A stretch of DNA of 64,000 nucleotides from Erwinia sp. ErVv1. Its GTDB lineage: Bacteria > Pseudomonadota > Gammaproteobacteria > Enterobacterales > Enterobacteriaceae. The position numbers and the translations under genes are program-made. Under the pieces are notes generated by a model, which was not told the DNA's origin, searched no databases, and worked only from the letters and a program-made list of their open reading frames with translations. The stretch spans positions 1 to 64,000 of the forward strand of contig NZ_CDPK01000012.1 of the NCBI RefSeq assembly GCF_900068895.1, written 5' to 3'. Of the stretch, positions 1-64,000 are shown one piece after another; the stretch's first letter is position 1; every line of letters begins with the position of its first letter.

Positions 1-138
1 CGTGTTTTGTATAAGGATTCGACACCTATATCAAAACCGGTAACTCTCAACCTTTCAAGGTCATATGTCAGATCAAGTCGCGACTAATACAATTTAAGCA
101 ATCCCATTCTGATCATCCGTAATGGACGTACGGTGAAC

Positions 139-166
139 CCTCCCTCATCAACAGCGATGAGGGAGG
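139..166 (-). terminator. Hairpin downstream of the M48 peptidase gene
   Basis: A perfect 11-bp inverted repeat (139-149 with 156-166, 6-nt loop) begins 15 bases past the stop codon of the minus-strand peptidase gene. No clear T-run follows on the minus strand, so it may be a weak terminator or an mRNA-protecting hairpin. The first 138 bases of the window show no gene. Confidence 0.5.
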
Positions 167-180
167 TTATGACATGCGGG

Positions 181-2040
181 TTATGCGCTTTGCGCCGTCT
201 CCGACGATTCATCTTTCAGCAACGCCCTGACCGTCTGGTGACGGTGCCAGTAATAACCGAGGGTATTTTTAAAGGTTTCAATCTCCTTTTTCAGGCCCGG
301 CAGACGGATCTCACTGCGTTTTTTCCCCTGCGAGTTTGCCTGCACATGCTGCACGTAGAGCGTATCTCTGCCGAAATTACGTATTACATTGATGTTTTTA
401 ACATTATCCCACTCCAGTGTTTCGCCGATTTTCGGCGACACGATACCCTGCCAGGTGATGACGATCTGCGAGCCATCTTTCAGGGTATAAGGAACATTAG
501 GGAAATGCTTCAGCACCAGCGCGGTTTCCATTTCACCGGTAGGCTGATAGCGCCAGGCAAGGCTCTCCTCGTGCACCGAAGAGAAGTCGCGCTCATACTT
601 CTGCCACAACTGCTGTTCTATCTCGTCGGCAACCGGCATCAGATCGACCCAACTCTCGGCCGGGAAATCGGCTGCTACTGCTGCATAGTCGGATTCGTCA
701 ACGTTATACCCCACGTTGCGCATCCTTTCCGTCAGCGGCGGGTGTGAATCAAACGGGTGCGGCACATTCTGTTTACGGATAACGCTAATAAAATCCAGGG
801 AGGCGACGTGTTCAGGCAGACCGGCAGCAATAGCCTTACTGATCCCCAGTTCATTTTCATGCAGCGTCTGGTTATTGAAGAAGTTTCGCTCGACTTCATT
901 ACGGTAGCTGGCATACGCCGACACTTTGATCAGCGATTCGATAATTGCGGCGGGGGAGACCAACGTTGATGCGTTGCGATCCGCCACAAACTCACGTTCA
1001 CGACTGTTACGCTGCCACGCCAGCTCAAACAGCATGCGATAAAGATAGAGCGGATAGAAAACGATCAGCGTTGACAGATTCTGACCCATCAGCTGCATAT
1101 AGAGATCAAACCGGTGCAGCTTTGGTCCCAGTAATGCCCCGGAGGCGGTGTCGCCTTCATGAAGGTGTGTCAGCTCGTGGACCATCACACCATCAGCCTG
1201 CGCAACGGTGAGCTGACGCAGTAACGGAATACTGACATACAGCTTACGGTTGGTGAGCGGATGCCCATTCACGTTCAGCGGGGCTTCGGTCACGTAGAAG
1301 TTGGTGTCGATACCTGCAACGATATGATCGGGTGGCGTGGTGCCCACTCTGGCGGCCAGCATATCTATCTGTGACCAGAGTGCCGGGGCGACTTCGCGGG
1401 TTACCACTTCGCCTTCAATACTCTCTTCCGGCGGGAGTTTTTTAAAGATACCTTTGATCATGTAATACATACCGGCCAGCACCAGCAGTCCTACCGCCAT
1501 CACCAGCTTGGGATAGTAGGTTTGCGTGAAGAACGCGGTTCCCCAGAATGAGAGCCATACCAGCATGCCGCCCTGTACCATGACTTCCAGCGAACAGGCC
1601 AGCATCAAAAATTTGCGTGCCAGTGCCAGACTGATTACCTGTCCCTGGCGGCTTTTAAAGGCCAGCGCGCTGAACAGCAACACCATCAACAGGACAATGC
1701 CGCTGCAGATTAGGGTCCAGAATGCCACTTTATCCATCATGTAGAATTGCCACAGCTCGGATTGCGGTGCGCAGACGGCGTTTTTGTAATCCCGCAGATT
1801 TTCATCTACCGGCCCGCAGACGCTGGATGGCGGGTTCTGCTGCAGAAACGCCTGAAGTTTTCCCGTATCCTGATGCTGTTCCCGCGCATCGTCCACAAAG
1901 ATCTGTGTATATTGCTGATCGAGTTGCGTGTTGCCATATTCAGCAAAAAACAGGGTAATGACCGGGATGAGAAACAGTGTGAACAACAGCCAGGAAAATA
2001 CCTTCAGATAACTCTTTTTCAATTCCATTAATGTTTTCAA
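181..2040 (-). CDS. M48-family integral membrane metallopeptidase
   Basis: A 619-residue zinc metallopeptidase of the M48 (HtpX/Ste24-like) class, expected in the inner membrane where such enzymes cleave membrane or envelope proteins. The zinc motif HELTH is at residues 288-292, and a downstream EFVAD segment (about 350) supplies the usual third ligand. Hydrophobic segments lie near 12-33, 104-127, 143-170 and 177-196, with a Cys-containing loop between the first two; the catalytic domain occupies the C-terminal two thirds. The start drawn is a TTG with AGGA about 9 bases upstream; the ATG at 2028 is an alternative four codons later. It is longer than HtpX (about 290 aa) because of the N-terminal membrane region. 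The substrate is unknown. It stands alone, convergent with nothing and separated from its neighbours by long gaps. Confidence 0.85.
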   Translation of the reverse strand: MKTLMELKKSYLKVFSWLLFTLFLIPVITLFFAEYGNTQLDQQYTQIFVDDAREQHQDTGKLQAFLQQNPPSSVCGPVDENLRDYKNAVCAPQSELWQFYMMDKVAFWTLICSGIVLLMVLLFSALAFKSRQGQVISLALARKFLMLACSLEVMVQGGMLVWLSFWGTAFFTQTYYPKLVMAVGLLVLAGMYYMIKGIFKKLPPEESIEGEVVTREVAPALWSQIDMLAARVGTTPPDHIVAGIDTNFYVTEAPLNVNGHPLTNRKLYVSIPLLRQLTVAQADGVMVHELTHLHEGDTASGALLGPKLHRFDLYMQLMGQNLSTLIVFYPLYLYRMLFELAWQRNSREREFVADRNASTLVSPAAIIESLIKVSAYASYRNEVERNFFNNQTLHENELGISKAIAAGLPEHVASLDFISVIRKQNVPHPFDSHPPLTERMRNVGYNVDESDYAAVAADFPAESWVDLMPVADEIEQQLWQKYERDFSSVHEESLAWRYQPTGEMETALVLKHFPNVPYTLKDGSQIVITWQGIVSPKIGETLEWDNVKNINVIRNFGRDTLYVQHVQANSQGKKRSEIRLPGLKKEIETFKNTLGYYWHRHQTVRALLKDESSETAQSA

Positions 2041-2720
2041 AATAATGAATTCCTGTGTGCCAATGCCAGGGGGAAGCTGCTGTTATCAGGAAATTCCGAA
2101 AAGAACGGCCTGGCCCGGTTAGAAGATGCGGGAACATTTATGCAAGCTTCAGCGATAATATAATTATTGCAGACGGATTATAATCCAGCCTGATACTGTT
2201 TTGAAAAGGAAAATATTTCAGGGGTTCTCCCTTTTCGCAGGCTATTCAGCTGGTCACTCCCTTTTCCCTTTTTCGCAGGCTATTCAGCTGGTAATTCCCC
2301 TTTTTTACTGCTGCGACAGCAATAATTTTAGTTAGTATTCAACATTTATTCTGCCCCGTCTCCTGCCCGACTGTTAAACCCTGCCGGATAAAGTAGATCT
2401 TTACCCGCCGGAACAGCACATGCAAGTTTTTAAAAGAGTGATGCTGCCGTCGGTATCATTAGAATAGAAATAATATCGTCACGGTACAAACAGGCATGCC
2501 ACACCCTTCGTTGCAGAATTTGCTGCACCGGTGCCGGATAAGTAACATCATTGGCAACTAAAGCAGTCAGAATCAGTAAGGTTTTAATCGCACAGACCCA
2601 ACACACCCTAAGCGGGATGTAATTCATATTAGCATCAAAGAAATCATCGCCACCATGATAAAAACATGTTAATTTTTAAAAAATAATTCCTCGTTCCTTA
2701 CCCTTTTAAAGGATATAAAT
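2041..2720. other. Intergenic region with a short direct repeat
   Basis: About 680 bases without a convincing gene; short open frames here lack ribosome binding sites and recognisable products. The only clear structure is a 23-bp direct repeat at 2232-2254 and 2270-2292. The last 80 bases are AT-rich and should carry the promoter of the gene starting at 2721. Confidence 0.6.
2232..2292. repeat. Two exact copies of a 23-bp direct repeat, 38-bp period
   Basis: The 23 bases at 2232-2254 recur exactly at 2270-2292. Both are followed by similar pyrimidine-rich stretches (CACTCCCTTTT and AATTCCCCTTTT), so the duplicated unit may be about 38 bp. This could be a local tandem duplication; no function is evident. 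Confidence 0.75.
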
Positions 2721-3062
2721 ATGATCGCCTGGAGCGGAGTCGGTTTTTTTGTTGCCCTATTAATTTCTGTCGCCTATCTGTTGTGTAAATGGCTGTTCGA
2801 TATTTATTACTACGAGGGTTATTTTGTCGAACATTTATGGGCGACAGGTGCCACACTTTTACTTGCAGCCCTTTTTTGTGGGGCTTTTGTCTGGGTGCTC
2901 CGGCAGGAAAGATGGCTGGACGCGATTGCAAAGGCAACGAAAAGTCAGCCGATGATGGCCCCCGAAAAAACCCACAATTTCTTTTTCATTCCCGTGCTTT
3001 ACTGGCCGATTATTCTGTTTCTGCTCGGTTCAGGGATCTGCCTCTGGGACCTTAACCGATAA
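2721..3062 (+). CDS. Small membrane protein of unknown function
   Basis: A 113-residue protein with three hydrophobic segments (about 5-25, 45-61 and 88-108), separated by a basic, Trp/Arg-containing loop at 62-87. An AAAGGA-like ribosome site lies upstream of the ATG. The product is not recognised; the pattern predicts a small inner-membrane protein. It precedes, on the same strand with about 80 bases between, a gene for a secreted protein, and the two may be transcribed together. Proximity to the M48 peptidase is suggestive only. Confidence 0.7.
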   Translation: MIAWSGVGFFVALLISVAYLLCKWLFDIYYYEGYFVEHLWATGATLLLAALFCGAFVWVLRQERWLDAIAKATKSQPMMAPEKTHNFFFIPVLYWPIILFLLGSGICLWDLNR

Positions 3063-3141
3063 CGTTTCTGCATCGCTGAGATGGATTTTGCTGACGCTAT
3101 CTCAGCGACAGGGAAATATCATCAACATAAAGGAGTTCACG

Positions 3142-3699
3142 ATGAAATTAAAAAAATCATTAAACATTATGGGCGCCATTTGCCTCACTGCCTTCATTGG
3201 CGGTACCTCGGTCTGCGCATTGGCAGCCGAAGCGAAAACGGCCCCAGCCGCAGCCACGCAGACTGAGACGCTCTCCCTACTCAATGGCAAGCAGACTTTT
3301 CAACTGCGGGGCTATGAAGTTCAGCCTGTTCCTGGCGGCGGCCCGGGTAAAATGTACGTCAATAAATTGGAAAAACGCGTGGTGATTATTGGTGAAGAAG
3401 CCATCCCGGCCATTGCTCAAGGTGCCAGTGATGCTGATTTTCTGGACGGTATGAAGTCTATTAAAGATAAGCAGATGCAGGCTTCACCCTCTTATAAAGT
3501 GATCAGTGAGAAAACCGAAAACGCTAAAGGTCTGCCGGTTTATCATATTGAAGCCACTAACAAAATGGGGGGGAATGATGTTCAACAGGCCACTTTGCTG
3601 GCGGTCGCTGAAAAAAAACTCACCGTCATACAGGTTATCTCAAGCCACAAAGATAAATCTGGCCACCTGAAAGCGGTTAACAATATTCTCGGAAAGTAA
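3142..3699 (+). CDS. Exported protein of unknown function
   Basis: Start chosen at 3142, where AAAGGAG lies seven bases upstream; an in-frame extension to 3088 has no such signal. The 185-residue product begins with a typical signal peptide: a basic stretch (KLKK), a hydrophobic core, and an A-L-A-A cleavage region near residues 26-29. The mature part is Ala/Thr-rich at first, then a compact domain with alternating charged strands and one mention-worthy Gly-rich turn (VPGGGPG, about 64-70). No cysteine is seen in the mature part and no known family is recognised. It is likely periplasmic and possibly co-transcribed with the membrane protein at 2721. Confidence 0.75.
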   Translation: MKLKKSLNIMGAICLTAFIGGTSVCALAAEAKTAPAAATQTETLSLLNGKQTFQLRGYEVQPVPGGGPGKMYVNKLEKRVVIIGEEAIPAIAQGASDADFLDGMKSIKDKQMQASPSYKVISEKTENAKGLPVYHIEATNKMGGNDVQQATLLAVAEKKLTVIQVISSHKDKSGHLKAVNNILGK

Positions 3700-3805
3700 C
3701 TTAAGAATTTTAGCTTAAAATAATGTATCGCTGAACGATCCGGGAGAAAGGGTTGCAGGTGCTGTTAAGGTGTTTGCTCTGAACGCGCCTGGCAACGCCC
3801 TTCTC

Positions 3806-4314
3806 TTAAAAAACGCCGGGAAATTCTGGCGTCAAACGTGACAGACTAACGAAATCAACTTTGCTCACTCCTGACTTCCGCACTGTGCGTAATCGATACC
3901 CTACCGGCCATAAATCATTAAGCCCGTTTCCGGCCTGAATCTGATAGCCAAAATCTACTGATCTTAAACGGCACGCACCTGTGGCATATAAATTCGCGCA
4001 AATACGTGTCCCTTCGGCATCACACACCTTGCAAGGGTACGGATAGTAAGTGGGGCGCAGCGTCTGATAGGGTCGGAAATGCACATCGCCGGGCAGCAGC
4101 ATCTTAAAGCCTCGTGCCGTTAATCTCCAACTGTTCGGCCCGGATACCCTGCGCGATCGCAGGCGCTGTTGCAAAAATTCACAGGTGTAAACTTATTGCC
4201 ACCTTTTGCTGACGGAGCAGCACAGTGTACCCATTCAAAGGTCAGCTTATTTAACGTGACATCATACTGTGGGCGGTACGTTGGTACAGCAAATATGGGA
4301 TCAGCTACTCTCCA
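3806..4314 (-). pseudogene. Possible frameshifted gene remnant, product unrecognised
   Basis: On the minus strand a protein-like reading runs from 4314 in one frame (beginning W-R-V-A-D-P, then containing FEWVHCAAP and FTPVNFCNSACDRAG). It meets a stop near 4120, just where a second frame takes over with PNSWRLTARGFKMLLPGD and continues to a stop at 3806. The two parts join with a one-base shift around 4135-4145. Several cysteines (CKVC, ICANLY, GACRL) recur. No start codon with a ribosome site is visible. I read it as the decayed 3' part of an unknown gene; noise cannot be excluded. Confidence 0.35.
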
Positions 4315-4340
4315 TTAATTAACGTATTGTGGTGTTTGGA

Positions 4341-4370
4341 ACGTCCACTCCTGGCACCGAGCAGACATGT
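4341..4370. repeat. Dispersed imperfect palindrome, copy 1
   Basis: This shares the core CTCCTGGCAC with copies at 6996, 10581 and 12981. Flanking arms ACGTCCACTC and GAGCAGACAT pair imperfectly (7 of 10). It lies in the non-coding gap between the remnant at 3806-4314 and the GST gene. Confidence 0.6.
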
Positions 4371-4525
4371 GCGCAGGGCATAGCTAATTATGAGCAAAAA
4401 ACACATGTTAACGTTTATCTTATTTTGATTGGTGTCCATAGAGTCACCTTTTGCAAGAGCTGATTCTAATGCAGCCAGTGTTTCGCTTACACAAATACTG
4501 CATCAGTGAGACGCCCCTCCCCTCT

Positions 4526-5128
4526 CTAAATCAAAGGTGTTGCCAAAAATTCCGGTCGCTGTTCGGCCAGCAATGTAAACCCGATGACTTCCGGATACAG
4601 CGTACGGCTGACGGTATCCGGCAGCATCAATTCTGTAAAACTCCAGGCTACTGCGATGCTGATACCGGCCACGGACAGCATGTCAGGATGACTTTCCCGC
4701 AGCCCGTTTTCCAGTGTCTGCAAGGCACCATGAAGTTGCTGAGTTACCCGATTCAGCCAGGGCTGATGCTGTTTCTCTTCCGGCCTGAGACGCTGTTCGT
4801 ATACAATCTGCACCGCTTTCTCGCACGCTGCCAGGGCGAATCCGGTAAGATGCAGATCCCGTAGATCTTCCGCTCCGGACGCTGATGTGGGTGCAGGCGA
4901 ATGACCGGAGTATTTCTCAAGGTAATTAATGATTAGTGTTGAGTCGATCAGCACCTGCTTATCATCTGTGATGAGCGTTGGAACTTTAACGGCTGGATTA
5001 ATTTTTGTTAAGGCATCAAAATCGCCGAATACTGAAAGCGGCCGATGTTCGAATTCAATACCCAATACTTTCATGTAAATAGCAACCCGTCTGACATAGG
5101 GTGAATCCAGCATTCCGATCAGGACCAT
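4526..5128 (-). CDS. Glutathione S-transferase family protein
   Basis: A 200-residue cytosolic GST. The N-terminal thioredoxin-like half starts LIGMLDSPYVRR, with Ser8 in the place of the usual catalytic Ser/Tyr. A cis-proline motif (VKVPTLI, about 48-54) is followed by IDSTLIINYLE, the glutathione gamma-glutamyl-binding segment. The helical C-terminal half follows. A GAGG ribosome site precedes the ATG. It lies 4 bases downstream of the alpha/beta hydrolase stop on the same strand, so the two form an operon, probably controlled by the divergent LysR gene at 6086. A detoxification role is likely; the substrate is unknown. Confidence 0.88.
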   Translation of the reverse strand: MVLIGMLDSPYVRRVAIYMKVLGIEFEHRPLSVFGDFDALTKINPAVKVPTLITDDKQVLIDSTLIINYLEKYSGHSPAPTSASGAEDLRDLHLTGFALAACEKAVQIVYEQRLRPEEKQHQPWLNRVTQQLHGALQTLENGLRESHPDMLSVAGISIAVAWSFTELMLPDTVSRTLYPEVIGFTLLAEQRPEFLATPLI

Positions 5129-5132
5129 GGCT

Positions 5133-5984
5133 CTACCTCATATTATGTTGATTAATAAAATCAATTAACTGTGCGGCAACAGGTAAGGGGGCATCTTCCA
5201 TTAAAAAGTGTCCGGCCTGTTCATAGATATGCAGCGTGGAAGAGACGATGTCGCGCTGCAAACGCTTTCCATACTCAACCGGTTGCCATTCATCTTCGGC
5301 GCCCCATAAAACCTGCACAGGCAGCTGGAGTTGCGGCAATTTTTCTGCAAAGTCACTGGTGTAACAAGCATTATAGTGCGCAACCTGATGCTGGTAAAAT
5401 GAAGGCTGGCCCACCACACCACAAAGCGGCGCGAGATAACTTTCCAGCCGCTGCTCTGTCATAAGATGCTTATTAAAAACAGCCATCTTTAACTGGCGAG
5501 ACATCGCGCGGGAATGCTCAGTGGCAGGGATCAGCGCATAATCCGCATAGTTATCCCGCAAATCTTTCCATGTGGGCGAAGGCCAGGAGTTGTAGCTCGG
5601 AATATCGGCAATCGTAAGCGTCTTCAGAAGGGATGGGCTGTCGAATGCCAGTCTGAGTGAAATTGCCCCGCCGATATCGTGACCAAAAAGATGTGTTTTT
5701 TCGAGCTGCCAGTGTTCAAGCAGTTTCAGCAGAAAACCGACCTGTGCGGCAACCGAGGTATCAGCCGTCAAAGGGCGCTCTGATGCGCCAAACCCAGGCA
5801 GGTCATACAGGTGAACGTGAAAACCCGCATCGACAAATACCGGCACCAGTGACTGCCAGATCACTGAGTGTGCGGGAGTGCCATGAACCAGCACCAGAGG
5901 TATACCTGAACCATGGACCCCGGTCGCAATGCGACAACCTTTTATCAAAACGTCGTCAGTCAGTAATGGGTTATTAGCGGGCAT
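5133..5984 (-). CDS. Alpha/beta-fold hydrolase (haloalkane dehalogenase-like)
   Basis: About 283 residues. The oxyanion-hole motif LVHGTPAHS is near residue 33. The nucleophile elbow reads GHDIGG, with Asp instead of Ser as in haloalkane dehalogenases and epoxide hydrolases. An acidic residue is available in WGAEDEW, and the C-terminal catalytic His is in AGHF. The start at 5984 has GGAGA seven bases upstream; an ATG two codons earlier overlaps that site. It is first gene of a two-gene unit with the GST gene and divergent from a LysR regulator, which suggests inducible xenobiotic or plant-compound metabolism. The substrate cannot be read from the sequence. Confidence 0.87.
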   Translation of the reverse strand: MPANNPLLTDDVLIKGCRIATGVHGSGIPLVLVHGTPAHSVIWQSLVPVFVDAGFHVHLYDLPGFGASERPLTADTSVAAQVGFLLKLLEHWQLEKTHLFGHDIGGAISLRLAFDSPSLLKTLTIADIPSYNSWPSPTWKDLRDNYADYALIPATEHSRAMSRQLKMAVFNKHLMTEQRLESYLAPLCGVVGQPSFYQHQVAHYNACYTSDFAEKLPQLQLPVQVLWGAEDEWQPVEYGKRLQRDIVSSTLHIYEQAGHFLMEDAPLPVAAQLIDFINQHNMR

Positions 5985-6085
5985 AAGCATTCTCCGTTGT
6001 GCTTGTTTCGGTCAGGCTATCCGTTGACTGAATATGACGCCAGTGACATTATTTCCCGCTATGAACCCACTTTTGTCATATTAAA

Positions 6086-6952
6086 ATGAATAAACGACTC
6101 TCTGTTGATGCGCTCAGAGTATTCAAAACTGTGGTGCAAACGGGCAATATGAGTAAGGCTGCATTACTTCTCAATTTGAGCCAGTCCGCAGTAAGCTGGA
6201 AGTTCAGACGGCTTGAGGATCAACTTCAAAGCCAGCTACTTACGCGCATCGCCGGAAAAGCCGTTCCGACAGAAAAGGGCAGCGTTCTGCTGCTCCATGC
6301 GGAAAAAATACTCACTGAACACGATCATGCCGTGGCTTATTTTTCGCCTTCGCCACTCCGTGGCAAGCTGCGAATTGGGGTCACTGAACATATCTCAATG
6401 ACCGAAATATGCGGGGTCATTTCAACCTTCACTCACCATCATCCCGAAGTGGATATACGACTGGTGGTGGAGCAAAGTCATCTCCTGCGTCAGCATTTTT
6501 CTGAAGGAAGCCTGGAGATCATCTTACATCAGGATTTCACGGGCACGGCATCGCCGGAAGATAAGGTATTGTGGAGTGAAAAATTATACTGGTACGCAAC
6601 GCCTGCCTGGCGGCATGACTCGGATAAGAGCCTGAAGCTTATTACCTGGGGGCCGGATTGCTATTACCGTAACCTGGCGGAGGAGAAACTTCGCCAGGCA
6701 AAAATTCCATTTGCTGTGATGCTGGAGTGTCCTTCAGTAGCAGGTATGCTTGCGGCGATAACCACGGGTCTGGGGGTGGGAATACTCAATCAATACAGCG
6801 TTGAGAAAGCGATTTGTAACGTGTATGAACTTGAGAAATTAATGCCTCTTCCGTCGGTTGATTGCCTGCTACGCCTGAATAAATACCGCTTTAATCCCGC
6901 AAGCGAGGCCTTCTGCGATATGCTGACCAGGCTGATGCATAAACAGCGATAG
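6086..6952 (+). CDS. LysR-family transcriptional regulator
   Basis: 288 residues. The N-terminal winged helix-turn-helix is at about 5-65 (LRVFKTVVQTGNMSKAA, then LSQSAVSWKFRRLE), followed by a linker helix and a periplasmic-binding-protein-like effector domain (about 88-285). It is transcribed away from the hydrolase-GST pair with about 100 bases between the starts, the usual layout for a LysR regulator and its target. No strong ribosome site is seen before the ATG. The effector is unknown. Confidence 0.88.
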   Translation: MNKRLSVDALRVFKTVVQTGNMSKAALLLNLSQSAVSWKFRRLEDQLQSQLLTRIAGKAVPTEKGSVLLLHAEKILTEHDHAVAYFSPSPLRGKLRIGVTEHISMTEICGVISTFTHHHPEVDIRLVVEQSHLLRQHFSEGSLEIILHQDFTGTASPEDKVLWSEKLYWYATPAWRHDSDKSLKLITWGPDCYYRNLAEEKLRQAKIPFAVMLECPSVAGMLAAITTGLGVGILNQYSVEKAICNVYELEKLMPLPSVDCLLRLNKYRFNPASEAFCDMLTRLMHKQR

Positions 6953-6995
6953 AGAATTGGCTGCTATTAATTGATGAATACAACCTGTTGTTAGT

Positions 6996-7022
6996 AATGT
7001 CTGCTCCTGGCACTAAGCAGAT
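6996..7022. repeat. Dispersed imperfect palindrome, copy 2
   Basis: ATGTCTGCTCCTGGCAC with the right arm AAGCAGAT. The arms TCTGCT and AGCAGA pair perfectly over six bases around a CCTGGCACTA loop. It lies just downstream of the LysR gene in a 210-base gap before bdcR. Confidence 0.65.
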
Positions 7023-7164
7023 CGAGGCCGGTACAGGTCTGCTGTGAGCGAACAACGGAAATTCGCAAGGCATTACTAACACCCCAGTGCATCAATCGAC
7101 TGGGGGCAGGTCACGACTATTGGCCGACAATTACCCCGCCACAAAGATAGTTGATGTCTGATAA

Positions 7165-7755
7165 TTAATCCTTAATGAACGCAGAGAGTGCCTGTGCAGC
7201 AAGCCTGGCGCTCGCAAGAAGCTGCTCAACACCGTGCCCCTGGCGAGCCTTAATGGACATGCCGGACATGACGGTACTGATAAAATCAGTCAGGCGCCCC
7301 GCATCCTGTGGGTATCGGGCCCCAATAAAACGATGAATTTTTTCTTCTGCGGCCGAATGAAACTTATTAGCAGCCTCACGGGCGCCCTTATCTGTGCATC
7401 GGGTTCCTTCAATAACCAGGCAGCCAGTACAGGTTTGACTGCAACCATACCTTCGGGCTGACTCTTCCAGCAATGCCGTTAGTGCTTCTAACATGGAACC
7501 TTCGCTGCATAACAGAGCAGAGATGGGGATCGCATCCGTTTCTGCGTAGCGCTCAAGAACACGGGAGTACAGACCCACCTTGCTACCAAATACCCCATAA
7601 AAACTCGGGGGGTTTATCCCCAGACTTGAGGTGATCTCAGCAATACTGACCGAATCATAGCCCCGGGCATGAAATAATTTCTGTGCAATTTCTACAACCT
7701 GTTCGGGGTCGAAACTGCGGGGGCGACCGGGCGACCTCTCTATTTTCTTAGTCAT
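7165..7755 (-). CDS. bdcR: TetR-family repressor BdcR
   Basis: 196 residues from the start at 7755; an in-frame ATG at 7776 would add seven residues, but the E. coli homologue aligns with the shorter form. The N-terminal helix-turn-helix reads VEIAQKLFHARGYDSVSIAEITSSLGI, followed by NPPSFYGVFGSK; the C-terminal ligand domain contains paired cysteines (CSQTCTGCLVIEG) as in E. coli BdcR (YjgJ). It is divergent from bdcA, and in E. coli it represses bdcA. Its own start sits within the shared regulatory region. Confidence 0.85.
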   Translation of the reverse strand: MTKKIERSPGRPRSFDPEQVVEIAQKLFHARGYDSVSIAEITSSLGINPPSFYGVFGSKVGLYSRVLERYAETDAIPISALLCSEGSMLEALTALLEESARRYGCSQTCTGCLVIEGTRCTDKGAREAANKFHSAAEEKIHRFIGARYPQDAGRLTDFISTVMSGMSIKARQGHGVEQLLASARLAAQALSAFIKD

Positions 7756-7810
7756 CACTACAAAACCTATTGACATAAATTAAAGTTTATTTTGTAATAA
7801 TCACTACAAA
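7754..7810. promoter_or_regulatory. bdcA promoter and candidate BdcR operator
   Basis: Candidate sigma-70 promoter for bdcA: TTGACA at 7770-7775, 17-base spacer, TGTAAT at 7793-7798. The 11-bp sequence ATCACTACAAA occurs at 7754-7764 and again at 7800-7810, flanking the promoter on both sides with a 46-base period. It is a good candidate for the BdcR-responsive element, though TetR sites are usually inverted repeats. Confidence 0.6.
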
Positions 7811-7828
7811 TTTAGCAAGAGGTTTCTT

Positions 7829-8542
7829 ATGGGCGTTTTTGAAGGCAGGAAAGTTCTTATCCTTGGCGGAAGCAGGGGAATAGGCGCCGCTATAGTGCGT
7901 CGCTTCTCTTCCGATGGAGCGAAAGTAAAATTTACTTATGCTGGCTCGAAAGACGCTGCAGAAAATCTTGCAGATGAAACAGGTTCTTCGGCAATTTTCA
8001 CAGACAGCTCGGATCGTGATGCGGTGATCACAACCGTGCGCGATAACAGCCCGCTGGATGTTCTGATTGTTAACGCAGGTATAGGTGTGTTTGGTGATGC
8101 CCTCGAACAGGATCCGGATGTAATTGATCGTCTCTTCCGGATTAACATCCATGCTCCCTATCATGCGTCAGTCGAAGCAGCACGACAAATGCCGGAAGGC
8201 GGGCGCATCATTATTATCGGTTCCGTAAATGGTGACCGTATGCCAGTCCCGGGAATGGCCTCTTATGCGCTCAGTAAATCTGCATTACAGGGGCTGGCGC
8301 GCGGCCTGTCACGTGATTTCGGGCCTCGGGGGATCACTGTCAACGTTGTTCAGCCGGGACCGATTGATACAGATGCGAACCCTGAAAATGGCCCCATGAA
8401 GGATCTTATGCACAGTTTCATGGCCATTAAAAGGCATGGGCGTCCTGAAGAAGTCGCTGGTATGGTGGCCTGGCTGGCAGGGCCGGAAGCCGGTTTCGTG
8501 ACCGGTGCTATGCATACGATCGATGGCGCTTTTGGCGCATAG
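7829..8542 (+). CDS. bdcA: SDR-family protein BdcA (biofilm-dispersal mediator homologue)
   Basis: 237 residues, very close by eye to E. coli BdcA (YjgI), an SDR protein reported to bind cyclic di-GMP and promote biofilm dispersal. The Rossmann motif reads GGSRGIG (about 12-18), the NAG motif NAGIG, and the active-site YxxxK is YALSK. The C-terminus MHTIDGAFGA is conserved with the E. coli protein. AAGAGG lies six bases before the ATG. It is divergent from bdcR and followed by a hairpin at 8555-8574. Beyond cyclic di-GMP binding, an oxidoreductase activity is possible because the catalytic Tyr and Lys are intact. Confidence 0.9.
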   Translation: MGVFEGRKVLILGGSRGIGAAIVRRFSSDGAKVKFTYAGSKDAAENLADETGSSAIFTDSSDRDAVITTVRDNSPLDVLIVNAGIGVFGDALEQDPDVIDRLFRINIHAPYHASVEAARQMPEGGRIIIIGSVNGDRMPVPGMASYALSKSALQGLARGLSRDFGPRGITVNVVQPGPIDTDANPENGPMKDLMHSFMAIKRHGRPEEVAGMVAWLAGPEAGFVTGAMHTIDGAFGA

Positions 8543-8554
8543 ATTAGTTCCGGT

Positions 8555-8574
8555 GGAGGCCCGCTGTGGCCTCC
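8555..8574 (+). terminator. Hairpin terminator after bdcA
   Basis: Perfect 7-bp GC-rich stem (GGAGGCC and GGCCTCC) with loop CGCTGT, 13 bases after the bdcA stop. It is followed by CTTGCC rather than a full T-run, so it is of modest strength. The remaining bases to 8828 hold no recognisable gene. Confidence 0.6.
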
Positions 8575-8828
8575 CTTGCCATTATGGAGCCCGCCTGTAA
8601 AACGGAAAATATCCTACGCTAGGCCTGTTTTTAAGGTGCGGTGTTTAGCAACTGCCTGAATCGACGGCCCTGTGTCGTTTCTTTGTCCCATACCGAACAG
8701 TTAGGAACGTAGCACAAATGTTGCAAATCGTAGTTTCGCTTCCATTAGGCCGAGTTAAGGGGTTTTACACCAGGCCCCTTGTAAACTTAACGGGTAATTT
8801 CGTTCCATTAAGCGAGTCCCACCTCGCG

Positions 8829-9137
8829 CTAATCCTTATTCAGGGATAACTGCGTTTTCTGCCTGACGTGTCGAAGAAAATCGGTAGCCGTGGTTCCCCA
8901 CAACTCCGGCTCAAACTCATCACCGAAGTGTTTCCTGAAGGCGATCTCCAGATCTGCGCTTTTTTCCGTTAGTAGATCGATGTCAGCAATCAGGCCATAT
9001 TTTCCGGCAGTATGCGCATCGTGAAGAAACGCATCTATTTTCGGCTCTATTTCATCGCTATCATCGATAAGGTCATAATCCTGACCGAAATAGAGGGTGA
9101 TAAAACAGCCCAGCTCATTGAGATTTAATCTTTTCAT
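8829..9137 (-). CDS. CdiI-like immunity protein
   Basis: A 102-residue acidic protein (for example DLIDDSDEIEP near residues 22-32) resembling contact-dependent growth inhibition immunity proteins, whose N-termini typically carry an aromatic 'YFxQDxDL' signature; here YFGQDYDL is at about 16-23. The start ATG lies two bases after the toxin fragment's stop codon, the classic tight coupling of toxin and cognate immunity. Its reading frame is intact. It is probably an orphan immunity gene that could still protect against neighbours carrying the matching toxin. Confidence 0.65.
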   Translation of the reverse strand: MKRLNLNELGCFITLYFGQDYDLIDDSDEIEPKIDAFLHDAHTAGKYGLIADIDLLTEKSADLEIAFRKHFGDEFEPELWGTTATDFLRHVRQKTQLSLNKD

Positions 9138-9139
9138 TG

Positions 9140-9437
9140 CTAAGCCTTCGGAAATGCGGTGAGAACAAAATATGGCTTACCGTTCCACTGCTCAAAACGC
9201 AGAACACTGCGTAAGCTGCCAAAACTGCTCATGGCTGGCAGTGAGGGCGGTCGCTCCAGTCTTGCAAACAGTTCTCCGGCCGTTTTGCCGATATGACGCT
9301 CCACAGTATGGCCACCGCTGGCTGCCCCTGACATTGATTCGTTCATGGCCAGACTTATCCTTCCGGAACGAACGGCAGCAACCTGGACAGCGCCCACAGC
9401 GGCGGCAAAGCCAAAGGGGGATGGCTGCATCGACGGT
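9140..9437 (-). pseudogene. Truncated CdiA C-terminal toxin (RNase A-like)
   Basis: The frame contains [20 protein letters not shown], the opening motif of bacterial RNase A-like CdiA-CT domains, and ends YFVLTAFP, like the end of that domain. The middle (normally several tens of residues between the SSF segment and the final strand) seems to be missing: [17 protein letters not shown] runs straight on. No signal peptide, haemagglutinin region or pretoxin VENN motif precedes it. Upstream it abuts an IS3-family fragment at about 9438. It is therefore a double-truncated toxin remnant; the family call is from memory of the motif and carries moderate confidence. Confidence 0.55.
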
Positions 9438-9720
9438 GAAGTCCCACTTCAGCAGATTCTCCGACACTGGCAGACCATGTGCGCAATAGCTGACAGGGCT
9501 GCGCTTCCGGGAGGCTTTCGCCAGCAGCCCCTGATGGCGCAGGCTGGCGGCAATGGTTTTAATGTTGTATTCAGGCAGGTCGTCAATGCGTTCTGCAAGC
9601 TTCAGGGCTTCGTTGCGAAATTCAGGCGTATATTGCTTACGTGGCTTCTCACTGTTTGATACGGACTTTGTCATGTGAGCTACCTCTGGTTGAGAGTTTA
9701 CTCACTTAGTCGCGTGTCCA
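9438..9720 (-). mobile_element. IS3-family insertion sequence remnant
   Basis: On the minus strand the frame from 9674 opens [20 protein letters not shown] and [10 protein letters not shown], the start of an IS3-family OrfA. It jumps at residue 31 to [15 protein letters not shown] and [10 protein letters not shown], which belong to the middle of OrfB. An internal deletion has fused the two. The outer end reads TGGACACGCGACTAAGTGAG inward from 9720, a typical IS3-group terminal repeat. The other end is lost where the CDI toxin sequence begins. It cannot transpose on its own. Confidence 0.75.
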
Positions 9721-9736
9721 CTATTGGCGGGTAGGA

Positions 9737-10477
9737 TCAGTGATGTATCAATCCGCCATCTACGGCATACTGGCTGCCGGTAACATAGGATGCGTCATCT
9801 GACAGGAGGAAAAGTGCGACTGCAGCGGCCTCTTCTGATGTTCCTGCGCGACCAAGAGGAACCTGACTTACCACAAAATCTTCAAACTGCTGACGCGACT
9901 CCTCGGGCATAAAGTGTCTAAAGTTGGTTTCAATCGGACCTGGCACCAAAGTATTGGCGCGTATACCGCGTTCAGCCAGCGCAGATGCCCAGCTCTTGAC
10001 CATAGCAATAACGGCGCCTTTCGTCGCTGCATACAGGCTCGTCATCGCCGCACCTTCATATACAGATGAGGATGAAGTAACCAGAACGGATGCGCCAGAA
10101 TTAAGTGATTTGGATAAAGCTGCCAGTTGTAGCATTGGGCCGCGAACATTAGTATTCATCATACGATTAAAAGAATTTGCCGTTACAGCTTCCGGAGAGC
10201 TTACCTCTGCGAAGCCCGCATTAAGCCACAATCCATCAAGAGCACCCCAACCGCTAATAGCTTTCCGCAGCGTATTTATATCAGGTTCGCTTGCAGCGTC
10301 GCTTTTCAGAATAAGCGATGTCGCAGGAAGCAGGCTAAGTGCACGCTCCAGCCTTTCTTCATTAAGCCCCGTGATGGCTACATGACCACCTTCAGCGACA
10401 ATACGCTGAGCGCCTGCCAGCCCCATGCCACTTGTACCACCAGTGATCAATATACGTTTACCCTGAAACCTGCCCAT
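9737..10477 (-). CDS. SDR-family oxidoreductase
   Basis: 246 residues. The NAD(P)-binding motif TGGTSGMG is at about 12-19, LNAG at about 84-87, a catalytic Ser in VTSSSS, and the active-site YxxxK reads YAATK (about 149-153). The typical C-terminal AVDGG follows. GAAGGAG lies six bases before the ATG. It lies beside the IS remnant and upstream of the MBL-fold hydrolase gene on the same strand, with a 340-base gap that contains a dispersed palindrome, so co-transcription is unlikely. The substrate is unknown. Confidence 0.88.
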   Translation of the reverse strand: MGRFQGKRILITGGTSGMGLAGAQRIVAEGGHVAITGLNEERLERALSLLPATSLILKSDAASEPDINTLRKAISGWGALDGLWLNAGFAEVSSPEAVTANSFNRMMNTNVRGPMLQLAALSKSLNSGASVLVTSSSSVYEGAAMTSLYAATKGAVIAMVKSWASALAERGIRANTLVPGPIETNFRHFMPEESRQQFEDFVVSQVPLGRAGTSEEAAAVALFLLSDDASYVTGSQYAVDGGLIHH

Positions 10478-10814
10478 TCTTACTCCTTCTATTTGGCTGT
10501 TGACTCAGCATTTACCTTACGCAAATAAAACACTATTCGTCATCTGTTTCATTACGAAACGATGGCACTGTTCCTTGAATTTCCGCTCCTGGCACAGAGC
10601 GGATATCAGCATTAATATCCTGCATCCCTCCGGTTGCCAGGTTTAACCGGGTCTTCAGCTCTAATGCGCTAATCGGGCAAAGCTGGGAAACTCCGGCGGA
10701 CCGCGAAAAGATTCGTTCCGGGCCCTACATCTGGGGTCAGATGACGAACGGCCAGGTTAATTCTTTCAGCCGGCTTTCGCTTGCGGGTTGTTATACCGTT
10801 ATACCGCGGACGAC
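10478..10814. other. Intergenic gap between SDR and MBL-fold genes
   Basis: 337 bases with no supported gene. It contains copy 3 of the dispersed palindrome (10581-10606). A short protein-like stretch on the plus strand, around 10670-10760 (reading GQSWETPADREKIRSGPYIW), has no start signal and may be a gene scrap. Around 10790-10806 a TTATACCG octamer-type unit is tandemly repeated. Confidence 0.5.
10581..10606. repeat. Dispersed imperfect palindrome, copy 3
   Basis: The best-formed copy: arms TCCGCTC and GAGCGGA pair over seven bases around CTGGCACA. It shares the CCGCTCCTGGCAC core with copies at 6996 and 12981. Confidence 0.65.
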
Positions 10815-11666
10815 TTACTGCTGTTCTGAACATGATGTCAGAAAATACCCTCTTTCAGGAGAACCGGAAACATATGCGAACCCGGGTTCACCGAAGTGCA
10901 TGCCGGCAACAAGTAAATGTTGACGAGCGGCCTGTTCAAGAATGGTTTTTCTTGTTTTCTCTGCCTGGGCAGGATCACAGTCAAACGAAATTGAAACTTC
11001 CGGCCGGGCTGACTGAATATGCGGATAATGGACAATGTCACCCCAGATCAGCAGGCTTTCGTCGCATGAATTCATCAGAAACCCGGTGTGTCCAGGCGTA
11101 TGTCCCGGCAGACTTACAGCCTTGATCCCCTCACTGATTTCTGCTTCATCAGTAAAACGCAGAACAGGGCCATAAGCTTCCAGCGTGCGACGAACCAGCG
11201 ACCCGGTCATCTGTAGGCGCTCACTCGTGAGTTTCAGCTTATTTTCATCCTGCCAGAATGCTGCTTCATCACGACTCAGGAAAAGTTTCGCGTTTTTGTA
11301 TGCAGGCTGACTATGCTCATTCAGCAGACCGCCGATGTGGTCTGGATGTCCGTGAGTCAGAAGAATAGTGTCTATATCGTCTGGCTTAACGCCCGCCGAG
11401 TAAAGGTTTTTTTTAAATTCGCCACCTGCATAATTCAGTCCTCCCATACCGGAATCCACCAGTATGACGCGTCCCTGTCCGCGTATGAGGTAGCAGTAAA
11501 TATGAATATCATCGGGAGCGGTTATTCCTGACTTCTCCTGAATTTTTCCTGCCTCGGTTAAATCAATGCCTGACAGTAAACCCAGGCTGGCTTTCATTCG
11601 CCCGTCGCTTATTGCGGTTACCGAGTAATGGCCAATTTTTTGCGAAAGAAAAGGTGACGTATCCAT
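10815..11666 (-). CDS. MBL-fold metallo-hydrolase
   Basis: A 283-residue metallo-beta-lactamase-fold enzyme. The zinc motif HGHPDHIGG is at about 102-110; downstream ligands are in LPGHTPGH, IWGDIVHYP and MHFGEPG. The start at 11666 has GTGAGGA five bases upstream; the longer open frame back to 11711 has no such site. The pattern resembles the lactonase/YcbL-like part of the superfamily, but the substrate cannot be inferred. It is transcribed divergently from a LysR gene (11794) with about 127 bases between, so that regulator probably controls it. Confidence 0.87.
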   Translation of the reverse strand: MDTSPFLSQKIGHYSVTAISDGRMKASLGLLSGIDLTEAGKIQEKSGITAPDDIHIYCYLIRGQGRVILVDSGMGGLNYAGGEFKKNLYSAGVKPDDIDTILLTHGHPDHIGGLLNEHSQPAYKNAKLFLSRDEAAFWQDENKLKLTSERLQMTGSLVRRTLEAYGPVLRFTDEAEISEGIKAVSLPGHTPGHTGFLMNSCDESLLIWGDIVHYPHIQSARPEVSISFDCDPAQAEKTRKTILEQAARQHLLVAGMHFGEPGFAYVSGSPERGYFLTSCSEQQ

Positions 11667-11793
11667 ACTATCCTCACTTAATGAAAATAAAATTATAATC
11701 TGCTGCTTCATTCGGTCCGTGATGTTTAAACCAGTAAGTCACAGTCGCTGACACGTCAGTGTTACGGCCACGGCAAAAAGATATTGAAGTTAA

Positions 11794-12714
11794 ATGCCTG
11801 ATGAGACTATGATAATTTTCGACTCAGTTGAGACCAAAATTGTTGTGGACATAAAATTACTGCGTTCTTTTGCCACCGTTGCCTTATTCGAACATGTCGG
11901 ACAGGCAGCAGAAAGGCTTCATATTTCTCAATCTCCACTCAGCAGACAGATCCAGCAGCTTGAAAGTGAGTTAGGTATTACGCTCTTTCATCGTGATAAA
12001 AAGCGGTTACGGCTGACAGAAGAGGGAAGAAAATTTCTTAATGAGGTAACGCCTTTTTTACAACATCACGATCGTCTGAAAGATTACGGCCGGCATCTTT
12101 CGCATGATTACGCAGGGCGACTGGATATAGGCTATGTAGAAGCGGCACTCCATTCCCGGCTTCTTCCTGAGGCAATTGCACGGCTTGGGATGGGGCATGA
12201 AGCGGATATCCGCCTACATGCTATGCGTTCAAAGCAACAGATTGAACATCTGAGGGAAAGAGCCATTGATCTGGCCCTGCTGCATACGCCACCTGAAGCT
12301 AATAGCATGTTCTGTCAGGAGAAAGTCCTTACGGAACATGTGATACTGGCAATGCCAAAAGAAAGAATGCTATCGGCTACCGGCCCTGATGATCTCAATG
12401 GCCAGCCGTGGATAGCAGATCAGGAAAACCTGAATCCTACGGCGCGGGCGCGACTGCTCGCCGCATGTCAGAAAGGCGGTTTTCGCCCCAATATTTGTCT
12501 GGAAGTCAGCGGACCACTGGCTGCGCTGGCCTGTGTGGAGGCCGGGTTGGGTTTCACATTCATACAGAAAAGCCTTGCGCGGATTGTTCCGGATAATGTT
12601 GCTCTGGTATCACTCCCCTGGCTGCCGCTTGAAATCACCCTTTTTGCCGTGTGGCGGAAAGAGGAAACAAGACCGTTGACAAAACGTTTTCTGGCAACTC
12701 TGGGCCTGCACTGA
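11794..12714 (+). CDS. LysR-family transcriptional regulator
   Basis: 306 residues. The helix-turn-helix is at about 21-80 (LLRSFATVALFEHVGQAA, then HISQSPLSRQIQQLE), preceded by an unusually long 20-residue leader; a shorter start inside it (for example Met6) is possible. The effector-binding domain is at about 107-300. No clear ribosome site precedes the first ATG. It is divergent from the MBL-fold hydrolase gene, which is its likely target. Confidence 0.85.
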   Translation: MPDETMIIFDSVETKIVVDIKLLRSFATVALFEHVGQAAERLHISQSPLSRQIQQLESELGITLFHRDKKRLRLTEEGRKFLNEVTPFLQHHDRLKDYGRHLSHDYAGRLDIGYVEAALHSRLLPEAIARLGMGHEADIRLHAMRSKQQIEHLRERAIDLALLHTPPEANSMFCQEKVLTEHVILAMPKERMLSATGPDDLNGQPWIADQENLNPTARARLLAACQKGGFRPNICLEVSGPLAALACVEAGLGFTFIQKSLARIVPDNVALVSLPWLPLEITLFAVWRKEETRPLTKRFLATLGLH

Positions 12715-13388
12715 TGCAAGAATGTGATGTCCGGACTCATAAAGGCAACGAAATGACAATTTTTGTTCCTGGGTATGTAATCAAACGACCTTTGCCAATT
12801 AATTACAATAAAAATCCGAACGGGAAGTTTGCTGTTATATCTGACATTCAAGTGCATGTATTCACCGTTTTGCTCCTTACTCTACCTGCGCGCTTTTTCT
12901 CTCTGAGGCTTCTTCCTACTTCCATTTTATTTGGTCAACGATTTTCCATTGCTGGTATTACAGATGCATTCTGCATAGTTATGTTCGCTCCTGGCACAGC
13001 GCTGCCTCTCCGATTAGGTTTAGCCTTGTATCGTAGTTGTGTCAGGAAAGTCTGAGCTAATATACTGACCTTATCCAACTCCGCTCAGATTTAACCTTCT
13101 GATTTTTTTTTGCAGTTTTCTGAGATTCCCCAGGAAATTCGGTTCGACTTTACGCAGGCACCCGACGGGCTTTTAGCAAAACCATAACCGTTTGTATGTC
13201 TACTGAAACCGAAGCTAGCTCCCGGACTGTCTCCAGAACCCCTGGAACCGCCCTTACCCACAGCCAGCACAATGCAAAGGGAGCAGGCGGGTGGGCGCCC
13301 CTCACTAAAGAGTCAAAAAGGGGAATGGCAAACGGACAAAGGGCGATCGACGACCGCCCTGATGTGTAATCAGCGAATGGCTGAAAAG
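12715..13388. other. Intergenic region, no supported gene
   Basis: About 675 bases between the LysR gene and yeeX. Open frames here are short and unlike any family I know. It contains copy 4 of the dispersed palindrome (12981-13005) and, near its right end, a weak GC-rich hairpin (about 13342-13362, arms AGGGCG and CGCCCT) that may terminate yeeX. This is the border between the accessory region and the conserved his-flanking backbone. Confidence 0.6.
12981..13005. repeat. Dispersed imperfect palindrome, copy 4
   Basis: ATGTTCGCTCCTGGCACAGCG with only a short stem (CGCT and AGCG). It matches the shared GCTCCTGGCACAG core of copy 3. Confidence 0.55.
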
Positions 13389-13709
13389 TTACTGCGCCTT
13401 AGGTTCACCTGCGGCCTTAAGCCTTTTCGACAGGTCACGGCGCTCCTTCGACAAATCGGCGTTCTTAATGATGTAATCATCAACGCGATCTTCATAGTCG
13501 CTGCGCATGCTGCTAATAATCTCCTGAATAGCCTCAATGCTCATGCCCGGTTTGATATATTCGCTCAGGTTGTCGAGCAGCAGGACACGCTTCTGGTTAT
13601 CACGAATTTTCTTTTCGTTGTCGTGTATCTCGCGCTGCAGTTTATTCTTGCGACGGAACATCCGTACGAACTCCAGCACGTCCTGAAATGATTGCTTTGC
13701 ATTTTCCAT
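13389..13709 (-). CDS. yeeX: YeeX family protein (DUF496/UPF0265)
   Basis: 106 residues from the ATG at 13709, which has AAAGGTG six bases upstream. It is nearly identical by eye to E. coli Yee[19 protein letters not shown], then [22 protein letters not shown] and [21 protein letters not shown]. The protein is all-helical, highly charged, with a coiled-coil-like N-terminal half; its function is not established. It is the first marker of the conserved his-flanking backbone and lies downstream of yeeA on the same strand, as in E. coli. Confidence 0.93.
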
Positions 13710-13869
13710 GAAGACACCTTTCATTTAGGCCTGTTCGCACAGGCGTCATTATCGTAGCCCTCAGCTTAACGGCTCACCGCCGCCGAAGGCAATTTTCAAA
13801 CTGTAGAGTCAGACTGGCACTTATCTTACCGCGAAGCGCTAATTCCCGCAGTAAGTTGTTGCATATCGC

Positions 13870-14928
13870 TTATTTACGCAGCGCCAGGCGTAGCAGATCC
13901 GACAGCCTTTCCAGCTGTCCGGCCAGCTCAAGACTCAGCCAGACGTAACCGTGGATCGGCGTTTCTACTCCCTCACTGCTGTTAGATGCCTTAATCAGCT
14001 GACGCAGCTCGCGGCCAATCTCCGCCAGTTCGGCATTGTTGGCGGCAATTTTATCTGTGCTGCCCGCAACAATCGCCGTCGACAGTGCGCGCAGCGTATT
14101 TTCGGTCATCTGCTGGGTGCGACGCAGCGTCGGGGCATTAAGCATGATCAAATGACTCTCGCGTGAGGCCCACCATGCGTTCAGCTGCAGCTCCAGCGTG
14201 CAGACCATATTGCGATTTAGCGTCTGTATGCCTTCGAAAACCGAGCGCGGCGTACGGGTTTCCTTACTGGCCGGCTCGATCAGCGCACGCATTTTTACCA
14301 CCCCGGTCAGTAGCCGCTGAAGAGGACGCGTCAGCCGCGGCTTCTCCACCAGATTGGGGGAGACACCGGCATGGTAAATTTTCGCCGTCTCAAGCCAGAC
14401 GTCCGACATCCTGATTCGCCAGTGGGTATAGGCCTTTTGTGGATAGATGCTGGTGAACAGCAGCGCAAGGATCGACCCCAGAATCACATCGCCGCCCCGC
14501 CACAGGGCCGTGGTCATATCGCCCGGCGGCGCACCGCAGATCACCGCCAGGGTAATGCCAATCAGCAGCGCCATGTAAGGATGTTTCCCCAGGGTGAGAA
14601 AGCCGCACAGAAACATCACCACCGTGCACCAGCCCAGCATGACCGGCAGCGAAATCAGCTCAAGCTTCAGCGCTATCAGCCCGGACACCGAACCAAAAAT
14701 CGTTCCGCCTATACGTTGCACCGCCCGGGGAAAGACATTTCCCCATGAGGAGATCGGCCCCATCACCACCACCAGGGTGATCAGCGGCCAGCTCCCCTCG
14801 GGGATATGCGTCAGGCGCACTAACAGAAATGTCAGCACAAAGGCCAGCGCCACACGGATGCCGTGAACGGTTCGATAGTTGCGGTAAAGGGTGAATTCAA
14901 AGGCCGATAGCGGCTTGTCGGGACGCAC
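13870..14928 (-). CDS. yeeA: FUSC-family inner membrane protein YeeA
   Basis: A GTG start at 14928 with AGGAG six bases upstream gives 352 residues, the length of E. coli YeeA, and an N-terminus (MRPDKPLSAFE) that aligns with it; the longer open frame adds eight unmatched residues. An N-terminal bundle of about six transmembrane segments (25-165) contains GPISSWGNVFPRA and the conserved ISLPVMLGWC. A cytosolic helical half follows (ETRTPRSVFEGIQTLNRN, then ETPIHGYVW). The family resembles aromatic-acid efflux subunits, but its transport substrate is unproven. Its neighbour yeeX is as in E. coli. Confidence 0.92.
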   Translation of the reverse strand: MRPDKPLSAFEFTLYRNYRTVHGIRVALAFVLTFLLVRLTHIPEGSWPLITLVVVMGPISSWGNVFPRAVQRIGGTIFGSVSGLIALKLELISLPVMLGWCTVVMFLCGFLTLGKHPYMALLIGITLAVICGAPPGDMTTALWRGGDVILGSILALLFTSIYPQKAYTHWRIRMSDVWLETAKIYHAGVSPNLVEKPRLTRPLQRLLTGVVKMRALIEPASKETRTPRSVFEGIQTLNRNMVCTLELQLNAWWASRESHLIMLNAPTLRRTQQMTENTLRALSTAIVAGSTDKIAANNAELAEIGRELRQLIKASNSSEGVETPIHGYVWLSLELAGQLERLSDLLRLALRK

Positions 14929-15068
14929 TCTGTTCTCCTGGTGGCAGGTCATCGACGTGGATGATACCCGATCGAAAACTCTACGTACCAGACTCCCGTC
15001 TTATTTTCTTTCGCAACCGGCTGGCGACATCGGCTAAAAAGCGTACTCGATCCCGCTCCGCCGGGGTT

Positions 15069-15935
15069 TCAGGCACTCTTCCTCAGCAGCTCAAGCAGGG
15101 TCTGCATCTGGGAATCAATGTTGATAATGTCCTTTTTTACGATCAGATGGAGTGGCGTCGCTCGGCGAATACCGCTCTGCAACGGCAAAATTTTCATCGT
15201 ACCCGCATTCAGATGCTGCATGATGCGCTCCTCCGGTAGCCAGCCATAGCCAACCTGATGCATAACGGCCTCAATGGCTGCCTCGATGGTGGAAAAGGTC
15301 CAGGATTCGCTACTGCTGCTTTCATCCTGCACCGGCGGCTGCTCTCTTTCCGCAATGCGTATCAGAGGGTATTGCCTCAGGGTTTCCTCAGTAAGCCTCT
15401 CCGCCTGATGATGCAGCGGGTGATCGCGATGCGCCACGGCAACGAAATCGATGTTCATCAGCCATTCACCGCGCCCGGTCATATCCTGGCGGCGCGTCAT
15501 GACCATCACATCCGCTTCGGCACCGCTGCCGGTCCAGGTTTCCAGTACTTCCGTAAGGTTGATCTGCGTATGTGGATGCAGGTGCTGGAACTGCCGCAGC
15601 GCGGAAAACAGCCTGCTGCGCGGGAAAATACTGTCCACCACCAGCTCCAGTCGGGTGCGGATGCCGTCGCGCAATGAGGCGGCGTGAGATTCTACATAAT
15701 CAAAGGCTTTAAGCAGCGGCCGCACCTGGGCCAGCAACAGCGCGCCAGCAGGCGTAAGCACCGTTCTGCGCCCCTGCGGCTCCAGCAGCGTCACGCCTAA
15801 TCTTTCCTGTAGCAACGCCAGGTTGTAGCTAACGGAAGACTGACTTCTGTTGGTCACCTCGGCAGCCCGGGCAAAACTACCCTGTCTCACCACTTCGTTG
15901 AGCAGGCTCCACTGTTCGAGCGTCGACTTATGCAT
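15069..15935 (-). CDS. LysR-family regulator divergent from padC
   Basis: 288 residues. The HTH is at about 8-65 (LLNEVVRQGSFARAAEVTNRS, then SVSYNLALLQERLG) and the effector domain at about 90-285. The start is 95 bases from the phenolic acid decarboxylase start in the opposite direction. A perfect ATTCAT-N7-ATGAAT palindrome sits right before its start codon, consistent with autoregulation. By position it is the probable phenolic-acid-responsive regulator of padC. It is not the E. coli plaR, which lies elsewhere in that gene order. Confidence 0.85.
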   Translation of the reverse strand: MHKSTLEQWSLLNEVVRQGSFARAAEVTNRSQSSVSYNLALLQERLGVTLLEPQGRRTVLTPAGALLLAQVRPLLKAFDYVESHAASLRDGIRTRLELVVDSIFPRSRLFSALRQFQHLHPHTQINLTEVLETWTGSGAEADVMVMTRRQDMTGRGEWLMNIDFVAVAHRDHPLHHQAERLTEETLRQYPLIRIAEREQPPVQDESSSSESWTFSTIEAAIEAVMHQVGYGWLPEERIMQHLNAGTMKILPLQSGIRRATPLHLIVKKDIINIDSQMQTLLELLRKSA

Positions 15936-15936
15936 T

Positions 15937-15997
15937 ATTCATCTAAATTATGAATGAGTTTCATCCAAAATTAGCATTATTCATTAATAAAATGAAG
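15937..15997. promoter_or_regulatory. Paired LysR-type operator sites between the LysR gene and padC
   Basis: ATTCAT-CTAAATT-ATGAAT (15937-15955) is a perfect 6-7-6 palindrome of LysR type. A second, one-mismatch copy, ATTCAT-TAATAAA-ATGAAG, is at 15979-15997. The copies start 42 bases apart, four helical turns, as expected for a tetrameric LysR protein binding a recognition and an activation site. Confidence 0.65.
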
Positions 15998-16033
15998 AGA
16001 TAGACTGATTCTACGCCAACAGGAGGAATAATG

Positions 16034-16543
16034 ATGAGCACATTCGATAAACATAATCTTGACGGTATTGTCGGTAAACACCTGGTTTATACCTACGATA
16101 ACGGCTGGAACTACGAGCTGTACGTTAAAAATAAAGAGACTATCGATTACCGCATCCACAGCGGTCTGGTGGGAAATCGCTGGGTGAAAGACCAGCATGT
16201 ATATGTGGTGCGCGTCGGAACCCAGATCTACAAAATTTCCTGGACCGAACCTACCGGTACTGACGTCAGCCTGATCGTCAATCTGAGCGATAAGCTGTTC
16301 CACGGCACCATCTTTTTCCCGCGCTGGGTCATGAATAATCCTGAAAAAACCGTTTGTTTCCAGAATGATCATCTGGCAGAGATGCAGCGTTATCGGGATA
16401 CCGGTCCGGCTTATCCTACTGAGGTGATTGACGAGTTTGCCACCATTACCTTTGTTCGCGACTGCGGCGTGGATAATGACAGCGTAATTGCCTGCGCGGC
16501 GAGCGAATTACCCGCTGATTTCCCTGAGAACCTGGAAAACTAA
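16034..16543 (+). CDS. padC: Phenolic acid decarboxylase
   Basis: Decarboxylates hydroxycinnamic acids (ferulate, p-coumarate, caffeate) to vinyl phenols; cytosolic lipocalin-like beta barrel. The 169-residue product matches the family throughout: VGKHLVYTYDNGWNYE, then IDYRIHSGLVGNRWVKDQ, ISWTEPTGTDVSL, LHGTIFFPRW-like FHGTIFFPRW, and DCGVDNDSVIACA. Of two adjacent ATGs (16031 and 16034) the second is seven bases from AGGAGG and gives the usual MSTFDKH start. Paired LysR sites and the divergent LysR gene imply induction by phenolic acids, sensible for a plant-associated bacterium. Confidence 0.95.
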   Translation: MSTFDKHNLDGIVGKHLVYTYDNGWNYELYVKNKETIDYRIHSGLVGNRWVKDQHVYVVRVGTQIYKISWTEPTGTDVSLIVNLSDKLFHGTIFFPRWVMNNPEKTVCFQNDHLAEMQRYRDTGPAYPTEVIDEFATITFVRDCGVDNDSVIACAASELPADFPENLEN

Positions 16544-16647
16544 TGGGCATTCGAAGTGAATAACTGATGGAAACACCGGGGCGTCAATCCTGTATTCCGC
16601 AGTTATCCTTCTGACTGAGCCAATCACTGCGTCCGCCGGGAGTCATC

Positions 16648-17118
16648 ATGCATCCGTCCCTTGAGTTATTTATTACGCTGACTATCCGCGTGGATCGCCC
16701 CATCGTTATTTTCAACGATCCGGGTAAGGTAAAAAGACAGCTTATTCCCATATCAGGCGGTGAGATGACGGGAAGGCTGAGGGGAAGGATCCTGCCCGGC
16801 GGCATGGACAGCCAGATAATTGACCGTGAAGGGGTTTGCCGCCTCTCTGCCCGCTATGGTGTGGAAACGGAGGATGGCAAACGCTTTTTTATCGAAAACA
16901 ACGGTATACGCCGGGTGCCTGCAAGGTATCTGCCGCAGCTATTTACTGATGATATGGCTTTTTTCTCAACTATCCCGCCCGACGAGATCTATTTTTTCAC
17001 CACCCCGACCTTTGAGGTCGCTGATGACGCGCTCTCATTTTTGCAGAAAGAGATATTCATTGGCCGGGGGGCGCGTGGTGACGACGGGCTGGTAATGCCG
17101 TTTTATCAGCTTCGCTAA
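16648..17118 (+). CDS. DUF3237 family protein
   Basis: 156 residues, matching the DUF3237 family pattern: PISGGEMTGRLRGRILPGGMD, then a DREGVCRLSARYGVETEDG strand pair, FIENNGIRR, and the C-terminal FEVADD...FIGRGARGDDG. The family is a small beta barrel of unknown function, often found with degradative enzymes. GGGAG lies five bases before the ATG. It is 104 bases downstream of padC on the same strand and could share its regulation. It occupies the place sbmC has in the E. coli order. Confidence 0.8.
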   Translation: MHPSLELFITLTIRVDRPIVIFNDPGKVKRQLIPISGGEMTGRLRGRILPGGMDSQIIDREGVCRLSARYGVETEDGKRFFIENNGIRRVPARYLPQLFTDDMAFFSTIPPDEIYFFTTPTFEVADDALSFLQKEIFIGRGARGDDGLVMPFYQLR

Positions 17119-17129
17119 AACTAAGCGGC

Positions 17130-17240
17130 TAACGGCAGCCCGGCCAGCTTCGCTAAGCTATGCAGCTAATAGCTGACCTGTCCGCTCCGCTAGAAACAGG
17201 TAGCTAAAAGCAGCCCGGCCAGCTTCGCTCATCTACGCAG
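17130..17240. repeat. Duplicated ~40-bp intergenic element
   Basis: GCAGCCCGGCCAGCTTCGCT occurs at 17135-17154 and again at 17210-17229 (75-base period). The similarity extends on both sides (AGCTAA before, TA-GCAGCT after) to about 40 bases. Located between DUF3237 and dacD, which converge, it may act as a spacer or transcription end; no T-run is present. Confidence 0.7.
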
Positions 17241-17270
17241 CTGAGGGGCTACCCTGGACCGAGGCTGAGG

Positions 17271-18440
17271 TTACAGCTTCTGCTTAATGTAGTCTTCAAT
17301 ACGCGTCAGCACGCCCGCTTCATTTACCGCCTGCAGGGTGACCAGCGGATAAGAGGCCAGCTGCTTGTCGCCGTCCACCAGCTGAATGGTGCCGACCTGC
17401 TCGTTGAGCCTGAGCGGCGCTTTAAGGTCCTTACGCTCAATCACGTACTTCGCCTTAATCTTTTTCACTTCGTCCCGTGGCAGCGCCAGATAGACGTCTT
17501 TATCACTGCCGACGCTGACCTGGTGAGGATTGCCATACCAGACGTTTTCATGGCCAATTTCTTTACCCGCATGGAACAGCTGGACGGTATCAAAATTGTT
17601 CTGGCCCCAGACCAGCAGCTTGCGCGCCTGCTCTTCCCTGCCCTTCGAACTTTTCCCGCCCATAATAACCGCAATCAGGCGGCGCTGGCCGTCCACGCTG
17701 GAGGCGATAATATTGAAGCCTGCGCTCTCCGTATGGCCGGTTTTCAGACCATCCACGTGCAGGGTTTTATCCCATAATAAACCGTTACGATTTTGCTGAG
17801 TAATGCCGTTCCAGCTGAGGGATTTTTCACCGTACATCTGATAAAAATCGGGCTCACCGTAGATGATGGCGCGCGAAAGCTTCGCCAGATCGCCCGCCGT
17901 CGTGTACTGACCGGGAGCATCGAGTCCGTGCACGGTTTCAAAATGGGTATTGGTCAGCCCCAGTTTCTGGACGTACTGGTTCATCTGCGTCACAAACGCC
18001 GCCTGACTGCCCGCGACGTAATCCGCCAGCGCAACGCAGGCATCGTTGCCGGAGTCAATGATTACGCCCCGACTCAGGTCGCGTACGGACACTTTTTCCC
18101 CCGGCTTAAGAAACATCAGCGATGATCCTTTAAACACCGGATTCCCCGCCGCCCAGGCGTCATTGCCGACGGTAACCATGTCGTCACGGGTAATTCGCTT
18201 GCTGTCGATAGCGCGATCGACCACATAACCGGTCATCAGTTTTGTCAGGCTGGCGGGGTTGCGGCGCTCATCGGCGTTACCTGCGGTCAGCACCTGACCG
18301 GTGGTCGCATCCATCAGAACCCACGAGGCGGCATCAATTGCCGGAGCCGTCATCGGAAAGGCTAACGGATTTTCATCGGCCTGCGCCAGGGAGGCAAAAG
18401 CCAGGACCATACTTAAACTTGCAAGCTGACGCTTCTTCAC
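17271..18440 (-). CDS. dacD: D-alanyl-D-alanine carboxypeptidase DacD (PBP6b)
   Basis: A 389-residue low-molecular-weight penicillin-binding protein that trims the terminal D-Ala of peptidoglycan pentapeptides in the periplasm. It starts with GTG and a signal peptide ending near LAQADEN. Catalytic motifs: SLTK (SxxK, about 64-67), SGN in IDSGNDACVALADY, and KTG in GLKTGHTESAGFN. The C-terminal beta domain and an amphipathic membrane-anchoring tail (LTRIEDYIKQKL) complete it. It is close to E. coli DacD by eye and keeps its place near sbcB. Confidence 0.94.
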   Translation of the reverse strand: MKKRQLASLSMVLAFASLAQADENPLAFPMTAPAIDAASWVLMDATTGQVLTAGNADERRNPASLTKLMTGYVVDRAIDSKRITRDDMVTVGNDAWAAGNPVFKGSSLMFLKPGEKVSVRDLSRGVIIDSGNDACVALADYVAGSQAAFVTQMNQYVQKLGLTNTHFETVHGLDAPGQYTTAGDLAKLSRAIIYGEPDFYQMYGEKSLSWNGITQQNRNGLLWDKTLHVDGLKTGHTESAGFNIIASSVDGQRRLIAVIMGGKSSKGREEQARKLLVWGQNNFDTVQLFHAGKEIGHENVWYGNPHQVSVGSDKDVYLALPRDEVKKIKAKYVIERKDLKAPLRLNEQVGTIQLVDGDKQLASYPLVTLQAVNEAGVLTRIEDYIKQKL

Positions 18441-18709
18441 CGGTAAACCCTCAATAATGTGCTGTAGAAAAAAAACAGCCCGTTGTACGGGATCCGGCGC
18501 GCCAGTGTGTTAATAAATTGCAAGAAAATATTAATTTTCAGCCGATTAGCCTGCCCTGGCCGTTGGGGCGGTTTTCAGTCTTCAGGACCAGAGGAAAAAT
18601 CAGTACCAGGGATAATCTGATAAGTTTCACTTTAGGAACAGTTGACCTTGTTTCTCCGTGTCGCTCCTTTACCGTTCACTGACGAAAAACTTACAATTGA
18701 GGGATAGGT

Positions 18710-19852
18710 ATGTCTGCAACACGGGGTTGGTCTACGGAACTGGAGGGGCTGCGTGGCATTGCCTCACTCTGGGTACTGGTTGGACATATCAGCCTGCTGA
18801 TTCACTGTCATATTACGCTGATATCATCGCCCGGCATTGGCGTCGACCTCTTTATCCTGCTTTCCGGTTACCTGATGGCGAAAAACTACGTCGAGCGTCA
18901 GCAAAAAGAACCCTGGCAAAGCGCCACGACCATTAAGAAATTCTGGATCCGCCGCTTCTTCCGCATCGCGCCGCTTTACTATTTACTGCTGATCGTGGCG
19001 CTAATATATGGTCCGTGGTTTGGCGAAATGCGCGATACCATCGCCCAGTTTTATTCCGCTACCGCCACCGAATCCTCCCGATATTCTGACCAGTCACTGG
19101 CCAATATTCTGACGCATTTCAGCTTTCTGTTTGGTCTGCTACCTGCTTATGGCTTTAATACGGTGCTGCCGGACTGGAGCATCGGGCTTGAGATGCAGTT
19201 CTACGCGCTGTTCCCGTTTATTATGCTGGTGGTGCTGCGTTTCGGGTATGCCGCCTCGCTGATAGGCATTATGGTGCTGTGCTGCGTGGGCCGCTATCTG
19301 CTGGCCGACTATTATGAAGCCTTCGTGATGCCGTCAATGATTCTGATTAAGCTGAATATGTTCCTGTCTGGAATGCTGCTGGCTGAAGCGGTACGCCGTA
19401 AGGCCCTGCTCTATGTGGCTTTTGCCCTGCTGGGTCCGGTTGCCAGCGTGGTGATTGGTCTGCAGGCCATTAAGCTACAGGTAATAATGGAAGTGCTGAT
19501 GATCGTGGGCATGGCCGCGATTCTGTGGCAGTACGCCCCTGACGGCCTGATGGCCCGTCTTATCGCCCTGCCCCGCAGGCTGCTGAATAACCGCCTGAGT
19601 ACCTGGCTGGGGGATGTTTCATTTTCCGTTTATCTGCTGCATCTGCTGATTGTCATTCCTGCTATCGCCCTGATGCTGTCTCATACCAGCCTGGGAAATA
19701 AAAGTGACATCGTGCGTTTCGCAACAATCTGCGCGATATGCATTCCCATTACCTACGCGCTGGCCTCGCTGCTATATAAGTTTGTAGAGAAGCCAGGCAT
19801 TCTGCTGGGTAAGAAGGTGCTGGCACCGCGTCCGGTTGAACAGGTCGGTTAG
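18710..19852 (+). CDS. Acyltransferase-3 family membrane protein (OafA/YrhL-like)
   Basis: 380 residues with about ten transmembrane segments. The N-terminal signature ELEGLRGIASLWVLVGH contains the catalytic His-type motif, and PGIGVDLFILLSGYLMAK is the conserved second motif; RRFFRIAPLYYLL follows. Such enzymes O-acylate exported carbohydrates, often O-antigen or exopolysaccharide. GAGGGA lies before the ATG. It is divergent from dacD, placed between dacD and sbcB, where E. coli has no such gene, so it looks like a lineage insertion. Its substrate could be the O-antigen or EPS made elsewhere in this window; that is inference. Confidence 0.88.
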   Translation: MSATRGWSTELEGLRGIASLWVLVGHISLLIHCHITLISSPGIGVDLFILLSGYLMAKNYVERQQKEPWQSATTIKKFWIRRFFRIAPLYYLLLIVALIYGPWFGEMRDTIAQFYSATATESSRYSDQSLANILTHFSFLFGLLPAYGFNTVLPDWSIGLEMQFYALFPFIMLVVLRFGYAASLIGIMVLCCVGRYLLADYYEAFVMPSMILIKLNMFLSGMLLAEAVRRKALLYVAFALLGPVASVVIGLQAIKLQVIMEVLMIVGMAAILWQYAPDGLMARLIALPRRLLNNRLSTWLGDVSFSVYLLHLLIVIPAIALMLSHTSLGNKSDIVRFATICAICIPITYALASLLYKFVEKPGILLGKKVLAPRPVEQVG

Positions 19853-20178
19853 GCATTTTCGACTTCTCCAGCACGCAATGTGTTGGAGAAATCCATTAAC
19901 CTGGCATTCCATGAGGGCCCCATTGGAAAGTTTGGCATGATTATAAGAACAGTAATAAAACTGATAACTATTGAAATTATCAGGTTGTGGGATATCGATA
20001 ACAAATAATCCCTTAACGGCAAAGCATTTCTTTCATTAGTAAAGAGATGCAGAGGGAAAAAGATATTTATAAACGCTGGAACAAAAATCATGATCCCGAT
20101 CTGCTTATGACTGAATGTTACTTTCCTTTTCCAAAACCACATTATTATAGCCATAACTGAAAATGTTATTGGCGTCAC
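19849..20178 (-). CDS. Small membrane protein of unknown function
   Basis: 109 residues from a GTG at 20178 that has AAGGAG six bases upstream, a strong site supporting it as a real gene. Hydrophobic segments lie at about 3-15, 27-42 and 63-83; the last 25 residues are polar. The 3' end overlaps the stop of the convergent acyltransferase gene by four bases, and its last codons fall in an 11-bp hairpin (19864-19890). No family recognised. Confidence 0.55.
   Translation of the reverse strand: MTPITFSVMAIIMWFWKRKVTFSHKQIGIMIFVPAFINIFFPLHLFTNERNALPLRDYLLSISHNLIISIVISFITVLIIMPNFPMGPSWNARLMDFSNTLRAGEVENA
19864..19890 (+). terminator. Hairpin after the acyltransferase gene
   Basis: Stem TTCTCCAGCAC / GTGTTGGAGAA (11 bp, one G-U) with loop GCAAT, 11 bases past the acyltransferase stop. 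It lacks a T-run, so may be a weak terminator or mRNA-stabilising hairpin. It lies inside the 3' end of the convergent small gene. Confidence 0.45.
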
Positions 20179-21058
20179 GGGAGCTCCTTTTAATAAAGCC
20201 TTTCTTGATTTAAAAATCTAAAACAAACTCATCGCGTGCGCAACAAGCCATCATCTTTTTTGTGAGCGTTATTATGATAATAAAAAAATGGATAAATCAC
20301 TAATTTATAGTGATATTACCAGACAGTCAGATTGGCTTACAGGTCCATTACAATACGAGGATTTTAATTTCTGCGTTATACATACGTAGAGTCGCCACTA
20401 TTAAGGCTAAACAAACAACTTTTATGCAATACCCATACTATTTTGTTACATTACATAATACAGCATCGACATGGCTCTCCTCAATCTCGCATCTCGCCAC
20501 CCGCTTTTCGTAAATTAACTACCAGTATAATGACCCTGATGTTAAGTAAAATCGAGTATTAGAAATGATACAGCCTGAAATGTCGGGCTGGCGGATAAGA
20601 GCTTAAACTCTCGCCCAGTGCAATTTTCACATTCCTGATTCACTTGTGTGCCCTGCCGCGCTGATTTTGTTAAATCTCTGCACTCCAGCCCCATTGCAAC
20701 AGCAGAGGGAAGCAGCTGTGCCTTTCCCGGCACAGTGTGAGCATTGTTGTCTTACAAAGTGGGTTTCGGTACAAGGTTGTATAGATTCTTCTCCTGTTGA
20801 GCTGTTATCTGGTACGGCGAACTTTATAACTTCACGCTGAACTATGTTTAATCCAGCCTTGTCGTGGTCAACTCAAACAGACTCCTGGGCCGTCTGAATC
20901 AGTTATTTCAGGTGTACCGGAATATGGTTTACCATATGGGTAGCGAAGCGTGGTGTCACAGATGGCTGAGGTGAAAATGCCGCCGAAAATCAGCGGGATA
21001 TTTATTAATTTCAGTAAATTCATGCACCTAATTTAGTAACCGAAGGCGACTCTACACA
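20179..21058. other. Long intergenic region upstream of sbcB
   Basis: 880 bases with no gene I can support. The first half is AT-rich; open frames of 60-70 codons lack ribosome sites and overlap each other on both strands. A 7-bp hairpin (CTGTGCC / GGCACAG, 20716-20735) has no T-run. The sbcB promoter should be near the right end. A decayed gene or a small RNA is possible but not shown. Confidence 0.6.
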
Positions 21059-22486
21059 GTGAAAGACAAACCAGTACAGCCAACATTCCTGTTTCACGAC
21101 TATGAAACCTTCGGCAAAAGCCCGTCGCTGGACCGCCCAGCACAGTTTGCCGGCATCCGTACCGATATGGACTTCAACATTATTGGTGAACCTGAAGTGT
21201 TCTACTGTCAGCCAGCGGATGATTACCTGCCCCAGCCGGAGGCGGTGATGATCACCGGTATTACCCCGCAGCTGGCACAGGCGAAGGGCATCAGCGAGGC
21301 GGCGTTTACCCGGCGCATCCACGCGCTTTTTAGCGAGCCGGGTACCTGCGTGGTGGGCTACAACAACGTACGCTTTGATGATGAAGTGACCCGCAATCTG
21401 CTGTATCGCAACTTTTATGATCCCTATGGCTGGAGCTGGCAGAATGGTAACAGCCGCTGGGACCTGCTGGACGTGATGCGCGCCTGCTACGCCTTACGGC
21501 CTGAAGGCATTGTCTGGCCAGAGAATGACGATGGCTTTCCCAGCTTCCGACTGGAGCATCTGACCAAAGCCAACGGCGTGGCTCATGAGAACGCTCACGA
21601 CGCGATGTCGGACGTTTACGCCACCATCGCGATGGCTAAGCGGGTAAAGGAGGCGCAGCCGCGTCTTTATGACTTCCTGTTCAGCCACCGCAATAAGCAA
21701 AAAATCATGACGCTGATTGATATTCCACAGATGAAGCCGCTGGTGCATATCTCGGGAATGTTTGGCGCGTTTCGCGGCAATACCAGCTGGATAGCCCCGC
21801 TTGCCTGGCATCCGGTGAATAAGAACGCGCTGATCGCCTGCGATCTGGCCGGCGATATCAGCCCGCTGCTGGAGCTGGATGCCGATGCGCTGCGCGAGCG
21901 GCTTTATACCCGCCGCGATGAGCTGGGCGAAGCCTCACCGGTCCCGGTTAAGCTGGTGCATATCAATAAGTGCCCGGTGGTAGCCCCCGCCAGTACGCTG
22001 CGCCCTGAAGATGCAGAGCGCCTGGGCGTCGACCGCCAGCGCTGCCTGGATAATCTGGCCCTGCTACGTCAGCATCCGGAGATCCGGGAAAAGGTGGTGG
22101 CGCTGTTTGCCGAGGCTGAGCCATTTAAACCCTCTGATGACGTCGATGCCCAGCTCTATGACGGCTTTTTCAGCGACGCCGACCGCTCGGCGATGAATAT
22201 TATCCGCGATACGGCACCTGAAAATCTCCCGGCACTGGACCTGACCTTTAACGACGCGCGCATCGATAAACTGCTGTTCCGCTACCGCGCACGCAACTTC
22301 CCCGGCACGCTGGATGAGGCCGAGCAGAAGCGCTGGCTGGAGCATCGCCGTAGCGCGCTGGATCCTGAGCGGGTGCAGAGCTACGTGCAGGAGCTTGAGA
22401 TGCTCTATAACCAGTACGAGGGAGATAAAGCGAAGATGGATCAGCTTAAGGCGCTGTTTGACTATGCGCGCGAGCTGGTCTCCTGA
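21059..22486 (+). CDS. sbcB: Exodeoxyribonuclease I
   Basis: 475 residues; degrades single-stranded DNA 3' to 5' and suppresses recB/recC defects when mutated. DEDDh exonuclease motifs are clear: FHDYETFG (Exo I, D and E), NVRFDDE and RWDLLDVMRA (Exo II), and HNAHDAM-like HENAHDAMSDVYATI (Exo III). The C-terminal exonuclease-I domain and helical extension end near FDYARELVS. The start is a GTG at 21059, with a weak site upstream. Its place before plaP matches E. coli. Confidence 0.97.
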   Translation: MKDKPVQPTFLFHDYETFGKSPSLDRPAQFAGIRTDMDFNIIGEPEVFYCQPADDYLPQPEAVMITGITPQLAQAKGISEAAFTRRIHALFSEPGTCVVGYNNVRFDDEVTRNLLYRNFYDPYGWSWQNGNSRWDLLDVMRACYALRPEGIVWPENDDGFPSFRLEHLTKANGVAHENAHDAMSDVYATIAMAKRVKEAQPRLYDFLFSHRNKQKIMTLIDIPQMKPLVHISGMFGAFRGNTSWIAPLAWHPVNKNALIACDLAGDISPLLELDADALRERLYTRRDELGEASPVPVKLVHINKCPVVAPASTLRPEDAERLGVDRQRCLDNLALLRQHPEIREKVVALFAEAEPFKPSDDVDAQLYDGFFSDADRSAMNIIRDTAPENLPALDLTFNDARIDKLLFRYRARNFPGTLDEAEQKRWLEHRRSALDPERVQSYVQELEMLYNQYEGDKAKMDQLKALFDYARELVS

Positions 22487-22552
22487 GGCTGGATAGTCGG
22501 AGCCTGTCTAACGCTGCGGCCAGGTCGATGAACGGTGGATTAAAAATACAAA

Positions 22553-22580
22553 AAGGGCGCCGGAGCGCCCTTTAGTCTTT
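22553..22580. terminator. Bidirectional terminator between sbcB and plaP
   Basis: Stem AAGGGCGC / GCGCCCTT with tetraloop CGGA (22553-22572), A-rich before and TTTAGTCTTT after, between the converging sbcB and plaP genes. Confidence 0.85.
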
Positions 22581-22592
22581 AGCCGGAACGGC

Positions 22593-23960
22593 TTACATCG
22601 GTTCTTCGGTCCACTGCGGTACCGGGTTACGGAAGCGACGGGTCACAAAGGCCAGATAAATCAGGCCAATGGTGCCCCAAATCAGCCCCAGCACCATCGA
22701 ACTCTCTTCCAGGTTAATCCACAGCGCGCCCACCGTCAGCGCGCCGCACAGCGGCAGCAGCAGAAAGTTAATATTGTCTTTCAGCGTCTTGTTACGCCCT
22801 TCACGGATCCAGAACTGGGAAATTACCGACAGGTTAACAAAGGAAAAGGCCACCAGCGCACCAAAGTTGATCAGCGCCGTCGCGGTCACTAAATCAAAGG
22901 TGATGGCTGAAAGCGCAATGACGCCCACCAGCAGTACGTTCAGCGCAGGCGTCCGCCATTTCGGATGGACGTAACCAAAGAAACTTTTCGGGAAAACGCC
23001 ATCGCGGCCCATCACATACATCAGACGGGATACGCCCGCATGCGCTGCCATACCCGACGCCAGGACGGTGATGCACGAGAAGATCAGAATGCCAAACTGG
23101 AAGGCTTTGCCCGCCACGTAAAGCATGATTTCCGGCTGCGAGGCATCAGGATCTTTAAAGCGTGAGATATCCGGGAAGTAGAGCTGCAGGAAATAGGAGA
23201 CCACAATAAAGATCACCCCACCAATCAGCGCGGTCAGGAAGATCGCCTTCGGGATAACCCGTTCCGCATCCTTCGTCTCCTCAGAAAGTGAGCTGATGCC
23301 GTCGAAACCAAGGAACGAGAAACAGAGGATCGTCGCACCGGTGATCATCGGCACCACATGCGCATTCTCCGTCCAGAATGGTCGGCTGCTGACCAGCGTA
23401 CCGCTTCCTTCGCCGTGAGCCACGCCGTAGATCACCATCGCCATGATGACCGCCATCACCGCCACCTGGAGCACCACGATCACGCTGTTAAAGTTGGCCA
23501 CGGTCTTAATGCCTTTCAGGTTAGAAAGGGTCATAAAGCCGACCAGCATCACCACGAAAATCCACGACGGAATACCCGGCACCAGCGCTTCAAAATAGAT
23601 TTTCGCCAGCAGGATATTGATCATCGGCATAAACAGGTAGTCCAGCAGCGATGACCAGCCGACCATAAAGCCGACGTGCGGGCTGATGGCTTTCTGCGCA
23701 TAGGTATAAGCGGAGCCCGCAGAGGGGAAGCGGCGTACCAGCTTACCATAGCTCAGCGCAGTAAAGAGGATCGCCACCAGCGCAAAGGCATACGCCGTTG
23801 CAACATGACCGTCGGTCAGACCGGAGACAATGCCAAAGGTATCAAACAGGGTCATCGGCTGCATATAGGCAAGGCCCATCATGACGACCGGTAACAGAGT
23901 AAGAGTTTTTTTCAGGCCAGGGCGCGACGGGGTCGCACGATTTTGGGTATCAAGCGACAT
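22593..23960 (-). CDS. plaP: Low-affinity putrescine importer PlaP (APC family)
   Basis: 455 residues with about 12 transmembrane segments, nearly the same as E. coli PlaP (YeeF), a proton-coupled putrescine importer linked to surface motility. Family marks: [14 protein letters not shown]-like [14 protein letters not shown] (about 22-35), [13 protein letters not shown] (about 79-91), [24 protein letters not shown] (about 217-240), and [28 protein letters not shown] precedes the ATG. A 65-codon upstream frame overlaps its start. The LysR gene plaR, which follows plaP in E. coli, is absent here. Confidence 0.95.
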
Positions 23961-24147
23961 GATTCAGCCTCCCCATAGCATCAACCTGTCTGGGTTGAAC
24001 CACGGGGAAACTTCGCGTTGTGCGAGCGTACTTATCAAGAGGGGTAACGGTGTGGCAGGCGGGGGTGGAGAGATAACCTGCAGCGGCGCCGTAGTCATCA
24101 CGCAGGCGATAGCCGGCGCGGACCGGAGTAATGAAGTGTTGCCCCAT
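23950..24147 (-). CDS. Candidate upstream ORF overlapping the plaP start
   Basis: A 65-codon frame whose ATG has GAGGAAT about six bases upstream and whose stop lies 11 bases inside plaP. The peptide is basic, with no domain (starts [20 protein letters not shown]). The arrangement is that of a translationally coupled leader peptide or uORF that could tune PlaP synthesis, for example in response to polyamines. It could also be simply an open stretch in the 5' leader. Confidence 0.35.
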
Positions 24148-24231
24148 CTTTTAATTCCTCAACATGACACGTTTTTGCGTGTACCAGACTGTATCTATCC
24201 GGTTCTGGACCGGCCTCTTAAATGCGATTAG

Positions 24232-24466
24232 GTTTACCTGCAAACTGACCGACGTGAGCGCCGCCGTGAGTAAATGTCAATTTCCAGGGCGCGTATTCTG
24301 CCCTGGTCACAGGGTATAAGACAAGCGGTTAAGGCGTGGGGGTAGAATTTCTTTTTTCTTTCTGAGAAAAGTGAGTATTAAATAAGAAAGTTGAGTATTT
24401 AATAAGAGAATAAGTGCGCCAGTTCATTTCGCCAGCGCCCTGTCGTACTGATATTTCACCCTCGAT
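24232..24466. other. plaP-yeeZ intergenic region
   Basis: With the leader region, about 500 bases separate plaP from yeeZ, both on the minus strand. No remnant of plaR is recognisable. A near-tandem repeat occurs at 24371-24409: GTGAGTATTAAATAAGAAA followed by GTTGAGTATTTAATAAGAGA. It is a possible regulator site upstream of plaP. Confidence 0.55.
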
Positions 24467-25294
24467 TCAGAGAAGCGGCATTTTCACCGGATCGGGCCAG
24501 GCATAATCAAACCCCAGCTCGTGGCAAATCTTACTGCCGTCGATGATTTTCCCCGCATCGCTGTCGGTCTCCGGCAGGAAGGTTGGCGGCGTCAGGCCAA
24601 GCTGGCGCGCCACCAGCGGGTAAAATTCGCTGCGGGCAGGATGCGCGGGCGCACTCAGGTTGTAGATGTGCCCGCCCTTCGGCGTCTGCAGCAGCAGGGT
24701 AATGGCTTCGATAACGTCATCCAGATGCACCAGATTAACGCCGTGCTGCCCGTCGGCCAGATTGGTTTTACCCGCCAGAAAGCGGCCCGGATGGCGGTCT
24801 GGTCCCACCAGCCCGGAAAGCCGCAGAATATCAACCGAGGTGCCGGGCAGCTGATGCAGCCAGTCTTCCAGCTCCCTCAGCGTTTTGCCCGCATCCGTCA
24901 CTGGCATAAGCGGGCTGCTCTCCTTCTTCACTCCGGCGCTGCCGCCGTAAACCGACGTTGAGCTGGTGAAGATAATCCTGGGAACAGCATAGGCCAGCGC
25001 GGTATCAACGATCTGCTGCACCGCGAGCAGATAGCCCTCTCCCCCTGCGGCGGTTCGGCTGGCGGGCAGCGTAATCACCAGCGCATCAACCTTCATTAAC
25101 GCATCGAGATCGTCAGCATCACACAGCAGATCGGGCGTCAGCTGCAACAGGTAGCTGTCGATGCCGCACATGCGGGCCGCATCAACGCCGTCCTGCGTTG
25201 TTTTACTGCCGGTGACCTGCCAGCCGCGCGCGGTTAATGCCAATCCCAGCGGCATACCTAACCAACCTAAACCGACTATCGCTACTCTCTTCAT
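24467..25294 (-). CDS. yeeZ: NAD(P)-binding epimerase/dehydratase-like protein YeeZ
   Basis: 275 residues from the ATG at 25294, seven bases after GGAG; the longer frame adds eight residues not seen in E. coli YeeZ. The Rossmann motif VGLGWLGMPLG is at about 6-16, TSSTSVYG contains the Ser/Tyr region, and LVGPDRHPGRFLAG and AHPARSEFYP match the family. It is SDR-extended-like but with an atypical active site; its function is unestablished. Position just before hisL is conserved. Confidence 0.92.
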   Translation of the reverse strand: MKRVAIVGLGWLGMPLGLALTARGWQVTGSKTTQDGVDAARMCGIDSYLLQLTPDLLCDADDLDALMKVDALVITLPASRTAAGGEGYLLAVQQIVDTALAYAVPRIIFTSSTSVYGGSAGVKKESSPLMPVTDAGKTLRELEDWLHQLPGTSVDILRLSGLVGPDRHPGRFLAGKTNLADGQHGVNLVHLDDVIEAITLLLQTPKGGHIYNLSAPAHPARSEFYPLVARQLGLTPPTFLPETDSDAGKIIDGSKICHELGFDYAWPDPVKMPLL

Positions 25295-25402
25295 CCTGTG
25301 ACTCCAGAAGTCATCCATATCATTCCTTAAAATTACGCCAGCCCGCGCCCGCTGACAATATTCAGTTGGTGAGCAAATCTTTTCGCCGTTGACAAAAAAG
25401 GG

Positions 25403-25431
25403 TTGCGCGAGGCGTTTATCCTGGTTAGGTT
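25403..25431 (+). promoter_or_regulatory. his operon promoter
   Basis: TTGCGC (25403-25408), 17-base spacer, TAGGTT (25426-25431), the same -10 sequence as the E. coli hisp1 promoter, about 40 bases before hisL. A TTGACA at 25389-25394 is not at a good distance from it. Confidence 0.75.
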
Positions 25432-25471
25432 AATGGACACGAAATGAATATACATTCATCCAGGATAATTT

Positions 25472-25519
25472 ATGACACGCGTTCAGTTTACTCACCATCA
25501 TCACCATCACCCTGACTAG
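25472..25519 (+). CDS. hisL: his operon leader peptide
   Basis: A 15-residue peptide, MTRVQFTHHHHHHPD. Six consecutive His codons (CAC CAT CAT CAC CAT CAC) sense charged tRNA-His: ribosome stalling permits the anti-terminator, while rapid reading allows the attenuator at 25582-25617. E. coli has seven His codons and Lys in place of Thr7. Confidence 0.96.
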   Translation: MTRVQFTHHHHHHPD

Positions 25520-25581
25520 TCTTTCAGGCGATGTGTGCTGGAAGACGTTTAGGATCTTCCAGTGGTGCAGAACGCAAGAGA

Positions 25582-25617
25582 AGCCCCCGGAAGATCCTCT
25601 CCCGGGGGCTTTTTTTA
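25582..25617 (+). terminator. his attenuator
   Basis: Stem AGCCCCCGG / CCGGGGGCT (25582-25590 with 25602-25610) followed by seven T residues, 63 bases after the hisL stop codon. It is the classic his attenuator terminator. Confidence 0.95.
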
Positions 25618-25695
25618 TGGGCGTCATCCGGGTAAGAAGAGATGAACTGGCGATAACCGCAGGTAGCAGCAGACAGGATATGAGGATAATTACCG

Positions 25696-26595
25696 ATGTT
25701 AGATAACACCCGTTTACGCATAGCTATGCAGAAATCTGGCCGTTTAAGCGATGATTCACGCGAACTGCTTTCCCGCTGCGGCATTAAAATTAACCTTCAG
25801 CAGCAGCGGCTGATCGCCTTCGCCGAGAACATGCCCATAGATATCCTGCGCGTACGTGATGACGATATTCCCGGCCTGGTGATGGACGGCGTGGTTGACC
25901 TGGGGATCATCGGTGAAAACGTGCTGGAAGAGGAGCTGCTGACCCGCCGTGCGCAGGGTGAAGATCCCCGCTATTTTACCCTGCGTCGCCTTGATTTCGG
26001 TGGCTGCCGCCTGTCGCTGGCGATGCCGGTTGACGATGAGTACAGTGGCCCGCAGTGTTTACAAAACTCCCGAATCGCCACCTCCTATCCGCACCTGCTG
26101 AAAAAATACCTTGATAAACAGAACGTGGCCTTCAAATCCTGCCTGCTGAATGGCTCTGTAGAAGTGGCCCCGCGCGCCGGACTGGCCGATGCGATCTGCG
26201 ACCTGGTCTCTACCGGCGCGACGCTGGAGGCCAACGGCCTGCGTGAGGTCGAGGTGATTTACCGCTCCAAAGCCTGCCTGATCCAGCGCGATGGCGAGAT
26301 GCCCGCCGCGAAGCAGGCGCTAATCGACAAGCTGATGACCCGTATTCAGGGGGTGATTCAGGCGCGTGAATCTAAATACATCATGCTGCATGCGCCGAGC
26401 GAGCGCCTGGATGACATTATTTCCCTGCTGCCGGGCGCAGAGCGCCCTACCGTGCTGCCGCTGGCGGGCGATAAGAGCCGCGTGGCCATGCACATGGTCA
26501 GCAGCGAAACCCTGTTCTGGGAAACCATGGAAAAACTAAAAGCGCTGGGTGCCAGTTCTATCCTCGTGCTTCCTATTGAGAAGATGATGGAGTAA
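25696..26595 (+). CDS. hisG: ATP phosphoribosyltransferase
   Basis: First step of histidine synthesis: ATP plus PRPP gives phosphoribosyl-ATP; feedback-inhibited by histidine. The 299-residue long form includes the C-terminal regulatory ACT-like domain (about 225-299). [14 protein letters not shown] marks the N-terminus, and the PRPP-binding segment is [20 protein letters not shown] (about 171-190). GAGGA precedes the ATG. It is first structural gene after the attenuator, and its stop is two bases before hisD. Confidence 0.98.
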
Positions 26596-26597
26596 CC

Positions 26598-32141
<5,544 letters not shown>

Positions 32142-32148
<7 letters not shown>

Positions 32149-32753
32149 CTCAACAACAGACAGACCAGCTGGACTGGGTCAAAACCGACGGCATGATGCC
32201 GGCCATCGTGCAGCATGCCGTTTCGGGTGAAGTGCTGATGCACGGTTATATGAACCAGGAGGCGCTCAGTAAAACGCTTGAAAGCGGGCAGGTGACCTTC
32301 TGGTCGCGCACTAAACAGCGGCTGTGGACCAAGGGGGAAACCTCAGGAAATGTCCTCAACGTGGTCAGTATCACGCCGGACTGCGATAACGACACGCTGC
32401 TGCTGCTGGTTAATCCTGTAGGCCCAACCTGCCATCTTGGCACATCCAGCTGCTTCTCCCCCGCGGCATCAGACTGGAGCTTTCTGTATCAGCTTGAACA
32501 GCTGCTTGCAGAGCGCAAGCACGCGGATCCCAAAAGCTCCTATACCGCCAGCCTGTATGCCAGCGGCACCAAGCGTATCGCGCAGAAGGTAGGCGAAGAA
32601 GGTGTGGAAACGGCGCTGGCGGCTACCGTCAATGACCGTCATGAACTGACCAACGAAGCCTCCGACCTGATTTATCATCTGCTGGTGCTGCTACAGGATC
32701 AGGATTTGGATCTCAGCACGGTCATTAACAACCTGCGCCAGCGTCATAAATAA
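32142..32753 (+). CDS. hisI: Phosphoribosyl-AMP cyclohydrolase / phosphoribosyl-ATP pyrophosphatase
   Basis: 203-residue fused HisIE. The cyclohydrolase half (about 1-110) has [17 protein letters not shown], the metal-binding DCDNDTLLL and [12 protein letters not shown]. The pyrophosphatase half (about 115-203) has [12 protein letters not shown] and [16 protein letters not shown]. It is last gene of the his operon; a hairpin at 32770-32789 follows. Confidence 0.98.
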
Positions 32754-32769
32754 GCCAGATTTCACCGAT

Positions 32770-32789
32770 AAGGCCGGGCAACCGGCCTT
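32770..32789 (+). terminator. Hairpin after the his operon
   Basis: Perfect 8-bp stem AAGGCCGG / CCGGCCTT closed by a GCAA tetraloop, 17 bases after the hisI stop. No T-run follows, so some readthrough into the YbaK-domain gene at 32807 is plausible. Confidence 0.55.
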
Positions 32790-32806
32790 CCACATTGGGG
32801 ACACCG

Positions 32807-33283
32807 ATGAGCACCTTCGAGAAACTTACCGCCCTGCTCGACAGTCAGCAGGCCAGCTACACACTGATGGAGCATGAGCCCACCGGAAAATGTGAAGAGG
32901 TGGCAGCCATCCGCGGCACCACCGTCGGTCAGGGCGCCAAGGCGCTGGTTTGTCATATCAAGGGGAACGGCATAAAGCAGTACGTGCTGGCCGTCCTTCC
33001 CGCCGATGAGCAGGCAGATTTAAGCAAGGTCGCCAGAGCGGTAGGCGGTCTGCGCGCGTCACTGGCCAGCCCACCAGAGGTGGATCGTCTGACTGGCTGC
33101 GTCTTCGGGGCTATCCCGCCGTTCAGCTTCCATGAGGAGCTAAAACTGGTGGTCGATCCTGCGCTTTTCGAACGTAATACTGAGATTGCTTTTAATGCCG
33201 GACTGCTGGAAAAATCCATGGTGCTTAACGTGCAGGACTACCAGCGCGTTGCGTCCTGCGAACGGGCAAACATTATTAAATAG
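32807..33283 (+). CDS. YbaK/prolyl-tRNA deacylase-domain protein
   Basis: 158 residues from the ATG at 32807, preceded by TGGGGA; an in-frame TTG at 32795 is less likely. The YbaK fold is indicated by LMEHEPTGKCEEVAAIRGT, GAKALVCHIKG (conserved editing-site Lys), the LPADEQADLSKVARAVG segment, and VFGAIPPFSF. Members hydrolyse mis-charged aminoacyl-tRNAs in trans; specificity is unclear here. It lies between the his operon and an amino-acid binding-protein gene. Confidence 0.82.
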   Translation: MSTFEKLTALLDSQQASYTLMEHEPTGKCEEVAAIRGTTVGQGAKALVCHIKGNGIKQYVLAVLPADEQADLSKVARAVGGLRASLASPPEVDRLTGCVFGAIPPFSFHEELKLVVDPALFERNTEIAFNAGLLEKSMVLNVQDYQRVASCERANIIK

Positions 33284-33351
33284 CGATTCACGGGCCGCCA
33301 TAGGGCGGTTAATCTGTTAACCTGCGTAAACTTATTGATAAGAAAGGACTT

Positions 33352-34149
33352 ATGGCAAAAATCTCGCTTTCTACCCGTCTGCGCCAGGCGGCCGCCCTGA
33401 TGGTTATGACCGGTTGTGCATTCGGCGCTCAGGCTAAAATTGAACAGGTTCGCTTCGCGGTTGACCCGAGCTACCCGCCCTTTGAGTCGAAGACGCCACA
33501 GGGCAAGCTGGTCGGTTTTGATATCGATCTCGGCAACGCCCTCTGCGAACAGATGCAGGCTAAGTGCGTATGGGTCGAGAATCAGTTTGACGGGATGATC
33601 CCGGCGCTAAAGGCGCGGAAGTTTGACGGCATTCTGTCGGATATGGGCATCACCGAAGAGCGCATGAAGCAGATCGATTTTAGCGTCCCGCTGTACGATA
33701 CCCACGTGCAGCTGATTGCCCGTAAAGGCTCCGGTCTGCTCCCTACCGCCGGGTCACTTAAGGGTAAAACCGTTGGCGTGGAGCAGGGAACGATCCAGGA
33801 ACGCTATGCCCGTGCCAAATGGCAGCCGTATGGCGTCAACGTGGTGCCCTACGGCGACCAGGCTCAGGTGGAGAGCGATCTGGTGTCTGGCCGTCTTGAT
33901 GCGGTCTTCACCGACGCCGCCCAGGCCGCAATTGGCTTCCTGAAGCGTCCGCAGGGTCAGGATTTTGCGCTGGCCGGTCCGGTGGTTGAGGATCCGCTTA
34001 TCGGTCCGGGCACCGCCATCGGCCTGCGTAAGGGCGATACTGAATTGAAAACCGCTATAGACAATGCTTATGCAGAAATCCGCAAAAACGGCACCTTCGA
34101 TACAATCCAGAAGCGCTATTTTGCGACTGATATCTCGGTAAAACAGTAA
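33352..34149 (+). CDS. Periplasmic amino-acid-binding protein (ArgT/HisJ-like)
   Basis: 265 residues with a signal peptide (basic start, hydrophobic core, cleavage near AQAKIE). Family marks: RFAVDPSYPPFESKTPQGKLVGFDIDL (typical N-lobe opening), ALKARKFDGILSDMGITEERMK, the hinge VGVEQGTIQERY, and DAVFTDAAQAAIGF. It is an orphan binding protein, with no permease or ATPase genes nearby, so it presumably serves a transporter encoded elsewhere. Lys/Arg/Orn/His are likely ligands. Confidence 0.88.
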   Translation: MAKISLSTRLRQAAALMVMTGCAFGAQAKIEQVRFAVDPSYPPFESKTPQGKLVGFDIDLGNALCEQMQAKCVWVENQFDGMIPALKARKFDGILSDMGITEERMKQIDFSVPLYDTHVQLIARKGSGLLPTAGSLKGKTVGVEQGTIQERYARAKWQPYGVNVVPYGDQAQVESDLVSGRLDAVFTDAAQAAIGFLKRPQGQDFALAGPVVEDPLIGPGTAIGLRKGDTELKTAIDNAYAEIRKNGTFDTIQKRYFATDISVKQ

Positions 34150-34157
34150 CAGCCTCT

Positions 34158-34182
34158 GAGCCGCACCTGCGGGTTGCGGCTC
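34158..34182 (+). terminator. Hairpin after the amino-acid-binding protein gene
   Basis: Stem GAGCCGCA / TGCGGCTC (8 bp) with a 9-base loop, followed by TTCACTCCTCT, starting eight bases after the stop codon. Confidence 0.7.
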
Positions 34183-34209
34183 TTCACTCCTCTGAAAGCG
34201 AATCTACCC

Positions 34210-35325
34210 ATGCAACAGCGCCACCACCCTCTGCTCAGCGCCTCGCTGGGAACCCAGCGTGAAATCATCAGCTACCATTTTGGCAACCCCTCATCCCGTC
34301 AGGTCTATATTCAGGCCGCGCTACACGGCGATGAGCTGCCGGGCGTGGCGGTGGCCTGGTATTTAAAACAGAAGCTGCTGGCGCTGGAATCCGATGACCG
34401 GCTGGCGGCGCAGATAACCCTGGTGCCGGTTGCCAACCCGATAGCCCTCGGACAGCACTGGCATGGCACACACCTGGGACGCTTTGATACCGCCTCGGGG
34501 CAGGATTTTAATCGCCAGTTTCCGGCGCTCGGCCCCGCCCTTGCCGCCCTGCTGACGCAGCGGCTAACGCAGGATCCTGAGCAGAATCGCCTGCTAATCC
34601 GCCAGGCGATAGATGACTACTTCAACAGTCACCCTCCGGTCACCGAGCTGGCCTCTCAGCGGCATACGCTGATGCAGATGGCCTGTAAGGCGGACCTGAT
34701 GATTGATCTGCACTGCGACTGGGAAGCCCTGCCGCATCTCTACACCACGCCACAGGCCTGGCCCGCCATCGAACCGCTGGCGCGCTATATAGGCAGTGAG
34801 GTGCAGCTGATCGCCGAGGTATCGGGCGGCGAACCTTTTGATGAAGCCTGCTGCGAACCCTGGCAATATCTGCTGCGCACCCTGGGCGACCGCTTTCCAC
34901 TACCCGACGGGCTACTGCCGGTGACGCTGGAGCTGCGGGGCGTCAGAGATGTCAGTCATATTCAGGCAGAGAAGGATGCCGATGCGATAATCAGCGCCCT
35001 GACCCTGGGCGGGTTTATTTATGGTGTAGCACCCGCCCTGCCGGCGCTGTCGCATCCCGCCGTGCCGCTGGCAGGCTGCGAATACATCACGGCGCCCCAC
35101 CCCGGCGTGATACTTCATCGCCGCAGCCTGGGTGAGTGGATTATGCCGGGCGAGGTGGTCGCCGATATCCTCGATCCGTTAACGGACACGCTTACGCAGC
35201 TAACCGCCGCATTTGGCGGCAGACTGTATGCACGTAACGGAGGACGGTTCGCCACCGCCGGTATGCTGGTGACCCGTCTGGCAGGGCATGAAGCCTGCCG
35301 TGAGGGGGATTTGCTGGTGCCCTGA
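34210..35325 (+). CDS. Succinylglutamate desuccinylase/aspartoacylase-like zinc carboxypeptidase
   Basis: 371 residues from the ATG at 34210; the open frame begins earlier, at a TTG inside the preceding terminator hairpin. The M14-like zinc site is visible: ALHGDELPG (H-x-x-E, about 48-56) and MIDLHCDWEALPH (third His, about 170-182), with an Asn/Arg region NPIALGQHWHGTHLGRF. A C-terminal beta domain follows. The family hydrolyses N-acyl amino acids; the exact substrate is unknown. Neighbouring amino-acid binding protein suggests a role in amino-acid derivative use. Confidence 0.85.
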   Translation: MQQRHHPLLSASLGTQREIISYHFGNPSSRQVYIQAALHGDELPGVAVAWYLKQKLLALESDDRLAAQITLVPVANPIALGQHWHGTHLGRFDTASGQDFNRQFPALGPALAALLTQRLTQDPEQNRLLIRQAIDDYFNSHPPVTELASQRHTLMQMACKADLMIDLHCDWEALPHLYTTPQAWPAIEPLARYIGSEVQLIAEVSGGEPFDEACCEPWQYLLRTLGDRFPLPDGLLPVTLELRGVRDVSHIQAEKDADAIISALTLGGFIYGVAPALPALSHPAVPLAGCEYITAPHPGVILHRRSLGEWIMPGEVVADILDPLTDTLTQLTAAFGGRLYARNGGRFATAGMLVTRLAGHEACREGDLLVP

Positions 35326-35410
35326 GGGCTTTGCTAACGCTCGCCTGCCCTTCCCGCTGACCGGCTACAGGCCTTGCCCTGTAGCCCATCTCAGCTCACC
35401 TTCTTGATTA

Positions 35411-36304
35411 TTAAATTAACGGCTTACCCAGCAACCCTTCCAGCACCCGTAACGGCGAATGCTGGGGGTTCTGCATCGCATCAACCGGCAGCAGAAAGGT
35501 TTGCTCCAGCATAAACTGGCCGCCCATCGCCGCATGCGGCGTTTGGTCTGAGAAGCAGATCCAGCTACTGCCCGTAGGGAAGTCGATTGCCACCTGTGGA
35601 CCCTGCTTCTGGTAATCAGTATCAGCCTTCATGGCGTCATGCATTTGCAGCATCAGATGATCGTAGTGGCTGCGGCGGCTTTTGGTGATGCCTACAGCAT
35701 CTTGCAGCCAGCTGCTCAACGGCGAGTAGGATTTCAGACGTGGTAAGAAGCGTGCGGCCAGCGACGGGAATGTCTCGCCCACCCGCCAGTTACGGCTTTC
35801 ACCGGCTGGATGAATGTTGGTAAAAATACGCAGGATCCGCTCGCCATAATTGGGGCGGGAAGGAAACGCGTCGACGTGCAAACGACTGTCGTCTTTGCGC
35901 CACGAGGTACTTTGCGACCATGCCTTAACCGGATGAACGCGAAGGCTATTGGTGGGCGTATGCAATACCTGCTTATATTCGGGAAGAATAGCAGCGATTA
36001 GCTGCAAACTGGACTGGTAATGGCGCTTAAGCAGCGCCCGCACGGCCGGTTCCTGCTCAGCGGCGGCAACGCCGGTAAGCTTATCCTTCAAAGGCTGATA
36101 GCTAATGTTCTTACGCTTAGGATCAACAATGGCGGGATCCAATAATGCCAGTTCCTGCCCGGTCAGCGCGAATGCCAGCTGTGGCAGATAAATCACTTTG
36201 CCCTGTTCCAGCTCGCCAACAACGGATTCGGCGTGCTCGGCCCCCCATCGGGAAAGCGGATGAGTAAGCGTAGCGGTATTAAGAGAGATGCTTGTATCCG
36301 ACAT
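35411..36304 (-). CDS. kdoO: Kdo hydroxylase family protein (2-oxoglutarate/iron oxygenase-like)
   Basis: 297 residues matching the Kdo 3-hydroxylase family (formerly a DUF), which hydroxylates Kdo to Ko in lipid A-Kdo of some Gram-negatives. Iron ligands are likely the HVD in RLHVDAFPSRP and the distal His in TPHAAMGGQ; RIFTNIHPAG and WICFSDQ are typical. AAGGAC precedes the ATG. It is placed just before gnd and the O-antigen cluster, in keeping with a role in tailoring the LPS inner core. Confidence 0.85.
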   Translation of the reverse strand: MSDTSISLNTATLTHPLSRWGAEHAESVVGELEQGKVIYLPQLAFALTGQELALLDPAIVDPKRKNISYQPLKDKLTGVAAAEQEPAVRALLKRHYQSSLQLIAAILPEYKQVLHTPTNSLRVHPVKAWSQSTSWRKDDSRLHVDAFPSRPNYGERILRIFTNIHPAGESRNWRVGETFPSLAARFLPRLKSYSPLSSWLQDAVGITKSRRSHYDHLMLQMHDAMKADTDYQKQGPQVAIDFPTGSSWICFSDQTPHAAMGGQFMLEQTFLLPVDAMQNPQHSPLRVLEGLLGKPLI

Positions 36305-36774
36305 ATCAATGTCCTTGCCAATTATCCCGATGGTTATATTTAACTCATGCTTCCGGGATATTTATTTTTAAAATACGAATTTAATAAAGCGGTCAATTCA
36401 TAAGGTAAAAGGTTAAGGCAAGTATAATAAGAACGCGGATTAGTAGTTAAACAGAACCTAAACGTAACATTTAGTAGTAATTTAAAACGCACAAAATCAT
36501 AAAGTAACATTGGGTTAATATTACAGACTGCATTACCGCTTGGTTTTTAAAACTTCTACCGATAATTTATAGCGGGTGCTGTCAGATGATGAGTGAGTCG
36601 GACGGTGCGAACAGCCATTCCCTTACAGGACATAATCAGTTCGTCGGGAGAGCGCTACTGCTGAATAGTCGTTTGGGTGGGATACTTGCATGATTCGCAG
36701 GATTGACAACAGGCAGCGAGGAGGAGCAAACATTTAATGGGTGACATCTGTCCAGTTTTGCACATGTAAAATAT
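36305..36774. other. AT-rich intergenic region between kdoO and gnd
   Basis: About 470 bases, AT-rich, no supported gene. It should contain the kdoO promoter; beyond that nothing is recognised. Confidence 0.55.
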
Positions 36775-36802
36775 AAAAAAAACCACAGTATCAACTGTGG
36801 TT
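36775..36802 (-). terminator. gnd terminator
   Basis: Minus strand: AACCACAGT-TGAT-ACTGTGGTT (9-bp stem) followed by a run of T residues (A-run 36775-36780 on the plus strand). It lies 26 bases downstream of the gnd stop. Confidence 0.9.
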
Positions 36803-36828
36803 TCAAGAGTGTTAAGCAACTTATTAAA

Positions 36829-38235
36829 TTAATCCAGCCACTCAGTATGGAACACACCGTCTTTATCGATGCGTTTATAGGTATGTGCACCAAAGTAGTC
36901 GCGCTGAGCCTGAATCAGGTTAGCTGGCAGTACTGCTGAACGGTAGCTATCGTAATAAGCGATAGCAGCAGAGAAGGTTGGCGTTGGGATACCGTTCTGA
37001 ACCGCATAGGCCACAACGTCACGCAGCGCCTGCTGGTACTCGTCAGCGATATTTTTGAAGTAAGGTGCCAGCAGCAGGTTTGCGATGTCGGCATTCTCTG
37101 CATAAGCATCAGTGATCTTCTGCAGGAACTGTGCGCGGATAATGCAGCCTGCACGGAAGATTTTAGCAATCTCACCGTAATTAAGATCCCAGTTATTCTC
37201 GGTTGATGCTGCTTTCAGCTGGGAGAAGCCCTGAGCATAAGAAACGATTTTACCCAGATAAAGTGCACGACGGACTTTCTCGATAAACTCAGCTTTATCA
37301 CCCGTAAGGGCTTTAACCGTCGGGCCGCTCAGTACTTTTGAAGCCGCTACGCGCTGAGTTTTCAGCGAGGAGAGATAGCGGGCAAACACGGACTCAGTGA
37401 TCAGCGACAGTGGCTCGCCAAGATCCAGTGAGCTCTGACTGGTCCACTTACCGGTGCCTTTGTTGGCGGCTTCATCCAGAATCACATCAACCAGGTACTT
37501 ACCGGCTTCGTCTTTTTTAGTGAAGATGTCTTTGGTAATGTCGATCAGATAGCTATTCAGCTCGCCTTCATTCCACTGGCTGAAGGTCTTAGCCAAATCT
37601 TCATTGCTCAGGTTCAGGGCATTTTTCAGGAGTGAGTAGGCTTCTGCGATAAGCTGCATATCACCATACTCAATGCCATTATGAACCATCTTAACGTAGT
37701 GACCCGCACCGTCCGGACCGATATAGGCAACGCAGGCTTCACCTTCAGCACGAGCAGCAATCTTATCCAGGATAGGGGCAACCAGCTCATAAGCTTCTTT
37801 CTGACCGCCAGGCATGATCGATGGGCCTTTCAGCGCCCCTTCTTCCCCACCTGATACGCCGGTACCAATGAAGTTAAAGCCCTGCTCGGACAGCTCGCGG
37901 TTACGGCGAATGGTGTCTTTGTAGAAGGTGTTACCGCCGTCGATCAGGATATCGCCTTTATCAAGGTGTGGGGTCAGGGAAGCGATAGTTTTGTCAGTTG
38001 CTTCGCCTGCCTGAACCATCAGCAGGATACGACGGGGCTTCTCAAGGGAGTCAACAAACTCTTCGATACTGTAGTATGGAGCCAGCTTTTTACCTTCATT
38101 CTCAGCGATAACTTCATCAGTCTTTTCGCGAGAGCGGTTAAAGATGGATACGGTATAGCCGCGGCTTTCAATGTTGAGAGCCAGGTTACGGCCCATCACA
38201 GCCATACCTACAACGCCGATCTGTTGCTTGGACAT
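36829..38235 (-). CDS. gnd: 6-phosphogluconate dehydrogenase
   Basis: Oxidative decarboxylation of 6-phosphogluconate to ribulose 5-phosphate with NADP. 468 residues: Rossmann motif [13 protein letters not shown] (about 9-21), signature [11 protein letters not shown] and [11 protein letters not shown], substrate residues in [13 protein letters not shown], and C-terminal [18 protein letters not shown] precedes the ATG. It flanks the O-antigen cluster, as in many enterobacteria, and has its own terminator. Confidence 0.98.
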
Positions 38236-38468
38236 TACATACTCCTGTCTGAATTCTAAGCTTTAACAAAGCTAACTTCCACAAGGGGGGAAGTACCATA
38301 CGTATATTGTAAAAGGTTTATCATACATGACAAATCATGTGGAGGAGCCTATTATAGCAATCACAACTTATCTCAATCTATTGATAAATTGCCATTAGCT
38401 TTAATACTTTAAGTTACCTTATGGAAACCATGTTACTGGTAACAACTTCCCTTATTGTCAGGACTTTG

Positions 38469-39287
38469 TCAAACCTTAGATGTTATGGGAAGCTCAGATA
38501 AGCATTGTAGGTTAAGTCTATCTCGCTCTTCATCACTCAACCATCCCCACTTATTGAAATATCGGATAGTAGAAACAATATGATACAATAAAAACCTAAC
38601 ATCTTTGTAGGATCGCCGTTGGGACTCATGAACAACCCTAGAAAAAGGACAGTAGCGTACGGGAAGACCCGTCGTACAAACTCGGCGACTAAGATCCACA
38701 TCTTCTAAATACAGGAAAAATCGCTCATCAAACCCTTGGGTTTTTTCAAGGGCCTGCTGGCTGAAAAGAACAAAGCATCCTGAAAGAGAAGGAGCGAAAA
38801 AAGCCCGATTATAATTGGCATCCTGGAGTTCATATTGTCGGTCTGTTCTTCGCGATAAAGATGAACAAAAACGGCGCAAGAAAAGCTGCTGAGGTTTGGG
38901 CAAAAGTTTGCAGCCATGTTGCAAACTTCCATCAGGATAAACCACCTTGGGAATTGAAAGCCCCGTCCCCTCGCGTTGACTGAAGGCGTACAACGAATCT
39001 ACCTCCCCTTGCTCAAATGAGATATCGGGGTTGCAAATCAGAAAGTATTCTGCAATGCCATTGAATCGTTGAAAAACTGTATTGTGGCCTCCGCCAAACC
39101 CCTGATTTACCGGAAGTCTTATGACATCGATGCCCGGGTGGTTCAGCTTATATAGCCAGTCGCAGTGGCTACCGTTGTCCACTATGCAAATTTTGTCAAT
39201 TGAATCTTCACTAAGAAGTGAATTCAGAGTCTTACTAATGTCTGCTTCGCTATGTCGGTGCAGAACTAAAGATGCGATTATTTTCAC
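38469..39287 (-). CDS. GT2 glycosyltransferase (WbbL-like, probable rhamnosyltransferase)
   Basis: A 272-residue GT-A fold enzyme: N-terminal SLVLHRHSEADISKTLNSL, IVDNGSH (donor-binding VDNxS), NQGFGGGHN, and CNPDISFE (DxD-like). SGCFVLFSQQAL, then FDERFFLYLEDVDLSRR is the acceptor/catalytic motif typical of dTDP-rhamnose transferases of the WbbL/RfbF group. The start is a GTG at 39287, with the stop of the previous GT 14 bases upstream. It is last gene of the O-antigen unit before gnd and AT-rich in base use. Confidence 0.85.
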   Translation of the reverse strand: MKIIASLVLHRHSEADISKTLNSLLSEDSIDKICIVDNGSHCDWLYKLNHPGIDVIRLPVNQGFGGGHNTVFQRFNGIAEYFLICNPDISFEQGEVDSLYAFSQREGTGLSIPKVVYPDGSLQHGCKLLPKPQQLFLRRFCSSLSRRTDRQYELQDANYNRAFFAPSLSGCFVLFSQQALEKTQGFDERFFLYLEDVDLSRRVCTTGLPVRYCPFSRVVHESQRRSYKDVRFLLYHIVSTIRYFNKWGWLSDEERDRLNLQCLSELPITSKV

Positions 39288-39300
39288 TTAGATACCAATT

Positions 39301-40221
39301 TTACAACCGATCGAAAAGCATGTAGGACCACGTTGCTAAAGTGCCTACAAATTTCTGGTGGTAAATCCCCGATCTCTTCATCAATCTTATCCTGTTATTC
39401 CAGGAGCTGTGGCGAATGTGGCGAAAACAGCTCAGACATCGTTTATTGTCAGGGGTAATATAATCACCCAACGCATCCATTAGTGAAAAATGTATGTTGT
39501 TCCAGTGTATCTTATTGCCTTGATGAACATTGACAAAATTTTTCCATCTTGTACTTAATTCCATCCCGTTACCAATAAGATTGCTTGCATGTTGACGATA
39601 ATGCACCGAAGGTAGCGAATCGAAAAATATATTGCCACCACAGGCTGATACCACAAGATAAAGCGCCCAGTCATGCATAACCATAGGCTGATTTGCAACA
39701 GATTTTATCAATTCACGCGCTCGCCGATTGAACACCATGGTGTTACCACTGGCTATGTTTTGTAAAAGCGCATTAGCAAAGGCTGGCGGTTTAGTATTGT
39801 TTGTAGAAACTCCAATAAACATATCATTTTCGTTAATCAGACGCGTACGTGAGCAATATAGTGCTGGAAAATCAGGATCTTGCAGACCCAACCAGTTGAC
39901 AGCGCGCTCAAGTTTATGTGGCATCCAGATATCATCCTGATCGGAAAAAGCAAAGTAATCTGCGTCGATCGCATCACTACTAAGCATTGACTGAAAATTG
40001 GCACAAACGCCGGAATGTGGCCCGTCAAAAACATTGACGGGCTGGGATACTGAATGTGAAAAGGCATTCAACATCGAGAGGGTTCCATCCGTGGAACCAT
40101 CATCTGAAGCCCAGAGGCTCCAGTTAGTGAAGGTTTGTTCCTCAAAAGACTTCAGCTGAGAAGACAGAAACCGACCACCATTGTAAAGACCCATCATTAT
40201 AGCAAGAGCGGGAGCATTCAT
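39301..40221 (-). CDS. GT2 glycosyltransferase (RfbG/rhamnosyltransferase-like)
   Basis: A 306-residue GT-A enzyme: ALAIMMGLYNGGRFLSSQL (N-terminal nucleotide site), ASDDGSTDGTL, and FAFSDQDDIWMPHKLERAV (DxD region and the DQDDIW signature common among O-antigen rhamnosyl- and related transferases). A HDWALYLV segment further on fits the acceptor side. AGGA precedes the ATG. It lies between the giant protein gene and the WbbL-like GT and presumably adds a sugar, perhaps rhamnose, to the O-polysaccharide. Confidence 0.85.
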   Translation of the reverse strand: MNAPALAIMMGLYNGGRFLSSQLKSFEEQTFTNWSLWASDDGSTDGTLSMLNAFSHSVSQPVNVFDGPHSGVCANFQSMLSSDAIDADYFAFSDQDDIWMPHKLERAVNWLGLQDPDFPALYCSRTRLINENDMFIGVSTNNTKPPAFANALLQNIASGNTMVFNRRARELIKSVANQPMVMHDWALYLVVSACGGNIFFDSLPSVHYRQHASNLIGNGMELSTRWKNFVNVHQGNKIHWNNIHFSLMDALGDYITPDNKRCLSCFRHIRHSSWNNRIRLMKRSGIYHQKFVGTLATWSYMLFDRL

Positions 40222-40269
40222 AAAATCATCCTGATTGTACAGACGTCATCCGCGATGACGTAAGGTATC

Positions 40270-43200
40270 TTAACTCACCAGGCCCCGACCGCAATAATCA
40301 TCATCTAATACCAGGTTTTGCAGCACGGTATTTTGTTTATCTTTGCCCGAGTCAACAAAACCGCTGTACAATTTATCAGCAACATACAATGAAGGTTTGA
40401 ACATCGGGTAAAATTCTTTCTTAATCTTACATGCATCTTTTACATAATCTCTGACACCTTCCTGCAAACTATCGCGGATACAACGCGTAGATTTCTCCTC
40501 ATCTCGCAGTGGCTTGAATACCTTTGATATTGTCCCATCTTTTTCGATTACGAACTTAGCGATCTGCGCATCATTGGCGCTCAATAACTGTTCAAGCGCG
40601 AAACTTTTATTGAAGATCCTTGAGCCCATAAAGTTAGGTACAGAATCAGAAACGAAGCATCCTTTAGCAGAAGCTAATGGATGTAATCCCTTCTGTATCA
40701 GGTCTGAGGTAGCCATATAGAGACCGTGAACAGGCCTATTCATTAGGGATATTAATGCTTTTTGAATAGTGCCAGAATAGCCTACATCTACTATGGCTGA
40801 GGCAGGGTTGTCTAAAATCCCGACTTCGCTCAGATATTGCTGCACTCCAACAAGCTCTACTTTAGAACTGGCCAATATCACAGGCATAAGAAATTCCAGG
40901 AGCGGTTCGATTTTGCTCAGATCATGGTTCTGAATATGAATTTTCTGATCCGAAGTCCAAAGACCCTTCTGATATATTTCCTGCCACAAATCATCGTCTA
41001 ACGTTAAACCAAACCGCTCGAATAAAAAGCTTTCAAGTTCGTTTGGGAAAAAATCAATTTTAGCAATTTCTCTAATGTCAGCCATACTCCTGATTTTAGG
41101 CACATTTACTGCCCTACGGGATAGCTGAAGATAATGGCTTTCGGGTTTTTCATTAAAGGTATCAGACCAAAGATCAAAAACTTCCTTGATGATTTTCCCT
41201 TCACGTGCCAAAAAGTAGAGTTGCTCGATAGAAGAGGATTTAGCTGTCTTCATCAACCAATCACTGAATGAAACTAATAATGGACCTACTAAATTATATC
41301 CAAGTTGATAGGGCCTCTCGCTGTAAATACGAAGATCATCAGGATCAACGTTAGCGACTTTGTTTAAGTTTTTTTGAACAATTAGGCTGAGTGTGAGCTC
41401 ATCATTAATACTTTTAGTAATTTTAGAGTCGGCTACAAGTTTTTGATAGTAAGGTAATGACTTAGCAACGTCATTTGCCCGTAAGAGATGAAGACAGCGT
41501 ACACCAAAACTATCTGCAGGCAATTGCAAGTCAGACCGCTCGTTGTCGCCAATCATCAAAACGTTTTTTCCGGGGATATCTTCTTTTTCAAATGCATGTC
41601 GATAAAGATCCCCTGTATCCTTACGCATCCCAATTGAAGATGAGAGATAAAAATTATCCCAGCCGGAAATACCATTTTTATGCAACATTTCACCGATTAG
41701 CGATTCAGGTAAAAACATATCGCTAATTAGTATCACTCTCTTACCAGACTCTTTAACCATGCCCCATAAATTCAGCGCGTCAGGTCGTAATGAAACTGAA
41801 GCAAGTTCTACATCCGCTTCTATACCAGCTATTTCTTTACATCTGCTTAATGACAAACCGCTCAGTGAAGAAAACTTCTCATAAATAACATGCAGATCGA
41901 TGTCTCTCCCCGCCTCAGCTCTCGCTTCGGCTTCGGCTATAGACCTGAATTGCGAAAATAATTTAGCTTCATGCGTGGTGAGTAACTCAGTAATAACTTT
42001 CTTCGTATGATCCGGATTAAGTAAAGGCCGAATGAGTAAGGTATCAAATATATCAAAGGCAACTAAATGTGTTTCTGAGTCGTTAATAAGATAGCGATAA
42101 CTATCGAAAGAACGGCCAAAATATTGTTGGTCAAAGCGGAACGTTGACCATGATGGCGATCCATGATCTTTTATTATTAATGAGTCATAGCTCAAAGCAG
42201 TTGGAACTGCTCCTAATAACCTTTCGATAGCATGAGCCAAAGTACCGTCATTTTGTGCTAATTCTTCAGGAAAATCATTCCAGCCAAGATTCAAATCAAG
42301 CAGGGGACGGAGAGCATCAGTACGAGCCCAAAACATTGAACCAGCGGGAAAATTGAAATAGGCATCTGGCATGGCTATTTTCATTTTGTTACATAGCATT
42401 TGTCCATCAGCACGATTGGCTAACCATGAAAATGCTGCATAAGGAACCTGTACATAAGCTTGCGGATAGATAATTCCTAGCTTAGGGTTAGAGATAAACT
42501 GAGAGAATATTTTCTCGACGTTTTGAGTGCTACCTAACAGGGCGTTGAAAAGATATTCGCGCCATCCTTGTGTAGCTCCTGCATTATAAAGTGATTTTTT
42601 ACTCTGAATATGACCTATGAAATCATAAGCTTTCAGTTGATTACCAAAGTGAGCGAACATAGGACCAATGTCTCTGCCCCTATTCGGTACTATGTCAACA
42701 ACCAATTTACCAATATTTTTTAGCTCCGAAAGTGCAGTCTTACATACATCCCGCCCTTCTTTAGAAGTCACGGAAACAAACACATCAAGGCTATAAGGCA
42801 CCTGAGAAATATGATGAACAAATTCCTCAATTAGATCGAAGTAATAAATATGACAATGTAGGGCTATGCGCCCCGGTGCTTCTGTATAAAGGGTTGGTAG
42901 CAGGGTAAGATCAACCAGATCCTGTGCAATGTCAGAGTCTACAATACTCATCCCGTGGCGTCGCTGATACTCAGGATGGTGTAAAAACCAAGAGGGCCTA
43001 AATTTAAAAGCGGTATCAAGTAGCTTGGAACGAATATTTGGTGGTGATTTATAATAAGCTGTTTTGAGAAATGCTCTTGTCTTAATTTTAAAAGGTGCTA
43101 GTGCAACAGAATGCTGACCGCGAATTAATCGCATTGCAAACCGTAGGGGTTTAGTTAACTTCCACGAATTGGTATTAACTAAGTTTGATATTTGATCATT

Positions 43201-45258
43201 AAGTAATTTTACCTGCTCAGAAGTGCCATTTAGTGAATTCTCTAAAGACTCGACTCGAGCTAGTGCAGCTGCCGCATACTCTTGACTTAAAACCTTTTCA
43301 TGTTCGTATGTTTTAATCACTTCGCTAATTTCAGCGATTTGTTTTTGTTTAACTTTCAACTCGTTCTTATATGCTGCAATTTGCTCAGCTAAAGTGCTGT
43401 TAGAATCGTTCAACTCATTTATTTTACTATCATACTGGTCAAATTTAGTATTCACTGCAAACTCTTTCTCAGCCTCTTTAGCAGACATAACATGATTTAA
43501 AAGATCAATTTTATCTTTTAGAATCAAAACTTCTTTACCCAATTCAGTTGCTTGTTGTGCATACTCAACAATAGGCAGACGCGTCTTAATAATAGCATTA
43601 TCGAAACCAGATCGCATGTTAGGGGGACTCCCCAGCTGGGTTTGTTCCATGAAAATAAACTCACGTTCCCAGTATTCAACGATATCACTATCCGTTATCT
43701 TAAGCTCTGATTCTAACAAAATCTCCCTAACTACCTGCGTGAGATTAAGGTTATTTCCACTTTGCGAAGGTGAAACAGATGTAACACGCAATAGTGAGTG
43801 CATTACCCCCCTAAATACTACATAACCTAAATTAATATTATCATTTGCGACCCATTCGAGATCAATGATCTTAATTGAACCTTCATCACCGACAAGTATA
43901 TTAAATGGCATTGCATCATTATATTTACCTGGCAGGATAGTATCCTTATCAATGTCGCGGTTCAGTCCAGCATCATCAATAATATATTTCACCCAGCGTG
44001 AGACCCATTGTACAATTGAGTTAATACTCCAGCCTGGGGCGTTTAAAAGAGTATTCAACTCACACCACAGGCTTTGACCACCATAAAAGGCAACTTTATT
44101 ATCTAGCTCATGATGAAAAGTGTGATTATATTCATCACGAGAAAAATCTTCATTTCGATCCATAGGCTTAGTTGTTACTACTAATTCTCCCTGTTCCTCA
44201 CTTATTTCAATAGTTTTGTTGAACTGAGGTAATCGACCATCAGAATAATGAAATAAAGCAGTATTACCGGTAAAGTCTTTTTTTACTAAGGTTGATGAAG
44301 CAATGAACAGAAAAGAATTGCTTAAATCTGGTGCGAGATTGTTCAGCCAGACGGACTTTATTGCCTGATCTAGTGAAAAAACTGGTTCCGAAATGCCTTG
44401 AGGATCTTTATGAGCACTTTCAACTGCTATTTGAGTGAGTTGTTTTGAGTACTTTTCCCAGCCCAAAGGGGTAACAATATCTGTTGGCAACTTATAGTCT
44501 GGAAGGGGTAAGTATTCCGATATATTTGATAAGCCGGCTCTCTCGAGGATCTCTTTAAGCTCATTCCTTCCAAACGTCATCACTCCTTGTTTGTCATATG
44601 AATTATTTATTCCAAACATAGGTTGACCAACGTGGTCTTCAGCAGCGCCAGCGAAATATTTAATACCTAATTTATTTTCAATAGCGATAAAAAGGCTACC
44701 ATCTGTTTTGAGATTACCTTTACAGAAATGTATTAGATTATCTTGACCCGACTCACCAAGAAACATCCTTGCATATTCGAGGACGCCAATGAGTAATACA
44801 TAATCAAATTTTTCAAGGTTAGGCAATTTATCACTGGGTGAGCAAATAATCTCAACATTGGGGAGATCACTACAACGCTCGCGAGCAATTGTCGCGCGTC
44901 TTAGGCTTCCTTCAACAGAAACGACTTCTGCGCCAGTTTCGCCCAGGAAACGTGTTATAGCTCCACATCCACAACCGATTTCAAGAACCCTTTTCCCCGA
45001 GAAATGTTGAGTAAAAGGGCGTAGTAAATTTGCACGTCTGGATGTCAAATGATAAGTTGAAGGCCAATCAATCATTTTAGTGGCTAATTCAGCCGAATTG
45101 CATCTCTTATCTGTAACAGTTTTCATAATGTTTAACAGATAAAGCTCTGCTTCATCGCCATCGTTATATGCAAAGTCAATCGCGTTTTCAGGAATCCATA
45201 CCCTCTCCTCGCCTAGACGGAAGTTCCCAGCATGCATAAGTTCTTGAAATTTAGTCAT
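40270..45258 (-). CDS. Giant O-antigen protein: WbdD-like methyltransferase/kinase-like/coiled-coil fused to RgpF-like GT and HAD module
   Basis: 1662 residues, one uninterrupted frame overlapping the wzt stop by eight bases. Residues 88-210 are a SAM methyltransferase (VLEIGCGCGAITRFLG, 91-106). About 330-480 looks kinase-like: D448-A-M-P-F-N453 and I-I-D466-L-E resemble the catalytic loop and metal-binding Asp, though no clear glycine loop or catalytic HxD is seen. 570-695 is a heptad-rich coiled coil ending NSWKLTKPLRF. About 795-1055 is an RgpF/rhamnan-synthesis glycosyltransferase domain (ALHCHIYYFDL, VPNRGRDIGPM, IGHIQSKKS). About 1066-1240 is a HAD hydrolase (FDIFDTLL, LISDMFLP, MIGDNERSD), followed by a COG5610-type tail with SRRAVNVPK. 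The first three parts have the order of the WbdD chain terminator and ruler. I infer synthesis plus capping of the O-chain exported by Wzm/Wzt. The functions are unproven. Confidence 0.8.
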   Translation of the reverse strand: MTKFQELMHAGNFRLGEERVWIPENAIDFAYNDGDEAELYLLNIMKTVTDKRCNSAELATKMIDWPSTYHLTSRRANLLRPFTQHFSGKRVLEIGCGCGAITRFLGETGAEVVSVEGSLRRATIARERCSDLPNVEIICSPSDKLPNLEKFDYVLLIGVLEYARMFLGESGQDNLIHFCKGNLKTDGSLFIAIENKLGIKYFAGAAEDHVGQPMFGINNSYDKQGVMTFGRNELKEILERAGLSNISEYLPLPDYKLPTDIVTPLGWEKYSKQLTQIAVESAHKDPQGISEPVFSLDQAIKSVWLNNLAPDLSNSFLFIASSTLVKKDFTGNTALFHYSDGRLPQFNKTIEISEEQGELVVTTKPMDRNEDFSRDEYNHTFHHELDNKVAFYGGQSLWCELNTLLNAPGWSINSIVQWVSRWVKYIIDDAGLNRDIDKDTILPGKYNDAMPFNILVGDEGSIKIIDLEWVANDNINLGYVVFRGVMHSLLRVTSVSPSQSGNNLNLTQVVREILLESELKITDSDIVEYWEREFIFMEQTQLGSPPNMRSGFDNAIIKTRLPIVEYAQQATELGKEVLILKDKIDLLNHVMSAKEAEKEFAVNTKFDQYDSKINELNDSNSTLAEQIAAYKNELKVKQKQIAEISEVIKTYEHEKVLSQEYAAAALARVESLENSLNGTSEQVKLLNDQISNLVNTNSWKLTKPLRFAMRLIRGQHSVALAPFKIKTRAFLKTAYYKSPPNIRSKLLDTAFKFRPSWFLHHPEYQRRHGMSIVDSDIAQDLVDLTLLPTLYTEAPGRIALHCHIYYFDLIEEFVHHISQVPYSLDVFVSVTSKEGRDVCKTALSELKNIGKLVVDIVPNRGRDIGPMFAHFGNQLKAYDFIGHIQSKKSLYNAGATQGWREYLFNALLGSTQNVEKIFSQFISNPKLGIIYPQAYVQVPYAAFSWLANRADGQMLCNKMKIAMPDAYFNFPAGSMFWARTDALRPLLDLNLGWNDFPEELAQNDGTLAHAIERLLGAVPTALSYDSLIIKDHGSPSWSTFRFDQQYFGRSFDSYRYLINDSETHLVAFDIFDTLLIRPLLNPDHTKKVITELLTTHEAKLFSQFRSIAEAEARAEAGRDIDLHVIYEKFSSLSGLSLSRCKEIAGIEADVELASVSLRPDALNLWGMVKESGKRVILISDMFLPESLIGEMLHKNGISGWDNFYLSSSIGMRKDTGDLYRHAFEKEDIPGKNVLMIGDNERSDLQLPADSFGVRCLHLLRANDVAKSLPYYQKLVADSKITKSINDELTLSLIVQKNLNKVANVDPDDLRIYSERPYQLGYNLVGPLLVSFSDWLMKTAKSSSIEQLYFLAREGKIIKEVFDLWSDTFNEKPESHYLQLSRRAVNVPKIRSMADIREIAKIDFFPNELESFLFERFGLTLDDDLWQEIYQKGLWTSDQKIHIQNHDLSKIEPLLEFLMPVILASSKVELVGVQQYLSEVGILDNPASAIVDVGYSGTIQKALISLMNRPVHGLYMATSDLIQKGLHPLASAKGCFVSDSVPNFMGSRIFNKSFALEQLLSANDAQIAKFVIEKDGTISKVFKPLRDEEKSTRCIRDSLQEGVRDYVKDACKIKKEFYPMFKPSLYVADKLYSGFVDSGKDKQNTVLQNLVLDDDYCGRGLVS

Positions 45259-46651
45259 GGTAAATGTCTATTCTCGCGTTTAAATCAGTAAATCCGGTGA
45301 AACTTCCTACTGGCCCAACGGATATATGAATTGAATCGTAGCGACGGTCGTGAGGGATAATTTCTCCCTCAATAGTGCTACTTGCTACCCCGACTGAGAG
45401 AAAATAATCCCCTTCATAGAGCAAGTTAGGTAGTTTAATTGAAACAACTATATTTTCGCCTTCACGCACACTTTCTAACTCTTCTGAGTTAAGCCACTCA
45501 GTATTCGTATTGTAGATTGTGATGCCTTCCTTCGTCTTAACCGCAAAACCTATGATTGGTCGAACGATAAGGCTATAAAAATTGATCTTAAGCATCAATT
45601 TAATCTCATCAAGAGGTTCGAATGATGAGGGGAATTCCTTTCCGTTTTGTTCAAGATAAAAATCAGAGATTTCAACAGCGCGATCTCCCCAACGATACTC
45701 AGCCGGGTTATAGTTAAACCGCTCAACAAAGCTTCCGTTAAGCATTTTTGCTCTGTCTGTTGACACTTCTTTCAAAAATGGAGATCCGCCTGTGTTGTTT
45801 TCACGAGCCAAACGATCTTTCTCACCTTTTGCAGCATTAGTAATTTGTTTATCAACTTTATCCCTGACTGACCCTTGAATTTCTTTTTTTCCAAACAGAA
45901 TATCAAGATAACGATTTACTATATCTTTAGGTTTACCATTAGCCTGAATAACTCCAGCATCAAGCAAAATAGCCTGATCGCAATGAGTAACTATTTGTTC
46001 TGTTGCATGAGAAACAAAAAGAATTGATGTACCATCTTGTTTAAGTCTATTGAGCCGAGCAAAACATTTAGCTTGAAATTTAGCATCGCCGACAGCTAAA
46101 GCTTCATCAACAATCAAAATATCAGGATTAATTTGAGCTTGAACTGCGAAGGCAAGCCTGACCAACATCCCACTTGAATATGAGCGGACAGGTGAATCAA
46201 TAAAGCGACCTATATCTGCAAAAGAAAGTATATCGTCAAGTTTATTATCAGTTTCATCTCTGCTTAGTCCTAGGAGAGAAGCGTTTAAGTACACATTTTC
46301 ACGGCCAGTAAAGTCACTATTGAATCCAGCTCCGAGCTCGAGTAAAGCAGCAATTCGACCATTAACTTTCACATTTCCCTGAGTTGGCGTTAATGTACCC
46401 GCAATTATTTGCAAAAGGGTAGATTTTCCGGAGCCATTTCTTCCAACCAATCCCATAGTTTGCCCTTTGGGCAATGTGAAAGAGATATCCTTAAGCGCCC
46501 AAAACTCTTCGTGGTACACACCAGGCTCCCGACCTAAAGCGCGATCCAGTCGAGGAAAAACGAATTGTTTTAATCGATGCACTGGGTTTTCGTAAACATG
46601 AAAGCATTTACTTACCTGTGAGACTACGATTGCATTTTCTTTAGAGGACAT
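45251..46651 (-). CDS. wzt: O-antigen ABC exporter ATP-binding protein with C-terminal substrate-recognition domain
   Basis: 466 residues from the ATG at 46651; a longer frame back to 46687 overlaps wzm more and lacks a ribosome site. The ATPase domain (about 1-235) has Walker A GLVGRNGSGKSTLLQ, signature YSSGMLVRLAFA, Walker B DILIVDEAL and switch His in SHATEQ. The C-terminal extension (about 300-466) is a beta-sandwich-like Wzt_C domain (RWGDRAVEISDFYL, ending LNARIDIYHD). Such extensions bind the modified non-reducing end of the O-chain and license export. It is coupled to wzm upstream and the giant protein downstream. Confidence 0.93.
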   Translation of the reverse strand: MSSKENAIVVSQVSKCFHVYENPVHRLKQFVFPRLDRALGREPGVYHEEFWALKDISFTLPKGQTMGLVGRNGSGKSTLLQIIAGTLTPTQGNVKVNGRIAALLELGAGFNSDFTGRENVYLNASLLGLSRDETDNKLDDILSFADIGRFIDSPVRSYSSGMLVRLAFAVQAQINPDILIVDEALAVGDAKFQAKCFARLNRLKQDGTSILFVSHATEQIVTHCDQAILLDAGVIQANGKPKDIVNRYLDILFGKKEIQGSVRDKVDKQITNAAKGEKDRLARENNTGGSPFLKEVSTDRAKMLNGSFVERFNYNPAEYRWGDRAVEISDFYLEQNGKEFPSSFEPLDEIKLMLKINFYSLIVRPIIGFAVKTKEGITIYNTNTEWLNSEELESVREGENIVVSIKLPNLLYEGDYFLSVGVASSTIEGEIIPHDRRYDSIHISVGPVGSFTGFTDLNARIDIYHD

Positions 46652-47474
46652 CTGCAAAGCCTTTTCGAGTTTTTTGAAACCAGACATAACAAACCCACAT
46701 TATGAAAGTAGCTACACATGTGTATATCGCAATTCCGTAAAAATCTGGAAATCTACCCCATACTAATACTTCTCTGGCCTGCTCAATTATAAATGTTAAT
46801 GGATTGAGCATGATAATTGATTGAAACTTCACAGGTAATGCACTGATAGGGTAGAAAATAGGCGAAAGAAACATCAGCACCGTCATCAAAATTGATATTG
46901 TTTGTCCAATATCACGTAAATACACACCTAAAGCAGATAAAAACCACGACAATCCTAACGTAAATATTATTAATGGAAAAAATACAAGGGGTAAAAAAAC
47001 TGCCGTCCAATGAATATAGCCATTGAAAATTAGACAAGCGGTTAGTAAAACAATCAAACTTATTACTGAATGAAAAACTACGCATGCGATATTTGTTATA
47101 GATAGAATCTCCAGAGGAAAAACTACCTTTTTAACATAGTTAACATTGCTAATAATCAAAGTGGGTGCACGAATTAATGCCTCCGCAAAAAGCGTATGTA
47201 TGATCAAGCCTACAAACAGGATTATCGCGAAATCGCTTTTTGAGTCTGCTGCAGATGATGCTCCCCATCTGGCTTTAAAAACTACTGAAAACACAAATGT
47301 GTATACTGCCAACATAAATATTGGGTTGATAAATGACCAAAGTAGACCCATCGCAGATCCCCTGTAACGCCCTACGACCTCACGCTTTGACATTTGGTAA
47401 ATCAACTGGCGTTCAGAAATTAGTTTTTTTATAAGTTTTACCGGTGAAACGGACTTAGTAGAGTGCGGGTCCAT
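46641..47474 (-). CDS. wzm: O-antigen ABC exporter permease
   Basis: About 277 residues from the ATG at 47474, which has GGGA upstream; an ATG four codons earlier (47486) is possible. The cytosolic N-terminus ends SKREVVGRYRGSAMGLLWSFINP, a signature of ABC-2 polysaccharide permeases, followed by about six transmembrane segments. The C-terminal motif NPLTFIIEQAREVLVWG is typical. With Wzt it moves the lipid-linked O-polysaccharide to the periplasm. It overlaps wzt by 11 bases. Confidence 0.93.
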   Translation of the reverse strand: MDPHSTKSVSPVKLIKKLISERQLIYQMSKREVVGRYRGSAMGLLWSFINPIFMLAVYTFVFSVVFKARWGASSAADSKSDFAIILFVGLIIHTLFAEALIRAPTLIISNVNYVKKVVFPLEILSITNIACVVFHSVISLIVLLTACLIFNGYIHWTAVFLPLVFFPLIIFTLGLSWFLSALGVYLRDIGQTISILMTVLMFLSPIFYPISALPVKFQSIIMLNPLTFIIEQAREVLVWGRFPDFYGIAIYTCVATFIMWVCYVWFQKTRKGFADVL

Positions 47475-47571
47475 GTTAATTCCCATATAGCAGATTTAGC
47501 TTCAGCCATAGTGTTCAATGACTGGGATAACTTTGAAGTGTACGCTTCTTGATCGATTAATATGCAGGCAA

Positions 47572-48447
47572 CTAATCAGTATAAGAGTGTAATTTCTTCA
47601 GCGCGGCTTGCCAGTCACTGGGTTGAATATGGAAATTTTCCAAAATCTTTGAGCAGTTAAGCTTCGAGTTCAACGGGCGCCTTGCAGGAGTGGGGTAATC
47701 AAACGTGGTAATAGATCGGATAAGTGGCTTACGATTGATCAGTGCACTATTAGACGCAATGGTAAGAATTTTATCAGCAAACTCATACCAGTTGGTATAC
47801 GGAAAACCACTGAAGTGATAAATACCCCATTTAATCTCAGAACCCTCCAAAATCCTTTGTGATATAGTCAGCAGTGCGTTAGCAATGTCTCCCGCCCATG
47901 TAGGGCTACCATACTGATCCCCTACTACGTCAAGGGTTTCTCGGTCCCTGGCTAAACGGATCATTGTCTTAACAAAATTATTACCGAATTCTCCAAAAAC
48001 CCAGGCAGTTCTCATTATGATATGACGCTGACAATATTGCTGTATTGCCTTCTCACCCGCCAGCTTGCTGGCACCGTAAACTCCGGTTGGTCCTGTTGCA
48101 TCATTTTCTTGGTAAAGCCCATCTTTGTCGCCAGAAAAGACATAATCTGTTGAAATATGCAGCAGTGCTGCACCCGATTTTTCAGCAGCCTGTGCCAGAA
48201 ATTTCGCACCATCACAATTTATAGCATAAGCCGCTATTTCTTCCGTTTCGGCTTTATCTACTGCAGTATAGGCGGCAGCATTGATAATTATATCTGGTTT
48301 AAAATCACTCACTATAGCGTCTATTGCTGATGAGTCGGTAATGTCCAAACCTGAGCGATCAACGGCACGAACGATCCACTGGGGACAGGCTTGCCTAGTT
48401 ATCTCACGGCCAACTTGTCCTGCCGCGCCCAAAATCAGTAATCTCAT
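47572..48447 (-). CDS. rmlD: dTDP-4-dehydrorhamnose reductase
   Basis: Last step to dTDP-L-rhamnose (NAD(P)H). 291 residues: Rossmann motif LILGAAGQVGREI, NAAAYTAVDKAE, STDYVFSGDKDG, active-site YGASKLAGEKA (YxxxK), and HIIMRTAWVFGEFGNNFVKTM. It is between rmlC and wzm on the minus strand, in the AT-rich O-antigen unit. Confidence 0.97.
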   Translation of the reverse strand: MRLLILGAAGQVGREITRQACPQWIVRAVDRSGLDITDSSAIDAIVSDFKPDIIINAAAYTAVDKAETEEIAAYAINCDGAKFLAQAAEKSGAALLHISTDYVFSGDKDGLYQENDATGPTGVYGASKLAGEKAIQQYCQRHIIMRTAWVFGEFGNNFVKTMIRLARDRETLDVVGDQYGSPTWAGDIANALLTISQRILEGSEIKWGIYHFSGFPYTNWYEFADKILTIASNSALINRKPLIRSITTFDYPTPARRPLNSKLNCSKILENFHIQPSDWQAALKKLHSYTD

Positions 48448-48538
48448 TAGTTAAACCATTCTGCGAAAGCAGCCATTTTCATTATAACTGGGAACTTAGC
48501 CCCACATAGTGGGATCTGAAACCTGTTGTAAAGCGGAG

Positions 48539-49072
48539 TTAAAATAATGTTGACAATAATTGGCCTTGCTGATCTTTTACCGACAGCAATGGCTCAGTAA
48601 TTGGCCAGTCGATACCAACGGCAGGATCGTTCCAGAGCAAACAACCCTCACTTTCAGGATCATAATAATTGGTGCATTTATATTCAAAATCAGCGTAATC
48701 TGACACTACGACAAAGCCATGTGCCAAACCTGGTGGTATCCAGAACTGAGTTTTATTCTCTTCAGAGAGAATTACTCCAACCCATTGACCATAAGTGGGA
48801 GAATTAACACGTATATCTACTGCAACATCAAAGACTTCACCGCGTACAACCCTTACGAGCTTACCCTGCGGGTTAACCCGTTGAAAATGTAAACCCCGGA
48901 GTACGCCTTTTGCCGAACGCGAGTGGTTGTCCTGAACAAAATCGCAATCGGTTTCCAATAATTCCCGGTAACGGTTTTGCTGGTAAGTTTCCAGGAAAAA
49001 ACCACGTTCATCGCCAAAAACCTTAGGCTCGAGAATTTTCACACCTGCAATTTTGGTATTGATAACATTCAT
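48539..49072 (-). CDS. rmlC: dTDP-4-dehydrorhamnose 3,5-epimerase
   Basis: 177-residue cupin: VFGDERGFFLETYQ, the catalytic region DNHSRSAKGVLRGLHFQ (active-site His), LVRVVRGEVFDVAVDIR, IPPGLAHGFVV and YKCTNYYDPESEGCLLWNDPAVGIDWP. It is first gene of the minus-strand O-antigen unit; rmlB starts 500 bases away in the other direction. Confidence 0.97.
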   Translation of the reverse strand: MNVINTKIAGVKILEPKVFGDERGFFLETYQQNRYRELLETDCDFVQDNHSRSAKGVLRGLHFQRVNPQGKLVRVVRGEVFDVAVDIRVNSPTYGQWVGVILSEENKTQFWIPPGLAHGFVVVSDYADFEYKCTNYYDPESEGCLLWNDPAVGIDWPITEPLLSVKDQQGQLLSTLF

Positions 49073-49572
49073 TTAATCAAACTCTTATGGGAAAAATTGA
49101 TGGCATGATAGGTTTACTGCCGTTATTCACTGTAGCTTAACATACCCATAAAAAGGACTAAAGACATCAGCCTTACGTCCAGTACCACTCATGGGTGATA
49201 GTTTACTTATCCTTTCAGAACCTGCATATCATTTATGAAGAAAAATTAAGAACTTTCTGTAGGAATTTCTCTCCTTTTGATGAAAAAATTGTCTATTCAC
49301 TGAATCAGTTTTACAGATGATAGGTTTGTATGGTTTTTACCCACCCCCCACATGAAATTTTTTTTATGGTAGCCTAAAAGCGTAAACTTCAGTCATAGGG
49401 CTATCCGGTCTAAAATGGAGAATTTTGCCCCGAAAAGTTTGTTTGACACATCGTTTTCCGCGTATAATTTTGCTCGAATTTAGCGATTTTTGAGCTAAAT
49501 GGGGTAAGGGTTACATTGTCACGATTGAACGTGATCAGATGTACAAGTCGATACTTATTACAGAGCATTTCT
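49073..49572. promoter_or_regulatory. Divergent regulatory region rmlC / rmlB with JUMPstart-like sequence
   Basis: 500 bases, AT-rich, no gene. On the minus strand 49150-49111 reads GGTATGTTAAGC, then 12 bases later CGGCAGTAAACC; this resembles the JUMPstart core (GGTAGCTGTTAAGC ... GGCGGTAGCGT) but the ops part is degenerate. On the plus strand TTGACA (49443-49448) and TATAAT (49463-49468) are both perfect hexamers but only 14 bases apart, so the rmlB promoter is uncertain. A TTTAGC/GCTAAA hairpin follows at about 49480-49500. Confidence 0.4.
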
Positions 49573-50637
49573 ATGAAGATTCTGGTAACAGGCGGTGCTG
49601 GGTTTATTGGTTCAGCAGTTGTAAGAAACATTATTCATAACACATCCGATGATGTACTCATTATTGATAGCCTGACTTATGCAGGTAATCTCGAATCGCT
49701 GGAGCCCGTTGCGTCTAACTCACGTTACGCCTTTACCAGAAAAAACATCTGTGATCGTACAGGTTTAGACGAAATTTTTTCTCAGTTTCAACCTGATGCC
49801 GTAATGCATTTAGCTGCTGAAAGTCATGTGGATCGCTCCATAGATGGTCCTTCGGCTTTTATTGAAACTAATATCGTTGGCACCTATACCTTACTCGAAG
49901 CAACTCGCGCTTACTGGTCGGCTTTGTCCCACGATAAAAAAATGGATTTTCGCTTCCACCACATTTCGACTGATGAGGTATATGGCGACCTTCACGGCAC
50001 TGACGAGCTGTTTGTAGAAACCACACCTTATGCGCCCAGCAGCCCATATTCTGCTTCAAAAGCTTCAAGCGACCACCTGGTCAGGGCATGGCATCGTACT
50101 TACGGCCTACCTATAATTATTACTAATTGCTCAAACAACTATGGCCCCTACCATTTTCCTGAGAAGCTGATACCGCTTGTTATACTTAACGCCCTTGCCG
50201 GTAAACCTTTACCCGTCTACGGAGAAGGATTGCAAGTACGTGACTGGTTGTATGTTGAGGACCACGCGCGCGCGTTATATGAAGTTGTCTCAAAAGGTGA
50301 AGTTGGTGAGACCTATAATATTGGCGGTAACAACGAGCGCAGGAATATCGACGTGGTGAAAACCATTTGCTCAATTTTGGATGAACTTATAGAGCATAAG
50401 CCTGACGGCATCACTCATTTCGCATCATTGATTACTCACGTCACAGATCGTCCCGGCCATGATATGCGCTATGCCATTGATGCGAGTAAAATTGCACGTG
50501 ATTTAGGCTGGAAGCCGCAGGAAACTTTTGAGTCTGGTATACGTAAAACAGTTGAATGGTACCTTGCTAATGAAGAATGGTGGCAGCGTGTTCAGAGTGG
50601 CGCTTATGCTGGTGAACGTCTTGGCTTAAGCAAGTAA
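49573..50637 (+). CDS. rmlB: dTDP-glucose 4,6-dehydratase
   Basis: 354 residues from the ATG at 49573 ([14 protein letters not shown]); the open frame extends upstream without similarity. Extended [42 protein letters not shown], active-site [14 protein letters not shown], then [20 protein letters not shown] and [19 protein letters not shown]. It is followed 17 bases later by rmlA. Orientation is opposite to rmlC and rmlD. Confidence 0.97.
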
Positions 50638-50654
50638 CGACTTTAAGGAATTTT

Positions 50655-51527
50655 ATGAAAGGTATCGTTTTAGCCGGTGGTTCCGGGACACGTCTTTATC
50701 CGATTACGCGTGGCATATCAAAACAGCTATTGCCAATATATGACAAGCCGATGATCTACTATCCGATTTCCGTGCTTATGCTGGCAGGAATTAGGGAAAT
50801 TTTGATTATCACTACACAAGACGATCTGCCGTCTTTCCAGCGATTACTTGGTGATGGCAACCAGTTTGGGGTGAAGTTTCAGTACGCTGTTCAACCTTCC
50901 CCTGATGGCTTGGCTCAGGCCTTTATCATCGGTGAAGAGTTCATTGCGGGTGAGTCATGTGCATTAGTTCTCGGTGACAATATTTTCTTCGGTCAGAGCT
51001 TCGGTAAAAAACTGGAAACTGCAGCACAGTCAGCTTCAGGAGCAACCGTGTTTGGTTACCAGGTGATGGATCCTGAGCGTTTTGGGGTCGTTGAATTTGA
51101 CGATAAGTTCAAAGCTCTTTCCATTGAAGAGAAACCACTGAAACCGAAGTCACACTGGGCGGTCACCGGGCTCTATTTTTACGATAAGAACGTCGTGGAA
51201 ATGGCTAAACAGGTTAAACCATCTCACCGCGGTGAGCTCGAAATCACTACGCTGAACGAAATGTATATGGAAAAGGGCCAACTCAACGTTGAACTTCTGG
51301 GCCGTGGATTCGCCTGGCTGGATACAGGAACACATGACAGCCTTATCGAAGCCTCGCAGTTTATCCATACCATTGAAAAACGTCAGGGTATGAAAGTAGC
51401 ATGTCTCGAAGAGATCGCGTGGCGAAAAGGTTGGCTCAGGTACGAGCAAGTAGCTGCACAAGCCAAGCTGATGGCGAAAACTTCATATGGCCAATATCTG
51501 CAAAACTTAATTGACGAGAAAATCTGA
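50655..51527 (+). CDS. rmlA: Glucose-1-phosphate thymidylyltransferase
   Basis: First step of dTDP-rhamnose synthesis. 290 residues: [35 protein letters not shown] (nucleotidyltransferase signature), [13 protein letters not shown] (metal Asp), [20 protein letters not shown], and [20 protein letters not shown] precedes the ATG. It is convergent with galE; a terminator lies between. Confidence 0.97.
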
Positions 51528-51550
51528 CGCCGGACAGGTTTGAATGTTAA

Positions 51551-51577
51551 AAGCACAGTCACTACTGTGCTTTTTTT
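51551..51577 (+). terminator. rmlA terminator
   Basis: Stem AAGCACAGT / ACTGTGCTT (9 bp, loop CACT) followed by TTTTTTT, 23 bases past the rmlA stop and just before the end of the convergent galE gene. Confidence 0.9.
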
Positions 51578-51584
51578 ATGATTA

Positions 51585-52598
51585 CTAATTATATCCCTGC
51601 GGATTCGAACTCTGCCATTTCCAGGTATCACGCATCATCTGGTCGATACCGCGCGAAACGCGCCAGTTGAGCTCTTTGTCTGCCAGTGAGGCGTCGGCCC
51701 AGAAGGCGGCGAGATCGCCGTCGCGGCGAGGGGAAATCTGATAAGGAATGGTACGACCGCTGGCTTTCTCGAAGGCCTTAACCATTTCCAGGACCGAATA
51801 TCCTACGCCCGCCCCAAGGTTATAGGCTTTATAGCCGCTGATGGACGCAATGTGATCCAGCGCTTTAAGGTGACCTTCGGCAAGATCCATCACGTGGATG
51901 TAGTCACGCTCACCGGTGCCATCTTTGGTGGGATAGTCACCGCCAAAAATATTCACCTTTTCCAGTCGGCCAATGGCCACCTGGGCGATATAGGGCAGCA
52001 GGTTGTTTGGGATGCCGTTAGGATCTTCCCCAATCTGACCAGACTCGTGTGCGCCAACCGGGTTGAAGTAGCGCAGCGCAATGGTTTTGAATTCCGGGTT
52101 GGCCTTCGCAAAGTCGCGCAGGATGAATTCGACCATCAGTTTCGAGGTGCCGTACGGGCTGGTTGTGCCGCCGATTGGCGTAGTTTCCACATAGGGAACC
52201 GGCGCATCCGCGCCGTACACCGTGGCGGAAGAGCTAAAAATAAACTGATTGACACCAGCGGCGCGCATCTCTTCCAGCAGGATAAGGGTGCCGGTCACGT
52301 TATTTTGATAGTACTCCAGCGGCATACGGGTCGATTCGCCTACGGCTTTAAGGCCGGCGAAGTGGATCACCGCAGAGATATCATGCTGGGTAAAGAGATT
52401 GCGCAGGCAGGCGCGGTCGAGGATGTCACCTTCAATGAAAGTGGCTTTTTTACCCGCCAGCTTTTCTACCCGGCTGAGGGATTCGCGCGAAGCGTTGATC
52501 AGGTTGTCCAGTACTACCACGTCGTCGCCGCGCTCAAGCAGCGTCAAAACCGTATGGGAACCGATGTAACCCGCCCCGCCCGTGACTAAAATAGCCAT
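51585..52598 (-). CDS. galE: UDP-glucose 4-epimerase
   Basis: 337 residues from the ATG at 52598, eight bases after AAGGAG; the longer open frame into the galF gap is spurious. Extended [41 protein letters not shown], active-site YGTSKLMVE, RYFNPVGAHESG, and GERDYIHVMDLAEGH. It supplies UDP-galactose, a main component of amylovoran and stewartan. It follows galF by 52 bases, apparently as the distal gene of the EPS gene group. Confidence 0.97.
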   Translation of the reverse strand: MAILVTGGAGYIGSHTVLTLLERGDDVVVLDNLINASRESLSRVEKLAGKKATFIEGDILDRACLRNLFTQHDISAVIHFAGLKAVGESTRMPLEYYQNNVTGTLILLEEMRAAGVNQFIFSSSATVYGADAPVPYVETTPIGGTTSPYGTSKLMVEFILRDFAKANPEFKTIALRYFNPVGAHESGQIGEDPNGIPNNLLPYIAQVAIGRLEKVNIFGGDYPTKDGTGERDYIHVMDLAEGHLKALDHIASISGYKAYNLGAGVGYSVLEMVKAFEKASGRTIPYQISPRRDGDLAAFWADASLADKELNWRVSRGIDQMMRDTWKWQSSNPQGYN

Positions 52599-52650
52599 GT
52601 TGACTCCTTGCAACCGCGCGCACTGGCGCGGCCATGTTCGAAATATCGGA

Positions 52651-53547
52651 TTATTTTGCCAGAATGGTCTGGACTGCCTCACGGAACTCACGGCCCTGGG
52701 CGTTGTTGCGTAAGCCCCAGGAAACAAAGGCTTTCATGTAGCCCAGTTTGCGTCCGCAGTCGAAGCTTGCGCCAGAAAGCTGGTGAGCGTCAACCGGCTG
52801 TTTCTTCGCAAGGCTGGCAATGGCATCGGTCAGCTGATAACGATCCCATGCGCCCGGCTCCAGATTTTCCAGTTCAGCCCAGATATCGGCAGACAGAACG
52901 TAACGACCCACGGCGGCCAGATCGGAGTTCAGCGTCTGCGGGTTTTCAGGCTTCTCAACGAAATCGACGATTTGGCTGACCTGGCCCGGGTTGTCCATCA
53001 CGTCGCGCGTTTTGATGACCGAGTATTCAGACAGGTCGGCTTCCGGCATATGATGCGCCAGCACCTGGCTGCGGCCGGTCTCTTCAAAGCGTGCAACCAT
53101 GGCGGCCAGGTTGTAGCGCAGTGGGTCAGCGGTAGAATCATCCAGCAGCACGTCAGGCAGCACGACCACAAACGCTTCGTCATGCAGCATCGGGCGGGCG
53201 CACAGGATAGAGTTAGCCAGGCCCAGCGGCTGAGGCTGGCGAACATTCATAATAGTGACGCCCGGTGGGCAGATTGACTGAACTTCGCTCAGCAGTGAAC
53301 GCTTTACGCGCGCTTCAAGCAGGGCTTCCAGTTCATAGGAAGTATCAAAATGGTTTTCAACCGCATTTTTGGAAGCGTGGGTGACCAGAACAATTTCCTT
53401 GATCCCTGCTGCCACGCATTCGTCGACGATGTACTGGATCATCGGCTTATCTACAATCGGCAGCATCTCTTTAGGAATGGCTTTTGTAGCAGGGAGCATG
53501 TGCATACCCAGACCCGCAACGGGGATAACTGCTTTAAGCTTGGTCAT
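52651..53547 (-). CDS. galF: GalF, UTP-glucose-1-phosphate uridylyltransferase-like subunit
   Basis: 298 residues from the ATG at 53547. [32 protein letters not shown] has the GalF-specific Met-His where GalU has Thr-Arg in the nucleotide site. [44 protein letters not shown] and [13 protein letters not shown] follow. GalF is thought to modulate GalU and UDP-glucose levels. It is separated from wzx by a bidirectional terminator, so probably has its own promoter. Confidence 0.94.
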
Positions 53548-53653
53548 AATTTTTCCATATAAATGAAGTAAAAAGCGTTCAATCATTATGCATTAAAGAG
53601 ATGCCGTGGAAGTATAATCTTAATCTGAAAATTTTCCCCCGCTGGTACTAAAA

Positions 53654-53685
53654 AAAAAGGCAACCGCCTGAGCGATCGCCTTTTT
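53654..53685. terminator. Bidirectional terminator between wzx and galF
   Basis: AAAAAGGC (53654-53661) pairs with GCCTTTTT (53678-53685), with an inner CGC/GCG hairpin; T-runs result in both directions. It is 22 bases past the wzx stop and likely ends the EPS operon transcript. Confidence 0.8.
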
Positions 53686-53707
53686 ATTATTGTCCAACTC
53701 AAATTTA

Positions 53708-55048
53708 TTAAAACCAGCCGCTAAACCACTCCGGCATAATAAACAAATTGTAGTAGCTGACCAGCGCCATTATGCCGACAAACACCACTGAAACCGAGAC
53801 CCACTGTCGGGCATACGGGATAAAGCGGATGCCAATCACCGGCTTAATAAAGAATGGATGGGCAAAGGCCGAAATGAGCACCTGAGAAATTGACAGCGTC
53901 AGCGCCACATACCAGACGTTGGGGTAGATCCAGGTGGTGGCCAGCACCAGCACCACAATGATGCTTGCCACAATATTCCAGTAAAACTCGACGTTAGTCC
54001 GTCCGTTTGCCTGCGAAATTGCGCCCGTCAGGCCGCCCATTGGACGCAGCATGCCGAAGAGAAGCATCAGCGGTATCAGGTGGCCGACGGCTTCATGTGC
54101 GCTGCCATAAAGCACCCGCACGATCACCGGTGAAAGGATGCCGATCGCCAGATACATCAGGCTGCTAAACAGCATGATGGCCAGCGTGCCTTTCAGGAAC
54201 AGTTTCTGAAGCTGCGCCGGTTCATGCTGCTTTTCAGCAAAGCGCGGCAGCGCCAGGCGGTTTATCACTGGCGTAACCAGCTTAAGTGGCTGAAGCACCA
54301 GCTCTTTTGCCAGAGAATAGACCCCCAGCATATCGGCTCCCATTACCTTACCCACAATCAGGGAGTCGGCCTGAGTACGCAGCTGATTTATCGTCTGGGA
54401 ACCGAGCTGATAGACACCATATTTAATCGAACTAAAAAAAGTGGCTTTATCAAATTCAAAGGTGGGTCGCCAGGCTTTATCGCCAAACCAAATCATGCAC
54501 AGAATACGCATGGCGGCATTTGAAAACAGCCCCAAAATAACGGCGGCAACGTTGAGGGAGGTAAACCAGAGCATGGCAACGGTAAATATAAATGCCAGGA
54601 ATTTGGTGACCATCTCTATTTTCGCCAGCAGCACCATCTTTTTGGCTTTAATAAAATGAGCCTGATATTGCGACAGCGAACCCAGCACCAGAAAGTTCAG
54701 ACTGGTTAGCATAATCAGTCCGGTCAGCTGAGGAATATGATAGAAATGCGCGATAGGCCAGGCGATGGCGATCAGCAGCAGCCCGGTTATCAGGCTCAGC
54801 AGGACGTTGACCCAGTAGATGGTGCTCTGCTCTTTCCGGGTGATGTTCTGGCGATGCACGATATAGCTGCTCATCCCCATATCCTGCAACACCATCGCTA
54901 CCGCCAGAATGGCGTTGATAATAGCCAGAACGCCCAGTTCGTGGGCCTCCAGCCTGCGGGCCAGCACGCCCAGCTGCACGACCTGTAATACGGCGGCGAA
55001 ACAGGTACCGCCAAACAGCCAGGCGGCCTGATGTTTTAAACTACTCAC
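53708..55048 (-). CDS. wzx: Exopolysaccharide repeat-unit flippase (AmsL/Wzx)
   Basis: 446 residues with about 12-14 hydrophobic segments, polysaccharide-transporter (PST/MOP) family. N-terminal SLKHQAAWLFGGTCFAAVLQVVQLGVLARRL and QLRTQADSLIVGKVMGADMLGVYSLAKEL are typical of Wzx proteins of amylovoran/stewartan clusters. It flips lipid-linked repeat units across the inner membrane. The GTG start overlaps the amsK stop (GTGA). It is last gene of the operon. Confidence 0.9.
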   Translation of the reverse strand: MSSLKHQAAWLFGGTCFAAVLQVVQLGVLARRLEAHELGVLAIINAILAVAMVLQDMGMSSYIVHRQNITRKEQSTIYWVNVLLSLITGLLLIAIAWPIAHFYHIPQLTGLIMLTSLNFLVLGSLSQYQAHFIKAKKMVLLAKIEMVTKFLAFIFTVAMLWFTSLNVAAVILGLFSNAAMRILCMIWFGDKAWRPTFEFDKATFFSSIKYGVYQLGSQTINQLRTQADSLIVGKVMGADMLGVYSLAKELVLQPLKLVTPVINRLALPRFAEKQHEPAQLQKLFLKGTLAIMLFSSLMYLAIGILSPVIVRVLYGSAHEAVGHLIPLMLLFGMLRPMGGLTGAISQANGRTNVEFYWNIVASIIVVLVLATTWIYPNVWYVALTLSISQVLISAFAHPFFIKPVIGIRFIPYARQWVSVSVVFVGIMALVSYYNLFIMPEWFSGWF

Positions 55049-56268
55049 GCAAGTTGCTCCAAAAGCTGTGCCAGCTGGCGATAAGCAATATGCTGATTGA
55101 ACTCGGTTTCTACCCTGGCGCGTGCGGCCGCAACGACCGGTGCCACGTCAATATCGCTTTTCGCCAGTTTGAACAGGATATCACTTAATGCTTTCGCATC
55201 GCCTTCCGGCGCCAGCCAGCCTGAGACGTTATTTTCAATGAGCTCAGGAATGCCGCTATGATCGGTTGAGACCACGGGTAAGCCTACGGCCATGGCTTCC
55301 ATCAGGGCAACCGGAATACCCTCCATATCGCCGTCAGCAGCGGTCAGGGAAGGCAGCAGGAAGATGTCGGCTTCATCCAGGTAGCGCTTGATCTCTTCCT
55401 GGGGTTTAAATCCGACCATTTTCACGCAGTCTTCCAGCTGTGCCGTACGAATGGTGTCACGCAGTGTCTCTTCCAGGTCACCGTTACCGATGATGGTATA
55501 TTCAAAATTCGCGCCCTGTGCCTTAAGGTATTTGCAGGCCTCAACGGCGACCCCCAGACCTTTTTTCTCGGTCAGACGTGCGACAGAGACGATACGCAGC
55601 GGCGAGTGCAGCGACTCACGCTCTTTCAGATTGAATTTCTCTGGCTCAATGCCCATGCGCGTCACGTGAATTTTTTCAGGCGGACAGCCCATGGCAATCA
55701 GTTTGTTTTCCCACAGATGGCTGATAGGCAGCATCAGTTCGGACTGACGGAACAGGTTGGCATAGTCCTGCTTATGCTCCTCAAGAATATGCCGGCGGGA
55801 AATATCCGCACCGTGGAATACGGTCGCCTGTTTGCCCCGTAGCACATTTAGTTCCCGCAGCTTATTCGCCAGCGCACCGGCGTAGCCGAAGTGCACCAGG
55901 AAAATATCGGCGGTAAAGGTCTTCTTCGCATGGGCAACGATGGCAGGCAGCAGAAGCTTGCTGGACTGCGCGCCATAGCGCCCGATATTGAAGGATTTCA
56001 ATGTGGTCAGGCTGAGGATTTTCGGCAGCACAATCTGCAGGCGCTGCTTCAGCTTGTCCGCGTTGCTCACCTTCTCTTCCGGCAGCAGATAGTGCGTTTT
56101 TTCTGCCAGATTGTAGCGATCGAATGCGCCATGGCGGTTCACCAGATCGCCAGGGAAGACGGAGATGATCTCCACGTCATAGCCGCTGTCGATAAAATGG
56201 ATGACCTGATTGAGCACGAAGGTCTCTGACGAGACCGGAAATCGCATTGTGAAGAATGTAAGTTTCAT
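55045..56268 (-). CDS. amsK: GT4 glycosyltransferase AmsK
   Basis: A 407-residue GT-B enzyme. N-terminal acceptor half begins FFTMRFPVSSETFVLNQV, with HGADISRR near residue 155. Donor half: VSVARLTEKKGLGVAVEACKYLK, the EX7E motif in DMEGIPVALMEAMAVGLPVVSTDHSGIPELI, and SGWLAPEGD. It is the AmsK/WceK-like galactosyltransferase of the EPS repeat unit, by position between amsJ and wzx. It starts four bases after the amsJ stop. Confidence 0.87.
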   Translation of the reverse strand: MKLTFFTMRFPVSSETFVLNQVIHFIDSGYDVEIISVFPGDLVNRHGAFDRYNLAEKTHYLLPEEKVSNADKLKQRLQIVLPKILSLTTLKSFNIGRYGAQSSKLLLPAIVAHAKKTFTADIFLVHFGYAGALANKLRELNVLRGKQATVFHGADISRRHILEEHKQDYANLFRQSELMLPISHLWENKLIAMGCPPEKIHVTRMGIEPEKFNLKERESLHSPLRIVSVARLTEKKGLGVAVEACKYLKAQGANFEYTIIGNGDLEETLRDTIRTAQLEDCVKMVGFKPQEEIKRYLDEADIFLLPSLTAADGDMEGIPVALMEAMAVGLPVVSTDHSGIPELIENNVSGWLAPEGDAKALSDILFKLAKSDIDVAPVVAAARARVETEFNQHIAYRQLAQLLEQLA

Positions 56269-56272
56269 CGGT

Positions 56273-57523
56273 TCACCCTAAATGTCTGACGACGTCTGCG
56301 GTAATGTTGTTACCCAGAACTCTCTCCTGCTCAACCGCGAGATCAACCTGCTGTTTTACGGCGTCGTAATTGTCCAGAATGCTGTTAACCCGGGTGATGA
56401 TGCTGCCATCCATCAGGCTTTTCACATCCGTTGCCATCTCTGGCAGGCCCAGCTGGTTCATCACACCCAGAGATTTGTGCTCATAGTTGATCGCCACGGC
56501 GGGGGTGCCAAAGTTCATGGAGATAATGGCCGAGTGCAGTCGGGTGCCGATGGTCAGATGGGATTCGCCAAGCAGTATCCCCAGCTCCAGGTCGTTAAAC
56601 TCATCCATGATCACGTGATACTGATCTTTCTGCACAATGCGGTCGCGCAGCGTCATCGCCACCATACGGTCATCTTTGTTGTAGCTGTCAATGCCGGTGC
56701 AGGTGGAGAGGGCAACGACCTGATAGCCCCGGTCGATCACCGCATTAATCACCTTAGCAAACGCCTCTTCGTACTCCTGTTGCGTGACGCCCAGACGCTT
56801 ATCAAAGGGAGCCAGTTCGCGCACGGTTATGGCGACGGTTTTTTTCGCGGCAATCAGGTTCTGCCAGTGCTGCAGGTTATGGCTGGGATTTTCAACGCTG
56901 CGGGCGCGAACCAGGAAGGCGGTATCCGCACCGGAGACCACCTTTTCCGTGGTGATGCTGCCCTTTTTCATCATTTCAAGACTGACGCTTTCACGCAGAA
57001 CCAGGCTGTTAACGCGCGAGAAAACGAAGTTGGCAATCTCGTTAAATCTCTCTTTCTGGAATGGCCCGACGCTGTGCCCGATCATATAAATCGGCTTCTT
57101 TGCCAGCAGCGCGCAGAGCGAATGTTCAAACTGGAGCGGCCCATACAGGTCAACGAAAAACGAGCCGCCGACCTGAATAATCGCATCGTATTGCTTAAGA
57201 CGGTTGGTAAATTCCTGGAGATATTTTGGCACGGGAAAAGATTTAAACAGCCCGCTGCCGCTGATGTGCGCCATCATAATTTTTGGCATCAGGCGGCGTT
57301 TGATTTTATCGGTCAGGCTATTTTTGCCCTTCTTTGTTTCAAGAAAGAGCTCATCCGGCATGACCGTCTGCTGTAGCAGATAGCCAGAGCTGGTTGGATA
57401 GCGACTGATGATATCAATGTCCAGATCGTTCCTTGCGAGGTTAAGCGAGTCGATAAGACCGCGTAAAATAGCGCCATCACCACGATTTCCACATGTATGA
57501 TTGCCAACTAATAAAATCTTCAT
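56273..57523 (-). CDS. amsJ: Polysaccharide pyruvyl transferase AmsJ
   Basis: 416 residues of the PssK/CsaB-type pyruvyl transferase family: LLVGNHTCGNRGDGAILRGLID (about 3-24), IQVGGSFFVDLYGPLQFEHSLCA, VGPFQKERF, and the C-terminal LTIGTRLHSAIISMNFGTPAVAINYEHKS. It adds pyruvate ketals to the repeat unit, as in amylovoran and stewartan. GGAG precedes the ATG. A 191-base gap separates it from amsF, the only sizeable gap in this stretch. Confidence 0.93.
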   Translation of the reverse strand: MKILLVGNHTCGNRGDGAILRGLIDSLNLARNDLDIDIISRYPTSSGYLLQQTVMPDELFLETKKGKNSLTDKIKRRLMPKIMMAHISGSGLFKSFPVPKYLQEFTNRLKQYDAIIQVGGSFFVDLYGPLQFEHSLCALLAKKPIYMIGHSVGPFQKERFNEIANFVFSRVNSLVLRESVSLEMMKKGSITTEKVVSGADTAFLVRARSVENPSHNLQHWQNLIAAKKTVAITVRELAPFDKRLGVTQQEYEEAFAKVINAVIDRGYQVVALSTCTGIDSYNKDDRMVAMTLRDRIVQKDQYHVIMDEFNDLELGILLGESHLTIGTRLHSAIISMNFGTPAVAINYEHKSLGVMNQLGLPEMATDVKSLMDGSIITRVNSILDNYDAVKQQVDLAVEQERVLGNNITADVVRHLG

Positions 57524-57714
57524 AACAACTCCAGAAAAATTTTTGTAATTTTACAAACCGTCACTAACCATAAGTGGTTAATTAATAAGTATAATTGTTC
57601 AAAATACCTGCCAGAACACCCATCAATACTGCCTCGCCACTTAATCCATCCGCGATCCGCAACCTGCCGACTGACTCGCTGATGCCGGGCGGCACTCTGG
57701 CCGCCCCTTTTTTG
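57524..57714. other. amsF-amsJ intergenic region with hairpin
   Basis: 191 bases. GGGCGGC / GCCGCCC (57687-57693 with 57700-57706) is directly followed by TTTTTT on the plus strand, terminator-like for antisense transcription; on the operon's strand the A-run precedes the stem, so it should not terminate it. It lies right after the amsF stop and may instead protect or partition the operon mRNA. The rest shows no gene. Confidence 0.6.
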
Positions 57715-59931
57715 TTACCCTTTCAATGCAAAATAAGGCACGGCAACCTGTTTGCCGTTAATCACCATCGACACATAGCCTTCGGCCTGTGAGGTATTTA
57801 CCTCTTCAGCTTTTAACAGCCGTGATTCCAGCAGCACATCGCCCTGCTCGTTAGCCCCAATCCCGGCTTTGCCGTTGTGCAGGGTGAAGCGCTGTAACGC
57901 CTGATGAGCATTTCCGCCTGAAGGCTTATCTGCAAAGGCCATTTTGCTGTCGAACCGTGCGCATTTGCCGGTCATAAACCGGTCCCGGGCGGTCGACTTC
58001 ATCAGTACGCCAGCGGATGCCAGCCAGCCGGCCAGCTTGACGTAAACGCGGGTATCGGTGTCATAGGGCGTTTCGTACATCACATCGAGGATCGGGCTGG
58101 CCCCTTCTGCATGCCAGCTGGCTTCGAATTTATGTGCTTTACGCTGCAGGCTGATTATGGCCTTGCCGCCGGTGGTTTTGCCGTCCACCACCTGGTTCAG
58201 CAGGCTCTTATCGGTGCCGTTGCTGTACGAGGACTGGCCGAAAATTTCGATTTCCCAGTTGTCGCCGACGTCGGGCGTAAAGATATTGCCCAGCTCATAC
58301 CACTTTTCCTGATTGGTATTGTTGATGATGCGATAGCGCGACGTCAGGTAGTTGTACTTCATGCTGCCGTCAACGGCGATGCCGTAGGACTCCACGCGCG
58401 TTGAGCCTCGCTCATAGGCGCTCAGCCATTCGTGATCGCCCAGCGAGTTGTCGATCCAGCTTCCGGCCTGCAAATTGGTCTGGCGCATATTCAGGCGCGA
58501 ATTGTGGGCTATCAGCGGATTCGGGCAGGTTTCCAGGCTCAGGGCATCAATGATCCACTGGCCGTTGGAAATGTTGCCCGGATGTTCGGAGTGCTCAATC
58601 CAGCCGTTATGGATCAGTGACTGACCGCAGCGCTCAAGGTTAAGCACCATCCCTTTGGTACAGTATTGAGCATTGAAGTTTGAGAGCTCGATCGCCGTGC
58701 TGTGGTCCCACTTGCCTTTCGGCAGGTTTGACCAGACGGACTTGATCACATCGCCGGTACAGCGCAGGGCGTACCACTGGTCGATTTTACAATCGAGCGT
58801 ATCCATCAGACTGAGTGAGGTGCCGCCGACCTGGACAAAACGCAGGCAGGCGCCGCGGAAGAACTGTCCGCCTTTGCAGGTATTGTTAAAGAAGCCCTGC
58901 CCATTGTCCTTTACGTCGGTACGACCGTTAAAGTTCAGGTTGCTGACTTCCACCCAGCGGGCGTTAACCTGGAAAACAAACCCGGGTTTGCCGTCGGAGA
59001 CGATATTGGTGGCCGGGAAGTAGCCGAAGTTGACCATGGCCCCACAGACGCGGAAAAAGCGCGTCTGCTCGCCGGAGAAATCACAGGCGCTGACGAAGAA
59101 GTCACCGGCGGGAAACTGAATGCAGATCTGCTGGTTGGCCTTTTGCGACCAGGCATACATCGCTTTGATGGCCGGTGCCGCGTCGGTTTTACCGTCGTCG
59201 ATGGCACCAAAATCAAACAGCGTCAGGCGGTTGAAGTCGTCAACCACGCGCCGCCAGTGGAAATCGGTCCCGGAGAAAATCACCCCGCCGTCATCCGGCG
59301 CAGCGCTCAGGCTGCCGACGAACTCGCCACCGCCCTGCTCCAGCCCGTTATGCCAGCTGCTGAGCTTAACCTTGGCCCCTTCGAACAGCGGACGCGTTTT
59401 TCGCAGATCGTCAACGGAGGCGATTTCGCCAATCAGCTGATAACCGGCGGGCTGCGACAGGCGCTTACTGAAGGTATTTGCCCCCGGATGGCTGACGTCA
59501 GGAATATTGAACAGAACGTTTCCGCCATCATCCACCACCGCCATGGAGTGCGCGGGCGTGGCAATCAGCGCGCCGTTATCGGCGATAAACTTCTGAAAGG
59601 TCCCCTCGTTGAGCGCAATAGGCTGTTCAATCTTAGAGAGCTTACCGCTGGCGTTACGCAGGAAAACATCCGTCAGGTTAGCTGACTGAGTCGGATCGGT
59701 GCCGACTTTACCAATGTACAGCTTGCCACTGAAGTTTTTCCAAAAGCGGTCAGGCATGGTGTAGATATTTTCAGGCGTCAGGATCGGGACGTCTTCTTTA
59801 GGCAGATCGCTTACCGGTACCTCTTTCAGCGACACGGCGGGCTCTTTTCTGGCAGCCTGACTCGAGAACGAGCTTACCGAAAGGGCGGCGAAAATGGATG
59901 AGAATGCGGTAATTACTTCTCTTCTTTTCAT
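57715..59931 (-). CDS. amsF: AmsF-like exopolysaccharide protein with phage tailspike-like architecture
   Basis: 738 residues. N-terminal export signal (KRREVITAFSSIFAALSVSSFSSQA). Residues about 55-150 (NIYTMPDRFW, GKLYIGKVGTDP, VFLRNASGKL, HSMAVVDDGGNVLF) resemble the head-binding domain of P22-like tailspikes. At 232-252, TLFDFGAIDDGKTDAAPAIK is the pectate-lyase-type beta-helix opening, and the following 300 residues have short strand/turn repeats. The C-terminal domain has AmsF-like ending VAVPYFALKG. In amylovoran and stewartan clusters the homologue (AmsF/WceF) is a periplasmic protein thought to process the polymer. Homology to a phage depolymerase suggests capture of a phage gene. 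Confidence 0.9.
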   Translation of the reverse strand: MKRREVITAFSSIFAALSVSSFSSQAARKEPAVSLKEVPVSDLPKEDVPILTPENIYTMPDRFWKNFSGKLYIGKVGTDPTQSANLTDVFLRNASGKLSKIEQPIALNEGTFQKFIADNGALIATPAHSMAVVDDGGNVLFNIPDVSHPGANTFSKRLSQPAGYQLIGEIASVDDLRKTRPLFEGAKVKLSSWHNGLEQGGGEFVGSLSAAPDDGGVIFSGTDFHWRRVVDDFNRLTLFDFGAIDDGKTDAAPAIKAMYAWSQKANQQICIQFPAGDFFVSACDFSGEQTRFFRVCGAMVNFGYFPATNIVSDGKPGFVFQVNARWVEVSNLNFNGRTDVKDNGQGFFNNTCKGGQFFRGACLRFVQVGGTSLSLMDTLDCKIDQWYALRCTGDVIKSVWSNLPKGKWDHSTAIELSNFNAQYCTKGMVLNLERCGQSLIHNGWIEHSEHPGNISNGQWIIDALSLETCPNPLIAHNSRLNMRQTNLQAGSWIDNSLGDHEWLSAYERGSTRVESYGIAVDGSMKYNYLTSRYRIINNTNQEKWYELGNIFTPDVGDNWEIEIFGQSSYSNGTDKSLLNQVVDGKTTGGKAIISLQRKAHKFEASWHAEGASPILDVMYETPYDTDTRVYVKLAGWLASAGVLMKSTARDRFMTGKCARFDSKMAFADKPSGGNAHQALQRFTLHNGKAGIGANEQGDVLLESRLLKAEEVNTSQAEGYVSMVINGKQVAVPYFALKG

Positions 59932-60016
59932 TGATGGAATCCCATAGTCAATGTGCCCCTGGAGGCGTGAATGTGTGTCCCAAAGGCATTGCCCGGCATA
60001 CCAGAAACCGGTGACA

Positions 60017-61051
60017 TTACACCAGTGAAAGCCAGCTCTCTTTAATGACCTTGCCGTCGAATTTCAGCGAGGTTTCGACTGTTTTCGCGCTCATGGCAAA
60101 AAACAGCGCATCGTTATGTGCGAGCTGGTTCATTTTTTCAATAAAAGCGGTCCGATCATTCATCGCGACCAGAAATCCGTCCTGACTGTCGTTAATAATT
60201 TCCTGCGGACCCGTCGGGCAGTCATAGGCGACAACCGGCAGCGCCCAGGACTTGGCCTCGAGCAGCACCAGCGGTAGCCCCTCATAGCGCGAGGTCATCA
60301 ATGCCATATCGCTGTCGCGGTAGTAGTCGTTGATGTTGGATACCTTGCCGACGAAGTTAACGCTGTCGGTAATCTTAAGCGTCGCCGCTTTGGCCAACAG
60401 TTCGCTTTTTAACTCACCGTCGCCCGCAATCACCAGCTTCCAGTCAGGGTTGGTGGCGGCAAAGCCCTGCCAGACGTCCAGCAGCAGGTCGAAACCTTTC
60501 TGATGATCGAGACGGCCAACCGCCAGCGCCTGGCGGTGCCGCACGCTGCGCTGATGATTTTTATACACCACGGGGTTGGGGATAGTCTGGCTGGCGATGC
60601 CCCAGCGGGTAAAGACGCTGCGGTCTTTGTCGGTCAGCACGATGACGCGGTCGTAATAGCGTAAAAAGAGGTACTTGAGGAATTTGATCGGCTTGCCGAA
60701 GGAGTTAATTGCAATATGCTCGCAGGCGTAGGCCTTTGACGTTTTCTTTTTGCGCGCCAGCAGGCTGTAGAGAGCAAACATTACGCTCAGGCGCCCCATA
60801 CTGATCAGGAAAACCGCATCAAACCCTTCCTGATTAATGCGCTGCACCGCGCTGCGAATAGGATTCTTCACGCCGGCAAAGCTGACGATCTCTTTCACTT
60901 TTTCAAACGGATAAAAGGGCTGACCGGATCCTTCCAGCGAATAGACGGTCACCTGATGCGCGTCGCCCAGACATTCGGACATAAAGTTGCAAATGTTTTC
61001 CGTTCCGGCATAGGAGTAGGCGTCTTTAATCACCAGCACTATTTTTTTCAT
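60017..61051 (-). CDS. GT4 glycosyltransferase (AmsD-like)
   Basis: A 344-residue GT-B enzyme: VLVIKDAYSYAGTENICNFM at the N-terminus, TIPNPVVYK linker, donor half AVGRLDHQKGFDLLLDVWQGF, EX7E in SRYEGLPLVLLEAKSWALPVVAYDCPTGPQEII. By similarity of layout it matches AmsD in amylovoran clusters, adding a galactose or glucose to the repeat unit. It lies between the GT2 gene and amsF, with gaps of 85 and 110 bases. Confidence 0.87.
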   Translation of the reverse strand: MKKIVLVIKDAYSYAGTENICNFMSECLGDAHQVTVYSLEGSGQPFYPFEKVKEIVSFAGVKNPIRSAVQRINQEGFDAVFLISMGRLSVMFALYSLLARKKKTSKAYACEHIAINSFGKPIKFLKYLFLRYYDRVIVLTDKDRSVFTRWGIASQTIPNPVVYKNHQRSVRHRQALAVGRLDHQKGFDLLLDVWQGFAATNPDWKLVIAGDGELKSELLAKAATLKITDSVNFVGKVSNINDYYRDSDMALMTSRYEGLPLVLLEAKSWALPVVAYDCPTGPQEIINDSQDGFLVAMNDRTAFIEKMNQLAHNDALFFAMSAKTVETSLKFDGKVIKESWLSLV

Positions 61052-61161
61052 CGCGAAGTCATCACCTTAATCACATCAATGTTAAATACCTGGTGCTACA
61101 AAGAATTTTCGCACCAGGCGGGCTTAGCCTGTGCCCAACTGAAACGTTTCAGTCTGCAACG

Positions 61162-61914
61162 CTATCTGTGCTTCAGCGCGAACAAAACCCCGTTAACCAT
61201 GTACCAGACGTAATAGTAATACACTTTTAGTGGATTGTTTTTATAGATAAATCTTAATAAGTCGAGGTGCCACTTCGCCGCTTTGTTTTTATTACGCGAA
61301 AGTGAATCACCCAGCTCATAGTAAACAACCAGTTCCTTATTAATTACGCGAGCCTGCCTGTACTGTTCAAAGAGCTCATACAGGAACAAAAAGTCCTCAT
61401 GACCCTTTTTCTGAAAATAGATACTGCGCGCGGGTCGTCGGTAGCAGACGGAGGAAAAACAGATACGAAACTGCTTTTTCACAAAGCTGTCTTTCATCAG
61501 CAAGGGCTTGTTGTAAGTGACGCTGTAGGATTTGGTGCGGGAGTTGTAACCATAATGCGAGATGACCAGATCGTCACCCGCTGCCAGGGCCTGAACCTGT
61601 AGCATCAGTTTATCGCGCTGCCATTCATCGTCGCTGTCAAGAAAAGCGATAAACTCCTCTTTTGCGGCGCGGAGGCCCACGTTACGGGTTTCGGCCGCAC
61701 CGAGATTGACCTCATTATTGAGCAGGGTAATACGCGGATCCCGGCAGTGCTCCTGCACCAGCGCCAGCGAGTCATCGGTCGATTTATCATTAATCAGATA
61801 GATGCGCCAGTCCGTCCAGGTTTGATCAAGTACCGATTGTACCGCCCGCAGGACCGTGCTGTGCGCATTGTACATGGGGATGATGATGCCCACCGTGCCG
61901 ATTTGATTGTTCAT
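61162..61914 (-). CDS. GT2 glycosyltransferase (AmsB/AmsE-like)
   Basis: A 250-residue GT-A enzyme: GIIIPMYNAHSTVLRAVQSVLDQT (about 9-32), LINDKSTDDS, NVGLRAAKEEFIAFLDSDDEWQRDKL (DxD). A C-terminal helical tail with an amphipathic YYYVWYMVNGVLF segment suggests membrane association. AGGA precedes the ATG. AmsB or AmsE equivalence cannot be settled by eye; it follows the polymerase gene, as amsB does after amsC. Confidence 0.85.
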   Translation of the reverse strand: MNNQIGTVGIIIPMYNAHSTVLRAVQSVLDQTWTDWRIYLINDKSTDDSLALVQEHCRDPRITLLNNEVNLGAAETRNVGLRAAKEEFIAFLDSDDEWQRDKLMLQVQALAAGDDLVISHYGYNSRTKSYSVTYNKPLLMKDSFVKKQFRICFSSVCYRRPARSIYFQKKGHEDFLFLYELFEQYRQARVINKELVVYYELGDSLSRNKNKAAKWHLDLLRFIYKNNPLKVYYYYVWYMVNGVLFALKHR

Positions 61915-62042
61915 CTGATATCCTGAATCTGAATCGTTAAAAGCCAGCCCTGCCGGGGCAAGGGACGGCAGTCAGCATCGCTGCAAACTGAACGATTAAA
62001 AGGGTTATACGTAAGACGGCCAGGGGAACCCTGGCCAGTTAA

Positions 62043-63167
62043 TCAGAAAAGCCTGAAGAGTGGTGCAACGCTGTAGCCGTCGATCGACTGTACGGACAGG
62101 ATGGTGTTATAAGCCAGATAGTAGGACGTCATGGCAAACAGCAGCGCGAAGTTGAGGATCACGTTCCTGATACGCAGCATCAGGAAGGCCAGCAGCAGTG
62201 GCTCACAGTGCAGGAACAGGTTCCCCACCCTGCCTCCCAGAATCGAGAAGTCTGAGAAGACGATACGGACGGCCGCACCAGCGGAGTAAGCGATAAACAG
62301 CAGGTAGGCCAGGCGATCTTTTTCCGTAATAGCTTTGCGGAAGTAGACCATCGTAAAGAAGGCAATAAAAGCGATGTTCTTTAAGTTCGCCAGACCGAAA
62401 ACCGGCGAGGCGACGTCAAAGTTGGTCCCGCTGTAGCCCATGGCCCTGTCACCGATCACCGGTACGATCCCCAGCGAGTCAAGAAACAGCCTTTTACCGC
62501 CGACTATCCCCAGTGGAATAGCAGCAATCACCATCGCCAGGCCAAAATATTTACGCTCTTTCAGGAACAGGAACGGCGTCACCATTAGCACGGCATAGCC
62601 GGTTGAGTGCGACTGCGAACTGAGTACCAGAAAAATAATCGCCAGCAGGTATTTCCGTCCCGCGGCGGAGCAGATGCAGGCCACCGCGAAAGCGCTGGAA
62701 AGACCGAAGCGGATCTGGTTCATATCCTTGTTGATAAACAGGTGCGCCGAATAGAGACAAAGCGAACAGAGGATCAGCGGCGAATATTTTTTATAGATCC
62801 AGGCGTTGGTCGATACCGCGATAAATGCGATGAACAACAGGAAGTAGTAGCTCTGCTGGGTAAACCATGACAGCACCCACGCCAGCAGCATAAACAGATT
62901 TTCGTACCGATAAACGTTGGCAACGGTCTGATAACCACTCATTTCCGTCTGACGGGAAAAGTCGTGGAAAAAGCCCAGATACTGCCAGTCATCAATCCCG
63001 GAACCCGGCCCCCTCATCCCGGCGAAAAGGATCAGGCCAACCGCACCGATAAAGAAGAAATAGGTCACTACCCTTTGCATTTTAGGCTGCGTCAGCTGGC
63101 CAATGGTTGCCAGCTCAAAAAGACAAAAAATGAGCAGTGTGTAGCTAATTATCCAGTATATCGCCAT
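62043..63167 (-). CDS. Exopolysaccharide polymerase (AmsC-like, Wzy/EpsG type)
   Basis: About 374 residues from the ATG at 63167 (GGGGA upstream); an in-frame GTG four codons earlier overlaps that site. Around ten transmembrane segments with a long periplasmic loop after the second; the conserved segment MRGPGSGIDDWQYLGFF (about 56-72) fits EpsG-type polymerases. It is expected to polymerise repeat units flipped by Wzx, in the periplasmic face of the inner membrane. Confidence 0.85.
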   Translation of the reverse strand: MAIYWIISYTLLIFCLFELATIGQLTQPKMQRVVTYFFFIGAVGLILFAGMRGPGSGIDDWQYLGFFHDFSRQTEMSGYQTVANVYRYENLFMLLAWVLSWFTQQSYYFLLFIAFIAVSTNAWIYKKYSPLILCSLCLYSAHLFINKDMNQIRFGLSSAFAVACICSAAGRKYLLAIIFLVLSSQSHSTGYAVLMVTPFLFLKERKYFGLAMVIAAIPLGIVGGKRLFLDSLGIVPVIGDRAMGYSGTNFDVASPVFGLANLKNIAFIAFFTMVYFRKAITEKDRLAYLLFIAYSAGAAVRIVFSDFSILGGRVGNLFLHCEPLLLAFLMLRIRNVILNFALLFAMTSYYLAYNTILSVQSIDGYSVAPLFRLF

Positions 63168-63208
63168 TCTTTTCCCCACCGCGCTATCTTTCCTGGCGGA
63201 AGATAACG

Positions 63209-64000
63209 CTATTTTCTACCGAACCGCTGGCTGACTTTATCCTTCAAACGATTGATAAAGTAGGTACGGTTGTCTTTATTTGTTAAGAAAAAGTAGCGAA
63301 TAAAACTCACGCTGGCCTGGAGAGACTTGCCATCCATTTTGTATCTCAGCGGCAGCTTATACGCTTTATAAGTATTGATATCGCGCTGGGTGAGATAAGG
63401 CTTCATGGTATCCAGCCAGAAAAGTGAGTAGTTAACCGACTCGCCCTTATGTTTAGACCCAAATTTAGTGATCAGATGATAGTTAGCCAGAGGCTGCTCA
63501 ATCATCACGAACTCATAGCCCTTTTTGTCTGCACGGATGCAGAAATCATAATCCTGATGGCGAATGTAGCGGGTGTCGAAGCGAATATCTTCGGCATATT
63601 CGCGCTTCATCACCAGAGTACTGGTCTGAATAAAGCCGTAACAGCCAAACAGATATTCAGCCACCGTCTCGTTGCGGCCTGGTCGCTGCATCGGCATCAC
63701 CTTCAGGAAATGACCATCCTGAATGATATTGACCTGGCTGAAAATGATGCTTTTCTGGCGACCCTCGGCTTCCAGTCGCTGAATGGTTTTCACCGACTCC
63801 AGCAGCTTGTCGTGGTGCCACTCATCATCCGCATCCAGGAAGCTGATGTAATCCCCGGTCGCCAGCTCAATGCCTTTATTACGGGCACCCGAGCCATTCA
63901 GTTTTTCCTGCGACAGCACGAGGTTGATTTTGAGCTTACTGTATTTTTCTGACTGCACTACCGCGGCTAACTTATCCGCGTCGCTGGATTTGTCATCAAC
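63209..64000 (-). CDS. GT2 glycosyltransferase, 5' end outside the window
   Basis: Partial gene of 264 codons; the frame is open to the window edge and begins inside VDDKSSDADK, the typical second motif of GT-A enzymes. NGSGARNKGIELATGDYISFLDADDEWHHDKL (DxD region) and YIRHQDYDFCIRADKKGYEF (acceptor/catalytic ED-like) follow. The GTG at 63958 is internal. It lies upstream of the polymerase gene in the EPS operon. Only about 20-30 N-terminal residues should be missing. Confidence 0.88.
   Translation of the reverse strand, partial: VDDKSSDADKLAAVVQSEKYSKLKINLVLSQEKLNGSGARNKGIELATGDYISFLDADDEWHHDKLLESVKTIQRLEAEGRQKSIIFSQVNIIQDGHFLKVMPMQRPGRNETVAEYLFGCYGFIQTSTLVMKREYAEDIRFDTRYIRHQDYDFCIRADKKGYEFVMIEQPLANYHLITKFGSKHKGESVNYSLFWLDTMKPYLTQRDINTYKAYKLPLRYKMDGKSLQASVSFIRYFFLTNKDNRTYFINRLKDKVSQRFGRK

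Follow-up and report, generated by a model that had tools for sequence, protein, structure and literature searches.

Why should a gene in the middle of an EPS operon encode a protein built like a phage tailspike, and what does the bacterium gain from it? We examined this question for the gene at positions 57715–59931 of the window, the 64,000-nucleotide stretch of Erwinia sp. ErVv1 DNA that was analyzed (contig NZ_CDPK01000012.1, positions 1 to 64,000). An earlier note on this DNA had described the product, AmsF, as a protein with an N-terminal export signal, a segment resembling the head-binding domain of the P22 tailspike and the beginning of a beta-helix, and had proposed that it descends from a captured prophage depolymerase and edits the cell's own polymer. 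The observation is confirmed and is mostly published for a close relative, the WceF protein of P. stewartii, for which the head, Tat export, the trimer, stewartan hydrolysis, the chain-length role and a supposed phage origin have been known since 2021. What is new here is that the fusion of head and body was unseen in the sampled viruses, that a stretch typical of phage heads has been replaced in the bacterial ones, that a head-less ortholog exists naturally, and that bacterial and phage bodies interleave.

Gene and domain architecture

A single minus-strand open reading frame of 738 codons plus stop fills the interval exactly, and, read in the plus direction, the interval is broken by stops. 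Searched with phmmer against solved structures, the protein returned 6TGF, the WceF of P. stewartii, as the top match (1167.8 bits, covering 6TGF residues 1–735), and by this full-length similarity the window gene is the ortholog of P. stewartii WceF/AmsF. An NCBIfam scan of the window protein returned 0 families. The domains and the neighboring genes are listed in Table 1.

The export signal noted earlier can be read by eye, without a predictor: the N-terminal region, MKRREVITAFSSIFAALSVSSFSSQAA, carries a KRR twin-arginine motif at its start and AxA at its end, and the MKRR start (MKRREV... in the window protein) recurs in all 65 distinct orthologs compared. Farther along, residues 154–243, corresponding to the neck, match the phage depolymerases 7vyv, 7vz3, and 7lzj (E 5e-12 to 6e-12; phmmer). 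The beta-helix entry PF12708 scored below its cut-off (E 0.0069; 16.6 bits against 27), and the beta-helix fold that had been suggested from an opening motif is settled by the full-length homology to 6TGF. Both structure models, of the head and of the full-length protein, were of single chains; the full-length model was poor (pLDDT 69.6; rmsd 17.7 and Z 42.3 against 6TGF), and the fold claims made below therefore rest on the head-only model.

Table 1. Features of the amsF/wceF gene and of the surrounding EPS operon, in window coordinates.
Feature	Position	Strand	Evidence
Polysaccharide flippase (Wzx-type)	53708..55048	-	PF13440/PF01943
Glycosyltransferase family 1	55045..56268	-	PF00534
Polysaccharide pyruvyl transferase	56273..57523	-	PF04230
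amsF/wceF, tailspike-like exported EPS hydrolase (by orthology), 738 aa	57715..59931	-	ORF; full-length 6TGF match; 68% identity to P. stewartii protein L061
C-terminal triple helix, beta-sandwich and stem, residues 517-738	57718..58383	-	6TGF alignment; domain description in PMC7949094
Right-handed parallel beta-helix, about residues 236-516	58384..59226	-	6TGF homology; candidate catalytic acids D250, D377, D380, E467
Neck domain, about residues 166-230	59242..59436	-	phmmer; limits as in the WceF description, PMC7949094
P22-tailspike-type head domain, residues 48-146	59494..59790	-	PF09008 E 2e-16; Z scores of head model
Twin-arginine (Tat-type) signal region, residues 1-28	59848..59931	-	MKRRE...AA by eye; Tat in WceF according to PMC7949094
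Glycosyltransferase family 1, adjacent	60017..61051	-	PF00534; at least 65% identity in 52/55 named wceF loci
Glycosyltransferase family 2	61162..61914	-	PF00535
EpsG-family membrane protein, probable Wzy-type polymerase	62043..63179	-	PF14897
Glycosyltransferase family 2, cut by the window; whole gene at L010:8210-9160	63209..63958	-	PF00535

The EPS operon and its distribution among relatives

All neighbors of amsF/wceF lie on the minus strand, and Pfam matches of ten neighboring proteins place EPS genes on both sides of it; past the window end, genes of the Wzc, Wza, and sugar-transferase types continue the operon. The gene thus sits inside a Wzy-type EPS operon, the neighbors of which are conserved in named relatives. 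The operon is of the amylovoran/stewartan type, the genes of which carry ams names. Named contigs contain 55 EPS-operon ortholog loci (L040–L094); for the window's upstream glycosyltransferase, best identities are 33% to 38% in the three loci (L078, L079, and L089) beyond the 52 counted in Table 1.

The distribution of the gene was followed in a set of 60 genomes comprising the window's own, 35 others of the same genus and 24 from other families of the order. A full-length ortholog is present in 24 of the 35 genus members and missing from 11, and none of the 24 genomes from other families gave any match. Across the GTDB family, 9 of 295 evenly drawn genomes match at E 1e-100, all of them over the full length (this counts the window genome itself and a second genome of its species). 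In the genus around genome G205, 58 of 61 genomes match at E 1e-150. Two of these 58 matches are without the head, one in an open frame of 635 aa (G376, query residues 147–737) and one in a broken gene (G359, query residues 273–737), and in three further genomes (G371, G382, and G394) the gene is split or cut on the C-terminal side. These counts are not additive to those from the named contigs, with which the genomes overlap; the head-less gene of G376 shares its coordinates with that of locus L083.

A phage head fold with an altered stretch

The segment likened earlier to the P22 head-binding domain matches PF09008 (Head_binding) over residues 48–146 with E 2e-16 and a score of 60.7 bits (cut-off 24), and phmmer links it to the PDB heads of the P22 and Sf6 tailspikes (E 4e-11 to 5e-8). 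An AlphaFold2 model of the head alone (112 residues, pLDDT 85, pTM 0.78) aligned with 6TGF at Z 18.5; against the crystal structure of the P22 head (1LKT), Z was 10.4, with an rmsd of 2.8 over 87 aligned residues. After the P22 and Sf6 entries, most of which scored Z 9–10, came two cyanophage tail entries at Z 6.4 and 5.6, with the remainder at or below 3.1. A chance resemblance to the P22 head is rejected by the PF09008 score, the phmmer matches and the Z scores, which lie far beyond chance, and the N-terminal segment is accordingly modeled with a P22-type head fold. The earlier note had staked its reading on the first 150 residues folding in this way, and this is what the model predicts.

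The head is also maintained in bacteria. In 65 distinct orthologs, a set that leaves aside the head-less L083 and the broken frames L090 and L093, the helix has the highest mean majority fraction (0.843), followed by the head (0.776), the C-terminus (0.773), and the sandwich (0.747), so that head conservation is close to that of the C-terminal parts. The dN/dS ratios of the head range from 0.016 to 0.146 in the 9 of 10 hand-chosen pairs for which they could be computed, indicating purifying selection as for the rest of the protein, although several ratios are rough because dS was saturated (>1) in those pairs. Conservation and low dN/dS together argue that the head is under selection in bacteria.

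In their residues, bacterial and phage heads agree in part. Bacterial heads and the head-binding domains of P22, HK620, and Sf6 have the same fold and a common core (P53, F63, G69, G74, D79, G96, Q103, P104, M130, and F141); they differ in the stretch corresponding to HK620 residues 72–85, which is near-invariant in the sampled phage heads (84 heads, 50 of them distinct and mostly HK620-like, a bias that comes from keeping the best 80 of 547 matches). Of the 14 positions in this stretch, 13 have lost the phage letter in every one of 62 distinct bacterial heads. Three distant phage heads (L128, L130, and L131) retain the stretch, L130 with one letter altered. The head in bacterial WceF is a retained fold with an altered stretch, and virion attachment is inapplicable to it. 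The idea of a particle-attachment domain kept in a periplasmic protein stands as regards the fold and the core residues, and goes too far in view of the 13 changed positions and of the one Pantoea ortholog that dispenses with the head altogether.

That ortholog, L083, is encoded by Pantoea sp. A4. Its Tat signal is followed by a short linker and then at once by the residues that precede the neck; the rest of the protein is intact, and the gene keeps the same EPS neighbors. The head is thus not strictly needed everywhere. This natural head-less protein contrasts with the published head-truncated WceF constructs, which aggregated (PMC7949094).

Different phage relatives of head and body

Phage records matching any part of the protein number 282, of which 102 are Erwinia phages. 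The body and the head point to different groups of them. Over residues 134–734 the protein matches phrog_4250 (E 3e-193), and the 40 best whole-protein phage matches come from Erwinia, Pantoea, and Xanthomonas phages, none of them starting before residue 102. The head region alone matches 153 phage records, mostly of Salmonella (93) and Escherichia (21) phages, and three of the four phages fetched from the head-only matches belong to Lederbergvirus, the genus of P22. The EPS depolymerases of Erwinia and Pantoea phages (phrog_4250; PhiEaH1, AH06, L1, Era103, and others) share a homologous neck and body with AmsF/WceF; unlike it, those of the 19 named phages are without the P22-type head and, judged by eye, without a Tat-like start.

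With profile models, head and body were found in one frame at 80 loci, all of them EPS-operon genes; this number counts the window gene twice (L001 and L010) and includes two broken genes and overlapping named and unnamed copies. Of the 79 viral loci with the body, none had the head as well. These loci come from the 19 named phages and from a further 60 IMG/VR contigs that were picked by body patterns alone; some of the contigs duplicate named phages or are fragments of bacterial chromosomes. Locus L182 begins only 83 bases ahead of the match, and a head would not be visible there. A viral scan with the single protein as query yielded no relative, and the alignment query did find relatives. 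The proposal that the gene descends from one captured prophage depolymerase found no support here, its body being related to depolymerases of Erwinia and Pantoea phages and its head to P22-type phages. Capture of a single tailspike with its own head is likewise not supported, since no virus among the 79 body loci carries both parts, allowing that unsampled phages exist.

A quick, unrooted maximum-likelihood tree was made from 56 body rows. It gathers all 18 wceF rows in a single clade (SH-aLRT 100) and places twelve chromosomal and two plasmid copies in a separate one (support 100). Two further copies from the window's genome (L003 and L005) group with the phages phiEaP8 and SNUABM5 (support 100). 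The phage bodies do not stay together but fall on several deep branches, and the starred branches force at least 5 label changes. A single clade of the 37 bacterial and plasmid rows against 18 phage rows was rejected (p-AU 2e-59), and the same held after removal of the three prophage-like rows L004, L038, and L127 (34 bacterial and plasmid rows left; p-AU 4e-65), where the labels need 3 changes. Hena1, with its long branch (2.51), was left out of both tests and of the count of acids below. Bacterial and phage bodies thus appear interleaved in these trees. The phage-derived build of AmsF/WceF is real; we infer from the comparisons that the gene was assembled from phage-derived modules and that its body passed between phages and Erwiniaceae on more than one occasion. 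The direction from phage to bacterium is itself inferential, because these are quick trees without a root.

The unrooted body tree also leaves room for the reverse course, in which bacteria had the gene first and Erwinia phages took their depolymerase from the operon; one phage record even calls its copy amsF, and the large share of Erwinia phages among the matched records would fit as well. We consider this unlikely, given that wceF is one clade among phage bodies lying on several deep branches and that phage relatives exist for the head and the neck too. Exchange may have been recurrent and in both directions.

A probable exported enzyme acting on the cell's own EPS

Much of what AmsF might do can be read from its ortholog. 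Irmscher et al. (2021) solved the structure of WceF (formerly CpsH), a trimer with a Tat signal, from which export was read, a neck and an eight-rung beta-helix, and reported that its head resembles the N-terminus of the P22 tailspike with a C-alpha rmsd of 2.6 A (PMC7949094). According to the same paper, the purified trimer slowly hydrolyzes stewartan to single repeat units and autoagglutinates or clusters with it, the phage enzyme phiEa1h TSP is far faster, wceF mutants make longer stewartan (reported there after Schollmeyer 2012), and the protein may have been acquired during coevolution with phages (PMC7949094). The window protein has the same succession of Tat-type signal, P22-type head, neck, beta-helix, sandwich, and stem and the same position in the EPS operon; hydrolysis of own EPS has been demonstrated for P. 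stewartii WceF only, and at 68% identity the exact substrate may differ in the Erwinia sp. strain. By name and gene order, the AmsF of Erwinia amylovora is encoded by the corresponding gene of its ams operon; a statement on its role is given in PMC4490474, and in the literature searched for AmsF we found no biochemistry of that protein itself.

The search for active-site acids in the beta-helix, which the earlier note had suggested, yielded four residues. D250, D377, D380, and E467 are identical in all 55 bacterial and phage rows, and they are candidate active-site acids; they are candidates by conservation, because the words "active site" and "catalytic" do not occur in a term search of the main text of the WceF paper (PMC7949094).

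We favor the reading that AmsF/WceF is an exported, trimeric, tailspike-like protein built of phage-derived modules that slowly cuts the cell's own EPS and so shortens its chains, and assign it a probability of roughly 0.87. The protein would fold in the cytoplasm and then probably leave through the Tat route, forming a trimer of P22-type head, neck and beta-helix body, the head presumably taking a structural role in place of phage docking. It would work as a slow endo-glycosidase, cutting EPS made by the same cell either while the polymer is being exported or once it has reached the matrix, and its cuts would leave shorter chains, assuming the same activity on the EPS of the Erwinia sp. strain as WceF has on stewartan. 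The polymer-editing role proposed earlier is by analogy the published one of the ortholog (PMC7949094).

The slowness of WceF relative to phiEa1h TSP and its autoagglutination with stewartan (PMC7949094) would also suit a lectin-like cross-linker of the matrix, a trimer that binds and clusters EPS and for which hydrolysis is secondary. This seems improbable to us, since the invariance of the four acids in all 55 rows, phage depolymerases included, is what selected catalysis would lead one to expect, and since wceF mutants are reported to have longer chains. An older model has AmsF process new repeat units or aid polymerization, with no hydrolysis of finished chains. The carbohydrate site of a beta-helix could indeed act on short units; set against this, WceF breaks the polymer down as far as single repeat units, its mutants reportedly carry longer EPS (PMC7949094), and the proteins most closely related to AmsF, WceF apart, are phage depolymerases and tailspikes, all of which makes the older model very doubtful. 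That the gene is a virion protein of a degraded prophage lying by chance in an EPS region has the tailspike architecture in its favor and can be rejected, with EPS genes and no virion genes on either side in the window genome, EPS neighbors in the named relatives, a Tat-type start in 65/65 distinct orthologs, and purifying selection.

The published tailspike-built editor of self-EPS is in this way confirmed in another Erwinia-type genome. Its natural head-less ortholog, the fusion that the sampled viruses lack and the four acids invariant from phages to bacteria are additions open to test.

Depolymerase copies in conserved lysis cassettes

Outside the window, the genome holds four more depolymerase copies, in which the head is absent by profile search and a Tat-like start is absent by eye. 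Two of the four sit in small repressor-endolysin-holin-depolymerase cassettes at sites common to relatives. At site A, an S24-type repressor (PF00717, E 3.5e-20) lies opposite endolysin, holin, and depolymerase; at site B, a CI-like repressor lies opposite Q (PF06530, E 1.8e-41), endolysin, holin, and depolymerase. The site-B holin of the window genome matches phrog_1356 (E 2.9e-15) and its endolysin phrog_7 (E 9e-10), with PF00959 just under the cut-off. Between holin and depolymerase of site B, all eight regions read contain, as judged by eye, a frame resembling Rz and a lipoprotein frame that overlaps it. The open reading frame lists of the cassette regions contained no visible virion genes, the PHROGs scan covering the cassette genes.

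Among 20 hand-picked cassette regions in relatives, 12 have repressor, endolysin, holin, and depolymerase together, and 8 are without matched lysis genes. Of the latter, five hold the depolymerase alone (L275, L276, L277, L278, and L282), L273 holds repressor and depolymerase plus a degenerate endolysin piece with stops, and two hold Q and depolymerase (L284 and L286). By their flanks, 8 of the 20 regions are at site A, 9 at site B and 3 at neither (L276, L277, and L285), so that a depolymerase without matched lysis genes occupies a shared site in L273, L275, L278, L282, L284, and L286. The cassette endolysin is matched in 21 of 37 genus genomes (the window's own and a same-species genome included; the match in G005 is weak), and the same gene set occurs in seven IMG/VR contigs (L137, L138, L139, L147, L148, L150, and L156), in two of which (L138 and L156) one gene is in two pieces. 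For six chosen pairs at site B, dN/dS was 0.05–0.11 for the repressor, 0.09–0.24 for Q and 0.04–0.15 for the depolymerase, and, in five of the six pairs each, 0.09–0.21 for the endolysin and 0.11–0.20 for the holin.

The combination of CI-like repressor and Q at site B suggests control of the prophage type. SOS control is uncertain because the site-A repressor of the window genome is without the Ala-Gly pair common to the seven other site-A repressors read (two of them IMG/VR copies) and its site-B repressor gives a weak S24 profile match (E 0.006). Site B also invites comparison with type 10 secretion, that is, secretion by holin, endolysin, and spanin: it has holin, endolysin, an Rz/Rz1-like pair, a putative cargo enzyme and purifying selection, and it differs in that its cargo would be an EPS depolymerase and in the suggested prophage-type control.

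A tentative extension, which we regard as rather less than an even bet, is that Erwinia has at least two modes of delivery, with Tat-exported WceF, whose head, its phage-specific stretch lost, would be a trimer-stabilizing cap only, operating beside repressor-held lysis cassettes that lack virion genes and release its head-less siblings. The cassettes would then be prophage remnants kept as enzyme-release systems in the same chromosomal positions across relatives; once the cassettes are induced, a small number of cells would lyse, and the enzyme would loosen or cut the EPS matrix of their own kind or of a rival. No chromosomal lysis cassette of Erwinia with an EPS depolymerase as cargo stood out in the literature searched, in which subscription journals were thinly covered. 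If true, conserved cassettes of this kind would amount to bacterial control of the matrix by prophage parts; they are the part that a specialist might not expect, and, should it hold, this wider lead would matter more than the editor itself.

Two observations concern the surroundings of individual copies, both made by eye. Copy L002 lies near secretion-type genes. Copy L004 adjoins Rhs-type genes and a carotenoid cluster, and its sequence groups with the tail genes of two Dibbivirus phages.

Head-less depolymerases in lysis cassettes and on plasmids

The Erwinia sp. ErVv1 genome carries, outside the window, two small lysis cassettes that each include a head-less EPS depolymerase, a relative of the WceF body that lacks the P22-type head domain. 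Both occupy locations common to relatives of this genome, and no virion genes were recognised in either locus (L007 or L009) from the ORF lists and a scan of the cassette genes against PHROGs.

At site A, the repressor of this genome reads SEG where others have SAG, lacking an Ala-Gly pair that is present in all seven other site-A repressors compared. Two TGCGTATNACGCA palindromes lie between this repressor and the endolysin, and the TGCGTNNNACGCA pattern has no further match in the 19.9 kb locus L007.

Head-less copies also occur on megaplasmids of two Pantoea strains, adjoined in both by an autotransporter gene; in the body tree, they fall within the clade of chromosomal copies. In Xanthomonas phage XaC1, two depolymerase genes of the WceF-body type are consecutive.

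Coordinates of the features discussed
Feature	Locus	Position	Genes or neighbours
Site-A cassette	L007 (own genome C3)	7252-10796	repressor, endolysin, holin, head-less EPS depolymerase
Site-A repressor	L007	7252-8146	
Site-B cassette	L009 (own genome C2)	5894-10644	repressor, Q, endolysin, holin, Rz/Rz1-like pair, head-less EPS depolymerase
XaC1 depolymerase pair	L110	1-4195	
Megaplasmid copies	L117; L118	5932-7788; 5926-7779	
Pantoea sp. A4 wceF	L083	5869-7764	
1662-aa multidomain protein	window	40270-45258	adjoining Wzm/Wzt-type ABC transporter genes

Variants of wceF in Pantoea

In Pantoea sp. A4, the wceF ortholog is naturally head-less; its body and Tat-type signal are intact, and it sits in the same EPS operon. 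Pantoea brenneri and Candidatus Pantoea haifensis carry broken copies of the gene (L090, L093), and the Plautia stali symbiont (L105) gave only a partial match.

A large multidomain protein in the window

The 1662-aa protein links a methyltransferase with an RgpF domain (E 8.7e-51) in a single chain, which also gives a HAD-like match that is weak, slightly below its cut-off. By eye, it also contains a coiled coil and a kinase-like stretch, features of O-antigen chain-end enzymes.
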